From contig JAGWJY010000010.1 in NCBI GenBank assembly GCA_028865545.1, positions 1 through 64,000 of the forward strand: 64,000 bases of DNA, given 5' to 3'. The notes beneath the pieces were generated by a model, which was not told the origin of the DNA, searched no databases, and saw only the letters and a list, made by a program, of their open reading frames with translations. The stretch's first letter is position 1, and each line of letters begins with the position of its first letter. This DNA is from Alphaproteobacteria bacterium (GTDB lineage Bacteria; Pseudomonadota; Alphaproteobacteria; Micropepsales; Micropepsaceae). Shown piece by piece: positions 1 through 64,000 of this stretch. The position numbers and the translations under genes are program-made.

Positions 1-537
1 CACAAGCGGGACTTCGCCGCTCGGCCGTGTCTCTGCAATCATCCCGCCGCCCAGCGCTGCCGTGGCTTGCGCAACGGCGGCGGCAAGCTCAACGACTTTG
101 TTGCCGGCCGTCCCTCTTTGATCTTGGCTGTCTGCGTTCACGCCGGTCAACAGTCCCGCCGCATCGGTATCGATTTTGATGTGATCATTGCTCCAGATCT
201 CATGATCGAGATGAAGCATGTATCGATAGTCAGGATCGGGCACATACATTGGCGCGCCGAACTGCACGGTAACGACCTTCGGCGGGGCGGGTGCCGGTTT
301 TGCGTTCTTGGCGGCTTTCTTCTGCTTCGTCGTTGTCATTGAGCTCGTGGTCGTGGTGGCTGGTGCCGCATCTGCTTTCTGCGGAGCGGATGTCACGGTC
401 ATGGTCACGAATAGCCGCGGCAGCGCGTAATAGCCGTTGTCCACCGCGCCGTCGTCTGCGGTCTTCGACTCCACAAAACCGCCTGCGCACCCAGCCAATG
501 TTGCCGCCGCAAAAGCGGCGCAAAAAATTCTCCGCAT
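1..537 (-). CDS. Putative lipoprotein, cut by the left edge
   Basis: The reading frame is open to the window edge, so the C-terminus is missing; 179 codons are visible. The protein starts MRRIFCAAF and carries a lipobox LAGC (residues about 14-17), so Cys17 should be lipidated after signal peptidase II cleavage. A low-complexity Thr/Ala/Lys/Pro linker follows (about residues 55-88), then a short segment with GAPMYVPDPDYRYM and LTGVNADSQD. The linker looks like a periplasmic tether. I do not recognise the domain and assign no function. The start is the only ATG that places the lipobox correctly; a GGAAG lies about 15 nt upstream, rather far for a ribosome binding site. Confidence 0.7.
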   Translation of the reverse strand, partial: MRRIFCAAFAAATLAGCAGGFVESKTADDGAVDNGYYALPRLFVTMTVTSAPQKADAAPATTTTSSMTTTKQKKAAKNAKPAPAPPKVVTVQFGAPMYVPDPDYRYMLHLDHEIWSNDHIKIDTDAAGLLTGVNADSQDQRGTAGNKVVELAAAVAQATAALGGGMIAETRPSGEVPLV

Positions 538-727
538 GCCACATCCGCGAGCTTCCGCCCGCGCCCCCTTTGATGCGCGACTGGACGGCAATGTAACACG
601 TCAAGGTTGAACGCACCACGCGAATTGCCTGGCATCATGGAAGATATGGTCTGAGCGCATCGCGGTATCCGGGCGCTTGCAGGCTGGCAGATCCTGCGGT
701 GCCGCCGTCCTGTGCTATACCGCCGCC

Positions 728-925
728 ATGGACGAAACCGACATCCAGCGATCCGCCAGCCAGCTCATCAAGAGTTATGGCGAGAAGGCCGCCGAGGTCG
801 CCGCCGGCAAGGTGGTGGCGATGCAGAAGGCAGGCGACGACGAGGGCATGGCCGATTGGCTCGACATCATGCTGGCGATCAGGGAACTGCTGCGGGAAAG
901 CCCGGGCGACGGCGGACATAGCTGA
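728..925 (+). CDS. Small conserved hypothetical protein (65 aa)
   Basis: A short acidic, probably all-helical protein beginning MDETDIQRSASQLIKSYG and containing AMQKAGDDEGMADWLDIMLAIREL. The pattern of a helix, a mid 'GD.EG...W..I..AI..L' segment and no signal peptide resembles a family of small alphaproteobacterial proteins of unknown function (DUF6961-like, from memory). The start was chosen because the residues before this ATG are unlike the rest of the protein. It has no obvious operon partner: the next gene is 168 bp away behind its own regulatory region. The function is unknown. Confidence 0.65.
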   Translation: MDETDIQRSASQLIKSYGEKAAEVAAGKVVAMQKAGDDEGMADWLDIMLAIRELLRESPGDGGHS

Positions 926-992
926 TCGTCATTCGCCTGGGGCTGCACTTCCGGGTGTACCAGCGTGCATGTAAGGCACTGATTTTGCTGTC

Positions 993-1060
993 TATGAGCA
1001 GATTAAGCTCTCTATTCTCCTCATAATATGAGCAGAATATTCTTGCTTCTGAGCAGAATA
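993..1060 (+). promoter_or_regulatory. Array of half-sites and an inverted repeat upstream of fic
   Basis: Three copies of a half-site close to ATGAGCAGAATA lie at 994-1005, 1028-1039 and 1049-1060. The 1028-1039 copy pairs with TATTCTCCTCAT at 1013-1024 across a 3-nt spacer, giving a 12-bp inverted repeat with one mismatch. The same architecture recurs perfectly over the start codon of the fic gene. This is consistent with operators for an autoregulatory DNA-binding protein, perhaps the Fic protein's own C-terminal winged-helix-like region (inference). Confidence 0.6.
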
Positions 1061-1065
1061 ACGCC

Positions 1066-1096
1066 CATAATCTCCTCATAAAATGAGGAGATTATG
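1066..1096 (+). promoter_or_regulatory. Perfect 14-bp inverted repeat covering the fic ribosome binding site and ATG
   Basis: CATAATCTCCTCAT (1066-1079) and ATGAGGAGATTATG (1083-1096) are perfect reverse complements separated by AAA. The right arm contains the Shine-Dalgarno GAGGAG and ends exactly on the start codon. In RNA it would fold into a hairpin that hides the ribosome binding site; in DNA it is a symmetric operator. Either way, expression of fic appears to be controlled at this site. Confidence 0.75.
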
Positions 1097-2194
1097 CCGA
1101 CCTATATCCACCAGCTGCCCGGTTGGCCGAACTTCCAATGGCGGCAGGAAAGCCTCATCGAGAAGCTGGCCACAGTGCGCCATCACCAGGGACGCCTGCT
1201 CGGCCGTATGGAAAGTCTTGGCTTCAAGCTTCGCGAAGAAGCCACGCTGCGAACGCTTACCGAAGAAGTCGTCACGACATCCAGGATCGAAGGCGAAATC
1301 CTCGACGCGGATCAGGTTCGTTCGTCGCTGGCGCGGCGGCTTGGAATGGAGAAGGGCGCTTTCACCGCCGATCGCAACGTGGAAGCCATCGTCGAGGTCA
1401 TTCTCGACGCAACGCGCAGATACGATCAGCCTCTGACCGAGGAACGCTTGTTCGGTTGGCATGCCGCGCTTTTCCCCACCGGCTGGAGCGGGCTCCACAA
1501 GATCGCGGTCGGCAGATGGCGCACCGCGCCCATCGATGTCGTCTCGGGCCCGGAGGGCAGTCAACGCGTCCATTTCGAAGGACCGCCGGCGGATCGCGTC
1601 GGCCGCGAGATGCAGGCTTTCCTGCAATGGTTCAACGACGGGAACAGCGAACGCGATCTCGTTCTGAAAGCCGGCATCGCGCATTTCTGGTTCGTGACCA
1701 TCCATCCCTTCGAAGACGGCAACGGCCGCATCGCGCGCGCGATTGCGGATATGACGCTGGCGCGCTCCGAAAAAACGTCACAGCGCTTCTACAGCATCTC
1801 CGCCCAGATCCGCCGCGAGCGGAACAGGTATTACGATTGTCTGGAAGAAACGCAGAAAGGCGATCTCGACATCACGGATCAGCTCGCCTGGTTTCTGCAC
1901 TGTCTCAATCGCGCTTTCGAAGGCGCGGAGATAACCTTGGCGGTCGTCCTCCACAAGGCGGCGTTCTGGGAGAAGCACGCCACCGCGGCGCTCAACGAGC
2001 GGCAGCGCAAGATGCTGAACCTGCTGCTTGACGGCTTCGCGGAAAAGCTGACGTCATCCAAATGGGCGAAGATCACCAAGGCGTCGCAAGCCACCGCCGG
2101 CCGCGACATCGACGATCTGGAGAAACGCGGCATCTTGAAACGCGACGCGGCCGGGGGACGGAGCACGAGTTATTCGCTGGCGGAGGGTGGGTGA
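1094..2194 (+). CDS. Fic family protein (AMPylase-like), class II autoinhibited
   Basis: A 366-residue protein with the Fic core motif HPFEDGNGR at residues 204-212, the HPFx(D/E)GNGR loop that transfers AMP (or another nucleotide moiety) to target hydroxyls. Residues 62-67 (TSRIEG) fit the inhibitory helix motif (S/T)xxxE(G/N) located N-terminal to the Fic core. This is the class II arrangement, so the protein should be autoinhibited by Glu66. An N-terminal DUF4172-like part precedes the core. The C-terminal 70 residues (ALNERQRKMLNLLL ... DIDDLEKRGILKR) look like a winged helix-turn-helix. It stands alone, with strong palindromes over its start and a related repeat downstream. The target is unknown. 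Confidence 0.9.
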   Translation: MPTYIHQLPGWPNFQWRQESLIEKLATVRHHQGRLLGRMESLGFKLREEATLRTLTEEVVTTSRIEGEILDADQVRSSLARRLGMEKGAFTADRNVEAIVEVILDATRRYDQPLTEERLFGWHAALFPTGWSGLHKIAVGRWRTAPIDVVSGPEGSQRVHFEGPPADRVGREMQAFLQWFNDGNSERDLVLKAGIAHFWFVTIHPFEDGNGRIARAIADMTLARSEKTSQRFYSISAQIRRERNRYYDCLEETQKGDLDITDQLAWFLHCLNRAFEGAEITLAVVLHKAAFWEKHATAALNERQRKMLNLLLDGFAEKLTSSKWAKITKASQATAGRDIDDLEKRGILKRDAAGGRSTSYSLAEGG

Positions 2195-2198
2195 CTTG

Positions 2199-2262
2199 AA
2201 CCACCTTCCTCGTTGTGGGGAGGCCGATCCGGCGAAGCACAGCGAAGACAGACGGGATGGGG
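2199..2262. repeat. GC-rich intergenic palindromic element
   Basis: CCTTCCTC-GTTGT-GGGGAGG forms an imperfect hairpin just after the fic stop codon and is followed by GGGATGGGGGCGG. This kind of element is often seen between genes in alphaproteobacterial genomes. It could also end fic transcription, although no T-run follows. Nothing else recognisable lies between here and the next gene except the downstream direct repeat. A 91-codon plus-strand frame (2215-2490) lacks coding character. Confidence 0.35.
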
Positions 2263-2393
2263 GCGGTCTTTGCGGCAAACACCCCGGATGAGACGATCGA
2301 ATTCCATCATTGCCAAACCGACGCGCGTGGTATTCGCCAAGAAATTCTTCGTCATCCGCTGGCGCCGGTGGTCACATTGGGCCGGCCATACGC

Positions 2394-2440
2394 TATGCGC
2401 AGATTAGGCCCTCTATATTCCTCATCAGGTGAGCAGAATA
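2394..2440 (+). repeat. Direct repeat of the fic upstream control region
   Basis: The 47 bases here match bases 993-1039 at 39 of 47 positions without gaps. The shared end is GAGCAGAATA and the shared start is TATG.GCAGATTA. The match brackets the fic gene (about 1.4 kb apart). The copy keeps the half-sites and an imperfect ATTCCTCAT/GTGAGCAGAAT inverted repeat. No intact gene begins after it. It may be a leftover promoter of a lost second gene, or mark the edge of a transferred module. Confidence 0.65.
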
Positions 2441-2492
2441 GGAAACGGCAGTTCGACGCCAAACTGCGCAAGGTGATTGCGAGTCTCTGAGG

Positions 2493-3104
2493 CTATTTCG
2501 CCCGCCGTGCGGCTTCCCGCCCTTCACCGAGGATTTCGAGCGCCTCGCGGATGACGTAAATGCCGATTGCGGCACCGATCGCCAGATCGACATATCGGTA
2601 GCCCGTGGCGAGCAGTATCGCGCCCGACAGGATCACGGCCAGATTCGCCACCACATCGGCACGGGTGAAGATGTAAGTCGCGCGCAAATGCACTTCTTTT
2701 TTCTCCTGCTGCTTCGACAGAAGATAAAGAACCGTCGCGTTCACCAGGAGCGACATCGTCGCGACCGCAATCATCACGATGCTCTGCGGCGAACTGCCGA
2801 AGAGGCCGCGCCGTCCGGCGTCGAGCAACACGCCGGCACCAAGGATCAGCAGGACCGTCCCGCTCCATGTCGCCGCGCGCGCCTTGAAGACGCCGCTGCG
2901 CTTGATCGCCATGAGCGCAATCGCATAGGCGGAGGCATCGGCCAGCATGTCGAGGGCATCGGCAATCAGTCCACTCGACTGCGCGACGATCCCGGCCACG
3001 ATCCCCACGGCAAACATGGTAACGTTCAGCGCCAGCGCGATGCGCAACGTCCGGCGCTGGCCCGCCTGTCTGGCCTCCACCTCGCCACATCCGCAACCGG
3101 TCAT
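2493..3104 (-). CDS. Cation transporter, short cation diffusion facilitator type
   Basis: About 203 residues with five or six hydrophobic segments. The cytoplasm-proximal metal-binding pattern of CDF proteins is visible as ADALDMLADASAYAI near the first membrane pair and FTRADVVANLAVI in the later pair; these Asp residues form the metal site in the family. The usual C-terminal cytoplasmic domain is absent, which defines the short 'cation transporter' subgroup. The N-terminal MTGCGCGEVEARQ is Cys-rich and could load metal. The start at this ATG is supported by GATGAGGA 7 nt upstream; another in-frame ATG lies 42 nt upstream. The ion cannot be told from sequence (Zn, Co or Cd are typical). Confidence 0.85.
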   Translation of the reverse strand: MTGCGCGEVEARQAGQRRTLRIALALNVTMFAVGIVAGIVAQSSGLIADALDMLADASAYAIALMAIKRSGVFKARAATWSGTVLLILGAGVLLDAGRRGLFGSSPQSIVMIAVATMSLLVNATVLYLLSKQQEKKEVHLRATYIFTRADVVANLAVILSGAILLATGYRYVDLAIGAAIGIYVIREALEILGEGREAARRAK

Positions 3105-3117
3105 TGCGCGGTCCTCA

Positions 3118-3228
3118 TCAACGGGCTTCGTCGGCTTTATCGACATGGGCTGTCATGTCGACGATCAGGCAGCGCAACTGCGCATCGACCGCACGATAGA
3201 ACAGCCGAGATTTACGGTCAGAGCAAAT
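3118..3228 (-). pseudogene. Possible tail of a lost regulator gene upstream of the cation transporter
   Basis: An open stretch of 36 codons ends with TGA 13 nt before the transporter start. Its product, including SDRKSRLFYRAVDAQLRC and LIVDMTAHVDKADEAR, faintly resembles the C-terminal end of an ArsR-type repressor, a frequent partner of such transporters. A TAG immediately upstream closes the frame, so nothing functional remains. This is a weak call based on residue pattern and position. Confidence 0.25.
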
Positions 3229-3246
3229 CTATGCGCCCTGCCCATC

Positions 3247-3492
3247 TCACGCCGCCCAGTTCTCCACCTTCAGTCCCGGCACGCGCAGCCCCGGTACGCA
3301 TTTGAATTCGCCTTCGTTGTTGGTGACGAGAGTGAGCACCGCCGCTTTGGCGTGCGCCGCGATCCACAGGTTGCTGTCGCCGGTCACCTGTCCGCTTCTT
3401 TCCCGCGCGGAACGGACGGCGCCATGCTGCGTTTCTTCTCGCGCAGCACGATCTCGTCGCCGGCGGAAGATGTCGACCTGCTGTCTGCGCAC
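3247..3492 (-). pseudogene. Remnant of a VapC-type PIN-domain toxin
   Basis: The last 50 residues read GQVTGDSNLWIAAHAKAA, then LTLVTNNEGEFKCVPGLRV...ENWAA. That is the C-terminal half of VapC ribonucleases: the (N/D)LWIAAHA helix, the LVTNN strand-loop with the third catalytic acidic region, and the VPGLRVENW tail. The N-terminal half with the first catalytic Asp (usually DTN near residue 5) is absent. The sequence upstream in this frame (RRRRDRAAREETQ) is degraded, and no VapB antitoxin is present. There is a small VPGL duplication (VPGLRVPGLKVENW). I read it as a dead type II toxin-antitoxin locus. Confidence 0.7.
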
Positions 3493-3987
3493 CCGCCAAA
3501 ACCCTCGGCAGGGACGGAGCTGCGCGCCGCACCAGGGAGGCGGTCGGGTTCCTGGGCGCCCAGGTTACGAGTCTCTGCTCTACTGCGATCACTCCTTATA
3601 GGCACTCTCAATAGTTGAGTGTGACAAAATGCGCACGCAACAGTGGTTGTAATGCCACAATGTTCTTCATATGTTCTGTTTGTACGTTTGAGGAACATGC
3701 GAGCGCAACGACACGGGCCGAACTGCCAGCCTTGCGCAAGGGAGGAGATGCCGATGACACGGGGCCGTCCGAAAGGCCCGATCTGAACGAGAGCCACCGC
3801 GATCAAGACAGACAGGGCTGGGTGCACCGTCGCGCGCACCACCACACGCAGCCGGACTGAGGGACTCCCGCGCCATTCCGATGGGCGGTCGATGCGAAGG
3901 TCTGGCGGCGTAAAACCCGGGGGGAAGCAAAGGTGCTTACTGGTTTGCCGCCTGACGTGCGGATTCCTAGGGCTTGCTGCTGCTTTC
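3493..3987. other. Gene-poor stretch
   Basis: No reading frame here has convincing coding character on either strand. There is a small inverted repeat CACTC-TCAATAGTT-GAGTG near 3603 and a locally AT-rich patch (3650-3690). A 29-codon frame with a ribosome binding site begins at an ATG near 3697 and ends in RGRPKGPI. It is probably fortuitous. Confidence 0.4.
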
Positions 3988-4059
3988 AACAGAAGGCGGG
4001 CTGTGCGGCGCATGACAAAGAAAACATCTCAGGCGCTCGCGCAAAGCCCGCCTTCTGTT
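3988..4059. repeat. Perfect 15-bp inverted repeat with 42-nt spacer
   Basis: AACAGAAGGCGGGCT (3988-4002) and AGCCCGCCTTCTGTT (4045-4059) are exact reverse complements. The right arm runs into TTTAGGGTTT. It lies 40 bp before phaB. It could be a terminator with a very long loop, the leader structure of phaB, or the ends of a tiny non-coding mobile element. Confidence 0.6.
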
Positions 4060-4098
4060 TTAGGGTTTCTCCAAACAACGAACGGTAGGGAGCTGAAC

Positions 4099-4821
4099 AT
4101 GTCACGAGTGGCCATCGTCACGGGGGGAACGCGCGGAATCGGCGAAGCGATTTCGGTTGCCCTCAAAAACGCCGGATACAAAGTCGCCGCCAATTACGCG
4201 GGCAACGATGCGCGCGCCAAGGCGTTCCACGAACGGACGGGCATCGCGGTCTACAAATGGGACGTGGCGGATTTCGATCAATGCGTGGCGGGTGCGGCGA
4301 AGGTCGCCGCCGATCTCGGTCCGGTCGATGTGGTGGTCAACAATGCGGGCGTCACGCATGACGGCACCATGCGCCGCATGGAGCGCGCCGGCTGGGACCA
4401 TGTGATGGATATCAATCTCGGCGGCTGCTTCAACATGTGCAAGGCGGTGTGGGAAAGCATGCTGGGGCGCAATTTCGGCCGTATCGTCAACATCGGTTCG
4501 ATCAACGGCCAGGCGGGGCAGTACGGGCAGGTGAACTACGCCGCTGCCAAGTCGGGCATCCACGGCTTCACCAAGGCGCTGGCGCAGGAGGGGGCGCCCA
4601 AGGGCATCACCGTCAACGCCATCGCGCCCGGCTATATCGACACCGACATGGTCGCCGCCGTGCCCGCCCATGTGCTGGAGAAGATCGTGGCGCGCATTCC
4701 GGTGGGCCGGCTCGGTCAGGCGGACGAGATCGCGCGCGGTGTGCTGTTCCTGGTGGCCGACGAGGCGGGCTTCGTCACCGGTTCCACCATGTCCATAAAC
4801 GGCGGTCAGCATATGTACTGA
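4099..4821 (+). CDS. phaB: Acetoacetyl-CoA reductase (short-chain dehydrogenase)
   Basis: A 240-residue SDR that reduces acetoacetyl-CoA to (R)-3-hydroxybutyryl-CoA with NADPH, the second step of polyhydroxybutyrate synthesis. The cofactor motif TGGTRGIG is at residues 8-15, NNAG at 81-84, and the catalytic set is Ser134, Tyr147 and Lys151. GQAGQYGQVNYAAAKSG is typical of PhaB rather than of FabG. The start has GGGAG six bases upstream and gives the family's usual length; earlier in-frame starts add unrelated residues. No phaA or phaC is adjacent. A strong inverted repeat lies just upstream. Confidence 0.9.
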   Translation: MSRVAIVTGGTRGIGEAISVALKNAGYKVAANYAGNDARAKAFHERTGIAVYKWDVADFDQCVAGAAKVAADLGPVDVVVNNAGVTHDGTMRRMERAGWDHVMDINLGGCFNMCKAVWESMLGRNFGRIVNIGSINGQAGQYGQVNYAAAKSGIHGFTKALAQEGAPKGITVNAIAPGYIDTDMVAAVPAHVLEKIVARIPVGRLGQADEIARGVLFLVADEAGFVTGSTMSINGGQHMY

Positions 4822-4905
4822 TGGCGGCCTGTCGCAGCCTGTGTTACCCCCGGAAATCGAAGATTTTCGCCGCGATCCCGCGGCGAGAGGGGAAGAATTT
4901 CCGCT

Positions 4906-5523
4906 GTGACGCTGGCACTTGAGGTTCGCGATCTGGCCTGCATCCGCGGGCAACGCGCGTTGTTTCGCGGCCTCAACTTTTCGGTCGCGGCGGGCAGGGC
5001 GGTTTCGCTGGAAGGCCCCAACGGCGTCGGCAAGACCTCGCTGCTCAGGATGCTGGCGGGATTCCTACGGCCGGCGTCGGGCATGATCCGCTTGCGGACC
5101 AACGGCGCCGAGGTCTCCGAGGCCGAGGACCGCGGCAAGTTCGTCGGCTGGTTTGCCCACCAGGACGGCGTCAAGGCGCAGCTCAGCGTCCGTGAACAGC
5201 TCGATTTCTACGCCCGCTTGCATGGTCGCAGCTACGATCCGCCCGCGGTGATGGCGAAATTCGGCCTCTCGGCGCTCGCCGAGCTGCCCGGCCTCTATCT
5301 CTCTGCCGGGCAGAAGCGGCGCGTGGCGCTGGCGCGGCTGCATCTGTCGGCGCGGCCGCTATGGCTGCTCGACGAGCCCTTGGCGGCGCTCGATACCGCC
5401 GGCAAGAAGCTGGTGGCCGAGACGATCACCACCCATTGCGCCGAAGGCGGCATCGTGGTGGCGGCGACCCACGACCCGCTGAACGTGGACTGCGAAAAGC
5501 TGGTCCTGGAGCGCATGTCATGA
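4906..5523 (+). CDS. ccmA: Heme exporter ATP-binding protein CcmA
   Basis: A 205-residue ABC ATPase. The Walker A motif GPNGVGKT is at 37-44, the signature LSAGQK at 132-137 and Walker B LWLLDEP at 152-158. With CcmB it forms the ATPase that releases holo-CcmE in system I cytochrome c maturation. The start codon is GTG, preceded by GAGAGGGGAAG. It overlaps ccmB by ATGA and begins a ccmABCD operon. Confidence 0.93.
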   Translation: MTLALEVRDLACIRGQRALFRGLNFSVAAGRAVSLEGPNGVGKTSLLRMLAGFLRPASGMIRLRTNGAEVSEAEDRGKFVGWFAHQDGVKAQLSVREQLDFYARLHGRSYDPPAVMAKFGLSALAELPGLYLSAGQKRRVALARLHLSARPLWLLDEPLAALDTAGKKLVAETITTHCAEGGIVVAATHDPLNVDCEKLVLERMS

Positions 5524-6185
5524 GTCCGTTCTTTGCGCTCCTGTCCCGCGACATTCGTCTCGCCGTGCGCGCCGGCGGCGGCGCCACGCTGGCGCTCGCC
5601 TTCTTCGCCTGCGTCGTGACGCTGGTGCCGCTTGGCGTCGGTTCGGATCTGCATCTGCTGTCGCGCATCGCCGGCGGCGTGCTGTGGGTCGCTGCGGTGC
5701 TGGCGGCGCTGCTGTCGCTCGATCGTCTGTTCCAGGCCGACTACGAAGACGGCAGCCTGGATCTGATCGTGCTCTCGCCTCTGTCGCTGGAGGTCTCGGT
5801 ATTGGCCAAGACGACGGCGCACTGGCTCGCCACCGGCCTGCCCCTGACCGTCCTGTCGGCGCTGCTCGCGGTTCTGTTCGATCTTTCGGTCAAGGCAACG
5901 GGTGCCTTGGTGCTGTCGCTGCTGATCGGGACACCCGCGGTTAGCGCCATCGGTGCCGTGGGAGCCGCACTGACCCTGTCCATCCGCCGCGGCGGGCTGA
6001 TCCTGCCCTTGATCGTGCTGCCGCTGCTGGCCCCCGCCGTGATCTTCGGCAGCGGGGTGGTGCAGGCGGTGCAGGACAACCTGGCCAACGGCGCCTTTCT
6101 CTTTCTGGCAGCGTTTTCCGTGCTTTCGGTGGTGTTGTCGCCGTTTGCGGCCGCCGCCTCCGTACGCCTCAACCTGGCTACGTGA
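5520..6185 (+). CDS. ccmB: Heme exporter permease CcmB
   Basis: A 221-residue, six-helix inner membrane protein and the permease partner of CcmA in the CcmABCD complex. Family features visible are the N-terminal FFALLSRDIRLAVRAG, the FQADYEDGSLDLIVLSPL segment, and several Leu/Ala-rich membrane spans. The start overlaps the ccmA stop (ATGA), indicating translational coupling. The length is as expected for CcmB. Confidence 0.93.
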   Translation: MSPFFALLSRDIRLAVRAGGGATLALAFFACVVTLVPLGVGSDLHLLSRIAGGVLWVAAVLAALLSLDRLFQADYEDGSLDLIVLSPLSLEVSVLAKTTAHWLATGLPLTVLSALLAVLFDLSVKATGALVLSLLIGTPAVSAIGAVGAALTLSIRRGGLILPLIVLPLLAPAVIFGSGVVQAVQDNLANGAFLFLAAFSVLSVVLSPFAAAASVRLNLAT

Positions 6186-6229
6186 AAACCGTAATTGCCG
6201 CCTGCGACCTGACGTCCTAGAGAGGTGAC

Positions 6230-6946
6230 ATGCTCTTCGAACTCGCAAATCCCAAGCGTTTCATGGAAGTCAGCGGCCCGTTTCTGCCATGGCTTGCTGC
6301 TGCCACGGCGGCTTGCCTGATCACCGGCCTGGTGCTCGGCTTCTCCACGCCGCCCGACTACCAGCAAGGCGACACCGTGCGGATCATGTTCCTGCATGTG
6401 CCCGCCGCCTGGACCGCGATGATGGCTTATGGACTGATGGCGGTAGCGTCCATAATCGCTCTGATCAATCGTCATCCGCTGGCCGATGTGGCGGCGAAGA
6501 CGGCGGCGCCTTTGGGTGCGGTGTTCACCACCCTGGGCCTGATCACCGGCTCGCTGTGGGGCAAGCCGATGTGGGGCGCCTGGTGGGTGTGGGACGGGCG
6601 TCTGACCTCGTTCCTGCTGCTGTTGCTGCTATATCTTGGCTATATCGCCTTGGGGAGCGCCATCGAGGACGAAACCCAGTCTGCGCGCGCCTGCGCCATC
6701 TTGGCGATCGTCGGCGCCGTCAACCTGCCGATCATCGAATTCTCGGTCGACTGGTGGACCACGCTGCATCAGGGCGAGAGCATCCTGCGCAAGGGCGGCC
6801 CGCTGATTTCCCCCGTCTTCCTGTGGCCGCTGCTGCTGATGGGCGTCGGCTACACGCTTCTGTTCTCCACGCTGTGGATTGTCCGTATCCGGACGGAGAT
6901 CCTGAACCGCCGCGTTCGCACCCTGATGCTGTCGAGGGCCGCATGA
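6230..6946 (+). CDS. ccmC: Heme handling protein CcmC
   Basis: A 238-residue membrane protein with the tryptophan-rich heme-handling signature WGAWWVWDGRLTS (about residues 118-130), the hallmark of the CcmC/CcmF family. His residues in FLHVPAAW and TLHQGESI are the expected periplasmic heme ligands. It presents heme to CcmE. It follows ccmB by 44 nt with GAGAGG before the ATG, and overlaps ccmD by ATGA. Confidence 0.94.
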   Translation: MLFELANPKRFMEVSGPFLPWLAAATAACLITGLVLGFSTPPDYQQGDTVRIMFLHVPAAWTAMMAYGLMAVASIIALINRHPLADVAAKTAAPLGAVFTTLGLITGSLWGKPMWGAWWVWDGRLTSFLLLLLLYLGYIALGSAIEDETQSARACAILAIVGAVNLPIIEFSVDWWTTLHQGESILRKGGPLISPVFLWPLLLMGVGYTLLFSTLWIVRIRTEILNRRVRTLMLSRAA

Positions 6947-7095
6947 ATAATTTCATATTCGAGGGCGGCTACGCCTTTTTCGTCTGGACGTCCTACGCCG
7001 TCAGCCTGATCGGCCTTGGCCTCATGGCGACCTTTACGCTCAATGCCTACCACAAGGCCAAGCAGGCGCTCGCCCGCCTGGAAGGCAAGGAGTAG
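6943..7095 (+). CDS. ccmD: Heme exporter protein CcmD
   Basis: A 50-residue single-pass membrane protein, MNNFIFEGGYAFFVWTSYAVS followed by a membrane span and a basic tail ending LARLEGKE. This is the usual CcmD pattern: short N-terminus, one helix, positively charged cytoplasmic tail. It helps release holo-CcmE from CcmABC. The ATG overlaps the ccmC stop. ccmE, ccmF, ccmG and ccmH are not in this window. Confidence 0.88.
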   Translation: MNNFIFEGGYAFFVWTSYAVSLIGLGLMATFTLNAYHKAKQALARLEGKE

Positions 7096-7142
7096 CGTCG
7101 CGTCTTCAGCTTTCGGAAACCATGTTCTGAAATGCTGGCGCC

Positions 7143-7373
7143 ATGCAGATCAGCGCCGCAAACCTTCTGGTCGCCTCCCAGCAACAGGCCAAGCCCTCTG
7201 CACAGCCCGCGCCGACGGCATTTGCCGCTGCGCTGGCGGAAGAAAAACCTGCGTTCGAGCCGCTGTCGTTCAAATCGGCCACCGGGTCCGAGCAGGCCGC
7301 CCCCACGCCTGTCACACGGCCTCAACTAGCGCAAAAGGCCGCCTTGGGCTCTCACATCGATATCCGCGTTTAA
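7143..7373 (+). CDS. Small hypothetical protein (76 aa)
   Basis: The product starts MQISAANLLVASQQ and continues with an Ala/Pro/Glu-rich, probably disordered middle and ends GSHIDIRV. The first 14 residues resemble the start of short uncharacterised alphaproteobacterial proteins found near flagellar or house-keeping genes. No good ribosome binding site is seen. It sits between ccmD and a convergent MarR gene. The function is unknown and the call is moderate. Confidence 0.5.
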   Translation: MQISAANLLVASQQQAKPSAQPAPTAFAAALAEEKPAFEPLSFKSATGSEQAAPTPVTRPQLAQKAALGSHIDIRV

Positions 7374-7385
7374 GGACGGTAAGAT

Positions 7386-7892
7386 TCAGCCGCGCCGACG
7401 GCGCGCCTTCAAACGGTGTTTGCCCCCGCCGTTGGCCGCATAGGTCTCCCCGGCGGACGCGATGGCCGATAGCGCCTTGATGAACTTGGTGCGCTCGGAC
7501 GGCAGTAGCGGATCGAGCAGGGCCCGTTCAGCTCGGTCCGCGGCGGCGCGAGCCGACCGCAACGCCTTGCGTCCGTTGCCGGTGATCGCAACCGCATTGG
7601 CGCGCGCATCCGTTTCCGTACGCTCGCGTGACAACAGACCTCGCTCCAACATACGGCGCACCATCTCGGCCAGCGTCGAGCGGTCGATACCCGTCATCTC
7701 GACCAGCGCCGTCTGGCTCACACCCTCATTATTTTCGAGAGCGGCGAGCACGGTGAATTGCTGTTTGGTCAGCTCACTGTTGCCGGATTCACGCGCATAC
7801 AGATCACCAAAATACTGCTGGCAACGCTTGATGAGATGCGACGGCGCCTCGGCGAGATCGAAGCTCCCGTTCGGCCTGCGCTGACCTTTCAT
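7386..7892 (-). CDS. MarR family transcriptional regulator
   Basis: 168 residues with the MarR winged-helix core: LTKQQFTVLAALENNEGVSQTALVEMTGIDRSTLAEMVRRMLERGLLSRE holds the HTH (about residues 43-90), then the wing RTETDARANAVAITGNGRKAL. The C-terminal helix region supports dimerisation. The basic tail HRLKARRRRG is unusual. It is transcribed toward ccmD, and its promoter side faces a 330-bp non-coding stretch that contains CGACG-TTACG-CGTCG, a candidate operator. The target genes and ligand cannot be inferred. Confidence 0.88.
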   Translation of the reverse strand: MKGQRRPNGSFDLAEAPSHLIKRCQQYFGDLYARESGNSELTKQQFTVLAALENNEGVSQTALVEMTGIDRSTLAEMVRRMLERGLLSRERTETDARANAVAITGNGRKALRSARAAADRAERALLDPLLPSERTKFIKALSAIASAGETYAANGGGKHRLKARRRRG

Positions 7893-8223
7893 ACGACACC
7901 CCTGCCCTATTGAAATTCCCCGCTCGACGTTACGCGTCGATTCGAATTCTAAAAACTATCCCCTGAACGCCGGGTGGTTCAGCGCGTCTAACGGATAACG
8001 CGCATACGGAACAATAAACGGGCGCGCGACCGCAGACAACTGTCTCTATCGCGTTTAAGCAGACGATGGCAATGTGAGAATTGCGATTGCGGCCATTTTT
8101 GTTCTGGCTGTCCAAAGTTGAAACGCCGCTTGAAATGTTATTTCTGCATTGCACACGTTGACGCGGATGCTGCAGCGCGTTCCTCAACTTCTCCGCTATC
8201 CCGTTAGTGGCACGCAGGCTGCG
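7893..8223. other. Intergenic region between marR-like gene and yciB
   Basis: There is no convincing gene. An inverted repeat CGACGTTACGCGTCG (near 7924) sits about 40 bp upstream of the MarR start and could be its operator. The rest shows no other structure that I can name. Confidence 0.4.
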
Positions 8224-8796
8224 TCATCGGTCGGACTGATCGGCGCGTGGTATTTCGTCCTCAACCTGATGCTTGAGGAGGAACGGCGTCTGGCTCAAAG
8301 AGAACAAAACGGTCAACGTGACGGCGCCGAAAACGTGGAAGTCGACCCATATATCGTTTGAAAAGTTTCGCCAGATCAATTCGTTGAGAAGCGCCATCCC
8401 CAAAAAGAACAATCCGAAGCGCCAGGTCAGACCGCGCCAACCTTCCTCGCTCAGGCTCATCGCCATTCCGAGAACGTGTTTTGCGAGCGGTTGTTTGAAA
8501 TACAGGCCGCCAAGCAGCAGCGAGCTGAACAGCGTGTAAATCATCGTTGGCTTCATTTTGATGAACATGTCGTTATTCAAATAAAGTGTGAGCCCTCCAA
8601 ACACCAATACGATGACGGCCGTGAACACCGGCACGGGGTGGATTTTGCGGTCAAGCCAGTAACCGATACCAACGGCGGTAACGGCAGCGGCCATGATGGT
8701 TGCCGTTGCGACATAAAGATTGAACAGCTTATATGCCGTGAAGAACAACAACAGGGGCCCAAAATCGAGCATCGCGCGTCTCAATTGGGGATTCAT
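8224..8796 (-). CDS. yciB: Inner membrane-spanning protein YciB / septation protein A
   Basis: 190 residues with five or six membrane helices. Family features are the N-terminal LDFGPLLLFFTAYKLFNLYVATATIMAA, the KMKPTMIYTLFSSLLLGG segment and ALLNELIWRNFSNDIWVDFHVFG. The protein belongs to the YciB/IspZ family, implicated in envelope maintenance and septation. It follows ftsY with a 4-nt overlap, the last gene of a dapF-mtaB-ftsY-yciB run that is common in alphaproteobacteria. Confidence 0.92.
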   Translation of the reverse strand: MNPQLRRAMLDFGPLLLFFTAYKLFNLYVATATIMAAAVTAVGIGYWLDRKIHPVPVFTAVIVLVFGGLTLYLNNDMFIKMKPTMIYTLFSSLLLGGLYFKQPLAKHVLGMAMSLSEEGWRGLTWRFGLFFLGMALLNELIWRNFSNDIWVDFHVFGAVTLTVLFSLSQTPFLLKHQVEDEIPRADQSDR

Positions 8797-9731
8797 GCTG
8801 CCCCCGTGAGCGCTTTGGCGAATGTATCGGCGGCGAAGGGCTGCAGATCGTCCTCGCTTTCACCGACGCCGATGAAATGGACGGGTAGCCCAAATTTTGT
8901 CGCAAGCGCGACCAGGATGCCGCCTTTGGCGCTGCCGTCCAATTTGGTCATGACAAGGCCGGTCAATGGAACTGCGGCGGAAAACACCTCAACCTGTGCG
9001 ACGGCATTCTGTCCCGTAGTGGCATCTAGCACCAGCAACACCGCATGCGGTGCATCAGCGTCTATTTTCTTCAAGACGCGGGCGATCTTTTCCAGTTCCG
9101 CCATCAGCCCAGCCTTGTTCTGCAAACGGCCGGCCGTATCGATCAGTACGACGCCGGCGTCGGCTTGCCGCGCGCGCACTACGGCGTCAAATGCCAGCCC
9201 GGCCGCATCGGCACCAGGCGTCCGTGCAAAGACTTCGGCGTTGGCACGCTTGCCCCAGACCTGCAGCTGTTCGATCGCCGCGGCGCGGAAGGTGTCGCCG
9301 GCGGCGATCAGGACTTTATGCCCGTCGCGTGTCAGCTTGCTGGCGATCTTGCCGATGGTTGTGGTCTTGCCCGTACCGTTGACGCCCGCCACCAGAATGA
9401 TGAAGGGATTTTTTGATTCGTCGATGAGCAGCGGCTTTTCTACCGGCGCCAGGACGCGCGAGATTTCCTCGGCAAGGACGCGGCGCAACTCGGCGCTGGA
9501 AATATCTTCGTCGTAACGCCCGCTCGCGACAGACGCGGCAATTTCGCGCGCGGTCTTCGCGCCCAGATCAGCGCGGATTAGCGCCTCCTCGAGGGCCTGA
9601 ACCGTTTCGGCGTCGAGCTTTTTCCGGATGAGGATATCGGCAAGGCCCAGCGTGTCGGCACTTTTCGCCAAGCCTTCTTTCAACCGCTCGAAGAAGGTCG
9701 GCGGCGGGGGCGCTTCGCCGAATTGCCTCAT
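8793..9731 (-). CDS. ftsY: Signal recognition particle receptor FtsY
   Basis: 312 residues: a short N domain and then the SRP GTPase G domain. G1 GVNGTGKT is at 116-123, the insertion box has GDTFRAAAIEQL, and DTAGR and TKLDGSAKGG follow. The acidic A domain seen in E. coli is missing, as is normal in this class. It docks Ffh-bound ribosomes at the membrane. It overlaps mtaB upstream and yciB downstream by 4 nt each, so the run is translationally coupled. Confidence 0.96.
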   Translation of the reverse strand: MRQFGEAPPPPTFFERLKEGLAKSADTLGLADILIRKKLDAETVQALEEALIRADLGAKTAREIAASVASGRYDEDISSAELRRVLAEEISRVLAPVEKPLLIDESKNPFIILVAGVNGTGKTTTIGKIASKLTRDGHKVLIAAGDTFRAAAIEQLQVWGKRANAEVFARTPGADAAGLAFDAVVRARQADAGVVLIDTAGRLQNKAGLMAELEKIARVLKKIDADAPHAVLLVLDATTGQNAVAQVEVFSAAVPLTGLVMTKLDGSAKGGILVALATKFGLPVHFIGVGESEDDLQPFAADTFAKALTGAA

Positions 9732-10972
9732 GTCAGGATATCCGCCGTCAAATGATCGTGCGCTGCGCCTGTGATGCGCGCCCGCAGGACCACGCCGGGC
9801 GCCGTTTCGCCATCGAATCGTGTGGGAGTGAAGCAGGGTGTGCGACCGAGCCCGTCTTTTTCGACCAGTAAGGTCTGTTCGCCGCCGACCATTCCCGTGA
9901 GGCGCTGTGCCAGCGCCGCCTCGCCTTTGGCACGCAGCCGTCCGGCACGTTCCTTGGCGATGGCGCGCGGCAGCTGCGGCATGCGTGCGGCTGGTGTGCC
10001 CTTGCGCGGGCTGAAGGGAAAGACGTGCAGCAGCGAAAGCCCGGCGTCATCGATCAGCTTCAGAGTATTCTCGAACATTTCTTCGGTCTCGGTCGGGAAT
10101 CCGGCAATCAGATCTGCGCCAAAGGCTGCTTCAGGGCGGAGGCGGCGTACCTCTTCACAGAATTGGATCGTATGGGTACGCGTGTGGCGGCGTTTCATGC
10201 GCTTGAGGATCATATCGTCACCCGATTGTGCCGACAGGTGAAAATGCGGCATCAGGCGTTCCTCCTCGGCTATCGCTGTCATCAACTCCCGATCGGCTTC
10301 GATAGAGTCGATGGAGGACAAACGTAGTCGCCTCAGGTGCGGTACCAGCTTCAGTATCTTGCTCACAAGCATGCCCAGCGTCGGCTTACCCGGAAGGTCG
10401 CTACCGTAGGAGGTAAGATCGACGCCGGTCAGAACGATTTCGGCAAAACCATTATCGACCAGCCGCCGCGCTTCCTCCACCACCGCGCCTGCGCCAACGC
10501 TACGCGAATTGCCGCGGCCATAGGGGATGATGCAGAAGGTGCAGCGATGGTCGCAGCCGTTCTGGATCTGCAGGAAGGCGCGGCTCTTGCCGTCGAAGCT
10601 GTCGACAAGTTGCGAGGCCGTCTCTTTTACGCTCATGATGTCGTTGACGCGCACGCGTTCGCCGAAGTCGGTGTAGCTCTTGGTCTCAAGTTTCTCGTGA
10701 TTCCCGAGTACCAGGGCGACTTCCGCCATCGCGGCATAAGTTTCCGGTTCTGTTTGCGCCGCGCACCCCGTGACAATGATGCGTCGTCCGGGATGCAAGC
10801 GGGCCAGCCGGCGGATTTCCTGCCGCGACTGGCGCACGGCTTCCGCCGTCACCGCACAGGTATTGACGATCACGGCATCGGTCAGGCCCGCCTCTGCGGC
10901 GCGCGCGCGAATGGCCTCGGACTCGTAGGCATTCAGTCGGCAACCGAAGGTGATGACGTCGGTGCCGGTCAC
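9728..10972 (-). CDS. mtaB: tRNA t6A37 methylthiotransferase MtaB
   Basis: 414-residue radical SAM methylthiotransferase that converts t6A37 to ms2t6A37 in tRNAs reading ANN codons. The N-terminal cluster ligands are Cys11, Cys39 and Cys70. The radical SAM triad CDHRCTFC places Cys140, Cys144 and Cys147. A TRAM-like C-terminal part ends GETAPGVVLRARITGAAHDHL. The start GTCGAVTFG-like opening TDVITFGCRLN is the MtaB signature. It overlaps dapF by 4 nt. Confidence 0.94.
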   Translation of the reverse strand: MTGTDVITFGCRLNAYESEAIRARAAEAGLTDAVIVNTCAVTAEAVRQSRQEIRRLARLHPGRRIIVTGCAAQTEPETYAAMAEVALVLGNHEKLETKSYTDFGERVRVNDIMSVKETASQLVDSFDGKSRAFLQIQNGCDHRCTFCIIPYGRGNSRSVGAGAVVEEARRLVDNGFAEIVLTGVDLTSYGSDLPGKPTLGMLVSKILKLVPHLRRLRLSSIDSIEADRELMTAIAEEERLMPHFHLSAQSGDDMILKRMKRRHTRTHTIQFCEEVRRLRPEAAFGADLIAGFPTETEEMFENTLKLIDDAGLSLLHVFPFSPRKGTPAARMPQLPRAIAKERAGRLRAKGEAALAQRLTGMVGGEQTLLVEKDGLGRTPCFTPTRFDGETAPGVVLRARITGAAHDHLTADILT

Positions 10973-11802
10973 GCTGAGATTCCCGCAAAGTCGATTTCAC
11001 CGCGAAAGGATAACGTCGCGGGGCCGGTCATCAGGATGTGGCCGTCGCTCTCACGTAATTCAATGGCGAGCACGCCGCCGTCCAGCGCTACCTCGACCTT
11101 GGCGTCAATGAGGCCGCGGCGATGTGCGGCCACAGCCACGGCACAGGTGCCAGAGCCGCAGGCTTGGGTGATGCCTGCGCCACGTTCCCACACGCGCATG
11201 CGAAGATGGGCCCGGTCGCGTACGCTAGCGAACTCGACATTTGTGCGCTTGGGGAACATGGGATGGGTTTCGATGCGCGGTCCAAGGCTTGCCACCGGCG
11301 CTGCGTCTGCATCGTCTACGAACAGCACGCAATGTGGATTGCCAACCGAGACCGCCGACACCATGAGCGATTCGCCGTCGACATTCAGTGCAAAACGGTT
11401 GGTGTCGGCGGGGCGGGCGAGCGGTACCTTGTCCCACATCAAGTTCGGAGCACCCATGTCCACGGTAATCATACCGTTGCCGGCGTCGGTGCAGATCAGC
11501 AGCCCGCCTAGCGTGTCGATACGGACGGTGTCGTGATCCTTTTCCTCCATGAGCAAGCGCGCCACGCAGCGCGCGGCATTCCCGCAGGATTCCACCTCGC
11601 CGCCGTCGCCATTGAAAATGCGCATGACCACGTCGGCGTCGTTCACGCCCTGTTCGATCACGATCACCTGATCGCAGCCGACGCCGCGCCGGCGATCGGC
11701 GATAGCGCGCGCTGCAGTCGCGTCGAGCGCAAGTCCTTGCTTTCGTGCGTCGAACACGACGAAATCGTTGCCTAGGCCGTGCATTTTAAGAAACGGTGTC
11801 AT
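10969..11802 (-). CDS. dapF: Diaminopimelate epimerase
   Basis: 277 residues. It interconverts LL- and meso-diaminopimelate for lysine and peptidoglycan synthesis. It opens FLKMHGLGNDFVVFDAR, and the two catalytic cysteines are visible in VESCGNAARC and QACGSGTCAVAVAA. It is the first gene of the minus-strand dapF-mtaB-ftsY-yciB run; its promoter should lie in the 98 bp shared with the divergent peptidase gene. Confidence 0.95.
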   Translation of the reverse strand: MTPFLKMHGLGNDFVVFDARKQGLALDATAARAIADRRRGVGCDQVIVIEQGVNDADVVMRIFNGDGGEVESCGNAARCVARLLMEEKDHDTVRIDTLGGLLICTDAGNGMITVDMGAPNLMWDKVPLARPADTNRFALNVDGESLMVSAVSVGNPHCVLFVDDADAAPVASLGPRIETHPMFPKRTNVEFASVRDRAHLRMRVWERGAGITQACGSGTCAVAVAAHRRGLIDAKVEVALDGGVLAIELRESDGHILMTGPATLSFRGEIDFAGISA

Positions 11803-11900
11803 GACGGGCCTATATAGGCCGTGACTTCCTCCGTCACCAGTGCTGGGTTGACCTTTTGGCGGCGTTTCCGGTCAAACTTCGCGCTTTTGGGGAGGTCCGG

Positions 11901-13985
11901 ATGCGCCGTTTCACCCTGCTGTTGCTGGGACTGCTCATTGCCACCGCCGCGACCGCGGCCGATATGGGAAAGATCGTGGACGATCCTTATCTTTGGCTGG
12001 AAGACATTCACGGCGCCAAGCCGATGGAATGGGTACATGAGCAAAACGCCCGTTCTGTGGCCGCGCTCAAGGCCGACCCTAGCTATCAGAAGAATTACGA
12101 TTCCATTCTCAGCGTACTGGACGCGACCGACCGTATTCCATATGGCAGTCTCAACCATCAATACGTCTTCAATTTCTGGCAGGACGCGGAGCATCCCAAA
12201 GGCGTGTGGCGGCGCACGACCATCGCCGATTACGCTAACGCTAATCCACATTGGGAGATTTTGCTCGACCTCGACAAGCTCGCCGCCGAGGAAAAGGAAA
12301 ACTGGGTATGGAAGGGCGCGGATTGCACGCCCACGCTTACCCGCTGTCTGGTGAATCTCTCGCGTGGCGGCGGCGATGCGGTCGTGGTGCGGGAGTTCGA
12401 TCTGGCGGGCAAGAACTTCGCGAAGGACGGTTTTACGCTGACCGAAGCAAAATCGGATGTCGCGTTTCTCGACGACAATACCGTGTTCTTCGGCACGGAT
12501 TTCGGAGCGGGTTCGCTGACGACCTCAGGTTATCCGCGCATCGTCAAGCTTTGGCATCGCGGCGGGGCGATCTCGGACGCCAAGACCGTGATGGAAGGCA
12601 AGGTGACAGACGTCGCGATCGCCGCCCAGATTCTGCGCGATGGTGACAAAAGCGTGCCCATCATCGTGCGGGCGCCGAGCTTCTTCGAATCCGAATATTA
12701 TTTGGTTGGTACAGATGGTGGTTGGTGGAAACTACCCGTGCCGCTCTCCGCTCAGCTTCAAGGCCTTCACGATGGACAATTGCTGTTCACGCTGCGAGAG
12801 GACTGGTCGCCGAACGGCAAGCACATCGGCAAGGGATCCTTGATCGCTTTCGCGCTCAAGGACGCCACAGCCGACAAGTTGCCGCCCGTCGACGTGCTGT
12901 ACGCGCTCGGACGCCGCTCGTCCATCGAGAGTGTGGCCACCGGCCGTGATGCCGTTTATGTTTCGATCTACGATAATGTCGTGGGTGCTATCCACGCCTT
13001 CCGGTATGCGGATGGCAAGTGGACAGACAAGAAACTCGACCTGCCGCCGGGCGGCTCGACGAGCATCATTTCGGCCAACGATAGCGGTCCGGAAGCTTAT
13101 TTCGGTTTCGAAAGCTTCCTCAAACCGCCTACGCTCTATGCCGACGGCGGCGACGACCGGCCGGTTGAGATCAAATCGCTGCCGGCGCGCTTCGACGCTT
13201 CGGGGCTCGAGACTACACAATACGAAGCAACCGCCAAGGACGGCACGAAAGTGCCTTATTTCGTGGTCCGTGCGAAAAGCGCCAAGGGGCCGCGGCCGAC
13301 GATACTATATGGCTATGGCGGTTTCGAGATTTCCCTCACGCCGTCCTATTCGGCGAACATGGGCATGCTGTGGCTGACCAAGGGCGGTACCTATGTGCTT
13401 GCCAACATCCGTGGCGGCGGCGAGTTCGGACCCGCTTGGCACGAAGCGGCGCTGAAATACCATCGCCAGCGCGCCTTTGACGATTTCGCCGCGGTGGCGG
13501 CCGATATTGAGAAGCGCGGTATCACCACGCCTGCGCAACTCGGTATCATGGGCGGCTCAAACGGTGGGCTTCTGGTTTCCACGGTGATGACCCAGCATCC
13601 TGAATTGCTCGGCGCCGTCGTCTGCCAGGTACCGCTGATTGACATGATCCGCTACACCCATATCGGGGCAGGCGCCTCGTGGATCGCAGAATATGGTGAT
13701 CCCGCCGATCCCAGGATGGCGGCTTATATCCGTACCTATTCCCCGTATCAGAATGTCAGCGTGAAGAAGAAATATCCACCGGTGTTCTTCGTCACCGCCA
13801 CCAGTGACGATCGCGTCACGCCGGTGCATGCGCGCAAGATGGCGGCGAAGATGGAGGCGCAGGGCCACAGTGTGATGTTTTACGAGAACACTGACGGCGG
13901 CCATGCAGCCGCGGCCAACCATAAGCAGGCGGCCGAGATGTGGGCGCTGAGTTTCGTCTATCTGGCGCGTGAACTTGAGTTGTAA
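11901..13985 (+). CDS. Secreted prolyl oligopeptidase family serine peptidase (S9), copy 1
   Basis: 694 residues with a signal peptide (MRRFTLLLLGLLIATAATAA). An N-terminal DDPYLWLEDIHG segment and a seven-bladed propeller region precede the alpha/beta-hydrolase domain. The nucleophile elbow GGSNGG carries Ser553, and the triad is completed by Asp in TSDDRVTP and His in DGGHAAAAN. The family cleaves after Pro or other residues in short peptides; the signal peptide places it in the periplasm. The ATG has GGGGAGG 5 nt upstream. A close paralogue follows directly, sharing long identical stretches, which suggests tandem duplication. Confidence 0.9.
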   Translation: MRRFTLLLLGLLIATAATAADMGKIVDDPYLWLEDIHGAKPMEWVHEQNARSVAALKADPSYQKNYDSILSVLDATDRIPYGSLNHQYVFNFWQDAEHPKGVWRRTTIADYANANPHWEILLDLDKLAAEEKENWVWKGADCTPTLTRCLVNLSRGGGDAVVVREFDLAGKNFAKDGFTLTEAKSDVAFLDDNTVFFGTDFGAGSLTTSGYPRIVKLWHRGGAISDAKTVMEGKVTDVAIAAQILRDGDKSVPIIVRAPSFFESEYYLVGTDGGWWKLPVPLSAQLQGLHDGQLLFTLREDWSPNGKHIGKGSLIAFALKDATADKLPPVDVLYALGRRSSIESVATGRDAVYVSIYDNVVGAIHAFRYADGKWTDKKLDLPPGGSTSIISANDSGPEAYFGFESFLKPPTLYADGGDDRPVEIKSLPARFDASGLETTQYEATAKDGTKVPYFVVRAKSAKGPRPTILYGYGGFEISLTPSYSANMGMLWLTKGGTYVLANIRGGGEFGPAWHEAALKYHRQRAFDDFAAVAADIEKRGITTPAQLGIMGGSNGGLLVSTVMTQHPELLGAVVCQVPLIDMIRYTHIGAGASWIAEYGDPADPRMAAYIRTYSPYQNVSVKKKYPPVFFVTATSDDRVTPVHARKMAAKMEAQGHSVMFYENTDGGHAAAANHKQAAEMWALSFVYLARELEL

Positions 13986-14071
13986 ATCTCTCGTGATGTG
14001 TCCGCTTCACGGCTTGACCCGCGGGCTTCGGGTCGCCCACAAAACGTGGCCGATAGAAGTAGGAGGCGCGA

Positions 14072-16180
14072 TTGCGTAAACTCGTGGTGGCCGTCGCGTT
14101 GGCGGCATGCGCGTGGCAGGCGGCGAATGCCGCGCCGGCCGACAACGATCCCTATCTGTGGTTGTCGGACATCCACGGCGCCAAGGCACTCGACTGGGTG
14201 AAACAGCAGAACGCCAAGAGTGACGCGGCTCTCAAGAGTGATCCGATCTATATCAAGGACCGCACCGCCATTCTCTCTGTGCTGAATGCCAACGATCGCA
14301 TTCCGGAGGGCACGCTTGATCATCAATGGGTGTTCAATTTTTGGCAGGACGCGGGACATGTGCGCGGCGTCTGGCGGCGCACCACCATCGCCGATTACGC
14401 GAGCAAGAATCCGCATTGGCAGGTGCTGCTGGACGTCGACAAGCTCGATAAGGATACGCACAAGGATTGGGTGTGGAAGGGCGCGGACTGCACGCCGAGC
14501 TTCGATCGTTGCCTGGTCAGCCTTTCGCCGGGTGGCGGTGATGCGGTAGCAATCCGTGAATTCGACCCCAAGACGGGCAAGTTCTTGGACGACGGTTTCG
14601 CGCTGTCGGTAGCCAAGTCGACAGCCCGTTATATCGACGACAATACGGTTCTGTTCGCCACCGATTTCGGACCCGGGACGATGACGCCGTCATCCTATCC
14701 GCGCATCGTCAAGCTGTGGCATCGCGGCACGCCGCTCTCCGCGGCAAAGACAGTGTTCACCGGCCAGCCGAATGACATGTCGGCCGGCCCGCAAGTTTTT
14801 CATGGACCATACGGAACGGTCGCGCTGATCGTGCGCCGCCCCAGCTTCTTCAAGGCCGACTATTTCTACGTACGTTCCGACGGTACGACACTGAAACTGC
14901 CCCTGCCGGAAGACGCCCAATTGCACGGTGTTACGGATGGTTTGCTGATCGCAACCCTGCAGAGTGCCTGGACACCGCCGAGCGGCAAGCCGATCCCGCA
15001 AGGTGCATTGATCGCTTTTCGGGTCCTGGATTTCACGCGCACCGGTAAAATCCCACCAGTTTCGGTGCTCTACGCACCCGGTCCGCATTCAATGATTGAT
15101 GAGGTGACACCCGGCGAGCATGTGGTCTTTGCCTCGATCTATAACGACGTCAAAGGCTCTGTCCACGCATTCCGCTTTTCTGACTTCAAATGGAGCGACA
15201 CCGAACTCGCTCTGCCAAAAGATGGCTCAACGCGCATCGTTTCGGCCAACGATTGGGGGCCGGAAGCTTATTTCACCTACCAAAGCTTCCTCGTGCCGCC
15301 GACTCTTTACGCATATGACGGCCGTTCGGTGCCGCAATCGATCAAGGAACAGCCGGTCCGCTTCGATGCCAGTGGCATTACCGTCGACCAGTATTGGGTG
15401 ACGTCGAAAGACGGCACCAAGGTGCCCTATTTCCTGATCCGCCCGAAAGGCGCGAAGGGCGCGGTTCCCACGATCCTCTACAGTTATGGCGGCTTCCAGC
15501 TGTCGTTGACTCCTTGGTATTGGAACGACGGGCATATGCCGCTCGACACCGGGCAAACATGGCTTATGAAAGGCGGCGCCATTGCGGTCGCCAATATCCG
15601 TGGTGGTGGCGAATTCGGCCCTGCCTGGCATCTGGCGGCGCTGAAATATCATCGTCAGCGCGCCTATGACGACTTCGAGGCCGTGGCGTCCGACATCGAA
15701 CATCGCGGACTGTCCACACCCAAACAACTCGGCATCGTTGGGGCATCAAACGGCGGCTTGCTCGTTACCACCGTGATGACGGAGCGGCCGGATCTGTTCG
15801 CCGCCGTGGTCTGCCAGCGGCCTTTGATCGACATGCTGCGCTATACGCGCTTCGGTGCTGGCGCCTCCTGGATCGGTGAATATGGCGATCCTGCCGATCC
15901 GAAGATGGCGGCCTATATCCGCACCTATTCGCCCTACCAGAACGTCAAGGCAAACGTCACCTATCCGCCAATCCTCTTCATCACCGAGACAAGCGATGAT
16001 CGCGTCACGCCTGTATTCGCGCGTATGATGGCGGCGAAGATGGAGGCGCAGGGCCACGACGTGTTGTTCAACGAGGCGGCAGAAGGCGGCCACGGACCGG
16101 GTTCGACGCACGCGGAAGAAGCAGACTATTGGGCGATGTCCTTCGCCTTTTTGTCGCGACATCTCGGACTGGGGAAGTAG
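14072..16180 (+). CDS. Secreted prolyl oligopeptidase family serine peptidase (S9), copy 2
   Basis: 702 residues, paralogue of the preceding gene. It has a signal peptide (MRKLVVAVALAACAWQAANA), DNDPYLWLSDIHGAKALDWV, a propeller and a catalytic domain with GASNGG (Ser559), TSDDRVTPV and EGGHGPGS. The start is TTG, supported by a full AGGAGG five bases upstream. Differences from copy 1 cluster in the propeller and near the catalytic His (GGHGPG against GGHAAA), which may give a different substrate range. It is likely cotranscribed with copy 1 (86-nt gap). Confidence 0.9.
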   Translation: MRKLVVAVALAACAWQAANAAPADNDPYLWLSDIHGAKALDWVKQQNAKSDAALKSDPIYIKDRTAILSVLNANDRIPEGTLDHQWVFNFWQDAGHVRGVWRRTTIADYASKNPHWQVLLDVDKLDKDTHKDWVWKGADCTPSFDRCLVSLSPGGGDAVAIREFDPKTGKFLDDGFALSVAKSTARYIDDNTVLFATDFGPGTMTPSSYPRIVKLWHRGTPLSAAKTVFTGQPNDMSAGPQVFHGPYGTVALIVRRPSFFKADYFYVRSDGTTLKLPLPEDAQLHGVTDGLLIATLQSAWTPPSGKPIPQGALIAFRVLDFTRTGKIPPVSVLYAPGPHSMIDEVTPGEHVVFASIYNDVKGSVHAFRFSDFKWSDTELALPKDGSTRIVSANDWGPEAYFTYQSFLVPPTLYAYDGRSVPQSIKEQPVRFDASGITVDQYWVTSKDGTKVPYFLIRPKGAKGAVPTILYSYGGFQLSLTPWYWNDGHMPLDTGQTWLMKGGAIAVANIRGGGEFGPAWHLAALKYHRQRAYDDFEAVASDIEHRGLSTPKQLGIVGASNGGLLVTTVMTERPDLFAAVVCQRPLIDMLRYTRFGAGASWIGEYGDPADPKMAAYIRTYSPYQNVKANVTYPPILFITETSDDRVTPVFARMMAAKMEAQGHDVLFNEAAEGGHGPGSTHAEEADYWAMSFAFLSRHLGLGK

Positions 16181-16186
16181 CGGGGC

Positions 16187-16417
16187 TCACGCCATCATAT
16201 CGAGCAGGGCGCCAGTGGTCTTGTCCGCCATCTTGAACACCGCAAGATTAGCGCGATAGGCCAGAGAATCCGTGGTCATGCCGACCACAGCTGTCGCGAG
16301 GTCGCCGGACGGTGCAAGCGTCGTGTTCGATGCCTGTACGACCTTCGTTGCATCGATGGCGAAACGGGCGGCGCTGGCGCGGAGGCCTGCCGCGGCGATG
16401 CTCATGGCAGCATTCAT
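16187..16417 (-). CDS. Short flagellar rod-like (FlgC-like) protein
   Basis: 76 residues: MNAAMSIAAAGLRASAARF, then VQASNTTLAP, then DLATAVVGMTTDSLAYRANLAVFKMADKTTGALLDMMA. The two halves match the conserved ends of flagellar rod/hook proteins (the N-terminal 'A.SGL.A...R....A.N..N' helix and the C-terminal 'L...VV.M..A..AY.AN..V....D.....L' helix), with the usual middle domain absent. Such minimal proteins occur widely in alphaproteobacteria. The role is unproven. A longer upstream extension of the frame is antisense to the next gene and is not used. Confidence 0.7.
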   Translation of the reverse strand: MNAAMSIAAAGLRASAARFAIDATKVVQASNTTLAPSGDLATAVVGMTTDSLAYRANLAVFKMADKTTGALLDMMA

Positions 16418-16564
16418 GAGGTTGTTGTAGCCGCAAGCTCTTTGCAGAACGCGAAAATCGGCGCGTCGATTCGATGCAAATCTAATGAAAATTAGCGCCA
16501 TAACACCCCTTTGCCCGTTAAGAGAGGAGGCGAAGCGACGGCCGTTATGGTTTATACTGGCCGC

Positions 16565-17158
16565 ATGTCGCGCTCCACAGCACTCGCTATCGCCGCCGTC
16601 TTGACGCTCCTTGTTGTAGGGGTATTTGGCTATTGGGCGATTGGTGGCCTTATCCACCCTCCCACAGTGGTGGAAGAGCCGCTGTCCCACATCACGCGCT
16701 CGGTTGCGGCTATTGAAGTGCCGCCTGGTTGGACGCAGATCGACACCAAACAAGGCTTCAGCTTTTATGCTCCTCCGGGGACGCAGTTCCACCAGCTTCC
16801 GGGCACGGATTCGTTCCTTGGCGAGATCACCGGCCAGACTTTCGTCCTGCAGTACGATTTCGGTTTCTATTCGAACGATCTCAGCGATGCCGAGAACAAT
16901 CCGGACTATTCGGAGAAGACGATGTCCGTCGATGGGCGCAACGGCGTTGTCAGGCAGGCGACGTTGCAGGAAGCCGAAGGCTGGCCGTATTTCATCGGCC
17001 TTTACGTCCAGCAGGCGGTTTTTCATGCCGCATATCCCGGTCGCTGGGCCGCGCTGGAGATGCACGGAACGGTTGCCAGCCCCGAGGGCCGGGCGACGGT
17101 CGAGCAAATCTTCCAAACGATCCGTTTCGACAAACCGGTGGTAAAAAATAGCAAGTAA
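16565..17158 (+). CDS. Membrane-anchored hypothetical protein
   Basis: 197 residues. An N-terminal membrane anchor (STALAIAAVLTLLVVGVFGYWAIGG) precedes a periplasmic domain beginning IEVPPGWTQIDTKQGFSFYAPPG. The domain reads like a small beta-rich 'PsbP/DUF1795-like' fold: 'PPGW..ID...GFSFYAPPGT' near its start and 'EQIFQTIRF' at its end. I do not recognise a function. The start is chosen so that the anchor begins directly after Met-Ser-Arg. Confidence 0.7.
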   Translation: MSRSTALAIAAVLTLLVVGVFGYWAIGGLIHPPTVVEEPLSHITRSVAAIEVPPGWTQIDTKQGFSFYAPPGTQFHQLPGTDSFLGEITGQTFVLQYDFGFYSNDLSDAENNPDYSEKTMSVDGRNGVVRQATLQEAEGWPYFIGLYVQQAVFHAAYPGRWAALEMHGTVASPEGRATVEQIFQTIRFDKPVVKNSK

Positions 17159-17207
17159 GCGCGGCGATTTGACTTGCCCAGCGCACCATCCTAAAACCCG
17201 GCCGCTT

Positions 17208-17289
17208 CCGGAAAGACCTTAGGCCTTTCCGGTCCCGGGCCCGGCGCCTGGGATCGCCCCCAGGCAGCGCAGGTGCGCCCCCTGGGGCG
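17208..17289 (+). promoter_or_regulatory. GC-rich multi-hairpin leader upstream of ffh
   Basis: Three consecutive inverted repeats are visible: CCGGAAAG/CTTTCCGG (17208-17232), CCTGGG/CCCAGG (17247-17264) and CGCCCC-CT-GGGGCG (17276-17289). No T-run follows any of them. They may end the upstream gene's transcript or form an RNA leader for the ffh-rpsP-rimM operon. This is not the SRP RNA: its GGAAG/GCAGCC apical motif is absent. Confidence 0.45.
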
Positions 17290-17312
17290 TTACTGCTTTG
17301 GGTATCGAGACG

Positions 17313-18689
17313 ATGTTCGACTCTTTGCAATCCCGCCTAGGCGGTGTGTTCGATAAGCTCCGCGGCCGCGGAGCGTTGTCGGAGTCTGACGTCGATGCGG
17401 CGCTAGCTGAAGTTCGTACTGCCCTGCTGGAAGCCGACGTTGCTCTTTCCGTCGTCGACGATTTCATCGCCAAGGTTCGTCCCAAGGCCATTGGCGAGAC
17501 AGTGATACGCTCGGTCCAGCCTGGTCAGCAGGTGGTCAAGATCGTCCATGATCAGCTGGTTGAGACGCTGGGCAGCGACAACGCCGCGCTGAACCTTGGT
17601 TCGCCGCCCGCGCCGATTTTGATGGTCGGTCTACAGGGTTCCGGTAAGACCACATCGTCCGCTAAACTGGCGCTGCTGCTGCAGACCAAAGATAAAAAGC
17701 GCGTGCTGATGGCCTCGCTTGACGTCAATCGTCCCGCCGCCATGGAGCAGCTGAAAATTCTCGGCGAACAGGCGGGCGTTGCAACGCTGCCGATCGTCGC
17801 CAACCAGATGCCACTCGATATCGCCAAGCGCGCGATGGCAGCTGCCCGTGTCGGCGGTTACGATGTGGTGATCCTCGATACCGCTGGTCGCCAGCACGTC
17901 GACGAGCAATTGATGGCCGAAGTCGCTCATGTGCGCGATGCCGTTAAGCCGCATGAGACGCTGCTGGTCGCCGACAGTCTGACCGGCCAGGATGCGGTCA
18001 ACATCGCCAAGGCGTTTAACGAGCGTGTGCCGCTCTCGGGCATCATTCTGACGCGTGCCGATGGCGATGCACGTGGCGGCGCGGCATTGTCGATGCGCGC
18101 CGTAACCGGTGCGCCGATCAAATTCCTCGGCATGGGTGAAAAGCTCGAGGCGCTGGAAGCCTTCCATCCGGCTCGTGTGGCAGCGCGCATCCTCGACATG
18201 GGCGACGTGGTCTCGCTGGTCGAGAAAGCCTCGGAAACGCTCGACAAGGAAAAGGCCGAGAAACTCGCAGCCAAGATGAAGAAGGGATCGTTCGATATGG
18301 ACGATCTCGCCGAGCAGTTGCGCCAGATGAAGAAGCTCGGCGGCATGCAGGGCGTGCTCGCCATGCTTCCCGGTGTCGGCAAGATCAAGAACCAGCTCGA
18401 CGCCGCCGGCCTCGACGATAAGATCCTCACTCATCAGGAAGCAATCATCTCGTCGATGACCAAGAAGGAACGCGTCGACCCCGACGTTATCAACGGTTCG
18501 CGGCGCAAGCGGATCGCCGCCGGCGCCGGTGTTGAGGTCAGCGACGTCAACAAGCTTCTCAAGATGCACCGCCAGATGTCCGATGTTCTGAAAAAGGTCG
18601 GCAAGGGTGGACGCGGTAATCCGCTCGCCGGAATGATGGGCGGCGGCATGCCAGGATTGCCGCCGGGAATCTTCCCCGGTCGCAGATAG
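17313..18689 (+). CDS. ffh: Signal recognition particle protein Ffh
   Basis: 458 residues. N domain ([20 protein letters not shown]), G domain with G1 GLQGSGKT at 106-113, [16 protein letters not shown], and a Met-rich M domain from about residue 320 with [12 protein letters not shown] and a tail rich in Gly-Met ([13 protein letters not shown]). It binds signal sequences and hands ribosomes to FtsY, which is also in this window. The ATG gives the canonical MFDSL start; a TTG 15 nt upstream is possible. It heads ffh-rpsP-rimM. Confidence 0.96.
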
Positions 18690-18717
18690 TTCAACACTTC
18701 GAAAAAGGAAACTCGAC

Positions 18718-19071
18718 ATGGCTTTGAAAATCAGACTGGCGCGCGGCGGTACCAAGAAGCGCCCGCATTATGCGATCGTCATCGCGGATTCACGCAGCCC
18801 ACGCGACGGCCGCTTCATCGAGAAGATCGGCTTCTACAACCCGCTGCTGCCCAAGGATCACGCGGACCGCATCAAGCTTGACGTTGAGAAGGCCAAGGAA
18901 TGGCTGAAGAAGGGCGCCACCGCGTCGGACCGCGTGCATCGCTTCCTGGCCAATGCTGGCGTGCTCAAGCCGTTGGTGCGGAACAATCCCGAGAAGGCCA
19001 AACCGAAGAAGAAGGCACAGGAACGTGCTGCTGCTGCGGCCAAAGCTGCCGCGCCTGCGGACGCGTCGTAA
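18718..19071 (+). CDS. rpsP: 30S ribosomal protein S16
   Basis: 117 residues. The S16 core is [42 protein letters not shown], followed by an Ala/Lys-rich extension ([23 protein letters not shown]) typical of alphaproteobacterial S16. A GGAAAC lies before the ATG, and the gene is 28 nt after ffh and 9 nt before rimM. Confidence 0.97.
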
Positions 19072-19080
19072 GAACGGACG

Positions 19081-19605
19081 ATGCCCCGCGACGTGCTCCT
19101 CGCCGCGATCGTTGGCGCACATGGGCTCAAGGGCGAAGTGCGGTTGAAAACCTTCACCGAGACGCCTGGGAACCTTGGCGCTTACGGTCCGTTGCATGCA
19201 GCCGACGGACGCGTCTTCACGCTCACCGGCCAGCGCGCCGGCAAGGACGGCGAAGCTGTCGCATCGTTCCGGGAGGTCGCCGATCGCAATGCCGCCGAGG
19301 CTCTGAGGGGGGTTGAGCTCTTTGTTGCGCGCGCCGCACTGCCCCCGGCTGGCGCCGAAGAGTTCTATCACGCCGATCTCGTGGGTCTTGCGGCGGAAGA
19401 CGTGCTCGGCCGTCACATCGGAAAAGTCGCCGCCGTGTATAATTATGGTGCAAGCGATGTGCTGACCATCCTGCGCGACGACGGCGCCGAAGTGCTTATC
19501 GCGTTCACGCGCGAAAACGTGCCTGAGATCGACGTGAAAGCCGGCCGTCTTGTCGTCGCCGTGCCTGAAGAAGTGGAAGCCGGCGACAGAGGCAGCGTGG
19601 AATGA
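19081..19605 (+). CDS. rimM: Ribosome maturation factor RimM
   Basis: 174 residues with the N-terminal RimM domain (LLAAIVGAHGLKGEVRLKTFTETP) and the PRC-barrel (EFYHADLVGL ... VPEIDVKAGRLVVAVPEE). It helps assemble the 30S head and acts near S19. It overlaps the next gene by ATGA. In most relatives trmD follows immediately; here four other genes intervene. Confidence 0.95.
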   Translation: MPRDVLLAAIVGAHGLKGEVRLKTFTETPGNLGAYGPLHAADGRVFTLTGQRAGKDGEAVASFREVADRNAAEALRGVELFVARAALPPAGAEEFYHADLVGLAAEDVLGRHIGKVAAVYNYGASDVLTILRDDGAEVLIAFTRENVPEIDVKAGRLVVAVPEEVEAGDRGSVE

Positions 19606-20060
19606 GCGAACTTTCCTATCGGTTTGCCGAAGAAGCGGATCTTCCTGTTATGGTGGAATTGCTGGCAGACGACGACATTTCGGGGCACCGCGAGCAAAAC
19701 GGGTCGCAGATTTTGCCCGAATACGCCAAGGCGTTTGCCGAGATGATGCGTATGCCCTTCAATCATATGCTACTCGCCGAAAGTGGCGGCGAAGTCGTCG
19801 GCGTGTTGCAGCTTGTCTTTATCCCTGGACTGTCACGCCGCGGTGCCATGCGTGCGATCATCGAAGGCGTGCGCGTGAAATCCACGGTGCGCGGGCACGG
19901 CATTGGCTCGGCGCTTATCGGGCGCGCGGTGGACGAGGCAAAACGCGCCGGGTGCAAGCTCGTGCAGTTGACATCCGACAAGCGCCGCCCTCGGGCGCAT
20001 CTGTTCTATCGCCGTCTCGGCTTCCAGCAGAGCCATGAGGGCTTCAAGCTCGAGCTGTGA
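19602..20060 (+). CDS. GNAT family N-acetyltransferase
   Basis: 152 residues. It opens MSELSYRFAEEADLPVMVELL and shows the acetyl-CoA binding segment VKSTVRGHGIGSALIGRAVDEAKRAGC (the R/Q-x-x-G-x-G/A loop is RGHGIG), then the C-terminal HLFYRRLGFQQSHEGFKLEL. The substrate is unknown. It is translationally coupled to rimM (ATGA), which might hint at a ribosomal or translation-related target, but coupling alone does not prove it. Confidence 0.88.
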   Translation: MSELSYRFAEEADLPVMVELLADDDISGHREQNGSQILPEYAKAFAEMMRMPFNHMLLAESGGEVVGVLQLVFIPGLSRRGAMRAIIEGVRVKSTVRGHGIGSALIGRAVDEAKRAGCKLVQLTSDKRRPRAHLFYRRLGFQQSHEGFKLEL

Positions 20061-20371
20061 ACAGACCCAGGTTCGTCAACGGCGCCTATGGGCCATTGTG
20101 CGTAACTATCTTTTCCTGTGGGAAGGGAAGAATTCACATCCGTCGCGCAACGTTCACTGTCGCTCAAAGATAAGTCGGAAGCGCGCAATATATTGATTCT
20201 ATTTACTTATTTATTTATGACGCGTCGTGCCATCGGTGCCGCGCACTCGCCGTCTGAGTGTATCCGAATAACTAGGCTCTACGGCAACGGGTGGTTAACA
20301 CCGTCAGGCTATCCTGCGGCTCTGGGGAAGCTGCATAGATGCGCGACACTGGTTACTAGGACTTCTGTCTT
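20061..20371. other. Intergenic promoter region before the pseudo-receiver operon
   Basis: There is no gene. A markedly AT-rich patch near 20190-20220 (TTTACTTATTTATTTATG) stands out in a GC-rich neighbourhood and is a plausible promoter for the following three genes. A single TTAAC occurs near 20295, but a paired CtrA-type site (TTAA-N7-TTAA) is not present. Confidence 0.4.
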
Positions 20372-20944
20372 ATGTCACATACGAGAATAAATCTACGCAA
20401 CGTCACAAGTCTGCTGGTCGATAGTGATGCGTATACGCGCGGCCTCGTCGCGCAGATGCTCCGTGGCTTCGGAATGGAGCCGCCGGCACTTGCCGACACG
20501 GGCGCCGCGGCGAAGAATTTTCTCAAGCACCAATGTCCGGATTTGTGCATCGTGGAAGCGGTGCTTCCGGACATGACAAGTGCAGATCTGATTCGCTGGG
20601 TTCGCAGGCTAAAGGGGCCGATCCGCTTCGTCCCGACCATTGTGCTGACGGGTTATACGCAGCTGCGAATGATTTCCGCCGCTCGTGATGGTGGCGCGAA
20701 CATCATCGTCAAGAAGCCGACGTCGCCCAAAGCTCTCTTTGATCACTTGGTGTGGATCGCGCGTGTCTCGCGTCCCTTCATTGAGTCGGACAAATACATC
20801 GGGCCGGATCGTCGTTTCCGGACCATCGATCCGCCCGATGGCAAATTCAAACGCGATTCCGACGATCCAGTGCCGGAAAGCGACGGCGAAGATGCAGAAT
20901 CTCAGGAGTCGACCGTGTCACACTTACCCAAATGGGTGGCCTAA
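20372..20944 (+). CDS. CheY-like pseudo-receiver protein
   Basis: 190 residues: a receiver domain (about 10-130) and a disordered acidic tail. The acidic pocket is Asp17/Asp19 (LLVDSD), the switch residue is Thr93 (VLTGY) and the Lys is at 114-115 (IIVKKP). The phospho-acceptor strand reads DLCIVEAVLPD, so Glu62 occupies the place of the usual Asp. This should prevent phosphorylation and may mimic the active state. After the domain comes YIGPDRRFRTIDPPDG, a tail seen in single-domain alphaproteobacterial regulators. It is coupled (TAATGA) to the CheE-like gene. Confidence 0.85.
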   Translation: MSHTRINLRNVTSLLVDSDAYTRGLVAQMLRGFGMEPPALADTGAAAKNFLKHQCPDLCIVEAVLPDMTSADLIRWVRRLKGPIRFVPTIVLTGYTQLRMISAARDGGANIIVKKPTSPKALFDHLVWIARVSRPFIESDKYIGPDRRFRTIDPPDGKFKRDSDDPVPESDGEDAESQESTVSHLPKWVA

Positions 20945-21471
20945 TGAAGATGGTTCATTTTCCGACGACTCGCTTTTCGGAGCTCGCGGCCCGCGCCGGA
21001 GGCGTCACGGGTACCGCCGCCGTTGAGGGAGCGTTGAAGAATCTCGAGTCATCGCGGGCGGAGAGCGACAGCGTGATCGCCAAGGCTATCGCGACTATCG
21101 AAGCGATTGTCTATGCCCCTCACGTCAACAATTGCCTGACGGAAGAGGAGATGTGCGCCATCCTGCGCCACGCTGATCAGATCGTCACACTTGCCGGCAC
21201 GTTCTGCTACGACCGCCTCGACATGGCGACGCGCAGCCTGTGCGACCTTACCGATGGACTGTTGCGTGCAAAGTTGTTTTACGCCGCGCCAGTTGTCGTG
21301 CTCGTGAAGGCTGTCAGATTGATGGCGCCCGGTGGAGCAGAGGTATCGCAGGAGGAAGCGGACAAGGTTTTCGCGGGCCTCGAGAAGGTTCTTTCGCATT
21401 TCCAGTTCAGCTCACTTTCGAGCGTTCCCGATTGCCAGAATGCAGAGGACACGAAACTGGATGCTGGCTGA
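20944..21471 (+). CDS. CheE-like helical protein
   Basis: 175 residues, mostly helical. The centre, HADQIVTLAGTFCYDRLDMATRSLCDLTDGLLRAK, resembles Caulobacter CheE and Hpt-like helices ('I..LAGTFG...L..AA..LCDL.D'). The canonical HxKG phospho-site of Hpt domains is not present. The start overlaps the stop of the pseudo-receiver gene, so the two proteins may act as a pair. The role in chemotaxis or in another switch is inferred from the similarity and pairing only. Confidence 0.65.
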   Translation: MKMVHFPTTRFSELAARAGGVTGTAAVEGALKNLESSRAESDSVIAKAIATIEAIVYAPHVNNCLTEEEMCAILRHADQIVTLAGTFCYDRLDMATRSLCDLTDGLLRAKLFYAAPVVVLVKAVRLMAPGGAEVSQEEADKVFAGLEKVLSHFQFSSLSSVPDCQNAEDTKLDAG

Positions 21472-21523
21472 CGCCGCTGATCGCGGCGCTGCTGTCGTTT
21501 GGTAACGGTAAAATGGAGCTCTG

Positions 21524-22606
21524 ATGGCGGAAATTGGTTCGATTATGGGAGAAAACCTGGAAGCGGCCGTCCCCCGTGACGAACTCGAAGCCACCATCCG
21601 TGCCCACGAACTTTTTATCGCGAACAAGTCTGGCGGACGGCGTGCGAAATTCTTCACGCGCAATCTCGCCGGCGCTGATCTCTCCAATCGCACCCTTTCG
21701 GAAGCGGACTTCTCGGGGGCGGTGCTGTACGGTGCCAATCTGCGATTTGCCGACCTACGGCGCGCCAACATGTATTGTGCAGACCTGCGTAACGTTGACG
21801 GGCGCTGCAGCAATTTCAGTCACGCGGATATGCGCGGCGCCACGCTGAATGGCAGCAATCTGTCGCAAGCCATCCTCGATCATGCTGACTTTCGCGGCGG
21901 TCGGTTGGCGCGGCAGGGATTGTGGGGGAAGGAAGAGGTCATTGATCGGAACGGCGCCGCTTCTGGCGTGAATTTCAGCTTCTGCTCTTTGCGCGGTGCT
22001 TCGTTCGAAGGCGCGAATCTCAGCGGCGCTAACTTCAGCGGCGCGGTTATCCAGGCGACCAAATTCAAGGGCGCGCGCCTCGGTGATGCGACCTTTGAAG
22101 GTGCGGTGCTTACCGAGGTCGATATGAGCGAACTCGCGGTGCCGGCATCGGCGCTCAAGAACTGCGTGCTTCCACCCTCTCCCGAAGTCCTGGCTGAAGC
22201 GCCTCATCTGCTTGCCAAACTTCAAGCCCATCAGCGTTGGGTCGACACGGATGCACGCGCCGGAACCAGCGCCATCTTCGACGGTAAGGATCTGCGCCCG
22301 CTTGCAGATGTGATCGGCCGCTTTAAGCTAACGGCGATCGCGGCGCGGCGCGTCATCGCGGTAGGCGTTGATTTCTCCTGCACCGAGCTTCAGGGTGCCG
22401 ATTTCGAAGGTGCCGACCTCAGAGGCGCGAGTTTCGAAAGCGCAGATCTGCGCGGGGCGAATTTCCGTAATGCATGCCTGCACCACGCGAAATTCATCGC
22501 CGCCGACCTGCGGACGCTTCAGCTGCACGGTGGCGGTCTGCGCCCGTGCGATTTTACGGGCGCGGCGCTCAGTGATGGGCAGATCGCCGACGCTATCGTC
22601 GACTAG
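21524..22606 (+). CDS. Pentapeptide-repeat protein
   Basis: 360 residues with two blocks of A(D/N)LXX pentapeptides: about 45-220 ([23 protein letters not shown]..., [14 protein letters not shown]) and about 285-355 ([20 protein letters not shown]), separated by a helical linker ([16 protein letters not shown]). Such repeats fold into a right-handed quadrilateral beta-helix. Some DNA-gyrase-protecting proteins share the fold, but nothing here points to that. It starts 52 nt after the CheE-like gene with GGAG before the ATG, probably in the same transcript. Confidence 0.88.
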
Positions 22607-22716
22607 GAACGCATCCGGGCGACGGATGCCCTGAACGGCGATCCGATTTCTGCTATGGTCCTTTGCACGTCTCCGCCGGGGGGCGAAATCGGCGAAGCCG
22701 AATTCCGGGAAGGATC

Positions 22717-23430
22717 ATGTCCGACAAACCTGCTACGTCCTGGAAGGCCACTGTCCTGACGCTGTTTCCCGCGATGTTCCCGGGCGCGTTGGGCATGTCG
22801 CTCTTGGGCAAGGCGTTGGATAAAGAACTCTGGTCGCTTGAGGTGCGAGACATCCGCGGTCACGGTCTCGGCAAGCACCGCACTGTCGACGATACGCCGG
22901 CGGGCGGCGGTCCCGGTATGGTGATGCGCGCCGACGTGGCGGCTGCCGCCATCGATGCGGTCGAACGCGTTGGCCGTCCGTTGATCTATCTCACGCCGCG
23001 CGGTGTGCCGCTGACCCAGGCGCGGGTGAAGGCGCTGGCCGAAGGGCCCGGTGCCGTCCTGCTCTGCGGCCGATTCGAAGGGCTGGACGAGCGGGTCATC
23101 GCAGCGCGGAATGTGGAAGAGGTCTCCATCGGTGACTTCGTTTTGGCGGGGGGCGAGATCGCCGCCCAGGCCCTGATCGAAGCCACCGTCCGGCTCCTGC
23201 CCGGCGTCCTGGGCGACGCTGCCTCGCCGGCCGAGGAAAGCTTCAGCGTTGGGCTACTGGAATACCCGCAATTCACCCGCCCCCAGAGCTTCGAGGGACG
23301 GGACATCCCGCAGGTTCTAACCAACGGAAATCACAGAGAAATTACGAAATGGCGGCATGCTGAGGCCGAGCGGTTGACGCGGGTGCGGCGCCCCGACCTT
23401 TGGACCCTCTATGAAAAGGACAAAGGCTAG
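22717..23430 (+). CDS. trmD: tRNA (guanine-N1)-methyltransferase TrmD
   Basis: 237 residues. It makes m1G37 in tRNAs to prevent +1 frameshifting. The SPOUT knot region is clear: [30 protein letters not shown], and the C-terminal [33 protein letters not shown] lies 6 nt before the ATG. It is separated from rimM by about 3.1 kb of unrelated genes but remains next to rplS. Confidence 0.96.
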
Positions 23431-23477
23431 GTTATACGGCCCCTCCTTTTGACATTCGCGCGCCTACGGAGACCCAA

Positions 23478-23894
23478 ATGAACCTGCTGCAACAGCTCGA
23501 AGTTGAGCAAATGAAGGCTCTGCGCGCGACGGCCCACCCCGAGTTTCGCCCTGGCGATACGTTGAAGGTCAATGTGAAGGTGGTTGACGTCAGCTTTGAC
23601 GAAAAGACCAAGCAGCAGAAGACCCGCGAGCGCCTGCAGGCCTTTGAAGGCGTCTGCATTGCGCGCCAGGGCGAAGGCTTGAACGAGAGCTTCACGGTGC
23701 GCAAGATTTCTTACGGCGAAGGCGTGGAGCGCGTCTTCCCGGTCTACTCGCCGCTGGTCGATTCCGTGACCGTCGTCCGCAAGGGTCGCGTTCGCCGCGC
23801 CAAGCTCTATTATCTGCGTGGCCGCCGCGGCAAGTCGGCCCGTATCGCCGAGCGCCAGGACAACGAAAGCGCCGCCGTCGTCGAGAAGTCCTGA
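23478..23894 (+). CDS. rplS: 50S ribosomal protein L19
   Basis: 138 residues with the L19 core: [61 protein letters not shown] and [15 protein letters not shown]. The C-terminal extension ([15 protein letters not shown]) is modest. It faces the peptide-modification operon convergently across 33 bp with no clear terminator hairpin. Confidence 0.97.
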
Positions 23895-23927
23895 CGCACG
23901 TTATTTGTTGAACGTCGCCGGGGCGCG

Positions 23928-25115
23928 TCAATGCCGCGTCGCGTGTCGGGAACTCTGCTTTTCCAGTTTCGACCAGTAATGCCGGTTTGCCCGGACGCGT
24001 GCTTTGTGCATCTTGCAGATGAACGTGGCACGCTCGTAAATTGTCGAATCCTCCGACATGTCGTAATTGCAGCCGCTGCACCATGAGCAACCGCTGGCGA
24101 CGTCGCACGACAGGCATTCCTCCGGGCTTTGCGACCGGCGTGTCATGGCGAGGAAAGGACGCAGCCTGTTCTTGTCGATCCCGTCGAAGCAATTGCCGAT
24201 CGCTCGACCCAACTGGTGTGTTAGTGAATAGGGCGCGAAACGGACGCAGGGATAGAAAATCCCGTCGCCATCCACCGCCAGCATCTTGCCCGCGCCGCAC
24301 CAATTCCTGTCGTCCTCTGGACTGAGAGATTGGCCGATGTTCCGGCTGAACAGGGAACAGGAATGGCTGTCGGCGAGACCGTGGTCGATGACGTAGTCGG
24401 CCAACTCGACCAGCTGCTTTTCAAACAGGGTATCGTCGCCGGGTTGCCAGACATCCTCATTCACGACGTTCATATTGACGGTTTTGATGCCTAGCTTGAA
24501 CAGGTGGACGACGCTTTCCTTGATGTAGGGAATGTCGTCGTGCGAAATTGTTGCCTTGGTCGCCGCGCCGGGGAACTGTTCCAGCCAGAGCGGGATGTTC
24601 TTGACCACAGCCTCGTAAGAACCTTTGCCGTTGGGAAAGACGCGCTGCGTATCGTGCTTACGCTTCGTACCGTCGATGCTGATGCCGATGCTCAAGTGCT
24701 GTCGGTTCTTGGCGATATAGCGCTGCACCTTGCTCTTGCCGTAAAGCAGGCCGTTGGTGGAGAAGCTGAAGCGGTATCGGTCGAACCACGGATGGCCGGT
24801 TTCGTACATTCGCAGCTTTGCATAATCGGAAATGCGATCGATAAGATCGATTTCCAGGAAGGGCTCGCCGCCGATGAAATCCCAGATGACGGCGCTTTCG
24901 TCGAATTGTTCGCGTTCGCGCAGCAGATAGTCGATCGTCGCCCTGGCGACGTCGAAGCTCATCTTCTTGTTCTTGTTCTTGTCGGCCAGGTAGCAGTACT
25001 TGCAGCGCAGCTGGCAGTCCTCGGTAACGATAAACGTCACCGTCTTGGCACGCCCTTCCTGCCAAGAGGGACGGCGGCGACCCAGTAGGGGTTCCCGAAG
25101 CGTTGTTTCCACCAT
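23928..25115 (-). CDS. Radical SAM/SPASM peptide maturase, CXXX-repeat target type
   Basis: 395 residues. The radical SAM triad is Cys34, Cys38 and Cys41 (CQLRCKYCY, CX3CX2C), with GGEP at 82-85 for SAM binding. A SPASM-type C-terminal region carries Cys273, Cys290, Cys334, Cys337, Cys343, Cys346, Cys349 and Cys367, ligands for one or two auxiliary Fe-S clusters, as in peptide-modifying enzymes that make thioether cross-links. It is the last gene of a six-gene operon, 45 nt after the third Cys-repeat precursor. The reaction (probably thioether or other side-chain links to the repeat cysteines) is inferred from family and context. Confidence that it is a peptide maturase is high; the exact chemistry is unknown. 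Confidence 0.9.
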   Translation of the reverse strand: MVETTLREPLLGRRRPSWQEGRAKTVTFIVTEDCQLRCKYCYLADKNKNKKMSFDVARATIDYLLREREQFDESAVIWDFIGGEPFLEIDLIDRISDYAKLRMYETGHPWFDRYRFSFSTNGLLYGKSKVQRYIAKNRQHLSIGISIDGTKRKHDTQRVFPNGKGSYEAVVKNIPLWLEQFPGAATKATISHDDIPYIKESVVHLFKLGIKTVNMNVVNEDVWQPGDDTLFEKQLVELADYVIDHGLADSHSCSLFSRNIGQSLSPEDDRNWCGAGKMLAVDGDGIFYPCVRFAPYSLTHQLGRAIGNCFDGIDKNRLRPFLAMTRRSQSPEECLSCDVASGCSWCSGCNYDMSEDSTIYERATFICKMHKARVRANRHYWSKLEKQSSRHATRH

Positions 25116-25160
25116 CTGACCTCGCGGTGTTTCCGTTGCTGGCCGCTTCAGGAGCGACCG

Positions 25161-25541
25161 TCAGTATTTGCTGTCGTTCGTACAGGCGTTCATACAGGTG
25201 CCTTCGCAACTGCCTTGGCAGTTTCCCTCGCAGCCCATCATGCAGCTGTCTTTGCATTGGCCGGAACAAGCGCCTTCGCAGTCGTTCAGGCAGTGGGCTG
25301 TGCAGCTGTTCAGGCAGCCATTTTCACAGCCGGTGGAGCAATCGGAGGCGCAGCTGGCGGTGCAATTCCCTGAGCAGTCGCCGGTACAGCTGCCCTCGCA
25401 ATCGCCGCCGCAATCGGCGCGCGCCTGCAGAGGTACGGTCAATCCGAGACCCATCACCGCAAGAGAGGGAATGACTATCGTGCCGGATTTCAGAAAACCA
25501 CGCCGGTTTAGGTTCTTAGTGGGTTGAGATCGTATATTCAT
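25161..25541 (-). CDS. CXXX-repeat precursor peptide 3 (20 Cys, Tat-like leader)
   Basis: 126 residues. Residues 1-42 form a leader: NRRGFLK with twin Arg at 13-14, a hydrophobic stretch (IVIPSLAVMGLGLTV) and an AxA site (ARA, 40-42). From Asp43 onward the chain has 20 cysteines at residues 44 to 120, every fourth residue without a single exception. The three residues between them are mostly Gly, Ser, Asp, Glu, Asn and Thr. It is the longest of three tandem paralogues and lies directly before the radical SAM gene. ACGGAGAA precedes the ATG. The predicted role is substrate of the maturase, exported by Tat; its activity is unknown. Confidence 0.88.
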   Translation of the reverse strand: MNIRSQPTKNLNRRGFLKSGTIVIPSLAVMGLGLTVPLQARADCGGDCEGSCTGDCSGNCTASCASDCSTGCENGCLNSCTAHCLNDCEGACSGQCKDSCMMGCEGNCQGSCEGTCMNACTNDSKY

Positions 25542-25582
25542 TTTATGTTCTCCGTTCTGCAGAAACGGCTTTGAAGCAAAAA

Positions 25583-25888
25583 CTATCTGCTCGTCTGCTT
25601 GCAGGTATCCTGGCAACTGCCTTCGCAGGAGTTGTTGCAGATGGCGTAGCAGGTGTTGGCGCACCCATCGGCACAACTGCCGCCACAGTCGCTGCCGCAC
25701 TGTGCGGTGCAACTGCCTGTGCAGGCGCCCTGACATCCACCTTCACATAGAGAGTCGCAATCGGCACGTGCCGGCAACGGCGCGGCCAGCGTGAGTCCCA
25801 AGATGGCTATAACGGGAATGATCTTGCCCCCTGCCATGAGAACGCCGCGCCGGTTCACGCTCTTTCCAGGGTTCGATCTTTTCGCCAT
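25583..25888 (-). CDS. CXXX-repeat precursor peptide 2 (14 Cys)
   Basis: 101 residues. The leader has twin Arg at 13-14 in the weaker context NRRGVLM, a hydrophobic core (IIPVIAILGLTLAAPL) and ARA at 40-42. It is followed by 14 cysteines at residues 44 to 96, exactly every fourth position, then KQTSR. GGAGGAA lies 8 nt before the chosen ATG; an upstream in-frame Met (MGEERS) lacks such a site. It sits between the other two precursors with 30-41 nt gaps. The odd triplets YAI and DSL show that hydrophobic residues are tolerated between cysteines. Confidence 0.87.
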   Translation of the reverse strand: MAKRSNPGKSVNRRGVLMAGGKIIPVIAILGLTLAAPLPARADCDSLCEGGCQGACTGSCTAQCGSDCGGSCADGCANTCYAICNNSCEGSCQDTCKQTSR

Positions 25889-25918
25889 TGAACGTTCCTC
25901 CCCCAAGGAATGCCTTCG

Positions 25919-26182
25919 CTAGCTCGCCTTGCTGCTGCCCGTGCAGGTGTTGTCGCATCCACCGCAGCTGCCCTTGCAGTCGCCCATGCAATCGCCCTTG
26001 CAGCTCTCGACGCAGCTGTCGGCGCATTCGGCTTTGCAGGAGCCGAAGCAGTCGGCACGTGCGGGCTGCGACATCGCGGTCATCGCAAGCCCCATCACGG
26101 CCAGTGAGGGAATGACCTTGGCCCCTGATTTGAGAAAGCCGCGGCGGTCCATCTTCTTTCCTGGTTCCAGCTTCTTCGTCAT
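25919..26182 (-). CDS. CXXX-repeat precursor peptide 1 (10 Cys)
   Basis: 87 residues, the shortest paralogue. The leader has DRRGFLK (twin Arg 13-14), VIPSLAVMGLAMTAM and ARA at 41-43. The cysteines are at 45, 49, 53, 57, 61, 65, 69, 73, then 76 and 80, so the four-residue step is broken once (SCGGC). The tail is TGSSKAS. AAGGAA precedes the ATG. It is the first precursor in the operon, 36 nt after the small modification-system gene, and so may be the most highly expressed. Confidence 0.87.
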   Translation of the reverse strand: MTKKLEPGKKMDRRGFLKSGAKVIPSLAVMGLAMTAMSQPARADCFGSCKAECADSCVESCKGDCMGDCKGSCGGCDNTCTGSSKAS

Positions 26183-26218
26183 GACAGAGTTCCTTTCCCT
26201 GTAAGGTCAAATCTGATT

Positions 26219-26599
26219 TCACTCGCTCTTGCCCTGCCTGTTCAAACTGATCTGGCAGGTGTCGAAGTCGATCGACCATTGCCACCCGGGCTTCCCCTGC
26301 CAGCCATACGCCTTGGCCTTGTCGTCCCACCATTTTTGGAATCTGCTTTTCGTTCGCCCCAGATCGGCAATCACCTTTTCGTAGAAAACCTCGTTGTCGA
26401 GCAGGCCGCTACCGTTCTGTGACAGGGACTGGATCAGTTCGAGCAGGCCATTCCGGCGCTCGAACAGCGTCTGGATCTCGTCCTTTTCCCGCGGGCTGAC
26501 CTTGCCCACCACGATCGCCTGCATGCCGGCATTCTGCCCTGTACCCTGACGCCTCACCGGGCTCTTCACATCTTTTCTCTTCTTGACCTGCTTGAGCAT
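26219..26599 (-). CDS. CXXX-repeat peptide modification system protein
   Basis: 126 residues: a basic N-terminus (MLKQVKKRKDVKSPVRR), then KVSPREKDEIQTLFERRNGLLELI, a mid helix and the diagnostic end DLGRTKSRFQKWWDDKAKAYGW ... WSIDFDTCQISL. This matches my recollection of the small protein that always accompanies CXXX-repeat maturases. It has no recognised catalytic motif and may be the leader-binding or scaffold component (inference). The start was chosen at the ATG preceded by TGTGAGG; the upstream gene's stop lies 8 nt away, so translation is probably coupled. Confidence 0.82.
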   Translation of the reverse strand: MLKQVKKRKDVKSPVRRQGTGQNAGMQAIVVGKVSPREKDEIQTLFERRNGLLELIQSLSQNGSGLLDNEVFYEKVIADLGRTKSRFQKWWDDKAKAYGWQGKPGWQWSIDFDTCQISLNRQGKSE

Positions 26600-26607
26600 C
26601 GGCATCC

Positions 26608-27738
26608 TCACAACATTGGATCGGTGGAGGGATCGGTCGCCCGCAACTGAACACCTAGCGGTGGAGCATCGATACACTCCAACGGGTCGCGATAGTTCAG
26701 CTCGGTTATGCGGGGCATCCTTCGGAACGGTTCGGTGGAACCGAGATCGATCAGCATTTGCCGCGATGCCTCACGTTCGAGATGCGCGACGGCGCATTGC
26801 TGTTCGGACGGGACATTTAGCTCCAGTGTCGTTTTCTTGTTCAGGAAGATGCAACGTTTGCAATGGAACGCGTCGCAGCGCGTGCACAGCGGCGCACGGA
26901 CAAACTGGGCGGCGGCTAGGCGTCTGACGACAAGACCCTTCTTGTCGTCAAACGCGCCGACAGAGCTTCTCTCGTCGTCGTAATAGAAAGCCGGACAGAG
27001 ATAGCACTTGCCGTCCGGCGCAATGGTCAGATGATCCACGCCCGCGCCACAATTGCGCATCGCGCTCAGCATCATCCTGTCGGTTAGGACATTAACCTCG
27101 ACCGGGTAACCGTCGCGATAGAAGGGAACGAGCGCCGCGCGCATCTTGCGCAATTCTTTCTCGTACGAGACGAAATCGCTCGACGTGAAATCTTCGACGT
27201 CGACAAGATGGATGCTCAGCCGTCTGAATTTGCCGAACAGGGCCTCGACGAGGCCGCTGCACTTTTTGAGCGACCGTTTGCCCAGGCGCAGGATGAGGTT
27301 GCGGTCCAGGTTGTTGGTCAGTTCCGCGAAGGAAATGCTGTCCTTGGCATCAAGTACCACGACGGCGTCCGGATACCGCCCGTGAAGCTCCCACGGCACG
27401 ATCTTGGCGTGGTCGACGGTGTCGATCAGGTGTTGGAGCTTTGGCGGAGGCGCTGTCTTTCCTAGCAGGAAGGTCAGGGCGATCTTGTCCTTCCGCGCTC
27501 GGCGGATAATCCCCGCCAGTAGCCCTGGGGCCATCCAACGAGGTTCCGCGGCTGCATGGAAATGCGGATTTTCGTAATGGCAGAAAGGAACGGCGCCGTC
27601 TTCTAGGATCACCAATGCGTGTTCATTTGGCGTGACCACGTCTTGCCCCGTGCGGCTGACGCGGGCTTCCGCCCCCGTCATTCGTGCCGACACCGGCGCG
27701 ACATCCGCAAACCCCTGCTGCCACGCGAACCCAAGCAC
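26608..27738 (-). CDS. SPASM-like CXXX-repeat peptide maturase partner lacking a radical SAM triad
   Basis: 376 residues from a GTG start (an ATG 57 nt further in is an alternative). The N-terminal two thirds contain no CX3CX2C motif. The C-terminal part has a SPASM-like cysteine set: Cys230, Cys245, Cys248, Cys285, Cys288, Cys293, Cys296 and Cys315, in NCGAGVDHLTIAPDGKCYLCP and CTRCDAFHCKRC. Fe-S binding without SAM chemistry is suggested, for example an electron-transfer or substrate-holding partner of the true radical SAM enzyme. It is the first gene of the operon. I recall a family called CXXX repeat peptide maturase with this pattern. Confidence 0.8.
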   Translation of the reverse strand: MLGFAWQQGFADVAPVSARMTGAEARVSRTGQDVVTPNEHALVILEDGAVPFCHYENPHFHAAAEPRWMAPGLLAGIIRRARKDKIALTFLLGKTAPPPKLQHLIDTVDHAKIVPWELHGRYPDAVVVLDAKDSISFAELTNNLDRNLILRLGKRSLKKCSGLVEALFGKFRRLSIHLVDVEDFTSSDFVSYEKELRKMRAALVPFYRDGYPVEVNVLTDRMMLSAMRNCGAGVDHLTIAPDGKCYLCPAFYYDDERSSVGAFDDKKGLVVRRLAAAQFVRAPLCTRCDAFHCKRCIFLNKKTTLELNVPSEQQCAVAHLEREASRQMLIDLGSTEPFRRMPRITELNYRDPLECIDAPPLGVQLRATDPSTDPML

Positions 27739-28118
27739 GAATGGCTTACGGTACAGACCCCTTTCCTGCGTCGCAAGAAGAGCAGAAATGAATCAGAAAT
27801 AAACCCGCAATTTAAAGGCGTAGTAGATAATGAAAATTAGAAACATGTCATACGTTATGTTTGAACGATTCCATATTTCTGTATGCTTTATTGCTCAGCG
27901 GCACCAAATTTCATTTTCACATACGTAATCGAACTATGCGTGCTCTTCGCATAACGCCGGCGTCTCTACTGCCGAACAACAAAAGCTTCGACGTCGCCGC
28001 GAAGGCGTAACCTTTCGTTGTTGGTGAACAGCCGCGCATGGCGGAAATTCCTTTTCGGCACTTCCATTCGTTCCGGCGCCTATTATTCTCCGCGACCCTC
28101 TAAACAGGCGCGAAGTCC
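27739..28118. promoter_or_regulatory. AT-rich divergent promoter region
   Basis: This 380-bp gap separates the peptide operon from the divergent ABC exporter. The part from 27780 to 27930 is far more AT-rich than its surroundings (stretches such as AGATAATGAAAATTAGAAAC and TTCCATATTTCTGTATGC), so it is the likely promoter area of the peptide operon and may be of foreign origin. I see no clear palindromic operator and no gene. Confidence 0.5.
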
Positions 28119-29951
28119 GTGGACCGCCATATCGTCCCAGACGAAGTTTTGACTCTGCCCGAGCCACTGGCCGAGGCGGTCGTCGGCGCGCGCGTGCCGG
28201 AAAGGCCTTTCGCCTTCATATGGTACCTGGTGAAGACGCATTTCGCGCGCCGCGTCTTGCTGCTGGTGACCATTTCGCTCTTCGCGGCGACGGTCGACGC
28301 TTTCGCGCCGCTCGGCTTCTCACATCTGGTAAACGGCGTGCTGAAGGCGCGCTCTCTGCATCTGGCCTTCGCCACGGTGCTGCCCTGGGTGGGAGTGATC
28401 GCTGGGCTCTGGCTTGGTGCCGGATTGGCCTATCGCGGCTATGAGGCGATGGACATCGGCACCAGCCCGCGTATGCGCGCCCTGGCACAGAAGTACCTCT
28501 TCTCCTATATGCTGGGCCATTCACCCCGATATTTTCAGGATAACTTCGCCGGCAAACTCGGACAAAAGATTAAGCAGGCCGGACAGGCGACTCTCACCAT
28601 CCTACAGATCATCTGTTTCGAGATGGTGCGGGTGACGGGCTCGGTGATGATGGGCGCGGTGCTGATGTTCTTGGCGCAACCGCTCTATGCCTTGATTCTT
28701 GGCGTTTGGACGACACTGTACCTCACCATCGTAATCGCGCTGGCCAAGCGTTGCGTGCGCTTGTCGAAATCCTTCTCCGACGAGGTGTCGACGTCCACCG
28801 GGCGGTTGGTGGACGCGATCTCCAATGCCGACCTGATCCGCGCCTTCGCCAAGGCGGCCTATGAGCGCCGCTTTCTCTCGCATTTTCTTGCTGACGAGAT
28901 GAATGCATCGCGCCGGCTGCGCACTTTCCTCGTCGCCATGCGCGCCTTCATGCATCTGGCGACTACGGTGTTTATGCTGACGCTGGTGCTGGTGACGGCG
29001 CATGACTGGTATGCCGGTGCGACCACGGCGGGCACGTTCGTAATGGTCTACCTGCTGGGTAATCAGATCGCCCGTGGGGTGCAGGAACTGTCCTTCAGGA
29101 TGCTCGACTATTTCGAGCAGGTAGGTACATTGACCGAGGCGTTGGAGCTGGTCAGCCAGCAGCACGAGATCGTCGATGCCGCACATGCCAAGCCGCTGAT
29201 TGTGAGCAAGGGGGCCATCCGCTTTGAGCATATCCGTTTTGCCCATCTCGACAGCAAGGCGGTGTTCGAGGACCTCAATCTCGACATCAAGGCAGGTGAG
29301 AAGGTTGGACTGGTCGGGCCGTCCGGTGCCGGCAAGTCGACGCTGGTAAAGCTGCTGCGCCGGCAATACGAGCCGCAGGCTGGCGCGATTTACGTTGACG
29401 ACCAGAATATCGCTGACATCAGTTGGGACTCCCTCAACGAGGCCATCGCCGAAGTGCCGCAGTCGCCCGGTGTCTTCCATCGGGCCATTCGCGACAACAT
29501 CCGCTATGCCCGTGCGGACGCACCGGAAAGCGAAGTCGTACGTGCGGCCAATGACGCCCACGCCCATGACTTCATCCTGTCGCGCGAAGAGGGCTATGGC
29601 ACCATCGTCGGCGAGCAGGGCATCAAGCTGTCGGGAGGCGAGCGTCAGAGGGTCGCCATCGCCCGCGCTCTCGTGAAGGATGCAAAAATACTGGTGTTGG
29701 ATGAGGCGACTTCGTCGCTGGATTCCGAATCCGAGCACATGATCCAGGAAGCGCTGTGGACGCTCATGCAGGGGCGCACGGTGATCGCCATCGCCCACCG
29801 GCTTTCGACCATCGCCGGTATGGATCGCATTGTCTATCTGGAGAAGGGGCGGATCATTGAGGACGGCCCGCACAAGGAGCTGCTAGCCAAAGGCGGCGCC
29901 TATGCGCGCCTGTGGAATCGCCAGATGGGCGGCTTCATTGATGCCGGGTGA
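28119..29951 (+). CDS. ABC transporter, fused permease-ATPase (MsbA-like exporter)
   Basis: 610 residues. Six membrane helices lie in the first 330 residues, followed by the ATPase domain: Walker A GPSGAGKST, signature LSGGERQR, Walker B ILVLDEATSSLD and the switch His in IAIAHRLSTI. It is a half-transporter of the type I exporter fold and forms homodimers. No C39 peptidase domain precedes it, so it is not a classical leader-cleaving peptide exporter. The start is GTG with a poor ribosome binding site. Its divergence from the CXXX-repeat operon could mean a shared role, but lipid or drug export is equally possible. Confidence 0.88.
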   Translation: MDRHIVPDEVLTLPEPLAEAVVGARVPERPFAFIWYLVKTHFARRVLLLVTISLFAATVDAFAPLGFSHLVNGVLKARSLHLAFATVLPWVGVIAGLWLGAGLAYRGYEAMDIGTSPRMRALAQKYLFSYMLGHSPRYFQDNFAGKLGQKIKQAGQATLTILQIICFEMVRVTGSVMMGAVLMFLAQPLYALILGVWTTLYLTIVIALAKRCVRLSKSFSDEVSTSTGRLVDAISNADLIRAFAKAAYERRFLSHFLADEMNASRRLRTFLVAMRAFMHLATTVFMLTLVLVTAHDWYAGATTAGTFVMVYLLGNQIARGVQELSFRMLDYFEQVGTLTEALELVSQQHEIVDAAHAKPLIVSKGAIRFEHIRFAHLDSKAVFEDLNLDIKAGEKVGLVGPSGAGKSTLVKLLRRQYEPQAGAIYVDDQNIADISWDSLNEAIAEVPQSPGVFHRAIRDNIRYARADAPESEVVRAANDAHAHDFILSREEGYGTIVGEQGIKLSGGERQRVAIARALVKDAKILVLDEATSSLDSESEHMIQEALWTLMQGRTVIAIAHRLSTIAGMDRIVYLEKGRIIEDGPHKELLAKGGAYARLWNRQMGGFIDAG

Positions 29952-30239
29952 GGTATGGACTGATTGATATGCGAGAATTGAACGGCGCGATGCCCTGGCG
30001 GCAGCGTGGTGCACCGTAGCTCACGCCGTCCAAAAGGTAGGCGCTTGCTGGTCGTAATGCCGCACCGGCGATGCATCAAAGGTTTAAAATAGAGGCCTTT
30101 TCGCAGACCGCATGCCGGCAGACCCCTAATCATCCCCAGAAACCCCTATTTTATCGCACTTTTCCGACCGATACCCATCTTGCTATTGCAGGAAATGCCC
30201 TAGAATAGGGCCTCTTTGTGATTCGCAGAGGATAAACCA

Positions 30240-30560
30240 ATGGCAAAAGCCGCCGGCGCAACCGCCGCAAAAGCAAAAGTCGAGACCATCTCCACGCGCC
30301 AATTGGCGACACAAATCGCCGCCAAGAATGAGGATATGTCGAACAAGGCAGCCCTCGCGCTGCTGGACGAGGCGATCGGCCTCATCACCAAGCACCTCAA
30401 GAAGGGCGCCCGCGTCCGTCTGAATGGGCTTGGCATCCTGGTGGTCAGGAAGCGCGCCGCACGTATGGGCCGCAACCCGGCGACGGGCGAGGCCATAAAG
30501 ATCAAGGCGAGCAAGAAGGTCGCCTTCCGGGTCGCGAAGGAACTGAAGCAGTCGATTTGA
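30240..30560 (+). CDS. HU/IHF family DNA-binding protein
   Basis: 106 residues. An N-terminal Ala/Lys-rich extension (MAKAAGATAAKAKVE) precedes a standard HU fold: STRQLATQIAAKNEDMSNKAALALLDEAI, then GARVRLNGLGILVVRKRAARMGRNPATGEAIKIKASKKVAFRVAKELK. RxGRNPxTG is the DNA-intercalating beta-arm signature. It bends and compacts DNA. A 288-bp non-coding region with an upstream AGAGGATAA ribosome site leads to it, and a strong terminator follows. Confidence 0.94.
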   Translation: MAKAAGATAAKAKVETISTRQLATQIAAKNEDMSNKAALALLDEAIGLITKHLKKGARVRLNGLGILVVRKRAARMGRNPATGEAIKIKASKKVAFRVAKELKQSI

Positions 30561-30592
30561 TCGTCTGCACAGTTTCGCCTGAGACAAATGAG

Positions 30593-30630
30593 CCGGACAG
30601 GTGCGCGAGCGCCTGTCCGGTTTGTTTTTG
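30593..30630 (+). terminator. Intrinsic terminator after the HU gene
   Basis: CCGGACAGG and CCTGTCCGG are perfect arms, extended inward by a wobble pair and two G-C pairs to a GCGA tetraloop (a 12-bp stem). They are followed by TTTGTTTTT. This is a textbook rho-independent terminator on the plus strand. Confidence 0.92.
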
Positions 30631-30673
30631 AGCGTTCCGTAACTTGCCCAAGCCCCTTGCGCGCGCTACTTAG

Positions 30674-31669
<996 letters not shown>

Positions 31670-31700
31670 TGCCCGCAAAACGCCACAAAGGCCCTGCCTG

Positions 31701-32150
31701 ATGGGATGTGAAACTTGGCAGGACAGGGTCTTGGCGTTGCGTTTGCTACTCGCCGGTCTGATGGTGCTGGCGCCGCTGGCAGCGTCCGCCGCCACGCTGA
31801 CCGTAAAGGTCGAGAACATCAGCAAAAAAGGCGGCGACTTGCACGTCGCGCTTTACGACCAAGCATCATGGCCGAACGACGACGCCAAACCTGTCGTGGA
31901 CAGCGTTGCACCGGCGGTTCCGCCTGAGACGACGGTTACCTTCGAGAACGTCACGCCGGGTGTTTATGGCGTGAAGAGCTACCAAGATATCAACCGCAAC
32001 GGACGGTTCGACCAGACTTGGCTTGGTTTGCCGAAAGAACCCTACGGCTTCTCGCGCGACGCGCGGCCCATCCTCTCCGAACCTGGTTTCGGCAGGACCA
32101 AGTTCACCGTGTCCGACGGCGCGAACGAGATCGTGATCCACCTGCAATAG
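31701..32150 (+). CDS. Secreted DUF2141 protein
   Basis: 149 residues: a signal peptide (VLALRLLLAGLMVLAPLAASA) and a beta-sandwich domain with NISKKGGDLHVALYDQASWP, ENVTPGVYGVKSYQDINRNGRFDQTWLGLPKEPYGFSRDARP and GANEIVIHL. That is the DUF2141 signature ('G.l.valyd...w', 'P.G.Yav..fhD.N.NGk.D....G.P.E.yGfS'). The function of the family is unknown. The true start may be a TTG 30 nt downstream, which would trim the odd MGCETWQDRV. Confidence 0.88.
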   Translation: MGCETWQDRVLALRLLLAGLMVLAPLAASAATLTVKVENISKKGGDLHVALYDQASWPNDDAKPVVDSVAPAVPPETTVTFENVTPGVYGVKSYQDINRNGRFDQTWLGLPKEPYGFSRDARPILSEPGFGRTKFTVSDGANEIVIHLQ

Positions 32151-32204
32151 ACCCATGCGCTCGGCGAATTGTCGGCTGCGTGCGAATTCTGTAGAGATGG
32201 CGGC

Positions 32205-32741
32205 ATGATCCCCCGCCTTGAAACCGAACGGTTGATCCTGCGCGAGTATCGCCCCGAGGACTTCGAGGCTTTTGCCGCCATCATGGCCGACCCCGATGTC
32301 ACACGCTATCTGCATGGTCAACCGATGGCGCGCTCGGATGCTTGGCGTCTGCTGGCGGGGAGCATCGGGCATTGGACGCTGCGCGGCTACGGCACCTGGG
32401 CGGTCGAACGCAAGACCGACGGCGCCTTTATCGGCCGGGTCGGGCTGGTCAATCCGGAAGGCTGGCCGGGGCTCGAAGTCGGTTGGACTCTCGGAAAACC
32501 CTATTGGGGAAATGGCTACGCGACGGAGGCTGCCCGCGCCTCGCTCGGCTATGCCTTCCTCACTCAACCGGTCGACCGGATGCTCTCCTGTATTGATCCG
32601 CACAACAAGGCATCGCAGGCCGTCGCCCTCAGGTTGGGTGAAAGCAAAGGCCCGCGCCGCGACATCATCATCAGCGGCAAGGCCTATGTCGCCGACATCT
32701 GGAGCATCAGCCGCGCCGAATGGCGCGCACAAAACGCATGA
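32205..32741 (+). CDS. GNAT family N-acetyltransferase (RimJ/RimL-like)
   Basis: 178 residues. MIPRLETERLILREYRPEDFEAFAAIMADPDV is the classic RimJ/RimL opening. EVGWTLGKPYWGNGYATEAARA holds the acetyl-CoA loop, followed by DRMLSCIDPHNKASQAVALRLG. It could acetylate protein N-termini or small molecules. It overlaps the MFS gene by ATGA, indicating coupling. The ATG that yields the family opening was chosen. Confidence 0.9.
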   Translation: MIPRLETERLILREYRPEDFEAFAAIMADPDVTRYLHGQPMARSDAWRLLAGSIGHWTLRGYGTWAVERKTDGAFIGRVGLVNPEGWPGLEVGWTLGKPYWGNGYATEAARASLGYAFLTQPVDRMLSCIDPHNKASQAVALRLGESKGPRRDIIISGKAYVADIWSISRAEWRAQNA

Positions 32742-33967
32742 ATCAAGAAACATCGACAACGCTTTATCGCCATCGGGACTTCGTCGGCTTCCTGCTTGGC
32801 CGCTTCTTCATGACCACGGCGATGATGGTGCAGTCCGTCGCCATCGGCTGGCAGATCTATGCGATGGAGCGCACGCCGCTGGCGCTCGGCTTGGTCGGGC
32901 TGTGTCAGTTTCTGCCGATGTTCCTGCTCACCCTGCCGGCAGGCGAGCTTTCCGACCGCTTTGATCAGCGCAAGGTGCTGTCTCTGGCGCTGCTGCTGCA
33001 AGGACTCTGTGGGGCGATGTTCCTCGCTCTCAGTGTCGCACATGTCGAAAATGCGGCGGCATTCTACGCCGTGCTGGTCCTGTTCGGCGCGGCGCGCGGA
33101 TTTTCCGCGCCATCGGGCCAGTCGCTGCTCGCCTTCCTGGTACCGCCTGAGCGGCTGGCGCGCTCGATCGCGTTGAATTCCTCGGTGTTCACCACGGCGG
33201 TCATCGCTGGCCCTGCGCTTGGCGGCTTTCTCTATGCTCTCGGTCCGTTGGCGACCTATAGCGTCTGCGTTGTGGGTTTCGTCGGCGCCAGCCTCTTCAT
33301 GCTGACGCTGGGCGGCCGCAGGCGCAGCGGTCCGGTGACGGGCGAGGCGAGCCGGCTGGAGCGCGTCGCGGAAGGCGTGCGTTTTGTGCGCGTACGGCCG
33401 GTAGTGTTCGGCGCGATCTCGCTGGACCTGTTCGCCGTTCTGCTGGGCGGCGCCACAGCGCTGCTGCCCGTCTTCGCCAGGGATATCCTGCATGTCGGAC
33501 CGATCGGTCTTGGCTTCCTGCGCAGCGCCCCGGCCGCTGGTGCCGCAGTGATGGCCCTAGCGCTGGCGCGCCGGCCGATCGAGCGCAAGACCGGCGCGAA
33601 AATGTTCGTCGCCGTCGCTATCTTCGGCGTCGCAACCATCATCTTCGGGCTGTCGCAGAATTTCTATCTGTCGATGGCGGCGCTATTCGTGCTGGGCGCT
33701 TCCGACATGATCAGCGTCTTCGTGCGGCAGGCGCTCATCACCTACGCCACCCCGGACGAAATGCGCGGCCGCGTCGGCGCCGTCGGCATGCTGTTCATCG
33801 GTGCCTCGAATGAGCTGGGAGAGTTCGAATCCGGCATCACGGCGGCGCTGTTCGGAACGATTCCGGCTGTGGTGCTCGGCGGTTTGGGAACGCTTGGCGT
33901 CGTGGCGCTCTGGATGAAATTGTTCCCGCCGCTCAGGACGGTCGATCGGTTGACCGACGCCGGGTGA
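32738..33967 (+). CDS. MFS transporter, EntS-like
   Basis: 409 residues, 12 predicted membrane helices. The opening YRHRDFVGFLLGRFFMTTAMMVQSVAIGWQIYAMERTPLALGLVGL and the loop LPAGELSDRFDQRKVLSLAL (motif A) place it with the EntS/MFS_3 group, which exports siderophores or drugs. The substrate is not known. The start overlaps the acetyltransferase stop; the two may act together, one modifying and one exporting a compound (inference). Confidence 0.88.
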   Translation: MNQETSTTLYRHRDFVGFLLGRFFMTTAMMVQSVAIGWQIYAMERTPLALGLVGLCQFLPMFLLTLPAGELSDRFDQRKVLSLALLLQGLCGAMFLALSVAHVENAAAFYAVLVLFGAARGFSAPSGQSLLAFLVPPERLARSIALNSSVFTTAVIAGPALGGFLYALGPLATYSVCVVGFVGASLFMLTLGGRRRSGPVTGEASRLERVAEGVRFVRVRPVVFGAISLDLFAVLLGGATALLPVFARDILHVGPIGLGFLRSAPAAGAAVMALALARRPIERKTGAKMFVAVAIFGVATIIFGLSQNFYLSMAALFVLGASDMISVFVRQALITYATPDEMRGRVGAVGMLFIGASNELGEFESGITAALFGTIPAVVLGGLGTLGVVALWMKLFPPLRTVDRLTDAG

Positions 33968-34531
33968 TCACCAGCGGTAATTCACGTTTGCATAGATACC
34001 GTCCGGCGTCGCCGACAAGTCGCTCGAAAAACCGTTGTGCGGGCGATAGCGCGTCGTAAACAGTTCATTGTAACCGAACGAGATCGCCGCGCTGGTGGCG
34101 ACATCCCACCAGTGATGTTTCTGGGCGTCGACACGGGACCAGCCGACGAACGTCGCTGCGGCATAAGCCGGGAGGCCGTACTCCCAGCCGTAACGCTGCC
34201 ATAGGAATTGTGCGGGGGCGAAAGCCAGCGCGCTGGTGTCGGACGGGAACGAATCCCAGTTCGAGCTGCTGTGAGAACACGGCGTCGCGAAGGGCCGGCA
34301 CTCGCGCACGAAATGCTTCAAACCATAGACCGTGCCCACGGTCAGAAAGGTAGTGGTAACGACCTGCGCCGTACCCGTCAGATCGTCCTTCCACAGCGTG
34401 ATGCTGCCGGCGACCAGTGGAAGCGCTATGGCCGTAGCGGTGCCCAAGGTCTCCGTGCTGGTGGACGCTTGTGCCGGCACCGCGGTGCAAAGCAGGCCGG
34501 CGACCACGATGGCGGAAATTCTGTTCTTCAC
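33968..34531 (-). CDS. PAP2-family protein, copy A (motif 2 His lost)
   Basis: 187 residues with a signal peptide. PAP2 motif 1 is Lys72-x6-Arg79-Pro80 (KHFVRECRP). Motif 3 is intact as Ser132-Arg133-x5-His139-x3-Asp143 (SRVDAQKHHWWD). Motif 2 should read PSGH but reads FPSDTSAL, so the catalytic-site His is replaced by Thr. Lipid or acid phosphatase activity is therefore doubtful. It ends in NVNYRW, shared with copy B, and abuts the convergent MFS gene without a gap. Confidence 0.82.
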   Translation of the reverse strand: MKNRISAIVVAGLLCTAVPAQASTSTETLGTATAIALPLVAGSITLWKDDLTGTAQVVTTTFLTVGTVYGLKHFVRECRPFATPCSHSSSNWDSFPSDTSALAFAPAQFLWQRYGWEYGLPAYAAATFVGWSRVDAQKHHWWDVATSAAISFGYNELFTTRYRPHNGFSSDLSATPDGIYANVNYRW

Positions 34532-34639
34532 GGCGCCCTCAATGAGACTTTCGCGACCCTACATAGCATAGGCTCTGGAGGCAATTAAACGCGTGCCGGG
34601 AACCGGCGCAGCCTAGGACTATACAAATCGTCAATCCGT

Positions 34640-35197
34640 CTACCAGCGATAATTGGCGCTGACGAAGACGCCGTCCGGGCTGGCCTGCAGATCCGAATAG
34701 AATCCGTAGGGTTTGTGATATCGGGTGGTGATCAGCTCGTTGTAGCCCCAGGAAATCACGGTGCTGGCCAGTCCGTCCCAGATGCGATTCTTCCGCGCCT
34801 TGTCCAAAGAATATGGAACGTATTTGGAGACGATGAATGTCGGCAGTCCCCACTCCCAGCCATAACGGCTCCAGAGAAATGACGACGGTGCTGCAGCCAA
34901 TGCGGACGTCGTTGACGGGAAGGAATCCCAGCCGGTGCTGTGATCAAGCGGATTCTGGTAGGGGCGCCGTTCGCGCACGAGCTGCTTGAGGCCATACGCT
35001 GTACCCACCGAGAGCGCCGTCACGACTGTCAGCTGCGCCAGCCCCGTCCAGTCGCGCTTCCACACTGTGACGCCCACCGCAAAGGCCGGCACGGCATAGG
35101 AGACGATCTTGCCGCTTTCGGCCGATTGGGCGTTGGCTGACGACGTAAAGGAAAGAACGAGCGCAAGCAGACATACTGACAGCGTGCTTTTGCTCAT
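34640..35197 (-). CDS. PAP2-family protein, copy B (degenerate active site)
   Basis: 185 residues, paralogue of the downstream copy. Motif 1 is Lys71-x6-Arg78-Pro79. Motif 2 is FPSTTSAL instead of PSGH. Motif 3 reads SLDKARKNRIWD: Arg becomes Leu131 and the nucleophilic His becomes Asn137. With motif 2 and motif 3 both broken, catalysis is very unlikely and a structural or binding role is more plausible. A signal peptide ends near SSANAQ. The C-terminus SANYRW matches copy A. Confidence 0.82.
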   Translation of the reverse strand: MSKSTLSVCLLALVLSFTSSANAQSAESGKIVSYAVPAFAVGVTVWKRDWTGLAQLTVVTALSVGTAYGLKQLVRERRPYQNPLDHSTGWDSFPSTTSALAAAPSSFLWSRYGWEWGLPTFIVSKYVPYSLDKARKNRIWDGLASTVISWGYNELITTRYHKPYGFYSDLQASPDGVFVSANYRW

Positions 35198-35291
35198 GCT
35201 GGCCCCCAGAAATACGGCGAATAGTCAGACTATATCGACATTTGATAGGCGCGCAATCGCGCTCGATTTCGTGCAATATGACAAAATCACA

Positions 35292-36533
35292 ATGAACGGG
35301 GTGGACGTGAATCAAAAGGCATTGAAAGGTTGGACCTCGACGCAGATACATGTCGTGGTCGCAAGTTATCTGGGCTGGACGCTGGATGCGTTCGACTTCT
35401 TCCTTCTTGTTTTCGTCATCAAGGACGTTGCAGCCGCTTTCACGACCACGGTGACCTCGGTTGCCTGGGCGATCACACTGACTTTGGCGTTGCGTCCGGT
35501 CGGCGCGTTCATCTTCGGCCGACTGGCCGACCGCTACGGACGACAGCCTATCTTGATGCTTGACGTCGCGTTGTACTCGTTGTTTGGATTCGCTACCGCC
35601 TTTGCACCCAATCTGACGGTATTCCTGATCATCCGGGCGCTGTTTGGTGTGGCGATGGGCGGCGAGTGGGGCATCGGCGCCTCGCTGACGATGGAAACGG
35701 TTCCTCCGGCGGCACGCGGTTTCGTCTCCGGTCTGCTGCAATCGGGCTATCCGACCGGCTATCTGATCGCCTCCGTCGTGTTCGGATTGCTGTATCCGCA
35801 CATCGGTTGGCGCGGCATGTTCATGGTCGGCGTGCTGCCCGCGCTGCTCATTCTCTACATCCGCAGCAAGGTCCCGGAATCGCCGGCCTTCAAGCACGAG
35901 CACGCACGACGCGTCACCGTCATTGGCATCCTGGAAAAGCACTGGAAGCTGGCGCTATACGCCATTCTGCTAATGACCGCGTTCAATTTCTTCAGCCACG
36001 GCACGCAGGATCTCTATCCGACATTCCTGCAGAAGCAGCACCATTTTGATCACGGCACGGTGAGCGCCATCGCGGTGATCTACAATATCGGTGCGATCAT
36101 CGGTGGGCTGACCTTCGGCTCCATCAGCCAAGTATTCGGACGCAGGCGAACGATCATCTTCGCCGCCTTGCTGGCGATCCCGGCGGTGTGGCTGTGGGCC
36201 TATTCGGAGACGGCGGTGATGCTGGCGCTGGGCGCCTTCATCGTACAATTCTTCGTACAGGGCGCCTGGGGCGTGGTGCCGGCGCATCTCAACGAATTGT
36301 CGCCGCCCGAGGCGCGTGGCACCTTTCCGGGAACCGTGTACCAGCTCGGCAATTTCATCGCTTCGTCAAACGCCGTCATGCAGGCGAAGATCGCAGAAGC
36401 CCATGGCAACAATTACGCCTTGGCGCTGGCCGCTGTGGCGATCGCTGCGTCCGTGGCTATCGCGCTGTTAATCGGCTTCGGCCGCGAAGCGAAGGACATC
36501 GACATGACGGCTGGTGCACTGCCGAGCGGCTAG
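35292..36533 (+). CDS. MFS transporter, organic-acid/sugar-acid type
   Basis: 413 residues, 12 helices. WTLDAFDFFLLVFVIKDVA, GRLADRYGRQPILMLDVALYS (motif A) and RALFGVAMGGEWGIGASLTMETVPPAARGFVSGLLQSGYPTGY are typical of the SHS/JEN lactate-sialate group within MFS, so a monocarboxylate or sialic acid-like substrate is likely. The start has no clear ribosome binding site; GTG codons nearby are alternatives. It converges on the OmpA-like gene with a 4-nt overlap. Confidence 0.87.
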   Translation: MNGVDVNQKALKGWTSTQIHVVVASYLGWTLDAFDFFLLVFVIKDVAAAFTTTVTSVAWAITLTLALRPVGAFIFGRLADRYGRQPILMLDVALYSLFGFATAFAPNLTVFLIIRALFGVAMGGEWGIGASLTMETVPPAARGFVSGLLQSGYPTGYLIASVVFGLLYPHIGWRGMFMVGVLPALLILYIRSKVPESPAFKHEHARRVTVIGILEKHWKLALYAILLMTAFNFFSHGTQDLYPTFLQKQHHFDHGTVSAIAVIYNIGAIIGGLTFGSISQVFGRRRTIIFAALLAIPAVWLWAYSETAVMLALGAFIVQFFVQGAWGVVPAHLNELSPPEARGTFPGTVYQLGNFIASSNAVMQAKIAEAHGNNYALALAAVAIAASVAIALLIGFGREAKDIDMTAGALPSG

Positions 36534-37405
36534 CCCTTCAGGAACACATCGACGCGGTCCAGCGGACCGTTGTCGTCGGTTCCACCCATGGCCCGCACGT
36601 CGATGCGTTCAGAGGGTACGCCGTCGTCGATCAACAGCTGACGGACGATGAGTGCGCGGCGCAGCGACAGTCGCCGTGTATCCGATGTCTTTTCTCCTTT
36701 TGGCCCGGCATAGGCGATCAGCTGTACGCGCGTCGAATCCTGTCCGAGCGCGGCGTCGATCTCCTTCGCAAGATTTTTGGCGACCTCGATGGCGGAACCG
36801 TTGGGATCGGTGGCGTTCGCCGCGAACAGAATGCTACCGCGCGGCGAGCCGGTCACGGCTTCGGAAGAACTTCTCATAGCCGGCGTCCGCGCGGGCGGCG
36901 GCGCAATGCTGGCCGTGCGCTGCGGTGGCGGCTTGCGTTCGGTTCTGACGGGTGCGGGCTTTGGTGTCGCCGGTTGCGCCATGTCGCCGAGCTCGGACAG
37001 GTCCGCTGCAGGGGCGTTGTCGGCGACGGCAGGTGATGCCTGCTGCACCGGTACCTGTCGCACGGGTGCGGGCGCCGTCTCGGCCGCGCGTACCCGCGTG
37101 TGCCGTTCCCTTCTTGGCGCTGCTGCGACAGGCGTTTCCGCCCGCTGTTCGGCGACCACGCTGCGATGCCTCGGCGCGCGCAGGACGAGGTGACGTTCTC
37201 TGGGTTTGCGCAGTTTGATTGGCTTGTTTGTCTCGCCGGGCTGCAGCAGAGGCGGAAGGACGCGCAAATATTTGCCGCCGGGATAAAGCAGCACCTGCGT
37301 GCCGGCAGCCTCCGGATTCACGGTCACATCCTCGCCGGGATACATCTGAGCCAGTGCGGGCGCGGCGGTCGCAAGACAAAGTGCGAGAATGAAAAAATAC
37401 CGCAT
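36530..37405 (-). CDS. OmpA-family secreted protein
   Basis: 291 residues: a signal peptide (YFFILALCLATAAPALA), a short N-terminal beta segment (GTQVLLYPGGKYLRVLPPLLQPGE), a long Pro/Ala/Arg-rich linker, and a C-terminal OmpA-like domain (SILFAANATDPNGSA ... DTRRLSLRRALIVRQLLIDDGVPSERIDVRAMGGTDD). The domain would bind peptidoglycan meso-DAP. AAGGA precedes the ATG. The exact role is unknown; the linker suits a protein spanning the periplasm. Confidence 0.82.
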   Translation of the reverse strand: MRYFFILALCLATAAPALAQMYPGEDVTVNPEAAGTQVLLYPGGKYLRVLPPLLQPGETNKPIKLRKPRERHLVLRAPRHRSVVAEQRAETPVAAAPRRERHTRVRAAETAPAPVRQVPVQQASPAVADNAPAADLSELGDMAQPATPKPAPVRTERKPPPQRTASIAPPPARTPAMRSSSEAVTGSPRGSILFAANATDPNGSAIEVAKNLAKEIDAALGQDSTRVQLIAYAGPKGEKTSDTRRLSLRRALIVRQLLIDDGVPSERIDVRAMGGTDDNGPLDRVDVFLKG

Positions 37406-37452
37406 CAGCAAGTCCTTCAGATTCGCAACCATAGACGGACCGGCAATGTCCC

Positions 37453-38262
37453 TCAACCAGCCACGGCCTTACCGGCCTCTTTCAGAATTTTTAGAATCTG
37501 GGGGTGCAGCGCCTCGTTGGTCGCGACAATTTGCCTGGCGTCCATCGGTTGGGAGCCGCCACTCATGTCGGTGACGACGCCGCCGGCCTCCCGCACCAGC
37601 AAGATGCCGGCCGCCACGTCCCACGGGTTGAGGCCGCGTTCCCAGAAGCCGTCAAAGCGGCCTGCCGCCACGCACGCCAGGTCGAGCGATGCCGCGCCGA
37701 AGCGGCGGATGCCGGGGCTCTGGAGCAGCACGGCCTTGAGCTCGGCCAGAAACTCGTCTTGTCCGGGCCGGCCCATGAAGGGCGCCCCAGTGGCGAACAG
37801 GGCTTCCTTCATCGATTTGCGGGCGGCGACGCGCAGGCGCTTGTTGTTCAGATAGGCGCCATGGCCCTTCTCGGCCGTGTACATCTCGTCGGTGACGGGA
37901 TTGTAGACCACGGCCGAAACCAGCTGGCCCTCGCGCTCAAGCGCGATGGAGATACCGAACACCGGAATGCCATGCAGGAAATTCGTCGTGCCATCGATGG
38001 GGTCGATGATGAAGCGGTGACTCTTATCGGGGCCGCCGCCTGTACCTGTCTCTTCGGCAAGGATGGCATAACCCGGGCGCGCGCGTGACAATTCCTCGAT
38101 CAAAATGCGCTCTGTGCGCTCGTCGGCACTGGAGACGAAATCCGCCGGCCCCTTCATTGAGACCTGCAGATTCTCCAGCTCGCCGAAATCGCGGATCAGC
38201 GCGCGGCCGGCCTTGCGTGCCGCATTGACCATCACATTCAGGGCGGGAGAGAGATAAGGCAT
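37453..38262 (-). CDS. suhB: Inositol monophosphatase family protein (SuhB-like)
   Basis: 269 residues. The metal-binding motifs of the family are present: AEETG (Glu in motif near 70), DPIDGTTNF and WDVAAGILLVREAGGVVTD. It hydrolyses inositol-1-phosphate or related sugar phosphates with Mg2+; some relatives also assist rRNA antitermination. It shares one nucleotide with the efp stop codon (TAATG-type overlap), a conserved efp-suhB arrangement in alphaproteobacteria. Confidence 0.92.
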   Translation of the reverse strand: MPYLSPALNVMVNAARKAGRALIRDFGELENLQVSMKGPADFVSSADERTERILIEELSRARPGYAILAEETGTGGGPDKSHRFIIDPIDGTTNFLHGIPVFGISIALEREGQLVSAVVYNPVTDEMYTAEKGHGAYLNNKRLRVAARKSMKEALFATGAPFMGRPGQDEFLAELKAVLLQSPGIRRFGAASLDLACVAAGRFDGFWERGLNPWDVAAGILLVREAGGVVTDMSGGSQPMDARQIVATNEALHPQILKILKEAGKAVAG

Positions 38263-38831
38263 TACATCTCCGCGCGGCGCACGTAGGAGCCGTCTTCGGT
38301 GGAAACCACGATCTTGCTGCCGGCTTCGATGAAGGGTGGCACCTGAATTTTTAGGCCGTTCTCCAGTACGGCGCCCTTGTACGACGGCGCCGCCGTGCCG
38401 CCGCGCAGAACGGGGTCTGCCTCCGCCACAGTCAGCGTGACATGCGCAGGAATCTGGATGCCGATGGGCTTGCCTTCATAGGTCTGCACCAGGACCTTCA
38501 TGCCGTCCTGCAGAAACTGTGCCTGTTCGCCGACGAACTCGCGCTGCAATTCGATCTGCTCGTAGGTTTCGATGTCCATGAAGGTCAGCATGTCGTCGGT
38601 GGCGAAAAGGAACTGGTAGTCCTTCTTCTCCAGATAGATTTCATCGACGCTGGCGTCCGAACGGAAGCGCTCGTTCAGCTTCGTGCCGTTGATGATGTTC
38701 TTGAGTTCGACCTGGTTATAGGCGCCGCCCTTGCCGGGCTTGACCGCCTGTGTCTTCATCGCGATCCACAAGCCGCCATTGTGCTCGATGAGCGTACCCG
38801 GGCGGATTTCGTTTCCAGCGATCTTGGACAT
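38262..38831 (-). CDS. efp: Elongation factor P
   Basis: 189 residues: KOW-like N-terminal domain ([38 protein letters not shown]), then the OB domains with [12 protein letters not shown] and [40 protein letters not shown]. The tip residue in KPGKGGA is Lys, the form modified by EpmA. It rescues ribosomes stalled at polyproline. The start is at [12 protein letters not shown]; earlier in-frame codons are unrelated. Confidence 0.96.
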
Positions 38832-38947
38832 GGCGTGCGCGCTCCTTGGCGCGGGAAAAAGGCGTCGGTCGATGAGAAAGAGCGGGCGCCTTCTATCAGC
38901 CCCGCTCACGCAGGTCAAAACGGCTTGGTAAAGGCCTCTTTCGCCGG

Positions 38948-40033
38948 TCAGGCGGCCGCCAGGCTCTTGCCCTTGGAACCCAGGTCCGCGATGGCTTCTT
39001 CCAGCCGCGCCACGACGCCGAGCTCGCCCACACGCAGCCATTTGCGCGGGTCATAAGTCGACTTGTAAGGCTTCGCGTTGTCGGGATCGACCTGGTATTT
39101 GAAGGCCCGCGGGTTGGCCTCCATGTTGCCTGCAATGGCGTGGGCGAAGGCGAACTGCATGTCGGTGTCGATGTTCATTTTGAATACGCCGTAGCTCACC
39201 GCTTCCTGGATCAGATGTGTCGCCGTACCGGAGCCGCCGTGGAACACCAGGCTGAGCGGCTTGTCGCCGCCGCCGCGCACTTCGGAGATCAGCTTCTGCG
39301 AGTTCTTCAGAATTTCCGGGCGCAACTTCACATTGCCGGGCGCATAAACGCCATGCACGTTGCCGAAGGAGGCCGCGACCGTGAAATGGCCGATGTCGTT
39401 CAGACGGTCATAGGCGGCAAGGACATCTTTGGGCTGCGTGTACAGATGCGCGTTGTCCGCATCGGCGTCGCCTTCTTTGAGTTCGTGGCCGATGCCGTCC
39501 TCTTCGCCGCCGGTGACGCCGAGTTCGATCTCCAGACTCATGCCAAGCGGTGCCAGGCGCTTCAGCACGCGGGCGCATTCGTCGAGGTTCTGCTCCAGCG
39601 GCTCGCTCGACAGATCGAGCATGTGCGAGGAGAACAGCGGCTTGCCGGTCTTCTTGAAATGCTCCTCGCTCTTTTCGATGAGGCCTTCGACCCACGGCAC
39701 CAGCTTACGGTTGGCGTGGTCGGTGTGCATAATGACGCAGACGCCATATTCCGCCGCCAGTAGGTGCACGTGCTGCGCCGCCGAGGTGGCGCCGAGCACG
39801 CGGGCACGATGCGCATCGGGGGCGCCTTCTCCGGCATAGAACCGCGCGCCGCCGTTCGACAGCTGGATGATAACGTCCGACTTGGCCTTTGCCGCAGTTT
39901 CCAGAACCGCGTTCAGGCTGTTGGTCCCGACGATGTTCACGGCCGGCAGTGCATAGCCGCCCTCTTTGCAGGCCGCCAGGAGCGTCAAATATTCTTCGCC
40001 GGTCACGACGCCGGGGCGCAATTTCTTGGTCAT
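38948..40033 (-). CDS. fbaA: Fructose-bisphosphate aldolase, class II
   Basis: 361 residues. Zn-dependent cleavage of fructose-1,6-bisphosphate. Visible motifs are [17 protein letters not shown] (metal/active site), [27 protein letters not shown] and FHGGSGT, and [15 protein letters not shown]. The full-length E. coli FbaA type is about this size. GAGGACGAG precedes the ATG. A class I aldolase lies in the same block, so the organism has both mechanisms. Confidence 0.95.
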
Positions 40034-40143
40034 CTCGTCCTCATCTGCCGAATTGCGACATCGCTTACACTGCCCCCTTTTCCCCGTCAAAAGGTCATAA
40101 GGTTGCGGATGGATCGCCTTTGGCTGGAAGCGGATGAGAAGGC

Positions 40144-40764
40144 CTAAAATAGCGCGTTGAAAGCCTTTACAGCCACCTCTGGGCCGCCCGGATGGTCCCA
40201 GACGCCTGCAGAGACCGCCAGGAAATCCGCCCCTGCCTCGACCAGCGGTTTGGCGTTGTCGATCCTGATCCCGCCGATGGCCACACAGGGGACAACCATC
40301 AAGTCTGACCACCATGTGAGAAGATCGAGGCCTGCCTGCGTTTTCGCCGCTTTGGTCTGGGTCGGGAAAAAAGCACCGAAGGCGACATAGTCCGCGCCAG
40401 CCTCGCCGGCCTCGATCGCCAGATGGCGGGAGTCGTGACAGGTGACGCCCACGATGCGGTCCGGCCCCAGGACGGCCCGTGCCTCGGCGTAAGAGGCGTC
40501 CTCTTGGCCGACATGTACGCCGTCGCAGCCCAGCCGCTTGGCCAGGTCCGGCCGGTCGTTGACGATGAAGGCGACGTCCGCCTTCTGTGCAATGGGCATC
40601 AGGATTTCCGTCGCCTGGACGATCTCTTCGTCGGGCACATCCTTCAGCCGCAATTGCAGCGAAGCGACGTCACCGGCGGCGAGTGTGCGCTTCAAGATTT
40701 CCGCGAAGTCGTGCAGCTCGAACTTCGGCGGCGTGATCAGGTATAGGCGACAGCGTTCGGTCAT
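40144..40764 (-). CDS. thiE: Thiamine phosphate synthase
   Basis: 206 residues, TIM barrel. [73 protein letters not shown] and [29 protein letters not shown] are the ThiE strand-loop motifs that bind the pyrimidine and thiazole phosphates. It sits between the two aldolases, 110 bp upstream of fbaA. Coupling to glycolysis is positional only. Confidence 0.92.
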
Positions 40765-40849
40765 GATGTGCTCTGGGCCTCACCCTTCGACAAGCTCGGG
40801 GCGACGGAATCCATAAACCCTCATGCTGCGCTTGTCGAAGCATGAGGGT
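40765..40849. repeat. Intergenic palindromic repeat (CTTGTCGAAG type)
   Basis: ACCCTCATGCT (40817-40827) and AGCATGAGGGT (40839-40849) are perfect arms around GCGCTTGTCGA. A second motif CCCTTCGACAAGCTCGGGGCGACGG lies just before it. Elements with this core are scattered between genes in many alphaproteobacterial genomes. It may also terminate the class I aldolase transcript. Confidence 0.65.
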
Positions 40850-40855
40850 GCGAAT

Positions 40856-41773
40856 TCAATTTTTGTAAATCTCGATCACCTTGTCGAGCAGCGCCAGGGC
40901 GCTCGTCTTGTCGCGCTGGAAGGAATTGCGGCCCATGATCGAGCCGTTGCCGCCTCCGGCTTTAATGGCGCGGGCCTCTTCGAGGATTTCCTCCTCGCCC
41001 TTCTTGCCGCCGCCGGAGAAGATCACGATGCGCCGTCCGCCGAGCGCCGCCTTCTTGATATGCGCCACGCGGTCGGCGAGGGTGTCAAGCTTGACGTTGG
41101 CCTTTCGGTAGAGCTCCGCAATGTCCTTGGCGTCGACGAAACCCGTCGGCAGCTTCACCTTGATGATATGCGCACCAAGCAGCGCTGCAATCTGGGTCGC
41201 ATAGGCATCGACGTCGATGGCCGTCTCGGCTTCCTTGCTGAGATCTTCGCCGCGCGGATACGACCAGATCACGGTCGGCAGGCCGACGTCCTTCGCCTGG
41301 GCGACGAATTCGCGCGCCGTCTCGAACATGTCGTAGGACTTGAGCGAGCCAGGATAGATCGTCAGTCCCACCGCCGTGCAACCCAACCGCAGCGCGTCTT
41401 TCACCGACGCGGTGACAGCCTGCGTCTTCGGTCCTTCCTTGGGGTAGAGCAGGTTGGCGCTGTTGACCTTGAGGATCAGCGGCAGCCGTCCGGCAAAGGT
41501 CGCGGCGCCGGCTTCGAGCATGCCGAGCGGCGACGCGAAAGCCGACAACCCCGCGTCGATCGCCAGCTGGAAATGATAATGCGGATCGTAGGCTGGCGGA
41601 TTGGGGACGAAGCAACGATCGGGGCCGTGCTCATACCCTTGGTCTACCGGCAGGATGACAAGCTTGCCGGTGCCGCCCAGACGCCCGTGATAGAGCATGC
41701 GGGCCAGATTGGTCTTCACACCGGGATTGTCGCCTTCGTACCAGCTAAGGATTTCCTGGACGGCATCCGTCAT
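40856..41773 (-). CDS. fbaB: Fructose-bisphosphate aldolase, class I (DhnA type)
   Basis: 305 residues, Schiff-base aldolase. LVILPVDQGYEHGPDRCF, LILKVNSANLLYP, TAVGLTIYPGS, VIWSYPRGEDLSKE, HIIKVKLPTGF (the Lys of IKVK is the expected Schiff-base residue) and IFSGGGKKGEEEIL (phosphate loop) are present. AGGAGAGACTGT precedes the ATG; further upstream in-frame residues are not conserved-looking. It is likely separately transcribed from pgk, which ends 133 bp upstream. Confidence 0.93.
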   Translation of the reverse strand: MTDAVQEILSWYEGDNPGVKTNLARMLYHGRLGGTGKLVILPVDQGYEHGPDRCFVPNPPAYDPHYHFQLAIDAGLSAFASPLGMLEAGAATFAGRLPLILKVNSANLLYPKEGPKTQAVTASVKDALRLGCTAVGLTIYPGSLKSYDMFETAREFVAQAKDVGLPTVIWSYPRGEDLSKEAETAIDVDAYATQIAALLGAHIIKVKLPTGFVDAKDIAELYRKANVKLDTLADRVAHIKKAALGGRRIVIFSGGGKKGEEEILEEARAIKAGGGNGSIMGRNSFQRDKTSALALLDKVIEIYKN

Positions 41774-41906
41774 ACAGTCTCTCCTGTTGCTTGAGCGCTC
41801 ATTGTCCATAAACACCAAGGGCGGCCTTGCGCCGCCCATCCAGTCTTTGGATGGCCGGGGCGGGCCCGGCCATGGTGACTCGTTTTAGAGCGGGGCTCTA
41901 GCCCGT

Positions 41907-43103
41907 CTATTTTACCATCAACGCTTCGACGCCGGGCAGTTCGAGGCCTTCCAGCCATTCGAGGAAGGCGCCGCCCGCCGTCGAGACGTAGGAAAAGTCG
42001 TCGGCCACACCGGCACGATTGAGAGCGGAAACCGTGTCGCCGCCGCCGGCGACGGACAGCAGCTGATCGGCTTTGGTCCGTTCGGCAACGAGCCGCGCTG
42101 CAGCGACCGTGCCCTTGTCGAACGGCACCGTCTCGAAAGCGCCCAGCGGACCGTTCCACACCACCGTACGGGTGTTGTGCAGGAACTTGCCGAACTCCTC
42201 CACCGTGGCCGGACCGACGTCGAGAATCATCTCGTCCGCCGCGACCTTGTCGACGGCGACCGTACGATGCGGAGCGTTGGCCCTGAACTCTTTCGCCACC
42301 ACCGCGTCGGTCGGCAGCAGCAGCGCCGTGCCGTGCTCGACCGAGAGCGCAATCACTTTGCGCGCGGTCTCCATATGGTCGGGCTCGTAAAGCGATTTGC
42401 CGACAGACTTGCCTTCGGCGGCCAGGAAGGTGTTGGCCATGGCGCCGCCGATCACCAGCGTTTCCACGCGCTTCACCAGATTTTCCAGCAGCGCGATCTT
42501 GCTCGACACCTTGGCGCCGCCGACCACCGCCATCAGCGGACGTTCGGGATCGTTCAGCGCCTTTTGCAGATGCGTCAGCTCGGCTTCCATCGAACGTCCT
42601 GCCGCGCTGGGCAGCAGATGCGCCACCGCTTCGGTAGAGGCATGCGCGCGATGGGCGCTGGAAAACGCGTCGTTGACATAGATGTCCGCCAGCTTGGCAA
42701 GCTTCTTGGCGAATTCGAAGTCGTTCTTTTCTTCCTCGGCGTGAAAGCGCGTGTTCTCGAGCAGAAGCACGTCGCCATTCTTCAGCTTGGCGACGGCCTC
42801 TTCGGCGACCGGACCGATGCAGTCGGCGGCGAAGGCGACCGGACGGCCCACCTTGTCCGCCAGCGGCTTTGCCACCGGCCCCAGCGACATGGAGGGCACG
42901 ACCTTGCCTTTCGGCCGATCGAAATGCGAGCAGACGATGACGCGCGCACCCATTTTCGCGAGTTCGCTGATGGTCGGGGCTTGGCGATCGATGCGCGAGG
43001 TGTCGGTGACGACACCGTCTTTCATCGGCACGTTGAGGTCGGCGCGTACGAGGACGCGTTTGCCGGCTACGTCGAGATCGTCAAGAGTGCGGAAGGTGGT
43101 CAT
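41907..43103 (-). CDS. pgk: Phosphoglycerate kinase
   Basis: 398 residues. N-terminal substrate site [49 protein letters not shown]-terminal ATP site [23 protein letters not shown] and WNGPLGAFE ... [13 protein letters not shown]. It makes ATP from 1,3-bisphosphoglycerate. It follows gap by 111 bp with a strong stem-loop between them. Confidence 0.97.
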
Positions 43104-43173
43104 GGAGCGTGTCCTATGTTCCCACCCTCCCTTTGAGGGCGGGTCGACTTCTATGAGAGCAGACGAAATCGAG

Positions 43174-43205
43174 CGATAGGCGCCGCCGGTCGGCGGCGCC
43201 TATCG
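43174..43205 (-). terminator. Perfect 14-bp stem between gap and pgk
   Basis: CGATAGGCGCCGCC and GGCGGCGCCTATCG are exact complements around a 4-nt loop, 10 nt after the gap stop codon. No T-run follows. It could be a rho-independent-like terminator, an RNA processing or stabilising element, or an attenuator that lowers pgk relative to gap. Confidence 0.6.
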
Positions 43206-43214
43206 TCGAAATCA

Positions 43215-44225
43215 TCAGATGAACTTCGCCATCGCAATGGCGGTATCGACCATGCGGTTGGAGAAGCCCCACTCGTTGTCGTACCAGCTCATGACGCCGA
43301 CGAGGTTGCCTTCCATCACCTTGGTCTGGTCCGGCATGAACGAGGACGACGCCGGGATGTGATTGAAGTCGCTCGACACCAGCGGGCCGTCGACGATCTC
43401 AAGAATGCCCTTGAGCGGACCGGAAGCCGCCGCGGCCTTCATTGCGGCATTCACTTCCTCGACCGTCGTCGTCTTCTTGGTGACGACTTTGAGGTCGACC
43501 AGCGAAACATTCGGCGTCGGCACGCGGATGGAAAGACCGTCGAGCTTGCCCTTGAGTTCCGGCAAGACGAGTCCCACTGCCTTGGCGGCGCCGGTGGTCG
43601 TCGGGATCATCGACAGCGCGGCGGCACGGCCGCGATAGAGATCCTTGTGCAGCTGATCGAGGGTCGGCTGGTCGTTGGTGTAGGAGTGGATCGTGGTCAT
43701 GATCCCCTTCTCGACGCCAAAATTGTCGTTCAGCACCTTGGCAACTGGGGCAAGACCGTTGGTCGTGCAGGAAGCGTTGGAGACGACCAGATGTTCCTTG
43801 GTCAGCTTGTCGTGGTTGACGCCGTAGACGACGGTGAGGTCGGCGCCGTCGGACGGGGCGGAGACCAGCACGCGCTTGGCGCCGGCGGTGAGATGCGCCA
43901 CGGCCTTGGCCTTCGCACTGAAGATGCCGGTGCATTCCATCGCGATGTCGACGTCGAGTTCCTTGTGCGGCAGCGTGGCCGGATCCTTGATCGCTGTCAC
44001 CTTGATCTTGTGACCGGCGACGATCATCACGTCACCTTCGACCGAGACGTTGGCGGGGAAACGTCCGTGTACGGAATCATACCGCAACAGATGTGCGTTG
44101 GTGGCCACCGGGCCAAGATCGTTGACGGCGACGACTTCGATATCACGGCGTCCCGATTCCACGATCGACCGCAGTACCAGCCGCCCGATGCGGCCGAACC
44201 CGTTAATTGCAACCCGAATGGCCAT
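43215..44225 (-). CDS. gap: Glyceraldehyde-3-phosphate dehydrogenase, type I
   Basis: 336 residues. NAD fold [20 protein letters not shown], catalytic Cys153 in [12 protein letters not shown], then [51 protein letters not shown] and [16 protein letters not shown] full AGGAGG precedes the ATG. It lies in tkt-gap-pgk order, the usual glycolysis/pentose block of alphaproteobacteria. A 12-bp palindrome lies just upstream. Confidence 0.97.
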
Positions 44226-44253
44226 ACGTGCCTCCTATAAAATCCTTTGAATT

Positions 44254-44265
44254 GTCAGCGCTGAC
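44254..44265. promoter_or_regulatory. Palindrome GTCAGCGCTGAC upstream of gap
   Basis: A perfect 12-bp palindrome in the 54-bp gap between tkt and gap, about 30 bp before the gap start. Its symmetry and CG centre recall sites for LacI-type sugar-responsive regulators, but no regulator is identified. Confidence 0.45.
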
Positions 44266-44279
44266 TTAGTCCTGAAGAC

Positions 44280-46307
44280 TCAAGCTTTCAATGCACTTTT
44301 TGCCGCTTCTACGACTGCTTCCGGCGTAATGGCGAAATGTCTGTAAACATCCTTGTAGGGTCCGCTGGCGCCGAAGCTGTGCATTCCCACAAAAGCGCCT
44401 GTAGAACCTATATATCTATCCCAGCCAAACCGCACTGCTGCCTCGATTCCGACCTTCACTGTGCCCGGTCCGAGTACCGTATCACGGTATGTTTCGCTTT
44501 GTTGCTCGAACAATTCCCAGCATGGCATCGAGACGACGCGCGTCGGGATGTTCTCTGCCGCCAGCAGGTCGCGCGCCTTAAGCGCCAACTCCACTTCGGA
44601 ACCGCTGGCGAGCAGCGTCACCTTGGCACCCGGCGCCGCGGCCAGTTCATAGGCGCCCTTGGCGCACAAATTTTCATCAGTGTGGACGGTGCGGACCGTC
44701 GGCAGATTCTGACGGGTGAGAGCGAGGAAACTTGGGCTCTTCTTGTCCGACACCGTCAGCGACCAGCACTCTGCGGTTTCCACCGCGTCGGCCGGGCGGA
44801 AAACCTTCAGGTTGGGCATTGCCCGCATGGCCGCCAGATGTTCGACCGGCTGATGGGTCGGGCCGTCCTCGCCCAAGCCGATGGAATCGTGCGTCATCAC
44901 AAAACCGACACGAATGCCCATCAGGGCCGCCAGGCGGATGGATGGGCGCGCGTAGTCGGAGAACACCATGAAGGTGCCGCCATAGGGGAAGATACCCCCA
45001 TGCAGCGCCATGCCGTTGAGCGCGGCGGCCATGCCGTGCTCGCGGATGCCGAAGCGGACATAACGGCCGGTGAAATCGCCGGTCACGATGTCCTTCATGT
45101 TGTCCTTGGTCTTGGTGTTATTGGACGGCGTGAGATCGGCCGAGCCGCCGATGGTGATCGGCCACTGGGCGTTGATAACCTCAAGGGCCATTTCCGAGGC
45201 CTTGCGCGTGGCGACCGCCGGCTTCTCGGCACTCACCTTTTTCTTCAATTCGGTCAGGCCGGCGTCGACGCCGGCGGGAACGTCGCCAGCCATCGCCGCA
45301 TCGAACGCCGCTACGGCCGGCGATGCGCTCTTGCGCTTCGTCCAGGCTTCATGGGCGCCCTTGCCGCGCGCTCCGATGGCGCGCCACTCGGCCGCAATGT
45401 CGTCGGGAATGACGAACGGGTCCCAGGGCCAATTGAGGATCTTGCGGGCTCCGGCGATTTCCTCCGCACCCGGCGCATCGCTGTGCGCCTTCTGCGTGCC
45501 GGCGCGGGTTGGAAAGCCGAAACCGATGATGGTCTTGCAGGCCAGCAGCACCGGGGCGTCGCTCGACTGCGCCCAGACGAGCCCGCGCGCCACATCGGCC
45601 GCGTCGTGGCCGTCGACCCGGCAGGTGTTCCAGCCCGCCGCCTGGAAGCGCTCGATCGTGTCGGTCGAATCGGTGATTGAGGTGTGTCCGTCGATCGAAA
45701 TGCCGTTGTCGTCGTACAGCACGATCAGCCGTGACAATTTTAGGTGACCGGCGAGCGAGATCGCTTCGTGACTGATGCCTTCCATCAGATCGCCGTCGCT
45801 GGCGATGACGTAAGTGCGATGGTCGACCAGCGCGTCGCCATAGCGCGCGTTGAGGATACGCTCCGCCAGGGCCATGCCGACGGCGTGTGCGATACCCTGG
45901 CCGAGCGGGCCGGTGGTGACCTCGATGCCGGGAAGGTGGCCGTATTCGGGGTGGCCGGCGCAGGGGCTGTCGATCTTCCGGAAATGCTTGATGTCGTCCA
46001 TCGTGATGCCCGGATAACCGGTCAAATACAGCAACGAATACAACAGCATCGAGCCATGACCGCCCGACAGGACGAAGCGGTCCCGGTCGGGCCAGTTGGG
46101 TGTCTGCGGATCGAATTTCAGGAATTTGGAGAACAGCACCGTGGCCACGTCCGCCATGCCCATGGGCAAGCCCGGGTGGCCGGACTTGGCGGCTTCCACA
46201 GCGTCCATGGTGAGGGCCCGGATGGCGTTCGCCAGTTTGCGGGTCTTCGCCTGCTCCTCGGTTTCGGATTGGGATGGCGTGGCGCTGCTGCTCATGGACG
46301 TTTTCAC
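44280..46307 (-). CDS. tkt: Transketolase
   Basis: 675 residues, thiamine diphosphate enzyme of the pentose phosphate pathway. Motifs: AVEAAKSGHPGLPMGMADVATVLF, SGGHGSMLLYSLLYLTGY, the ThDP motif VIASDGDLMEGISHEAISLAGHLKLSRLIVLYDDNGISIDG, and REHGMAAALNGMALHGG and THDSIGLGEDGPTHQPVEHLA in the pyrimidine domain. The first in-frame Met gives a short Ser-rich N-terminus (MKTSMSSSATPSQSE); Met5 is an alternative start. Confidence 0.96.
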   Translation of the reverse strand: MKTSMSSSATPSQSETEEQAKTRKLANAIRALTMDAVEAAKSGHPGLPMGMADVATVLFSKFLKFDPQTPNWPDRDRFVLSGGHGSMLLYSLLYLTGYPGITMDDIKHFRKIDSPCAGHPEYGHLPGIEVTTGPLGQGIAHAVGMALAERILNARYGDALVDHRTYVIASDGDLMEGISHEAISLAGHLKLSRLIVLYDDNGISIDGHTSITDSTDTIERFQAAGWNTCRVDGHDAADVARGLVWAQSSDAPVLLACKTIIGFGFPTRAGTQKAHSDAPGAEEIAGARKILNWPWDPFVIPDDIAAEWRAIGARGKGAHEAWTKRKSASPAVAAFDAAMAGDVPAGVDAGLTELKKKVSAEKPAVATRKASEMALEVINAQWPITIGGSADLTPSNNTKTKDNMKDIVTGDFTGRYVRFGIREHGMAAALNGMALHGGIFPYGGTFMVFSDYARPSIRLAALMGIRVGFVMTHDSIGLGEDGPTHQPVEHLAAMRAMPNLKVFRPADAVETAECWSLTVSDKKSPSFLALTRQNLPTVRTVHTDENLCAKGAYELAAAPGAKVTLLASGSEVELALKARDLLAAENIPTRVVSMPCWELFEQQSETYRDTVLGPGTVKVGIEAAVRFGWDRYIGSTGAFVGMHSFGASGPYKDVYRHFAITPEAVVEAAKSALKA

Positions 46308-46448
46308 CTTCCAAATAAGGCTCTGGCCTTAACGAGCCCGAGCCTTGGCCGTCAAGTTATTCCCCCAGGAACTTGTGCGTTGGCGCGTTGACCCTGTTTC
46401 CGTCATGCGCCTAAGGTCTTGCCCGGACACGCGGAAGAAGGCGCGATT

Positions 46449-46712
46449 ATGAGCAGATTGGAACTCGCGGCAGAACGCCTCGTCAAAGCGCTCGATATGC
46501 TGGACGACGCGATGAAACCGCTTGCAAATGTTCGCGATTCCGCTTCGCAAGCCGGACAGAAAGTTGTGCATCTCAACGAAGAGCGCGAGAAATTGCTGAC
46601 ACGTATCGCCCAACTTGAGGAAGAAACGCGTTCGCTGTCGGGCTTGACGGAAGAAGTCGAAGATCGGCTCGACGGCGCCATCGCGGAAATCCGCGCGGCG
46701 CTTGGGCGTTAG
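46449..46712 (+). CDS. Coiled-coil protein ZauP-like (DUF4164-type)
   Basis: 87 residues, almost entirely coiled coil (MSRLELAAERLVKALDMLDDAMKP ... LNEEREKLLTRIAQLEEETRSLSGLTEEVEDRLDGAIAEIRAAL). It sits directly upstream of zapA. In Caulobacter the gene at this place encodes ZauP, the partner that bundles FtsZ filaments with ZapA; that assignment here rests on position, length and coiled-coil character. Confidence 0.78.
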   Translation: MSRLELAAERLVKALDMLDDAMKPLANVRDSASQAGQKVVHLNEEREKLLTRIAQLEEETRSLSGLTEEVEDRLDGAIAEIRAALGR

Positions 46713-46759
46713 AGCAATGACACCGGTTACTCTGTGCCCGCGGCACTCAGGAGGATGAC

Positions 46760-47119
46760 ATGCCCCTCGTGAACATCATGGTGAACGGTCGCGCCTATAC
46801 GGTGGCCTGCGACGAGGGTGAAGAAGATCATCTGAAGGAGCTTGGCGAGCGGGTCGACAGCAAGGTGCGCGAACTCCTGGAGTCTGTCGGGCAGGTCGGC
46901 GACCAGCGCCTGCTCCTAATGGCCGCCTTGCTGCTCGCCGACGAACATCATGCCATCGAAACCCAGCTTGCGGCGCTGAAACATGACAACATCGCTGCTG
47001 CGGCGGCGCGTGACGAATTGGACCGACGGCTGCACAAATCCGAGGGATTTGCTGCCGATACGCTGGAAGCGGCCGCCCAGCGGATCGAGAACATTGCCGC
47101 GAGGCTGTCGCACGCCTAG
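46760..47119 (+). CDS. zapA: Cell division protein ZapA
   Basis: 119 residues. N-terminal MPLVNIMVNGRAYTVACDEGEEDHLKELGERVDSKVRELL, then VGDQRLLLMAALLLADEH and a C-terminal coiled coil. It cross-links FtsZ filaments in the Z-ring. AGGAGGATGAC precedes the ATG. It is followed at once by the 6S RNA candidate and ygfA-type gene, a synteny conserved across proteobacteria. Confidence 0.94.
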   Translation: MPLVNIMVNGRAYTVACDEGEEDHLKELGERVDSKVRELLESVGQVGDQRLLLMAALLLADEHHAIETQLAALKHDNIAAAAARDELDRRLHKSEGFAADTLEAAAQRIENIAARLSHA

Positions 47120-47124
47120 AGTGA

Positions 47125-47293
47125 TCGGTGGACAGGTACTGCCCCGTGCGTCAGGAGAGCGATGCCCAGGGGCCTTAATGGTACTCACCGGGAGCTGTCC
47201 CTGACTGGAACCGTGGTTCCGGATATATGGCGCCCACCTGCACATGCAGGCCCGTGAGGATCCGGTTCCAACGGCGGAGGCGGTCCTGTCTGC
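47125..47293 (+). ncRNA. ssrS: 6S RNA (candidate)
   Basis: The 178-bp gap between zapA and the 5-formyl-THF cyclo-ligase gene is the standard home of 6S RNA. The ends pair: GGACAGG-TACTGCC (47130-47143) against GGCGGTCCTGTC (47279-47290). The interior contains GC-rich arms on both sides (for example CCCAGGGGCC and TGCACATGCAGG, CCGTGGTTCCGG and CCGGTTCC), compatible with a long rod and a central bubble. 6S RNA binds sigma-70 RNA polymerase. Exact ends are estimates. Confidence 0.72.
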
Positions 47294-47297
47294 TTCG

Positions 47298-47858
47298 ATG
47301 AACAAATCTTCCCTTCGCAAAGATGCCGCCGCACGGCGCATGGAACTGGCGCGCGCGCTGCCTGATTTTGCACAGCGCATCGTCATGTTCGCCGGTAATC
47401 TCGGAGCGTCGCAAGGCGCAGTGGTGTCCGGCTATTGGCCGATCCGCGACGAAGCCGATCCGCGCGGCCTGATGGGCGCGTTCGCCGAGAAAGGTCATGT
47501 GCTGGCCTTGCCGCGTGTCGCCGAGCGCGCGGCGCCGCTTGTTTTCCATCGCTGGAGGCCCGGCGATGCGACGCTCATCGATATGTTCGGTCTGACCGAA
47601 CCTTTGGCGAGCGCCGACATTGCCGTGCCGTCGCTGCTGCTGGTGCCGCTGCTGGCCTTTGATGCCGCCGGATACAGGTTGGGCTATGGCGGCGGCTATT
47701 ACGACCGCACGCTAGCCGGACTGCGCGCGGACGGCGACGTTCTCGCCGTTGGTGTCGCCTACGCCGGTCAGGAAGTCGCGGCAGTTCCGCACCACGATTA
47801 CGATCAGCGTCTGGACATGATCGTCACGGAAAACGGCGTACGGCGCTTTACACCGTAA
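47298..47858 (+). CDS. 5-formyltetrahydrofolate cyclo-ligase
   Basis: 186 residues, YgfA/FAU1 family. SSLRKDAAARRMELARALPDFAQRI, VVSGYWPIRDEADPRGLMGAFAEKGH, PSLLLVPLLAFDAAGYRLGYGGGYYDRTLAGLRA and ATP-site residues in GYGGGYYDRTL are diagnostic. It converts 5-formyl-THF to 5,10-methenyl-THF. The start just after the 6S RNA end is chosen; an ATG 54 nt upstream lies inside the RNA. It overlaps the convergent HAD gene by 11 bp. Confidence 0.93.
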   Translation: MNKSSLRKDAAARRMELARALPDFAQRIVMFAGNLGASQGAVVSGYWPIRDEADPRGLMGAFAEKGHVLALPRVAERAAPLVFHRWRPGDATLIDMFGLTEPLASADIAVPSLLLVPLLAFDAAGYRLGYGGGYYDRTLAGLRADGDVLAVGVAYAGQEVAAVPHHDYDQRLDMIVTENGVRRFTP

Positions 47859-48438
47859 TCGCATAGCGCGCTGCGAGATCGCTTCTCAGCTTCGTGCAGC
47901 TTTCGAACAGCAATCCGTCCATCCCGGCGGCGCGCGCGCCAACCAGATTGTCGGGATTGTCGTCGATCATCACGGCATCTTCCGGCTGCGCGCCCATGCG
48001 CTCCAGCATATGCGTGAAATAAGCCGGATCCGGCTTGGCCATGCCTTCTTCCGCGGAAACCAGGATGGTGTCGAACAGCCGCTCGATGTCGTGCTCGGCC
48101 ATGATGTCGCGCACGAAGGGGGCCACCGCATTGGTGAGCAGTCCGACGCGATGCGTCTGCCGTAGCCTTTCGACCAGCTTCACCATCTCGCCGTCGATCC
48201 GCACCAGCGCGTAGAATTCCGCTTCCAACTTTTTGGCCGGGGCGCCGGTCAGCTTCTCGATGGTCTCGAACAGCTCGCTTTGGGACATCTTGCCGAGGTC
48301 GGCATCGTGCACCACCGTGCGCTTGAACTCGACCGCGACGTCCGGCGGCATGTATTTCGGCAGCACGAAAGGAGCGATCTCCGAACAGATCACGCCGAAG
48401 AAATCGAACACCAGAATTTTGCTTTGCATGGTTTCCAA
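47848..48438 (-). CDS. HAD-superfamily hydrolase (subfamily IA), atypical motif I
   Basis: 196 residues with HAD motifs: motif I FDFFGVICS, motif II GLLTNA, a Lys region AEEGMAKPDPAYFTHML (motif III) and motif IV AVMIDDNPDNLVGARAAGM. Motif I has the nucleophile Asp but Phe instead of the second Asp (DxF rather than DxD), as in non-phosphatase HAD members such as dehalogenase- or epoxide-hydrolase-like proteins. The substrate is unknown. Confidence 0.85.
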   Translation of the reverse strand: METMQSKILVFDFFGVICSEIAPFVLPKYMPPDVAVEFKRTVVHDADLGKMSQSELFETIEKLTGAPAKKLEAEFYALVRIDGEMVKLVERLRQTHRVGLLTNAVAPFVRDIMAEHDIERLFDTILVSAEEGMAKPDPAYFTHMLERMGAQPEDAVMIDDNPDNLVGARAAGMDGLLFESCTKLRSDLAARYAITV

Positions 48439-48495
48439 ATCCGGTCGCGTAAGGCTGTCCTATATCACGGCGCGCCGGAAAGAAATGTGTCGCAC

Positions 48496-49182
48496 TTACC
48501 AGACATAGGGCACGAAGCGGTAGCGGACCTTCGTCATATAGTCGCGGTAACCGGCGAGCCGGTCGGCGAGAATGCGTTCTTCCAAAAGCGTACGGACGGC
48601 AAGCCCCAGGATCAGCAACGGCGTGATCGGCAATCCGTTCCAGGAACCGAGCGCGAAGGGAATGGCGAGATAAGTGAAGACGGCCACGCTGTACAATGGA
48701 TGCCGGACGATCGCATACGGTCCGGTGTCGATCACCCGGTGGCCGCGCTCCGGCTGGACCTTGACGGCCGCTGCCGCGAACGTGTTTTCGCGGAACACCC
48801 GTATTATCGCGAGGAACCCGGCTAGGATCGCCAGGCCGCCGGCGAAGTTCAGCCACGCCGGCATCTGCGTAAAGCCGTTGCATCTGGCGTCCAGCGCCAT
48901 GAATGCCAGCCAGGCGACGAAAAGCGCGGCCAGGACCGGCATCAGAATCCGATCGGCGATGCTCTGCTTTTTCTGTTTGAACGTCGTCATCCGCTCTTTG
49001 AGCAGTGCGGGGTCGGTTCGCGCCAGGAACAGCCCCATCATCAGACCGCCGGCGCCCATCGCAGCAAGAAAGACCTGTGCGCCGAACCAGCGGAAGCTGC
49101 CGGCGAAGCCGAACAACAGCGCCGCCATGATGGCGGTGAAGAAAACCGTTCGGATGATGAGTCTAAGAACCATAACGTGCAT
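48496..49182 (-). CDS. Membrane methyltransferase, isoprenylcysteine-methyltransferase-like
   Basis: 228 residues, five or six helices. The C-terminal catalytic pattern of the ICMT/PEMT group is clear: VIDTGPYAIVRHPLYSV, then LLEERILADRLAGYRDYMTKVRYRFVPYVW. Substrates of bacterial members include phospholipids and unknown small molecules. It lies divergent to the YmdB-like gene. Confidence 0.85.
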   Translation of the reverse strand: MHVMVLRLIIRTVFFTAIMAALLFGFAGSFRWFGAQVFLAAMGAGGLMMGLFLARTDPALLKERMTTFKQKKQSIADRILMPVLAALFVAWLAFMALDARCNGFTQMPAWLNFAGGLAILAGFLAIIRVFRENTFAAAAVKVQPERGHRVIDTGPYAIVRHPLYSVAVFTYLAIPFALGSWNGLPITPLLILGLAVRTLLEERILADRLAGYRDYMTKVRYRFVPYVW

Positions 49183-49294
49183 GCCGTGGCGGCCGCGGCA
49201 GCGTTATTGTGCATCGGCAATAGGAAGGCAATTGTGGCGTAAATCTCGCCGTCGTGACGCTGGCCAATGCGTCTCAATATGATAAGAGACAAAT

Positions 49295-50107
49295 ATGCAT
49301 ATTCTCTTCATAGGCGACATCGTTGGACGGCCGGGGCGTGACGTTGTCGCGGCCGAACTGCCGCGTCTCAGGGATTCTCTCAAGCTCGATTTCGTGATCG
49401 CCAACGGCGAAAACGCAGCCGGTGGCTTCGGCCTGACGCGTGCCATCGCCGACGATCTGTTCGCGATGGGCGTCGATTGCATCACCACCGGCAATCACTG
49501 GGCCGACCAGAAGGAAATTCTCAGCTTCATCGATCATGAGGACCGCGTGCTGCGGCCGCGCAACTATCCGCCCGGCACGCCCGGCAAAGGCGCCAGCCTC
49601 TATGAAACACGTGCCGGTGCGCGCGTGCTGGTAATGAACGTCATGGGCCGTGTCTTCATGGATGCGCTCGACGATCCCTTCGCCGCGGTTGCCGCCGAAC
49701 TGACCGCCTGTCCGTTGGGCGAGGGCGCGGATGCCGTCATCGTCGACATGCATGCGGAAGCCACCAGCGAGAAGATGGCGATGGGCCATTTCTGCGACGG
49801 CCGCGCCAGTCTGGTCGTCGGCACGCATTCGCATGTCCCCACCGCCGACGCACAAATTTTCCCCGGCGGCACCGCCTATCAGACCGACGCCGGCGCCTGC
49901 GCCGATTATGACTCCGTGATCGGCATGGAGAAGTTCGAGCCGGTGCAACGCTTCACCCGGAAGATGCATTCCAGCCGCTTCACGCCGGCTTTGGGCCCCG
50001 CCACGCTTTGCGCGGTGTTCGTGGCGACCGACACAAAAGGCTTCGCTACCCGCATTGAGCCGGTACGCGTCGGCGGACGGCTTCGGCAGGCGCTGCCAAC
50101 GGTTTGA
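49295..50107 (+). CDS. YmdB-type metallophosphoesterase (TIGR00282 family)
   Basis: 270 residues. MHILFIGDIVGRPGRDVV, VIANGENAAGGFGL, ITTGNHWADQKEI, VDMHAEATSEKMAMGHF and VVGTHSHVPTADAQI supply the Asp, Asn and His ligands of the binuclear metal site. Bacillus YmdB hydrolyses cyclic AMP or RNA-related phosphodiesters. In alphaproteobacteria the gene commonly lies near the formyl-THF cyclo-ligase, as here. Confidence 0.92.
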   Translation: MHILFIGDIVGRPGRDVVAAELPRLRDSLKLDFVIANGENAAGGFGLTRAIADDLFAMGVDCITTGNHWADQKEILSFIDHEDRVLRPRNYPPGTPGKGASLYETRAGARVLVMNVMGRVFMDALDDPFAAVAAELTACPLGEGADAVIVDMHAEATSEKMAMGHFCDGRASLVVGTHSHVPTADAQIFPGGTAYQTDAGACADYDSVIGMEKFEPVQRFTRKMHSSRFTPALGPATLCAVFVATDTKGFATRIEPVRVGGRLRQALPTV

Positions 50108-50201
50108 GCAATGCCCTTAGGCGGTGCACGGTTGAATCAGGCGCGCTGCATGCCGATCTTCGTCATAGGTCACATCCTGTCCCGCACCGTGGAGGTTTCG
50201 C

Positions 50202-51230
50202 ATGGAATATCGTCAATTGGGCCGATCGGGTTTCAAAGTCCCTGTCCTTACACTCGGCACGGGCACCTTCGGCGGCAAAGGTTTTCTCAAATCCTGGGGC
50301 GGCGTTGACGCGAAGGGTGCCACGCGCCTGGTCGACGTCTGCCTGGAACACGGCCTCACCATGTTCGACACGGCTGATGTTTATTCGGGCGGTCTGGCCG
50401 AGGAGGTACTGGGGGCGGCGATCAAGGGCCGGCGCGACAAGGTTCTGATTTCGACCAAGGCGACGTTCCGCTCGGGCGACGGCCCCAACGACACCGGCTC
50501 TTCGCGCCATCACATCCGCCGCGCGGTGGAAGCCTCGCTCAAGCGGCTGGGCACCGATTACATCGACCTGTTTCAGCTTCACGGCTTCGACGCCATGACC
50601 CCGCCCGAAGAGGTTCTCTCCACCCTTGACGAGTATGTGCGCGCGGGCACCATCGGTTATCTCGGCGTGTCGAATTTCTCGGGCTGGCATCTGATGAAGT
50701 CTCTGGCCGTGGCGGACCGCTACGGTTTCACGCGCTATGTGGCGAACCAAACCTATTACGCGCTGGTCGGACGCGATTACGAATGGGAGCTGATGCCGCT
50801 CGGTCTCGATCAAGGCGTCGGCGCGGTGGTGTGGAGCCCGCTTGGCTGGGGGCGGCTCACCGGCAAGATCCGCCGCGGTCAACCGATGCCCGAGGTCAGC
50901 CGGCGCAACGACCAGGCGTCCAACGATATCGGCCCGCCGGTCGACGACGAATATCTCTACACCGTGGTCGATGCGCTGGACGACGTGTCGAAGGAAACGG
51001 GCAAGACGATTCCGCAGATCGCCATCAACTGGCTGTTGCAGCGGCCGACCGTCTCGACCGTGGTGATCGGCGCACGCAACGAGCAGCAGTTGCGCGACAA
51101 TCTGGGCGCGGTGGGCTGGAACCTGACGGCGGAACAGGTGGTTAAACTCGACAAGGCGAGCGACCGCACGCCGGCCTATCCCTATTGGCACCAGCGCGGG
51201 TTCTCCGAACGCAATCCGAAGCCGGTCTAG
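50202..51230 (+). CDS. Aldo/keto reductase
   Basis: 342 residues. The catalytic tetrad is visible: Asp in FDTADVYS, Tyr in the same loop, Lys in VLISTKATF and His in IDLFQLHGFD. The C-terminal coenzyme site is STVVIGARNEQQLRDNLGAVGW. The substrate is unknown; NADPH is the expected cofactor. GGAGG precedes the ATG. It is only a distant relative of the two AKRs at the right end. Confidence 0.92.
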   Translation: MEYRQLGRSGFKVPVLTLGTGTFGGKGFLKSWGGVDAKGATRLVDVCLEHGLTMFDTADVYSGGLAEEVLGAAIKGRRDKVLISTKATFRSGDGPNDTGSSRHHIRRAVEASLKRLGTDYIDLFQLHGFDAMTPPEEVLSTLDEYVRAGTIGYLGVSNFSGWHLMKSLAVADRYGFTRYVANQTYYALVGRDYEWELMPLGLDQGVGAVVWSPLGWGRLTGKIRRGQPMPEVSRRNDQASNDIGPPVDDEYLYTVVDALDDVSKETGKTIPQIAINWLLQRPTVSTVVIGARNEQQLRDNLGAVGWNLTAEQVVKLDKASDRTPAYPYWHQRGFSERNPKPV

Positions 51231-51296
51231 CGACACGCGCGCCCTTCCGGCGCGCCTTGGCGCGCCGGGGGCCAGAAAGTCCGTTATGCAATGAGA

Positions 51297-51554
51297 TCAG
51301 TTGGGGCCGGAACTGTCGTCGGCCGGTGTCGGCGGCGGCGGATCTGGAACATTCGTATTGCCGGACGGGCAGGCGTCCGGGCAGCTTTCACCATGGCCTT
51401 GGTCGCCATACGTCTGCGACAGTGTTTGGTTGCCGCTGGTGGCGTTCTGCAACTGCTGCATCGCGCCGCTGCTGTCGTCGTCGCCTGCAACCGCGGTTCC
51501 GCAACTCAGCGCAAGTCCGAACACAAGCGCGACGCTTGAAAGAACGACACGCAT
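51297..51554 (-). CDS. Small secreted hypothetical protein
   Basis: 85 residues: a signal peptide (MRVVLSSVALVFGLALSCGTAVA) and a 62-residue mature part rich in Asp, Ser, Gln and Pro (QQLQNATSGNQTLSQTYGDQG, ESCPDACPSGNTNVPDPPPPTPADD). Two cysteines (CPDAC) may form a disulfide. A very strong AGGAGG lies before the ATG, supporting that it is real. No family is recognised. Confidence 0.72.
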   Translation of the reverse strand: MRVVLSSVALVFGLALSCGTAVAGDDDSSGAMQQLQNATSGNQTLSQTYGDQGHGESCPDACPSGNTNVPDPPPPTPADDSSGPN

Positions 51555-51712
51555 TGCTTTCCTCCTATTTTTTCGACGAGCGACAAAACGCTCTGATCGT
51601 TGCGCATAGTCTCGCACCGATTGCGGTTCGCTCAAAGGTCCGTAAATGCGAAGGCCACGCAGTCTCACGACTGCATGACCATCGCTGCAAATGATGTGAA
51701 AGTGTGAAGGGG

Positions 51713-52264
51713 TTAAGCCGCCAGTGCTGCAATATCCGCAGCGTGCGCTTCGCCGTCGAGCGTCGCGGCGACCGCATGTACAACGGCGGCGATGCGCACA
51801 GACGCCTGCACCTGTTCGGCAGTGAGGCCGGCATTGCGCAGTACCTTCTCATGGCTGTCGATGCAGGCGCCACAACCGTTGATCGCCGACACGGCAAGAC
51901 ACCACAATTCGAAATCCGCCTGCGGCACGCCCGGCTTGCCGATGACATTCATGCGCAGTCGTGCCGGCATGGTCTTGTAGTCCGGCGCGCTCGCAAGATG
52001 CGTAAAGCGGTAATAGATGTTGTTCATGCCCATGATGGCAGCGGCGGCGCGCGCGGCGTTGAGCGCTTCGGGCGAAAGCTTGGGTGCGAACTCGGCGGTG
52101 ATCGCCTTGGTGGTGATCTCGTTGCGCGACGCCAGCGCGCAGGCGATGAAGGTTCCCGCCCGCTGCTGTTCGCTGAGCGACGGCTCTGCCGCCAGCGTCG
52201 ACAGATTCAGCTTCAGGTCCTTGGCGTAGTCAGGCAGACGGTCTTTCAGATTTTCGATCGACAT
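51713..52264 (-). CDS. ahpD: Alkyl hydroperoxide reductase AhpD
   Basis: 183 residues of the carboxymuconolactone decarboxylase-like AhpD family: [24 protein letters not shown], then the redox centre [12 protein letters not shown] with Cys131, Cys134 and His138. It recycles the peroxiredoxin AhpC through a lipoamide-linked chain. It lies 73 nt downstream of ahpC in the same orientation. An in-frame Met five codons upstream is an alternative start. Confidence 0.95.
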
Positions 52265-52337
52265 CGGGATTTCTTTCATTGGAAGAAAGGAGACCCCGCC
52301 GGTGGGAGGGGGAACGCCGGCGGGGTCCTTGCGGCAG

Positions 52338-52880
52338 TTAGGCGGCAGGCTTGATGACCTCTTCGCCTTTCTGCCAGTTGCAGGGGCACAACTCGTCGGT
52401 CTGCAAGGCGTCGAGCACGCGCAGAACTTCCTGCGGATTGCGGCCGACGCTCATGTCGGTGACGTAGACGAAGCGGATGATGCCGTCGGGGTCGACGATG
52501 AAGGTGGCGCGCTTGGCGACGCCCGCGTCCGCGTCGAGTACACCGAGCGCGGTGGAAAGCTCGCGCTTGATGTCGGAGAGCATCGGGAACGGCAGGTGCT
52601 TCAAGTCGGCGTGGTTCTGCCTCCAGGCGAGATGGACGAATTCGCTGTCGGTCGAGACGCCATAGATCACCGCGTCGCGGTCCTTGAAGTCGCCATAAAT
52701 CTGGCCGAAGCCGGCGATCTCGGTGGGGCAGACGAAAGTGAAATCCTTGGGCCAGAAGAACACGACCTTCCACTTGCCGGTATCCGAGGCCTGGGTGAGG
52801 TCGGTGAAAGCGGTCCGGGGGTCGGTCGAAACCACGGCTTTTACGGAAAAATCGGGAAATTTGTCGCCAACGCTCAGCAT
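52338..52880 (-). CDS. ahpC: Peroxiredoxin AhpC
   Basis: 180 residues, thioredoxin fold. The peroxidatic Cys51 is in [10 protein letters not shown], and the C-terminal cysteines Cys165 and Cys167 (DELCPCNWQ) are resolving/AhpD-interacting residues, the pattern of AhpE/AhpC proteins partnered by AhpD. It reduces H2O2 and organic peroxides. A Fur-family-type palindrome lies 33 nt upstream of the start. Confidence 0.95.
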
Positions 52881-52912
52881 TTCTCTTAGCTCCTTGTGTG
52901 TTGCGAGTTATA

Positions 52913-52929
52913 ATTAGAATAATTCTAAT
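52913..52929 (-). promoter_or_regulatory. Fur-family operator upstream of ahpC
   Basis: ATTAGAAT-A-ATTCTAAT is a perfect 17-bp palindrome containing the 7-1-7 heptamer form TTAGAAT-N-ATTCTAA. This matches the geometry of PerR/Fur boxes (TTATAAT-N-ATTATAA) and of the Irr-type iron control element of alphaproteobacteria. Its place just before ahpC suggests peroxide- or iron-dependent control. Confidence 0.75.
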
Positions 52930-53118
52930 GTAGTGCAAGGGGAAAGTGGGCAAGGCCCCTGCGTTGCGCTGTCGCAGGGGGTATGTTGAGAACAATTGAT
53001 TGTTTTCATTGAACAAATTTGCAGGAGCCTGGAGCGGCCCAAGGACGTCCACGCTGGCGCGTGAGTCCGGCGCCAAATCGCTTTAGGTTCCCGGAGCCGC
53101 CGAGCAGGGAAAGAAACG

Positions 53119-53439
53119 ATGCGTGCGCTGCTGTTTGGACTTGCCGCCGCTTGCGTTGTCGTCGTGCCTGCCTGTGCGATGCATTGGGTGCAATACGCGC
53201 CCGACAGACCGAACCTCTATGTCGACACCGACAGCACGTACACCAAGGGCAATCTCACCTATTACACTTGGGCGAGCGGTCCCGCCGACAATGTCCCACC
53301 GTCTCTGCCTGGCGGTAATCAGGGCGCGATCAACTGCACGACCGGACAGACCTTGCTTCAGGTCGGCGAGGGGCAATGGCAGATGACCGATGTCGTGTCG
53401 CGTGAGTCCCGGCTCTACAAGGCCGTATGCAAACTCTGA
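53119..53439 (+). CDS. Small secreted hypothetical protein
   Basis: 106 residues: a signal peptide (MRALLFGLAAACVVVVPACA), then HWVQYAPDRPNLYVDTDSTYTKGNLTYYTWASGP, an INCTTGQTLL strand and a final AVCKL. The two mature cysteines could form a disulfide. The 'W..Y.......Y.D..S....G....W' pattern recalls small surface-adhesion-like proteins of proteobacteria without giving a function. Confidence 0.75.
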   Translation: MRALLFGLAAACVVVVPACAMHWVQYAPDRPNLYVDTDSTYTKGNLTYYTWASGPADNVPPSLPGGNQGAINCTTGQTLLQVGEGQWQMTDVVSRESRLYKAVCKL

Positions 53440-53475
53440 CGCCGCGCGGTTGAAATGCCGCGAGCGAGGTGCCAC

Positions 53476-54246
53476 GTGTCATCCATGCTGCCAGCCGTCT
53501 TCGTTTCCCATGGCTCGCCGACCTTGCCGTTCGACGATGTGCCGGCGCGCGATTTCTTGCGCGGCCTCGGCGCACAACTCGGGACGCCCAAGGCCATCCT
53601 CGTCGCTTCCGCGCATTGGGATACCCCGTCGCCGGCCCTCAACGCGGTGCCGCGCAACACGACGATCCACGATTTTTACGGCTTTCCGAAGCCGCTTTAC
53701 GAACTGCGTTACGATGCGCCCGGAGCGCCGGCGCTGGCCGGGCGCGCCGCAGCGCTGCTGACGGGCGCGGGCTTGCATGCTGTCGTCGATGCCGCGCGCG
53801 GGCTCGATCACGGCGCCTGGGTGCCGCTGATGCTGATGTATCCCGGCGCCGACATTCCGACGCTGCAGCTCTCGGTGCAGAGTTCCTTCGGTGCGGCACA
53901 TCACATTGCGCTCGGCCGCGCGCTGGCGCCGCTGCGCGATGAAGGCGTGCTGATCTTGGGTTCGGGCGGCTTCGTGCACAACCTGCGTGCCATCGATTGG
54001 AACGGCGGTGCCGAGCCGGATTGGTCGCGCACCTTCGCCAAATGGATGCACGAGAAGATCGCCGCGCGTGACGAGCCGGAGCTCGCCGCCTATCGCAGCC
54101 GCGCGCCTTATGCCGCGCAGGCGCATCCGACGGAAGAGCATCTCATGCCGCTGTTCGTCGCCTATGGCGCGGGCGGCGCCGCCGAACGTCTGCATAGCAG
54201 CGCCACTTTCGGGTCGCTGCGTATGGATGCCTATTCCTTTGCGTGA
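53476..54246 (+). CDS. Class III extradiol dioxygenase (LigB/DODA-like)
   Basis: 256 residues. MLPAVFVSHGSPTLPFDDVPARDFL, ILVASAHWDTP, YELRYDAPGAP, GLDHGAWVPLMLMYPGADIPTLQLSVQ and GVLILGSGGFVHNL supply the His ligands (VSHGSP, SAHW and DHGAW regions) of the YgiD/4,5-DOPA dioxygenase group. The natural substrate in bacteria is unknown. A GTG start with GAGG six bases upstream is used; an ATG nine bases on is possible. Confidence 0.92.
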   Translation: MSSMLPAVFVSHGSPTLPFDDVPARDFLRGLGAQLGTPKAILVASAHWDTPSPALNAVPRNTTIHDFYGFPKPLYELRYDAPGAPALAGRAAALLTGAGLHAVVDAARGLDHGAWVPLMLMYPGADIPTLQLSVQSSFGAAHHIALGRALAPLRDEGVLILGSGGFVHNLRAIDWNGGAEPDWSRTFAKWMHEKIAARDEPELAAYRSRAPYAAQAHPTEEHLMPLFVAYGAGGAAERLHSSATFGSLRMDAYSFA

Positions 54247-54287
54247 GCCGCCTTTAGGGTGCCGTGCAAATGGAAAGGGATTCGCTG

Positions 54288-55679
54288 ATGGGACGCTTTG
54301 CGCGCCGTGCGTTTCTGAAAACCGCCGGGATGGGATTGGCCGCCGCGCCTGCGCTGGCCGCGCGTTCGTCTGCCGCGCCGCGTGCCGCCGAAGTTCCAGT
54401 TCCGTCCTTCCCGCCGCTGTCCCTCGACATTGGTGATTTCGGCGCCAAGGGCGACGGCACCACCAAGAACACCGCCATGATCCAGGAAGCGCTCGACCGC
54501 TGCGCGGTGCTCGGCGGCGGCGAGGTGGTGGTGCCGACCGGGCGTTTTCTCACCGGCGCGGTCTTCATCCGCTCGAACACGCGGCTGCGGTTTGCGCCGG
54601 ATGCGGAACTCGTCGGCAGCGCGGATCTTGCCGACTATCCGGTCTCGCAGGTGCGCTGGGAAGGAAAGTGGATCGAAGGCCATGGCGCGCTCGTCCAGGC
54701 GATCGACGCCGAGAACATCGCCGTCATCGGTCCCGGCACGATCAGCGGCGCGCCGTCGCTCGGCGGGCGGCCGACCGCCGAGAATCCGCTGCGCCATCCC
54801 GCGCTGATGGAATTCGTCTCTTGCCGCAATGTTCTGCTCGATGGCTTTTCCACCTCCTACGAGCGCATGTGGTCCATCCATCCCGTCTATTGCGAGAACG
54901 TCACGGCGCGCAATCTCACCATCCGTTCGACCACCGGCAACGGCGACGGCATCGATATCGACTCCTGCAGGCATGTGCGCATCGACCGTTGCGACATCTC
55001 CACCGGCGACGATTGCATCGCCATCAAATCCGGGCGCGGCAGCGAGGCGCATGCCATCGGCCGGCCGACCGAGGATGTCGTCATCACCAATTGCACCTTC
55101 GCCGACGCGATCTTCGCCTGCATCGGCATCGGCAGCGAGACCTCCGGCGGCATCCGCGGCGTGCGCATCGCCCATTGCAAATTCACCCATGCGCGCACCA
55201 ACGCCATCTACATCAAGAGCCGCGTCGGCCGCGGCGCCTTCATCGAAGACATCGAAGCGCACGACCTCGACGTGACGGGCACCGGTCTCGGCTTCCTGCG
55301 CATCAATCTGGAGAGCAGCGGGTTGCACGACCAGTTCCCGGTGCCGGGCGTCGCCGGCATCCCGCATGCCGCGAACTTCCGTTTCGCACACATCACGGTG
55401 CGCGGCGTGCCGCAACTGGTGGACGCCACCGAGATCCACCCGCTGAAGCCGCTGGACGGTCTGACGCTGGAAGACATCTCCGGCGACGGCGCCAAGGGCA
55501 TCTACATGGCAAACATCAAAGGCGCAGACATCGCGCGCGTGAACCTGACCGGGTTGACCGGTCCGCTGCTCAACATCGCGAACGTCACCGGCAAGGGTTT
55601 GAAAGGCGCGGCGCCGATCACACCGCCGGCGCCGCCCGCTCTGGTGCCGGAACCGGCGGAGCCCTATCGCTTGAAATGA
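54288..55679 (+). CDS. Glycoside hydrolase family 28 (polygalacturonase-like), Tat-exported
   Basis: 463 residues. A twin-arginine signal (MGRFARRAFLKTAGMG ... AARSSA) is followed by the pectate-lyase-like right-handed beta-helix. GH28 signatures are NGDGIDIDSCRHV, TGDDCIAIKSGRG, the IGIGSETSGGIRGV His-less variant of the usual GHG region, and NAIYIKSRVGRGAFIEDI. Catalytic Asp residues lie in the GIDIDS and GDDCIAIK segments. It should degrade pectin-type substrates in the periplasm or outside. AAAGGGA precedes the ATG; a start 24 nt upstream is possible. Confidence 0.9.
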   Translation: MGRFARRAFLKTAGMGLAAAPALAARSSAAPRAAEVPVPSFPPLSLDIGDFGAKGDGTTKNTAMIQEALDRCAVLGGGEVVVPTGRFLTGAVFIRSNTRLRFAPDAELVGSADLADYPVSQVRWEGKWIEGHGALVQAIDAENIAVIGPGTISGAPSLGGRPTAENPLRHPALMEFVSCRNVLLDGFSTSYERMWSIHPVYCENVTARNLTIRSTTGNGDGIDIDSCRHVRIDRCDISTGDDCIAIKSGRGSEAHAIGRPTEDVVITNCTFADAIFACIGIGSETSGGIRGVRIAHCKFTHARTNAIYIKSRVGRGAFIEDIEAHDLDVTGTGLGFLRINLESSGLHDQFPVPGVAGIPHAANFRFAHITVRGVPQLVDATEIHPLKPLDGLTLEDISGDGAKGIYMANIKGADIARVNLTGLTGPLLNIANVTGKGLKGAAPITPPAPPALVPEPAEPYRLK

Positions 55680-55688
55680 CCGCGGCGC

Positions 55689-56045
55689 TCAGTGTCCGTC
55701 ATACTCGGCGCGGCAGTCCTTCGTCTCGTGGACGATTACCGTGCAAAGCTGCGGCAGCGCCGGCTTGACCTTCTGCCAGATCCATACCGCGATGTTCTCC
55801 GCCGTCGGATTTTCCAGCCCTTCCACGTCGTTCAGGCAATAATGGTCGAGCCGCGCCAGCACCGGTGCGAAGGCCTTTTCGATGTCGAAGAAGTCGACCA
55901 CGAAGCCGGTTTTGGCGTCGACCGGACCTTCCAGCATCAGCTCCACGCGGTAGGAATGGCCGTGCAGCCGGGCGCAGCGGTGGCCCGGCGGAACGTTGGG
56001 CAAGCTGTGCGCCGCCTCGAAATGGAAAGCCTGTACGATCTTCAT
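55689..56045 (-). CDS. queD: 6-carboxytetrahydropterin synthase
   Basis: 118 residues. MKIVQAFHFEAAHSLPNVPPGHRCARLHGHSYRVELMLEG carries the three Zn-binding His (FEAAH, LHGHS). FVVDFFDIEKAFAPVLARLDHYCLND and NPTAENIAVWIWQKVKP complete the T-fold. It catalyses the second step of queuosine/7-deazaguanine synthesis. No other que gene is near. It converges on the GH28 gene. Confidence 0.93.
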   Translation of the reverse strand: MKIVQAFHFEAAHSLPNVPPGHRCARLHGHSYRVELMLEGPVDAKTGFVVDFFDIEKAFAPVLARLDHYCLNDVEGLENPTAENIAVWIWQKVKPALPQLCTVIVHETKDCRAEYDGH

Positions 56046-56108
56046 GGTCGGGTGAAATCTGTCTCTTCGCCGCGACGACATATACGCAATCGCCCCGCGG
56101 GAAAAGCC

Positions 56109-56900
56109 TTACCCCGCTTCGATGTCTTCCTTGGCCCGCTCGCCGACGCCTTCCAGCGCATGGCTGTAGCGCACCGCCAGCTTGGCGAATTTCTTCGGCC
56201 CCCAGACGCATGCCAGCGTTTCCGCCTCGCCTGAGGTCTCGCGGAAGACGATGTCGCCATAGCCAAGAATCTGCTGCACGAAAGTGTAGTCCTGCTGTGC
56301 GTCGACCACCCGCGACAGCAGGATGCCGTGCATGTGGTAGTCGAAGATGCCGGAATGGATGATGATGCGCAGCGGCGTGATGATGTAGCGGTGCGTGCTC
56401 CATTCCGCCATGTGCGAGATCGCGAACGGAATCGCCAAGATCAGCGGAATGTAGAAGCCCACCACGATGCCGTTGTGCGGCATCAGGCGGAACGGCGCGC
56501 CAAAGGCGTGGAACCAAGGAACATCAACACCCAGCTTCACGCCGAGCAGCCAGGCGCCCCACAGCGCCAGATACAGCGTGGCGAAGAAGGCGATCAGCAC
56601 GGGAATGCCGATCCAGCGATAGGCCGTCTTGTCCTTGCGGATGTTGTCGAGCAGCCGCACCCAGTGCACGCAGGTCTCGTGCACCTTCGTCTCGCCGTCT
56701 TCCAGGATGCCGCGGATGCGCGCGCCGCCGCGGATCAGGTTGGCGAGCTTGAGGAACAACAGGAACATGATCAGCGAGGCGAGCCCCGTTGCCACGAAGC
56801 TGCGCACACTGAACGGATCGGAGGTGTAGAAAAGAAACGCATCCACCGCGAGGGCGAAGACGAATGCCCCCCAGCGTACCCACTTCCAGAGTTTGCGCAT
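56109..56900 (-). CDS. PH-domain-like membrane protein
   Basis: 263 residues. Four hydrophobic segments (about 12-60 and 105-170) come before a C-terminal bacterial PH-type domain: STHRYIITPLRIIIHSGIFDYHMHGILLSRVVDAQQDYTFVQQILGYGDIVFRETSGEAETLACVWGP. Such domains bind lipids or assemble membrane complexes. The function is unknown. It starts MRKLWKWVRWG; eight upstream in-frame residues are not favoured. Confidence 0.82.
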   Translation of the reverse strand: MRKLWKWVRWGAFVFALAVDAFLFYTSDPFSVRSFVATGLASLIMFLLFLKLANLIRGGARIRGILEDGETKVHETCVHWVRLLDNIRKDKTAYRWIGIPVLIAFFATLYLALWGAWLLGVKLGVDVPWFHAFGAPFRLMPHNGIVVGFYIPLILAIPFAISHMAEWSTHRYIITPLRIIIHSGIFDYHMHGILLSRVVDAQQDYTFVQQILGYGDIVFRETSGEAETLACVWGPKKFAKLAVRYSHALEGVGERAKEDIEAG

Positions 56901-57033
56901 CGCAGGCCCCTCTGCCGACGGCACTCAAGAATTCCCAAATTAGATAGGCATTCAATGCGGCAAATCTACGATGGCGCCCGGCCGCTATCACAAGCCATTG
57001 AATCCGGCTGTAAAAACCTTCGCTGCCCGAGGT

Positions 57034-58617
57034 TCAAAAGAACAGGCTCATCATGCCGCCCTTCGTCACGAAATCCCGCAACAGGTCGAACGTCATCTTG
57101 CCCAGAACAGGATGGACGCGGAACACGTCGCCGGTTTCCAACACCGGCATCGTCTTGGCGTTGGCCGCCGGCCAATGCACCAGGCCGGGTCCGTTGGGAT
57201 TTCCGGTCTTGACGAAATTCACCCAATAGGCGGAGACCTTCTTGGTGATCGCTCTGTCCTTTGCGGTGAACGGTCGGTTCGGCGACTTGTCCAGTGTCTC
57301 GAACACATAGGGAATGTCGGACGAATGGAAGGCGCCGTAATGGGCGGACATCGGGCCGGGCTCGGTGTGATCGTAATAGTAGACATAGGTCGGCGCGTGT
57401 CCGGACTTGAGCCGGGTCAGCGTCCACAGATAGGTCGCCGCCAATCCCCGGTCGCGATAGAGCTGCTTGACGCCCACATTGCAGTTGATACCCGGCCTGC
57501 CGAGATAAACCTTGCGGAACGCGGCCCCCATCGGCGCCATCGATTGGTCGATGTAGTCCTTGCACTCCTGTGGTGACATCCGGCCATATTTCGGGTCGAA
57601 GCTGCTCTCATTGGCCGTCATCCCGGTCATCACCGGCGTGTCGTCATAGCGGCCCTCCGCGAACAGCGTATCGGGTGCGCCGGGGAGGAACCATCCGTCG
57701 ACGACGGGCAGAAAGGTCAGCCATTTCGGCTTGCCGGCGACGTCCAGATTGAGATGCAGCAGCTGATCCATCGACAGCGCGCGCAGCGCGGCCAGGGATG
57801 TCGCGCCGTTCTTCTCGGCGATTGCCGTCCCCATTTGCTCGGCCTGCTGCAGGGTCGGCGTCTCGAAGTTGATGCCGGCGCCGCTTTGCGGAATGGCGCG
57901 GGCGAACAGACCTCTGGCCAGCGGCGATACCATAAGGTCGAGCACCGCGCCGGCGCCGGCCGATTGTCCGGAGATCGTGACCGCGTCGGGATCGCCGCCG
58001 AAGGCGGCGATGTTCTGATGGACCCATTTCAGCGCCGCAAGAATGTCGAGGAGTCCATAATTGCCGGAGACATGCTGCGGTGTCTCCGCGCTCAGTGCCG
58101 GATAAGCGAAGAACCCGAAGACGCCGACGCGATAGTTCAGGCTGACGACGACGATGCCTTTGGCGGCCAGCGCCGTGCCGTCATAGATCGGCACTGCGGA
58201 AGAACCGTTGAGGAAGGCGCCGCCGTGAATCCACACCATCACGGGCAGCCGCGCATTCGCCGCGTGCGCCGGCGTCCAGACATTCAAATAAAGGCAGTCT
58301 TCGCTCGCCTTGTTCTGCGGGACATATTCCGCCGTCCAGGGGTGGCCACCTTTGTGATTGATGACCTGCGCGCAGCTGTCGCTGAATTTCGTGGCCTGCA
58401 GCACGCCGCTCCACGGCGCGTCCGGCACCGGCGCGCGCCAGCGCAGATCGCCGACCGGGGGCTTGGCATAGGGAATGCCGAGGAAGGCGGTCACGGCACC
58501 GTCGGCTTTGCCGGCCAGCGCGCCGTCGGCGGTTTTGCTGTCCAGCATCGGCGCCGCCGCCGCGCACGCCATCGTCAACAGCGTCGCTGCCAGACCCGCG
58601 AGCAGAATGTTTTTCAT
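57034..58617 (-). CDS. Type B carboxylesterase, secreted
   Basis: 527 residues: a signal peptide (MKNILLAGLAATLLTMACAAAAP), GIPYAKPPVGDLRWRAPVP, SEDCLYLNVWTP, the oxyanion loop WIHGGAFLNGSS and the nucleophile elbow ISGQSAGAGAVLDL. Glu and His of the triad lie downstream (His in AHYGAFHSSDIPYVF). It hydrolyses carboxylic esters. It stands alone between the PH-domain gene and feoB. Confidence 0.92.
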   Translation of the reverse strand: MKNILLAGLAATLLTMACAAAAPMLDSKTADGALAGKADGAVTAFLGIPYAKPPVGDLRWRAPVPDAPWSGVLQATKFSDSCAQVINHKGGHPWTAEYVPQNKASEDCLYLNVWTPAHAANARLPVMVWIHGGAFLNGSSAVPIYDGTALAAKGIVVVSLNYRVGVFGFFAYPALSAETPQHVSGNYGLLDILAALKWVHQNIAAFGGDPDAVTISGQSAGAGAVLDLMVSPLARGLFARAIPQSGAGINFETPTLQQAEQMGTAIAEKNGATSLAALRALSMDQLLHLNLDVAGKPKWLTFLPVVDGWFLPGAPDTLFAEGRYDDTPVMTGMTANESSFDPKYGRMSPQECKDYIDQSMAPMGAAFRKVYLGRPGINCNVGVKQLYRDRGLAATYLWTLTRLKSGHAPTYVYYYDHTEPGPMSAHYGAFHSSDIPYVFETLDKSPNRPFTAKDRAITKKVSAYWVNFVKTGNPNGPGLVHWPAANAKTMPVLETGDVFRVHPVLGKMTFDLLRDFVTKGGMMSLFF

Positions 58618-58704
58618 GGATTTTTCCTCGCTGCCGCACGGGGAGTTTCAGCCGTTCGCCACGGATGGCAAGCGCCAATCAGGGGCAGGAAGATTAAACC
58701 GGCT

Positions 58705-60588
58705 TCAGCCCGCGCCCAGCGCCACGGCGATGTGATAGGTCGCGAAGGCCGCGACATAGGCCAGCACGAACATGTAGCCGAAGGTCACGGCCATCCATTT
58801 CCAGCTGCCGGTCTCGCGGCGGATCACCGCCAGCGTCGAAGCGCATTGCGGCGCGAAGACGTACCAGGCGAGGAAGGCGAGCGCCGTCGCCAGGCTCCAT
58901 TGCCCGGCCAGCACATGTCCGATCTTTGGTGCCGCGTCGTCGCCGCCCGATATGGAGTAGACCGTGCCGAGCGCGGCCACCGCCACTTCGCGCGCCGCCA
59001 TGCCGGGGATCAGCGCCACGGAGATCTGCCAGTTGAAGCCGATCGGCGCCAGGATGGGGTGGATGATGCGGCCGATCCAGGCGGCGAGGCTGTAGTCGAT
59101 GGCCGGACCCGTAGCGCCGATGGGGGCGCGCGGAAACGAGGCCAGAAACCACACCATCACCATCATGGAGAAGATTGTGGTGCCGGCGCGGGTCAGGAAC
59201 GCCTTGGCGCGGGTCAGCAGGCCGATGATGACGCTCTTGGGACGCGGCAGCTTGTAGTCCGGCATCTCCAGCATGAAGGGCGGGCTGGGATCGTCGCGCC
59301 AGAAGAACAGTTTGAACAGGTATGAGACGCCGAGCGCGCTGACGATGCCCGCGCTGTAGAGACCGAACATCACCAGTCCCTGCAGGTTGAACCAGCCGAA
59401 CACCATCTTCGCCGGCACGAAGGCGCCGATGATCAGCGTGTAGACGGGAATGCGCGCCGAGCAGGTCATCAGCGGGGCGACGAGAATCGTGGTCAGACGG
59501 TCGCGGCGATGATCGATCACCCGCGTCGACATGATGCCGGGAATGGCGCAGGCGAAACTCGAGAGCAGCGGAATGAAGGCGCGGCCGTGCAGTCCGGCGC
59601 CGCCCATGATGCGGTCCATCAGGAAGGCGGCGCGCGCCATATAGCCGAGGTCTTCCAGGAGCAGGATGAAGAGGAACAGCGTCAGGATCTGCGGCAGGAA
59701 CACCACCACGCTGCCGACGCCGGAGATCACGCCGTTCTCGATGAAACTCTGCAGCAGTCCGGCGGGCAGGGCGCCGTGCGCCAGCGCGCCCAGCCAGTCG
59801 AAGCCGGCCGAGATCAGGTTCATCACCGGCTGCGCCCAGCTGAACACGGCCTGGAACATCACGAACAGGATGACGAAAAGGATCGCCAGCCCCGCCACCG
59901 GATGCAGCAGCACCGAGTCGAGCCGCGTCGTCAGCGAGTCCGGCTTGGCGGGCATGTGCACGGCGGCGCGGAATATGGCGTCCGCCCGGCGTTGTTCGGC
60001 GCGCAGCTCGGCGCTGCTCGGCGGCTGCCAGGTGTTTTCCGTGTGCGGGCCGAGGCTCTGGGCCGCCAGTTCGTCGAGCCGGGCCAGCAGATCGCAGGTG
60101 CCGCCGCGCCGCACGGCGATGGCGGTGACGACGGGAATGCCGAGTTCCGCCGACATCTTCTCGGTGTCGATTTCGACGCCGCGCTGGCGTGCGATATCGA
60201 ACATGTTGAGCACCAGCAGCATCGGTCGTCCGACGCGCTTCAGCTCGAGCACCAGCCGCAGGGACAGTCTGAGATTGGTGGCGTCGGCGACGCACATCAG
60301 CAGATCGGGCGGCGTTTCGCTCTCGAGACGGCCGAGCACCACGTCGCGGGTGATCTCTTCGTCGGGGCTGCGCGCGCGCAGCGAATAGGTGCCGGGAAGG
60401 TCGACGATGTTGACGCTGTGGCCGCAGGGCGTGCGCAGCGTGCCGGTTTTGCGCTCGACGGTGACGCCGGGATAGTTCGCCACCTTCTGCCGCTTGCCGG
60501 TGAGCGCGTTGAACAAAGCCGTCTTGCCGCTGTTCGGCGTTCCGACAAGCGCAAAACGCCAGCCAGCTGTGTCGGTCGCGACACTCAT
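58705..60588 (-). CDS. feoB: Ferrous iron transport protein B
   Basis: 627 residues. N-terminal G domain: G1 GTPNSGKT (16-23), YPGVTVERKTG, DLPGTYSL (G3, 63-70), NMFD (G4). The membrane domain has LEDLGYMARAAFLMDR, LLSSFACAIPGIMSTRVI (the Cys-containing Gate motif) and IPGMAAREVAVAALG. It is shorter than E. coli FeoB. It imports Fe2+ with FeoA, encoded 12 nt upstream. Confidence 0.95.
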   Translation of the reverse strand: MSVATDTAGWRFALVGTPNSGKTALFNALTGKRQKVANYPGVTVERKTGTLRTPCGHSVNIVDLPGTYSLRARSPDEEITRDVVLGRLESETPPDLLMCVADATNLRLSLRLVLELKRVGRPMLLVLNMFDIARQRGVEIDTEKMSAELGIPVVTAIAVRRGGTCDLLARLDELAAQSLGPHTENTWQPPSSAELRAEQRRADAIFRAAVHMPAKPDSLTTRLDSVLLHPVAGLAILFVILFVMFQAVFSWAQPVMNLISAGFDWLGALAHGALPAGLLQSFIENGVISGVGSVVVFLPQILTLFLFILLLEDLGYMARAAFLMDRIMGGAGLHGRAFIPLLSSFACAIPGIMSTRVIDHRRDRLTTILVAPLMTCSARIPVYTLIIGAFVPAKMVFGWFNLQGLVMFGLYSAGIVSALGVSYLFKLFFWRDDPSPPFMLEMPDYKLPRPKSVIIGLLTRAKAFLTRAGTTIFSMMVMVWFLASFPRAPIGATGPAIDYSLAAWIGRIIHPILAPIGFNWQISVALIPGMAAREVAVAALGTVYSISGGDDAAPKIGHVLAGQWSLATALAFLAWYVFAPQCASTLAVIRRETGSWKWMAVTFGYMFVLAYVAAFATYHIAVALGAG

Positions 60589-60600
60589 ATCGTTGACCTG

Positions 60601-60885
60601 TTAGACGACAAAAATTGCCATCGCCTCGCGACGGCGCAGCGCGATCGTTGCGTTGTCGACGCGCACCGCGATGGGGTCGCGCCCGAAGGCGCCTTCGTGC
60701 AAGATTTCCACCGTTGCGCCTTCGACGAAACCGAGTTCGATCAGCCGGCTTTCCAGTTCCTCGGGCGTCAGCCCGGAGGCGCCATCGGTGACCTGGATCG
60801 CATGGATGCGGCCACGGAATCCCGCCAGCGCACGCCCGAGCGGCGAACTGGTCTGTGCGGCGACCGGTGGATTCTCAAGGAACAT
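60601..60885 (-). CDS. feoA: Ferrous iron transport protein A
   Basis: 94 residues, SH3-like FeoA domain: GRIHAIQVTDGASGLTPEELESRLIELGFVEGATVEILHEGAFGRDPIAVRVDNATIALRRREAMAIFV. It assists FeoB. The start is at MFLENPPVAAQ; extending the frame further upstream gives no family-like residues. The promoter region holds a Fur-box-like sequence. Confidence 0.92.
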   Translation of the reverse strand: MFLENPPVAAQTSSPLGRALAGFRGRIHAIQVTDGASGLTPEELESRLIELGFVEGATVEILHEGAFGRDPIAVRVDNATIALRRREAMAIFVV

Positions 60886-60911
60886 GGCGTGGCGCCCGGC
60901 TAGTTGCAAAG

Positions 60912-60931
60912 AATTCTCATTATCATAATGA
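60912..60931 (-). promoter_or_regulatory. Fur-box-like site upstream of feoAB
   Basis: The minus strand reads CATTATGATAATGAGAATTC, close to the classical GATAATGATAATCATTATC Fur box. TGCAA repeats flank it on both sides (60905 and 60933), and a TGACT-TGTT-AGTCA palindrome lies at 60940-60953. Iron-dependent repression of feoAB by Fur is the simple reading. Confidence 0.65.
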
Positions 60932-61159
60932 CTGCAAAGTGACTTGTTAGTCAAGTATCCACCTTGCCGCAGTCGAACTATGCCTTTCTTGAAGCGTTTG
61001 AAATATAAGTAAAAACCCGGACAGCCGGCAACGCAAACGGGCAACAGGGCGGAATACACGGGGCGCTTGGCTTTTGGGCGCCGTGGCAGCACAAAGCCGC
61101 ATACACCATATGGTCTTCCGCCGTTGTTCTGGGCGGAAGCGCAGGATGAGGAACACGAA

Positions 61160-62017
61160 ATGGCGGCCGCGGTCGAAAGCTCGCTGGAAGTTTTCCATCT
61201 CGCCACCGGCACGCGGGAAATCGTCTGTCGTCTCAGGCGGCATTTCGAGGCGCCGAACTGGTCGCGTGACGGCAAGCATTTCCTGATCAACAGCGAAGGC
61301 TTGCTTTATCGCCTGAATCGCCGCGGCGGCGAGCCGGTGCGCCTCGACACGGGGCCGCTCGACGCGCTCAACAACGATCACGGCCTGTCGCCCGACGGGC
61401 GGTTGATCGTGGTCAGCGACAAATCCGATCCCGACGGCAAGTCGCGCATCCATGTGCTGCCGGCGGACGGCGGCACACCGCGTCTCGTCACGCCGGAAGG
61501 GCCGTCCTACTGGCATGGCTGGTCGCCCGACGGAAAGATGCTCGCCTATGTCGCAGCGCGCGGCGGTAGCCGCGATCTCAACATCTACGCCTGCACGGCG
61601 GACGGCGGCGCCGAGACGCGGCTGACCACCGCGGCGGGCCTCGACGACGGCCCGGATTATTCGCCCGACGGCCGCTACATCTATTTCAACTCCATGCGCA
61701 GCGGGAACATGAAGCTGTGGCGCATGCATGCCGACGGCAGCGGGCAGGAGCAGGTCACCTTCGAAGACGACACGCGCGACTGGTTCCCGCATCCTTCGCC
61801 CGACGGCCAGTGGATCGTCTTCGTTTCCTTCGGCACCGATGTTCCGGTGCGCGATCATCCGCCGAACAAGCAGGTGACGCTGCGCCTGATGCCGGCGGCC
61901 GGCGGCGCGCCGCAGGTGATCGCGAAGCTGTTCGGCGGGCAGGGCACGCTCAACGTCCCCTCCTGGTCGCCGGACGGCAAACGCTTCGCCTTCGTCAGCT
62001 ATCGCCTGCTGGGCTGA
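61160..62017 (+). CDS. TolB-like WD40 (PD40) beta-propeller protein
   Basis: 285 residues with six or seven PD40 repeats: [133 protein letters not shown] and [16 protein letters not shown]. There is no signal peptide, unlike TolB. GGATGAGGA lies before the ATG chosen. The binding partner is unknown. Confidence 0.85.
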
Positions 62018-62053
62018 ACCCGCAACCACGCCGTCAGCGCGCGACTTTGCGGC

Positions 62054-64000
<1,947 letters not shown>

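What the first reader, a model, noticed from the sequence alone, without database searches (positions are those of the whole stretch)
23928..27738. Complete CXXX-repeat RiPP operon (six genes) in an alphaproteobacterium
Seen: a radical SAM/SPASM enzyme (CX3CX2C at 34-41 and eight C-terminal Cys), three tandem precursors whose cysteines recur every fourth residue, a small accessory protein and a SPASM-like partner, all on one strand with 8-45 nt gaps. Established: radical SAM/SPASM enzymes install thioether or C-C links in Cys-rich precursors (ranthipeptide-like families), and the accessory and partner proteins match families I recall as bound to CXXX-repeat cassettes. Inference: this is an intact natural-product or peptide-cofactor pathway. 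I know of no characterised product of such a cassette, so it is the strongest candidate for a new system in the window.
Basis: partly seen in the sequence, partly recalled or inferred. Interest (0 to 1): 0.92.

Follow-up and report, generated by a model that had tools for sequence, protein, structure and literature searches.

The report
Tat-exported cysteine-repeat peptide cassette
A bacterium carries a small gene set for three peptides with a cysteine at about every fourth position, which a radical enzyme pair probably modifies and which, judging by their leaders and by related gene sets, are probably shipped out already folded through the Tat protein gate.

Summary
The six genes at 23928-27738 are real and intact. 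Enzyme, partner and accessory exceed the NCBIfam CXXX-repeat cut-offs, precursors in 2 of 3: a member of a named family set for which two paper searches found nothing. All three precursors start with a twin-arginine (Tat) type signal ending ARA-D. A strict Tat-like motif is in 98 of 118 precursor ORFs (2 of 3 here) and 0 of 740 other ORFs. In 44 of 80 relatives, 43 named Bacteroidota, tatA and tatC follow the accessory gene; their TatC separate from other TatC of such genomes (two rows dropped, support 92/64). The host has its own tatC. Against: Tat profiles score below cut-off, and three cassettes adjoin ABC transporters instead. The partner has a radical-SAM fold without the SAM-cluster motif, keeps seven SPASM cysteines, and is fused to the enzyme in two distant bacteria. 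Asp/Glu is too rare in most cores for general PapB-type links, though commoner in these three. Chemistry, accessory role and function are untested.

The parts
26608..27738 (-). Partner: radical-SAM/SPASM fold without the SAM-cluster motif (TIGR04119, CXXX repeat peptide maturase); true start perhaps ATG at 27681
26219..26605 (-). Small accessory protein (TIGR04116), predicted beta-alpha-alpha-beta-beta; possible leader-binding protein (inference)
25919..26182 (-). Precursor 1, 87 aa, Tat-type leader ending ARA-D, 10 Cys
26129..26149 (-). Twin-arginine motif DRRGFLK of precursor 1
25583..25888 (-). Precursor 2, 101 aa, Tat-type leader ending ARA-D, 14 Cys every fourth residue
25835..25855 (-). 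Twin-arginine motif NRRGVLM of precursor 2 (fits the loose, not the strict pattern)
25161..25541 (-). Precursor 3, 126 aa, Tat-type leader ending ARA-D, 20 Cys every fourth residue
25488..25508 (-). Twin-arginine motif NRRGFLK of precursor 3
23928..25115 (-). Radical SAM/SPASM peptide maturase (TIGR04115)

Best explanation
A CXXX-repeat RiPP cassette whose product is made in the cytoplasm and exported folded by Tat. The radical SAM enzyme works in a complex with a pseudo-radical-SAM partner (probably two auxiliary iron-sulphur clusters, no SAM cluster) on the cysteine ladder of each precursor. The leader serves twice: as recognition site for the maturation proteins and as a Tat signal. The accessory protein most likely binds or guards the leader until the core is finished. 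The compact, modified peptide then goes through Tat (the host's own system here; a dedicated TatA-TatC in many Bacteroidota cassettes) and the leader is cut at ARA-D, leaving a cysteine-ladder peptide in the periplasm (in some relatives as a lipoprotein), acting in the envelope. Shown here: gene content, motifs, gene order, predicted partner fold, TatC branch. Following from family knowledge: radical modification in the cytoplasm. Pure inference: thioether chemistry, accessory role, cleavage, function.
For: Family hits over cut-off for enzyme, partner and accessory. With 90-residue windows on both sides, strict motif [STND]RRx[FL][FLIM][KRNQE] in 98 of 118 precursor ORFs and a looser one in 109 of 118 (a further one, L075, beyond the window), against 0 and 55 of 740 other ORFs of the same loci. 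Order rSAM-partner-acc-tatA-tatC in 44 of 80 relatives; of the 67 with the accessory and at least 1150 bases after it, 41 have tatC. Taking the first ATG of the tatA frame, it overlaps the accessory's stop in 19 of 45 and lies within 13 nt in 17 more. TatA and TatC of L013 exceed NCBIfam cut-offs (63.6 vs 53.9; 166.7 vs 132.7 bits). Cassette TatC (44 rows) form one side of a branch against 17 other TatC of cassette genomes, in 94% of 200 bootstrap trees. Host genome has tatC with tatA- and tatB-like frames beside it. Partner: CteB 5wgg Z 22.1, rmsd 3.1, 283 residues; no CX3CX2C in 78 of 78 separate partners nor in the window's own; Cys 230, 248, 285, 288, 293, 296, 315 and 53 invariant in 53 rows; fused to the enzyme in L062 and on the Anaerococcus plasmid. 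In some Bacteroidota the frame just before the precursor encodes an envelope-type protein.
Against: Tat profile models stay below cut-off: TIGR01409 reported for 2 of 3 window precursors (11.2, 12.1 bits; cut-off 16.7) and 2 of 10 relatives (12.9, 15.7); PF10518 for 2 of 3 and 2 of 10 (12.0-12.8; cut-off 22.7). Precursor 2 fails the strict motif. TatC alone is common: 125 of 148 Bacteroidales drawn have it over cut-off, so 47 of 49 cassette genomes is no strong excess. Two cassette genomes (L058, L059, MAGs) gave no TatC although their leaders carry RR. 26 of 67 long enough loci have no tatC in the cassette, among them all four alphaproteobacterial relatives L002-L005. The TatC branch has support 92/64, below the tool's mark of 95/80, and needed two rows dropped; with them the label changed four times. 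L028, L029 and the Anaerococcus cassette sit by ABC transporters; the precursors found in L028 and Anaerococcus have no Tat leader. No modification or export was observed.
Confidence: 0.73

Rival explanations
1. The RR motif is only a recognition motif for the maturase, and the peptides leave by the neighbouring ABC transporter (28119-29951) or stay inside.
For: The ABC gene lies next door; in L028, L029 and on the Anaerococcus plasmid an ABC transporter follows the cassette. Tat profile scores are below cut-off.
Against: The ABC gene is on the other strand; in 6 of 12 congeners tested it was found near rplS without the cassette, gap under 0.75 kb in 4 and 2.2 kb in 2, so it belongs to the host site. 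tatA-tatC goes with the cassette in 44 of 80 relatives. By my rule 42 leaders have AxA and 35 a lipobox, of 109 with RR.
Confidence: 0.12
2. PapB-type ranthipeptide: Cys sulphur is linked to the beta or gamma carbon of Asp/Glu.
For: Second best NCBIfam hit of the enzyme is PapB, 199.2 bits (cut-off 340). PapB accepts Cys-Xn-Asp with n 0-6 (PMC9413430, abstract and passages). The window's own cores have Asp+Glu per Cys of 0.60, 0.43 and 0.55, above the family median.
Against: Asp+Glu per Cys: median 0.21, below 0.5 in 101 of 116 cores, zero in 13; at i+4 stands Cys. No X position has a conserved acidic residue (8-10% each in 1634 units).
Confidence: 0.14
3. The peptides are periplasmic metal-binding ladders (bufferin- or metallothionein-like); the enzyme pair alters some cysteines, and Tat is used because metal is loaded inside.
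For: Cys about every fourth residue; Tat carries folded or cofactor-loaded proteins (recalled); bufferins are signal-peptide-bearing Cys RiPPs that chelate copper (PMC12452194, abstract start and passages).
Against: By eye no metal gene among the clusters printed for four or more loci, which does not exclude one; no binding data.
Confidence: 0.27
4. The cassette is a decaying, unexpressed import in this genome.
For: Patchy: 3 of 96 genomes of the order, all in one genus.
Against: Six intact frames with family-invariant residues; an 83% identical relative in the same genus.
Confidence: 0.05

Closest known systems
NCBIfam CXXX-repeat cassette (TIGR04115, 04116, 04117/04114, 04119)
   Same: All these protein families present and contiguous, over cut-off except one precursor at 48.4 of 50 bits for TIGR04117
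   Different: Tat leader and, in relatives, a dedicated TatA-TatC are added by this work as far as I could see; precursors lie between accessory and enzyme here, before the enzyme in the Bacteroidota loci
PapB/freyrasin ranthipeptides
   Same: Homologous SPASM enzyme, Cys-X3 spacing
   Different: No CX3D/E pattern; partner and accessory present; 199.2 bits of cut-off 340
SCIFF maturase CteB
   Same: Nearest solved structure for enzyme (by sequence) and partner (by fold)
   Different: Different precursor; extra pseudo-enzyme; TIGR03974 113.2 of 425 bits
Bufferins and other MNIO RiPPs with Sec signal peptides
   Same: RiPP precursor whose leader is a signal peptide; a partner protein is proposed to mask it (PMC12452194 passages)
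   Different: Different enzyme (MNIO), Sec instead of Tat
Tat substrates with maturation chaperones (such as TorD, NapD; recalled, not searched)
   Same: Cytoplasmic maturation before folded export
   Different: Substrate is a ribosomal peptide ladder; the accessory has no PDB fold match under E 0.001

Membership tests
NCBIfam CXXX-repeat cassette | Radical SAM maturase TIGR04115 over cut-off | tested here: met
   606.1 bits, cut-off 350
NCBIfam CXXX-repeat cassette | Partner TIGR04119 over cut-off | tested here: met
   213.7 bits, cut-off 150
NCBIfam CXXX-repeat cassette | Accessory TIGR04116 over cut-off | tested here: met
   87.5 bits, cut-off 50
NCBIfam CXXX-repeat cassette | Precursors TIGR04117 over cut-off | tested here: met
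   2 of 3 over 50 bits (62.6, 60.7); the third 48.4. The repeat model TIGR04114 is over its 20 bits in 1 of 3 (31.4; others 15.7, 19.7)
PapB ranthipeptides | NF047865 over cut-off | tested here: not met
   199.2 of 340 bits
PapB ranthipeptides | Cys-X3-Asp/Glu motifs | tested here: not met
   Cys at i+4; D/E per Cys median 0.21 in 116 cores, 0.43-0.60 in the window's three
SCIFF | TIGR03974 over cut-off | tested here: not met
   113.2 of 425 bits
Sactipeptides | S to alpha-carbon thioether | not testable with these tools
   needs MS/MS
Tat substrates | Twin-arginine motif, hydrophobic stretch, AxA cleavage site | tested here: met
   (N/D)RRG(F/V)L and ARA-D in 3 of 3; strict motif in 2 of 3
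Tat substrates | Tat profile TIGR01409/PF10518 over cut-off | tested here: not met
   at most 12.1 of 16.7 and 12.6 of 22.7 bits in the window precursors
Tat substrates | Tat-dependent export | not testable with these tools
   bench test needed
RRE-containing RiPP systems | PqqD-like RRE domain in accessory | tested here: inconclusive
   no Pfam hit over cut-off; model beta-alpha-alpha-beta-beta, no PDB match under E 0.001

The most novel reading that the evidence does not exclude
A class of ribosomal peptides that is cross-linked in the cytoplasm and exported folded by Tat, with its own dedicated TatA-TatC in Bacteroidota; cysteine is the one invariant residue of a nearly proline-free ladder, built by a radical SAM enzyme plus a pseudo-radical-SAM partner, with the accessory acting as a Tat proofreading chaperone.
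Probability: 0.38. Interest if true: 0.82.

Novelty: new variant of a known kind. Interest (0 to 1): 0.63.

Why it matters
If right, it suggests how a RiPP with a signal peptide avoids leaving before it is modified, a question raised for Sec-dependent bufferins (PMC12452194, passages): use the route that passes folded cargo. It places an uncharacterised family set in the cell envelope, predicts what a fair assay must contain (enzyme plus partner, leader intact), and offers small Tat systems with a predicted dedicated cargo.

Tried and rejected
ABC gene at 28119 as part of the system: rejected, host site. PapB chemistry as general: rejected on residue counts, left open for part of the Cys here. 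Tat by genome-wide TatC presence alone: weak, kept only with adjacency. TatC copy number: two or more matches in 23 of 49 cassette genomes and 10 of 148 drawn Bacteroidales; not used as proof, since the 49 mix phyla, some matches are pieces of one gene and 4 of the 148 carry the cassette. Accessory as RRE: no support, not excluded. Shared neighbour genes: the 13- and 11-locus clusters are mostly shadow frames of tatC and rSAM; the 8-, 7- and 4-locus clusters are real envelope-type genes (see full report). Cassette on plasmids: one record at E 1e-60. Papers: searches returned none; one returned one, 9, 28, 69, 70 and 81 returned 12, 187, 59, 3 and 9, of which I saw listings of at most 15 each, and none listed looked to be on these models or on Tat export of RiPPs. 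Passages by term were read in PMC10352776, PMC8326336, PMC12452194, PMC9413430, PMC10434189 and PMC11002830. The library is open-licence only; Haft and Basu 2011 is not held. NCBIfam's family pages could not be read and may mention Tat.

Full report
Observation. Six minus-strand genes at 23928-27738 are present as described, with small corrections of start sites and cysteine counts. Cysteine spacing exceeds each of 20,000 shuffles for each precursor.

Families. Enzyme, partner and accessory exceed the curated cut-offs of TIGR04115, TIGR04119 and TIGR04116; precursors hit TIGR04117 at 48.4, 62.6 and 60.7 bits, cut-off 50. The host genome has one TIGR04115 match. One scan of GTDB genomes confirmed 160 stretches encoding a relative of the enzyme; the best 80 were kept, 57-83% identical, mostly named Bacteroidota, with alphaproteobacteria and other phyla.

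Leaders. In 81 loci (80 relatives plus own) 118 CXXX ORFs were collected; 109 carry a loose and 98 a strict twin-arginine motif within 90 residues before the core, against 55 and 0 of 740 other plus-strand ORFs. Of the nine without: L049 and L063 run off the contig end; L075 has RR further upstream; L014 6960 has a distorted RR; L014 3518, L017 6231, L018 69 and L078 6630 have leaders of under 25 residues in frame; L028 starts within the core in the frame taken, and its ATG form has no RR. Of the 109, 35 show a lipobox, 42 AxA, 32 neither by my rule. The three window leaders read (N/D)RRG(F/V)L...ARA-D-C; precursor 2 misses the strict pattern. Profile models for Tat signals stay under their cut-offs.

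Tat genes. tatC lies in 44 and tatA in 45 of 80 relatives: order rSAM-partner-acc-tatA-tatC in 44, and one with tatA only. 43 of the 44 records are named Bacteroidota, one Pseudoflavonifractor. Of 67 loci with the accessory and at least 1150 bases following, 41 have tatC and 26 do not; 7 are too short and 6 lack the accessory. None of the four alphaproteobacterial relatives has it. Genome-wide, 47 of 49 cassette genomes tested (of 80) have TatC; a Bacteroidales draw gave 125 of 148 over cut-off. The two without are L058 and L059. In a draw of 295, 7 genomes carry the enzyme over cut-off. A first TatC tree (42 cassette, 21 elsewhere) needed 4 label changes, shuffled mean 17.8; two 'elsewhere' TatC inside the cassette group proved to lie in second cassettes. 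With these relabelled and two long rows dropped, 44 cassette and 17 other TatC separate with one change in 94% of 200 bootstrap trees, branch support 92/64, under the tool's mark. The host here has TatC with TatA- and TatB-like frames beside it (by eye).

Enzyme pair. Complete partners hit the enzyme profile at about 100-222 bits, truncated ones at 60-68, over profile positions 151-366 of 368 in the 12 shown. The AlphaFold model (pLDDT 83.5) aligns to CteB over residues 34-333, Z 22.1, rmsd 3.1, 283 residues. CX3CX2C is in none of 78 separate partners, while Cys 230, 248, 285, 288, 293, 296, 315 and 53 are invariant in 53 rows. Hence a pseudo-enzyme that probably still binds two auxiliary clusters (inference). 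Enzyme and partner are one protein in L062 and on Anaerococcus prevotii plasmid pAPRE01, which argues for a complex.

Accessory. Model beta-alpha-alpha-beta-beta, pLDDT 87.3, no PDB match under E 0.001. It is found in 74 of 80 relatives. Of the six without, L010, L040, L051 and L077 are on contigs that end at or in the partner or enzyme frame; L028 and L029 lack it genome-wide, as does L010's genome, where short contigs are not held. L028 and L029 carry an ABC transporter right behind the partner; L028's only CXXX ORF has no RR, and in L029 none was found. The Anaerococcus cassette has only a 41-residue ORF that resembles the accessory's start (by eye), an RR-less 56-residue precursor and an ABC transporter. 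A link of accessory with Tat leader is thus a hint only.

Chemistry. In 1634 CXXX units only Cys is invariant; proline is 0.1% at each X position, Asp+Glu 8-10%, Gly 40% at X2. Asp+Glu per Cys has a median of 0.21 and is zero in 13 of 116 cores, so PapB-type links (PMC9413430, passages) cannot be general; in the window's three cores it is 0.60, 0.43 and 0.55, so they are possible there for part of the Cys. Other options: alpha-carbon links to small residues, Cys-Cys chemistry, or links at a subset of Cys.

Envelope neighbours. In 8 Bacteroidota loci (L017, L020, L031, L045, L047, L055, L069, L079) a family of about 180-200 residues with a signal-peptide-like start (by eye) ends within about 10 bases of a precursor frame; no Pfam hit in the 3 tested. 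In 4 loci (L070, L073, L075, L077) the frame before a precursor encodes a protein with a bacterial SH3 domain (3 of 3 tested), in L070 with sub-threshold outer-membrane barrel hits. A lipoprotein-like family lies directly before or after the precursor in 5 of 7 loci that have it (L030, L046, L061, L063, L072). This fits an envelope role; the window has no such gene inside the cassette.

Site. Of 12 congeners tested, all have rplS and 6 the ABC gene at E 1e-100; rplS and ABC lie about 0.1, 0.15, 0.3 and 0.7 kb apart in four and 2.2 kb in two, against 4.2 kb here with the cassette between. In the order 3 of 96 genomes carry the partner. The cassette is thus patchy and probably acquired.

Verdict. 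A member of a named cassette on which the searches made here found no paper, with a well supported inferred property, Tat export. Chemistry and function are open.

Noticed in passing
L116 44-9920 (Anaerococcus prevotii pAPRE01): A plasmid typed as conjugative carries a fused enzyme-partner, a short RR-less CXXX precursor, a 41-residue ORF resembling the start of the accessory, an ABC transporter, and class III lanthipeptide genes next door.
   Followed up: partly
L028 8001-12093, L029 1883-5959: Cassettes without accessory genome-wide, with an MsbA-like ABC transporter straight behind the partner.
   Followed up: partly
L020 6934-7515, L079 6908-7471 and six more loci: A secreted-looking protein family of unknown kind directly before the precursor gene in 8 Bacteroidota loci.
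   Followed up: partly
L070 5620-6840, L073 6391-7284, L075 6233-7288, L077 1594-2538: SH3-domain envelope-type protein directly before a precursor gene.
   Followed up: partly
L034 6337-13564: Expanded locus: five precursors, two accessory genes, two tatA, one tatC and a partial second partner.
   Followed up: no
L103, L104: Second CXXX cassettes with tatA-tatC in genomes that already hold one.
   Followed up: yes
L058, L059: Cassette genomes named Pseudobutyrivibrio and Lachnospiraceae without any TatC found; MAG mixing or loss not decided.
   Followed up: no
window 11856-16180: Two tandem, similar genes that look like prolyl oligopeptidases (by eye, no search).
   Followed up: no
window 33968-35197 and 62054-63995: Tandem pairs that look like PAP2-type phosphatases and aldo/keto reductases (by eye, no search).
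   Followed up: no
window 38948-46307: Two unlike fructose-bisphosphate aldolase-type genes near phosphoglycerate kinase, GAPDH and transketolase (by eye, no search).
   Followed up: no
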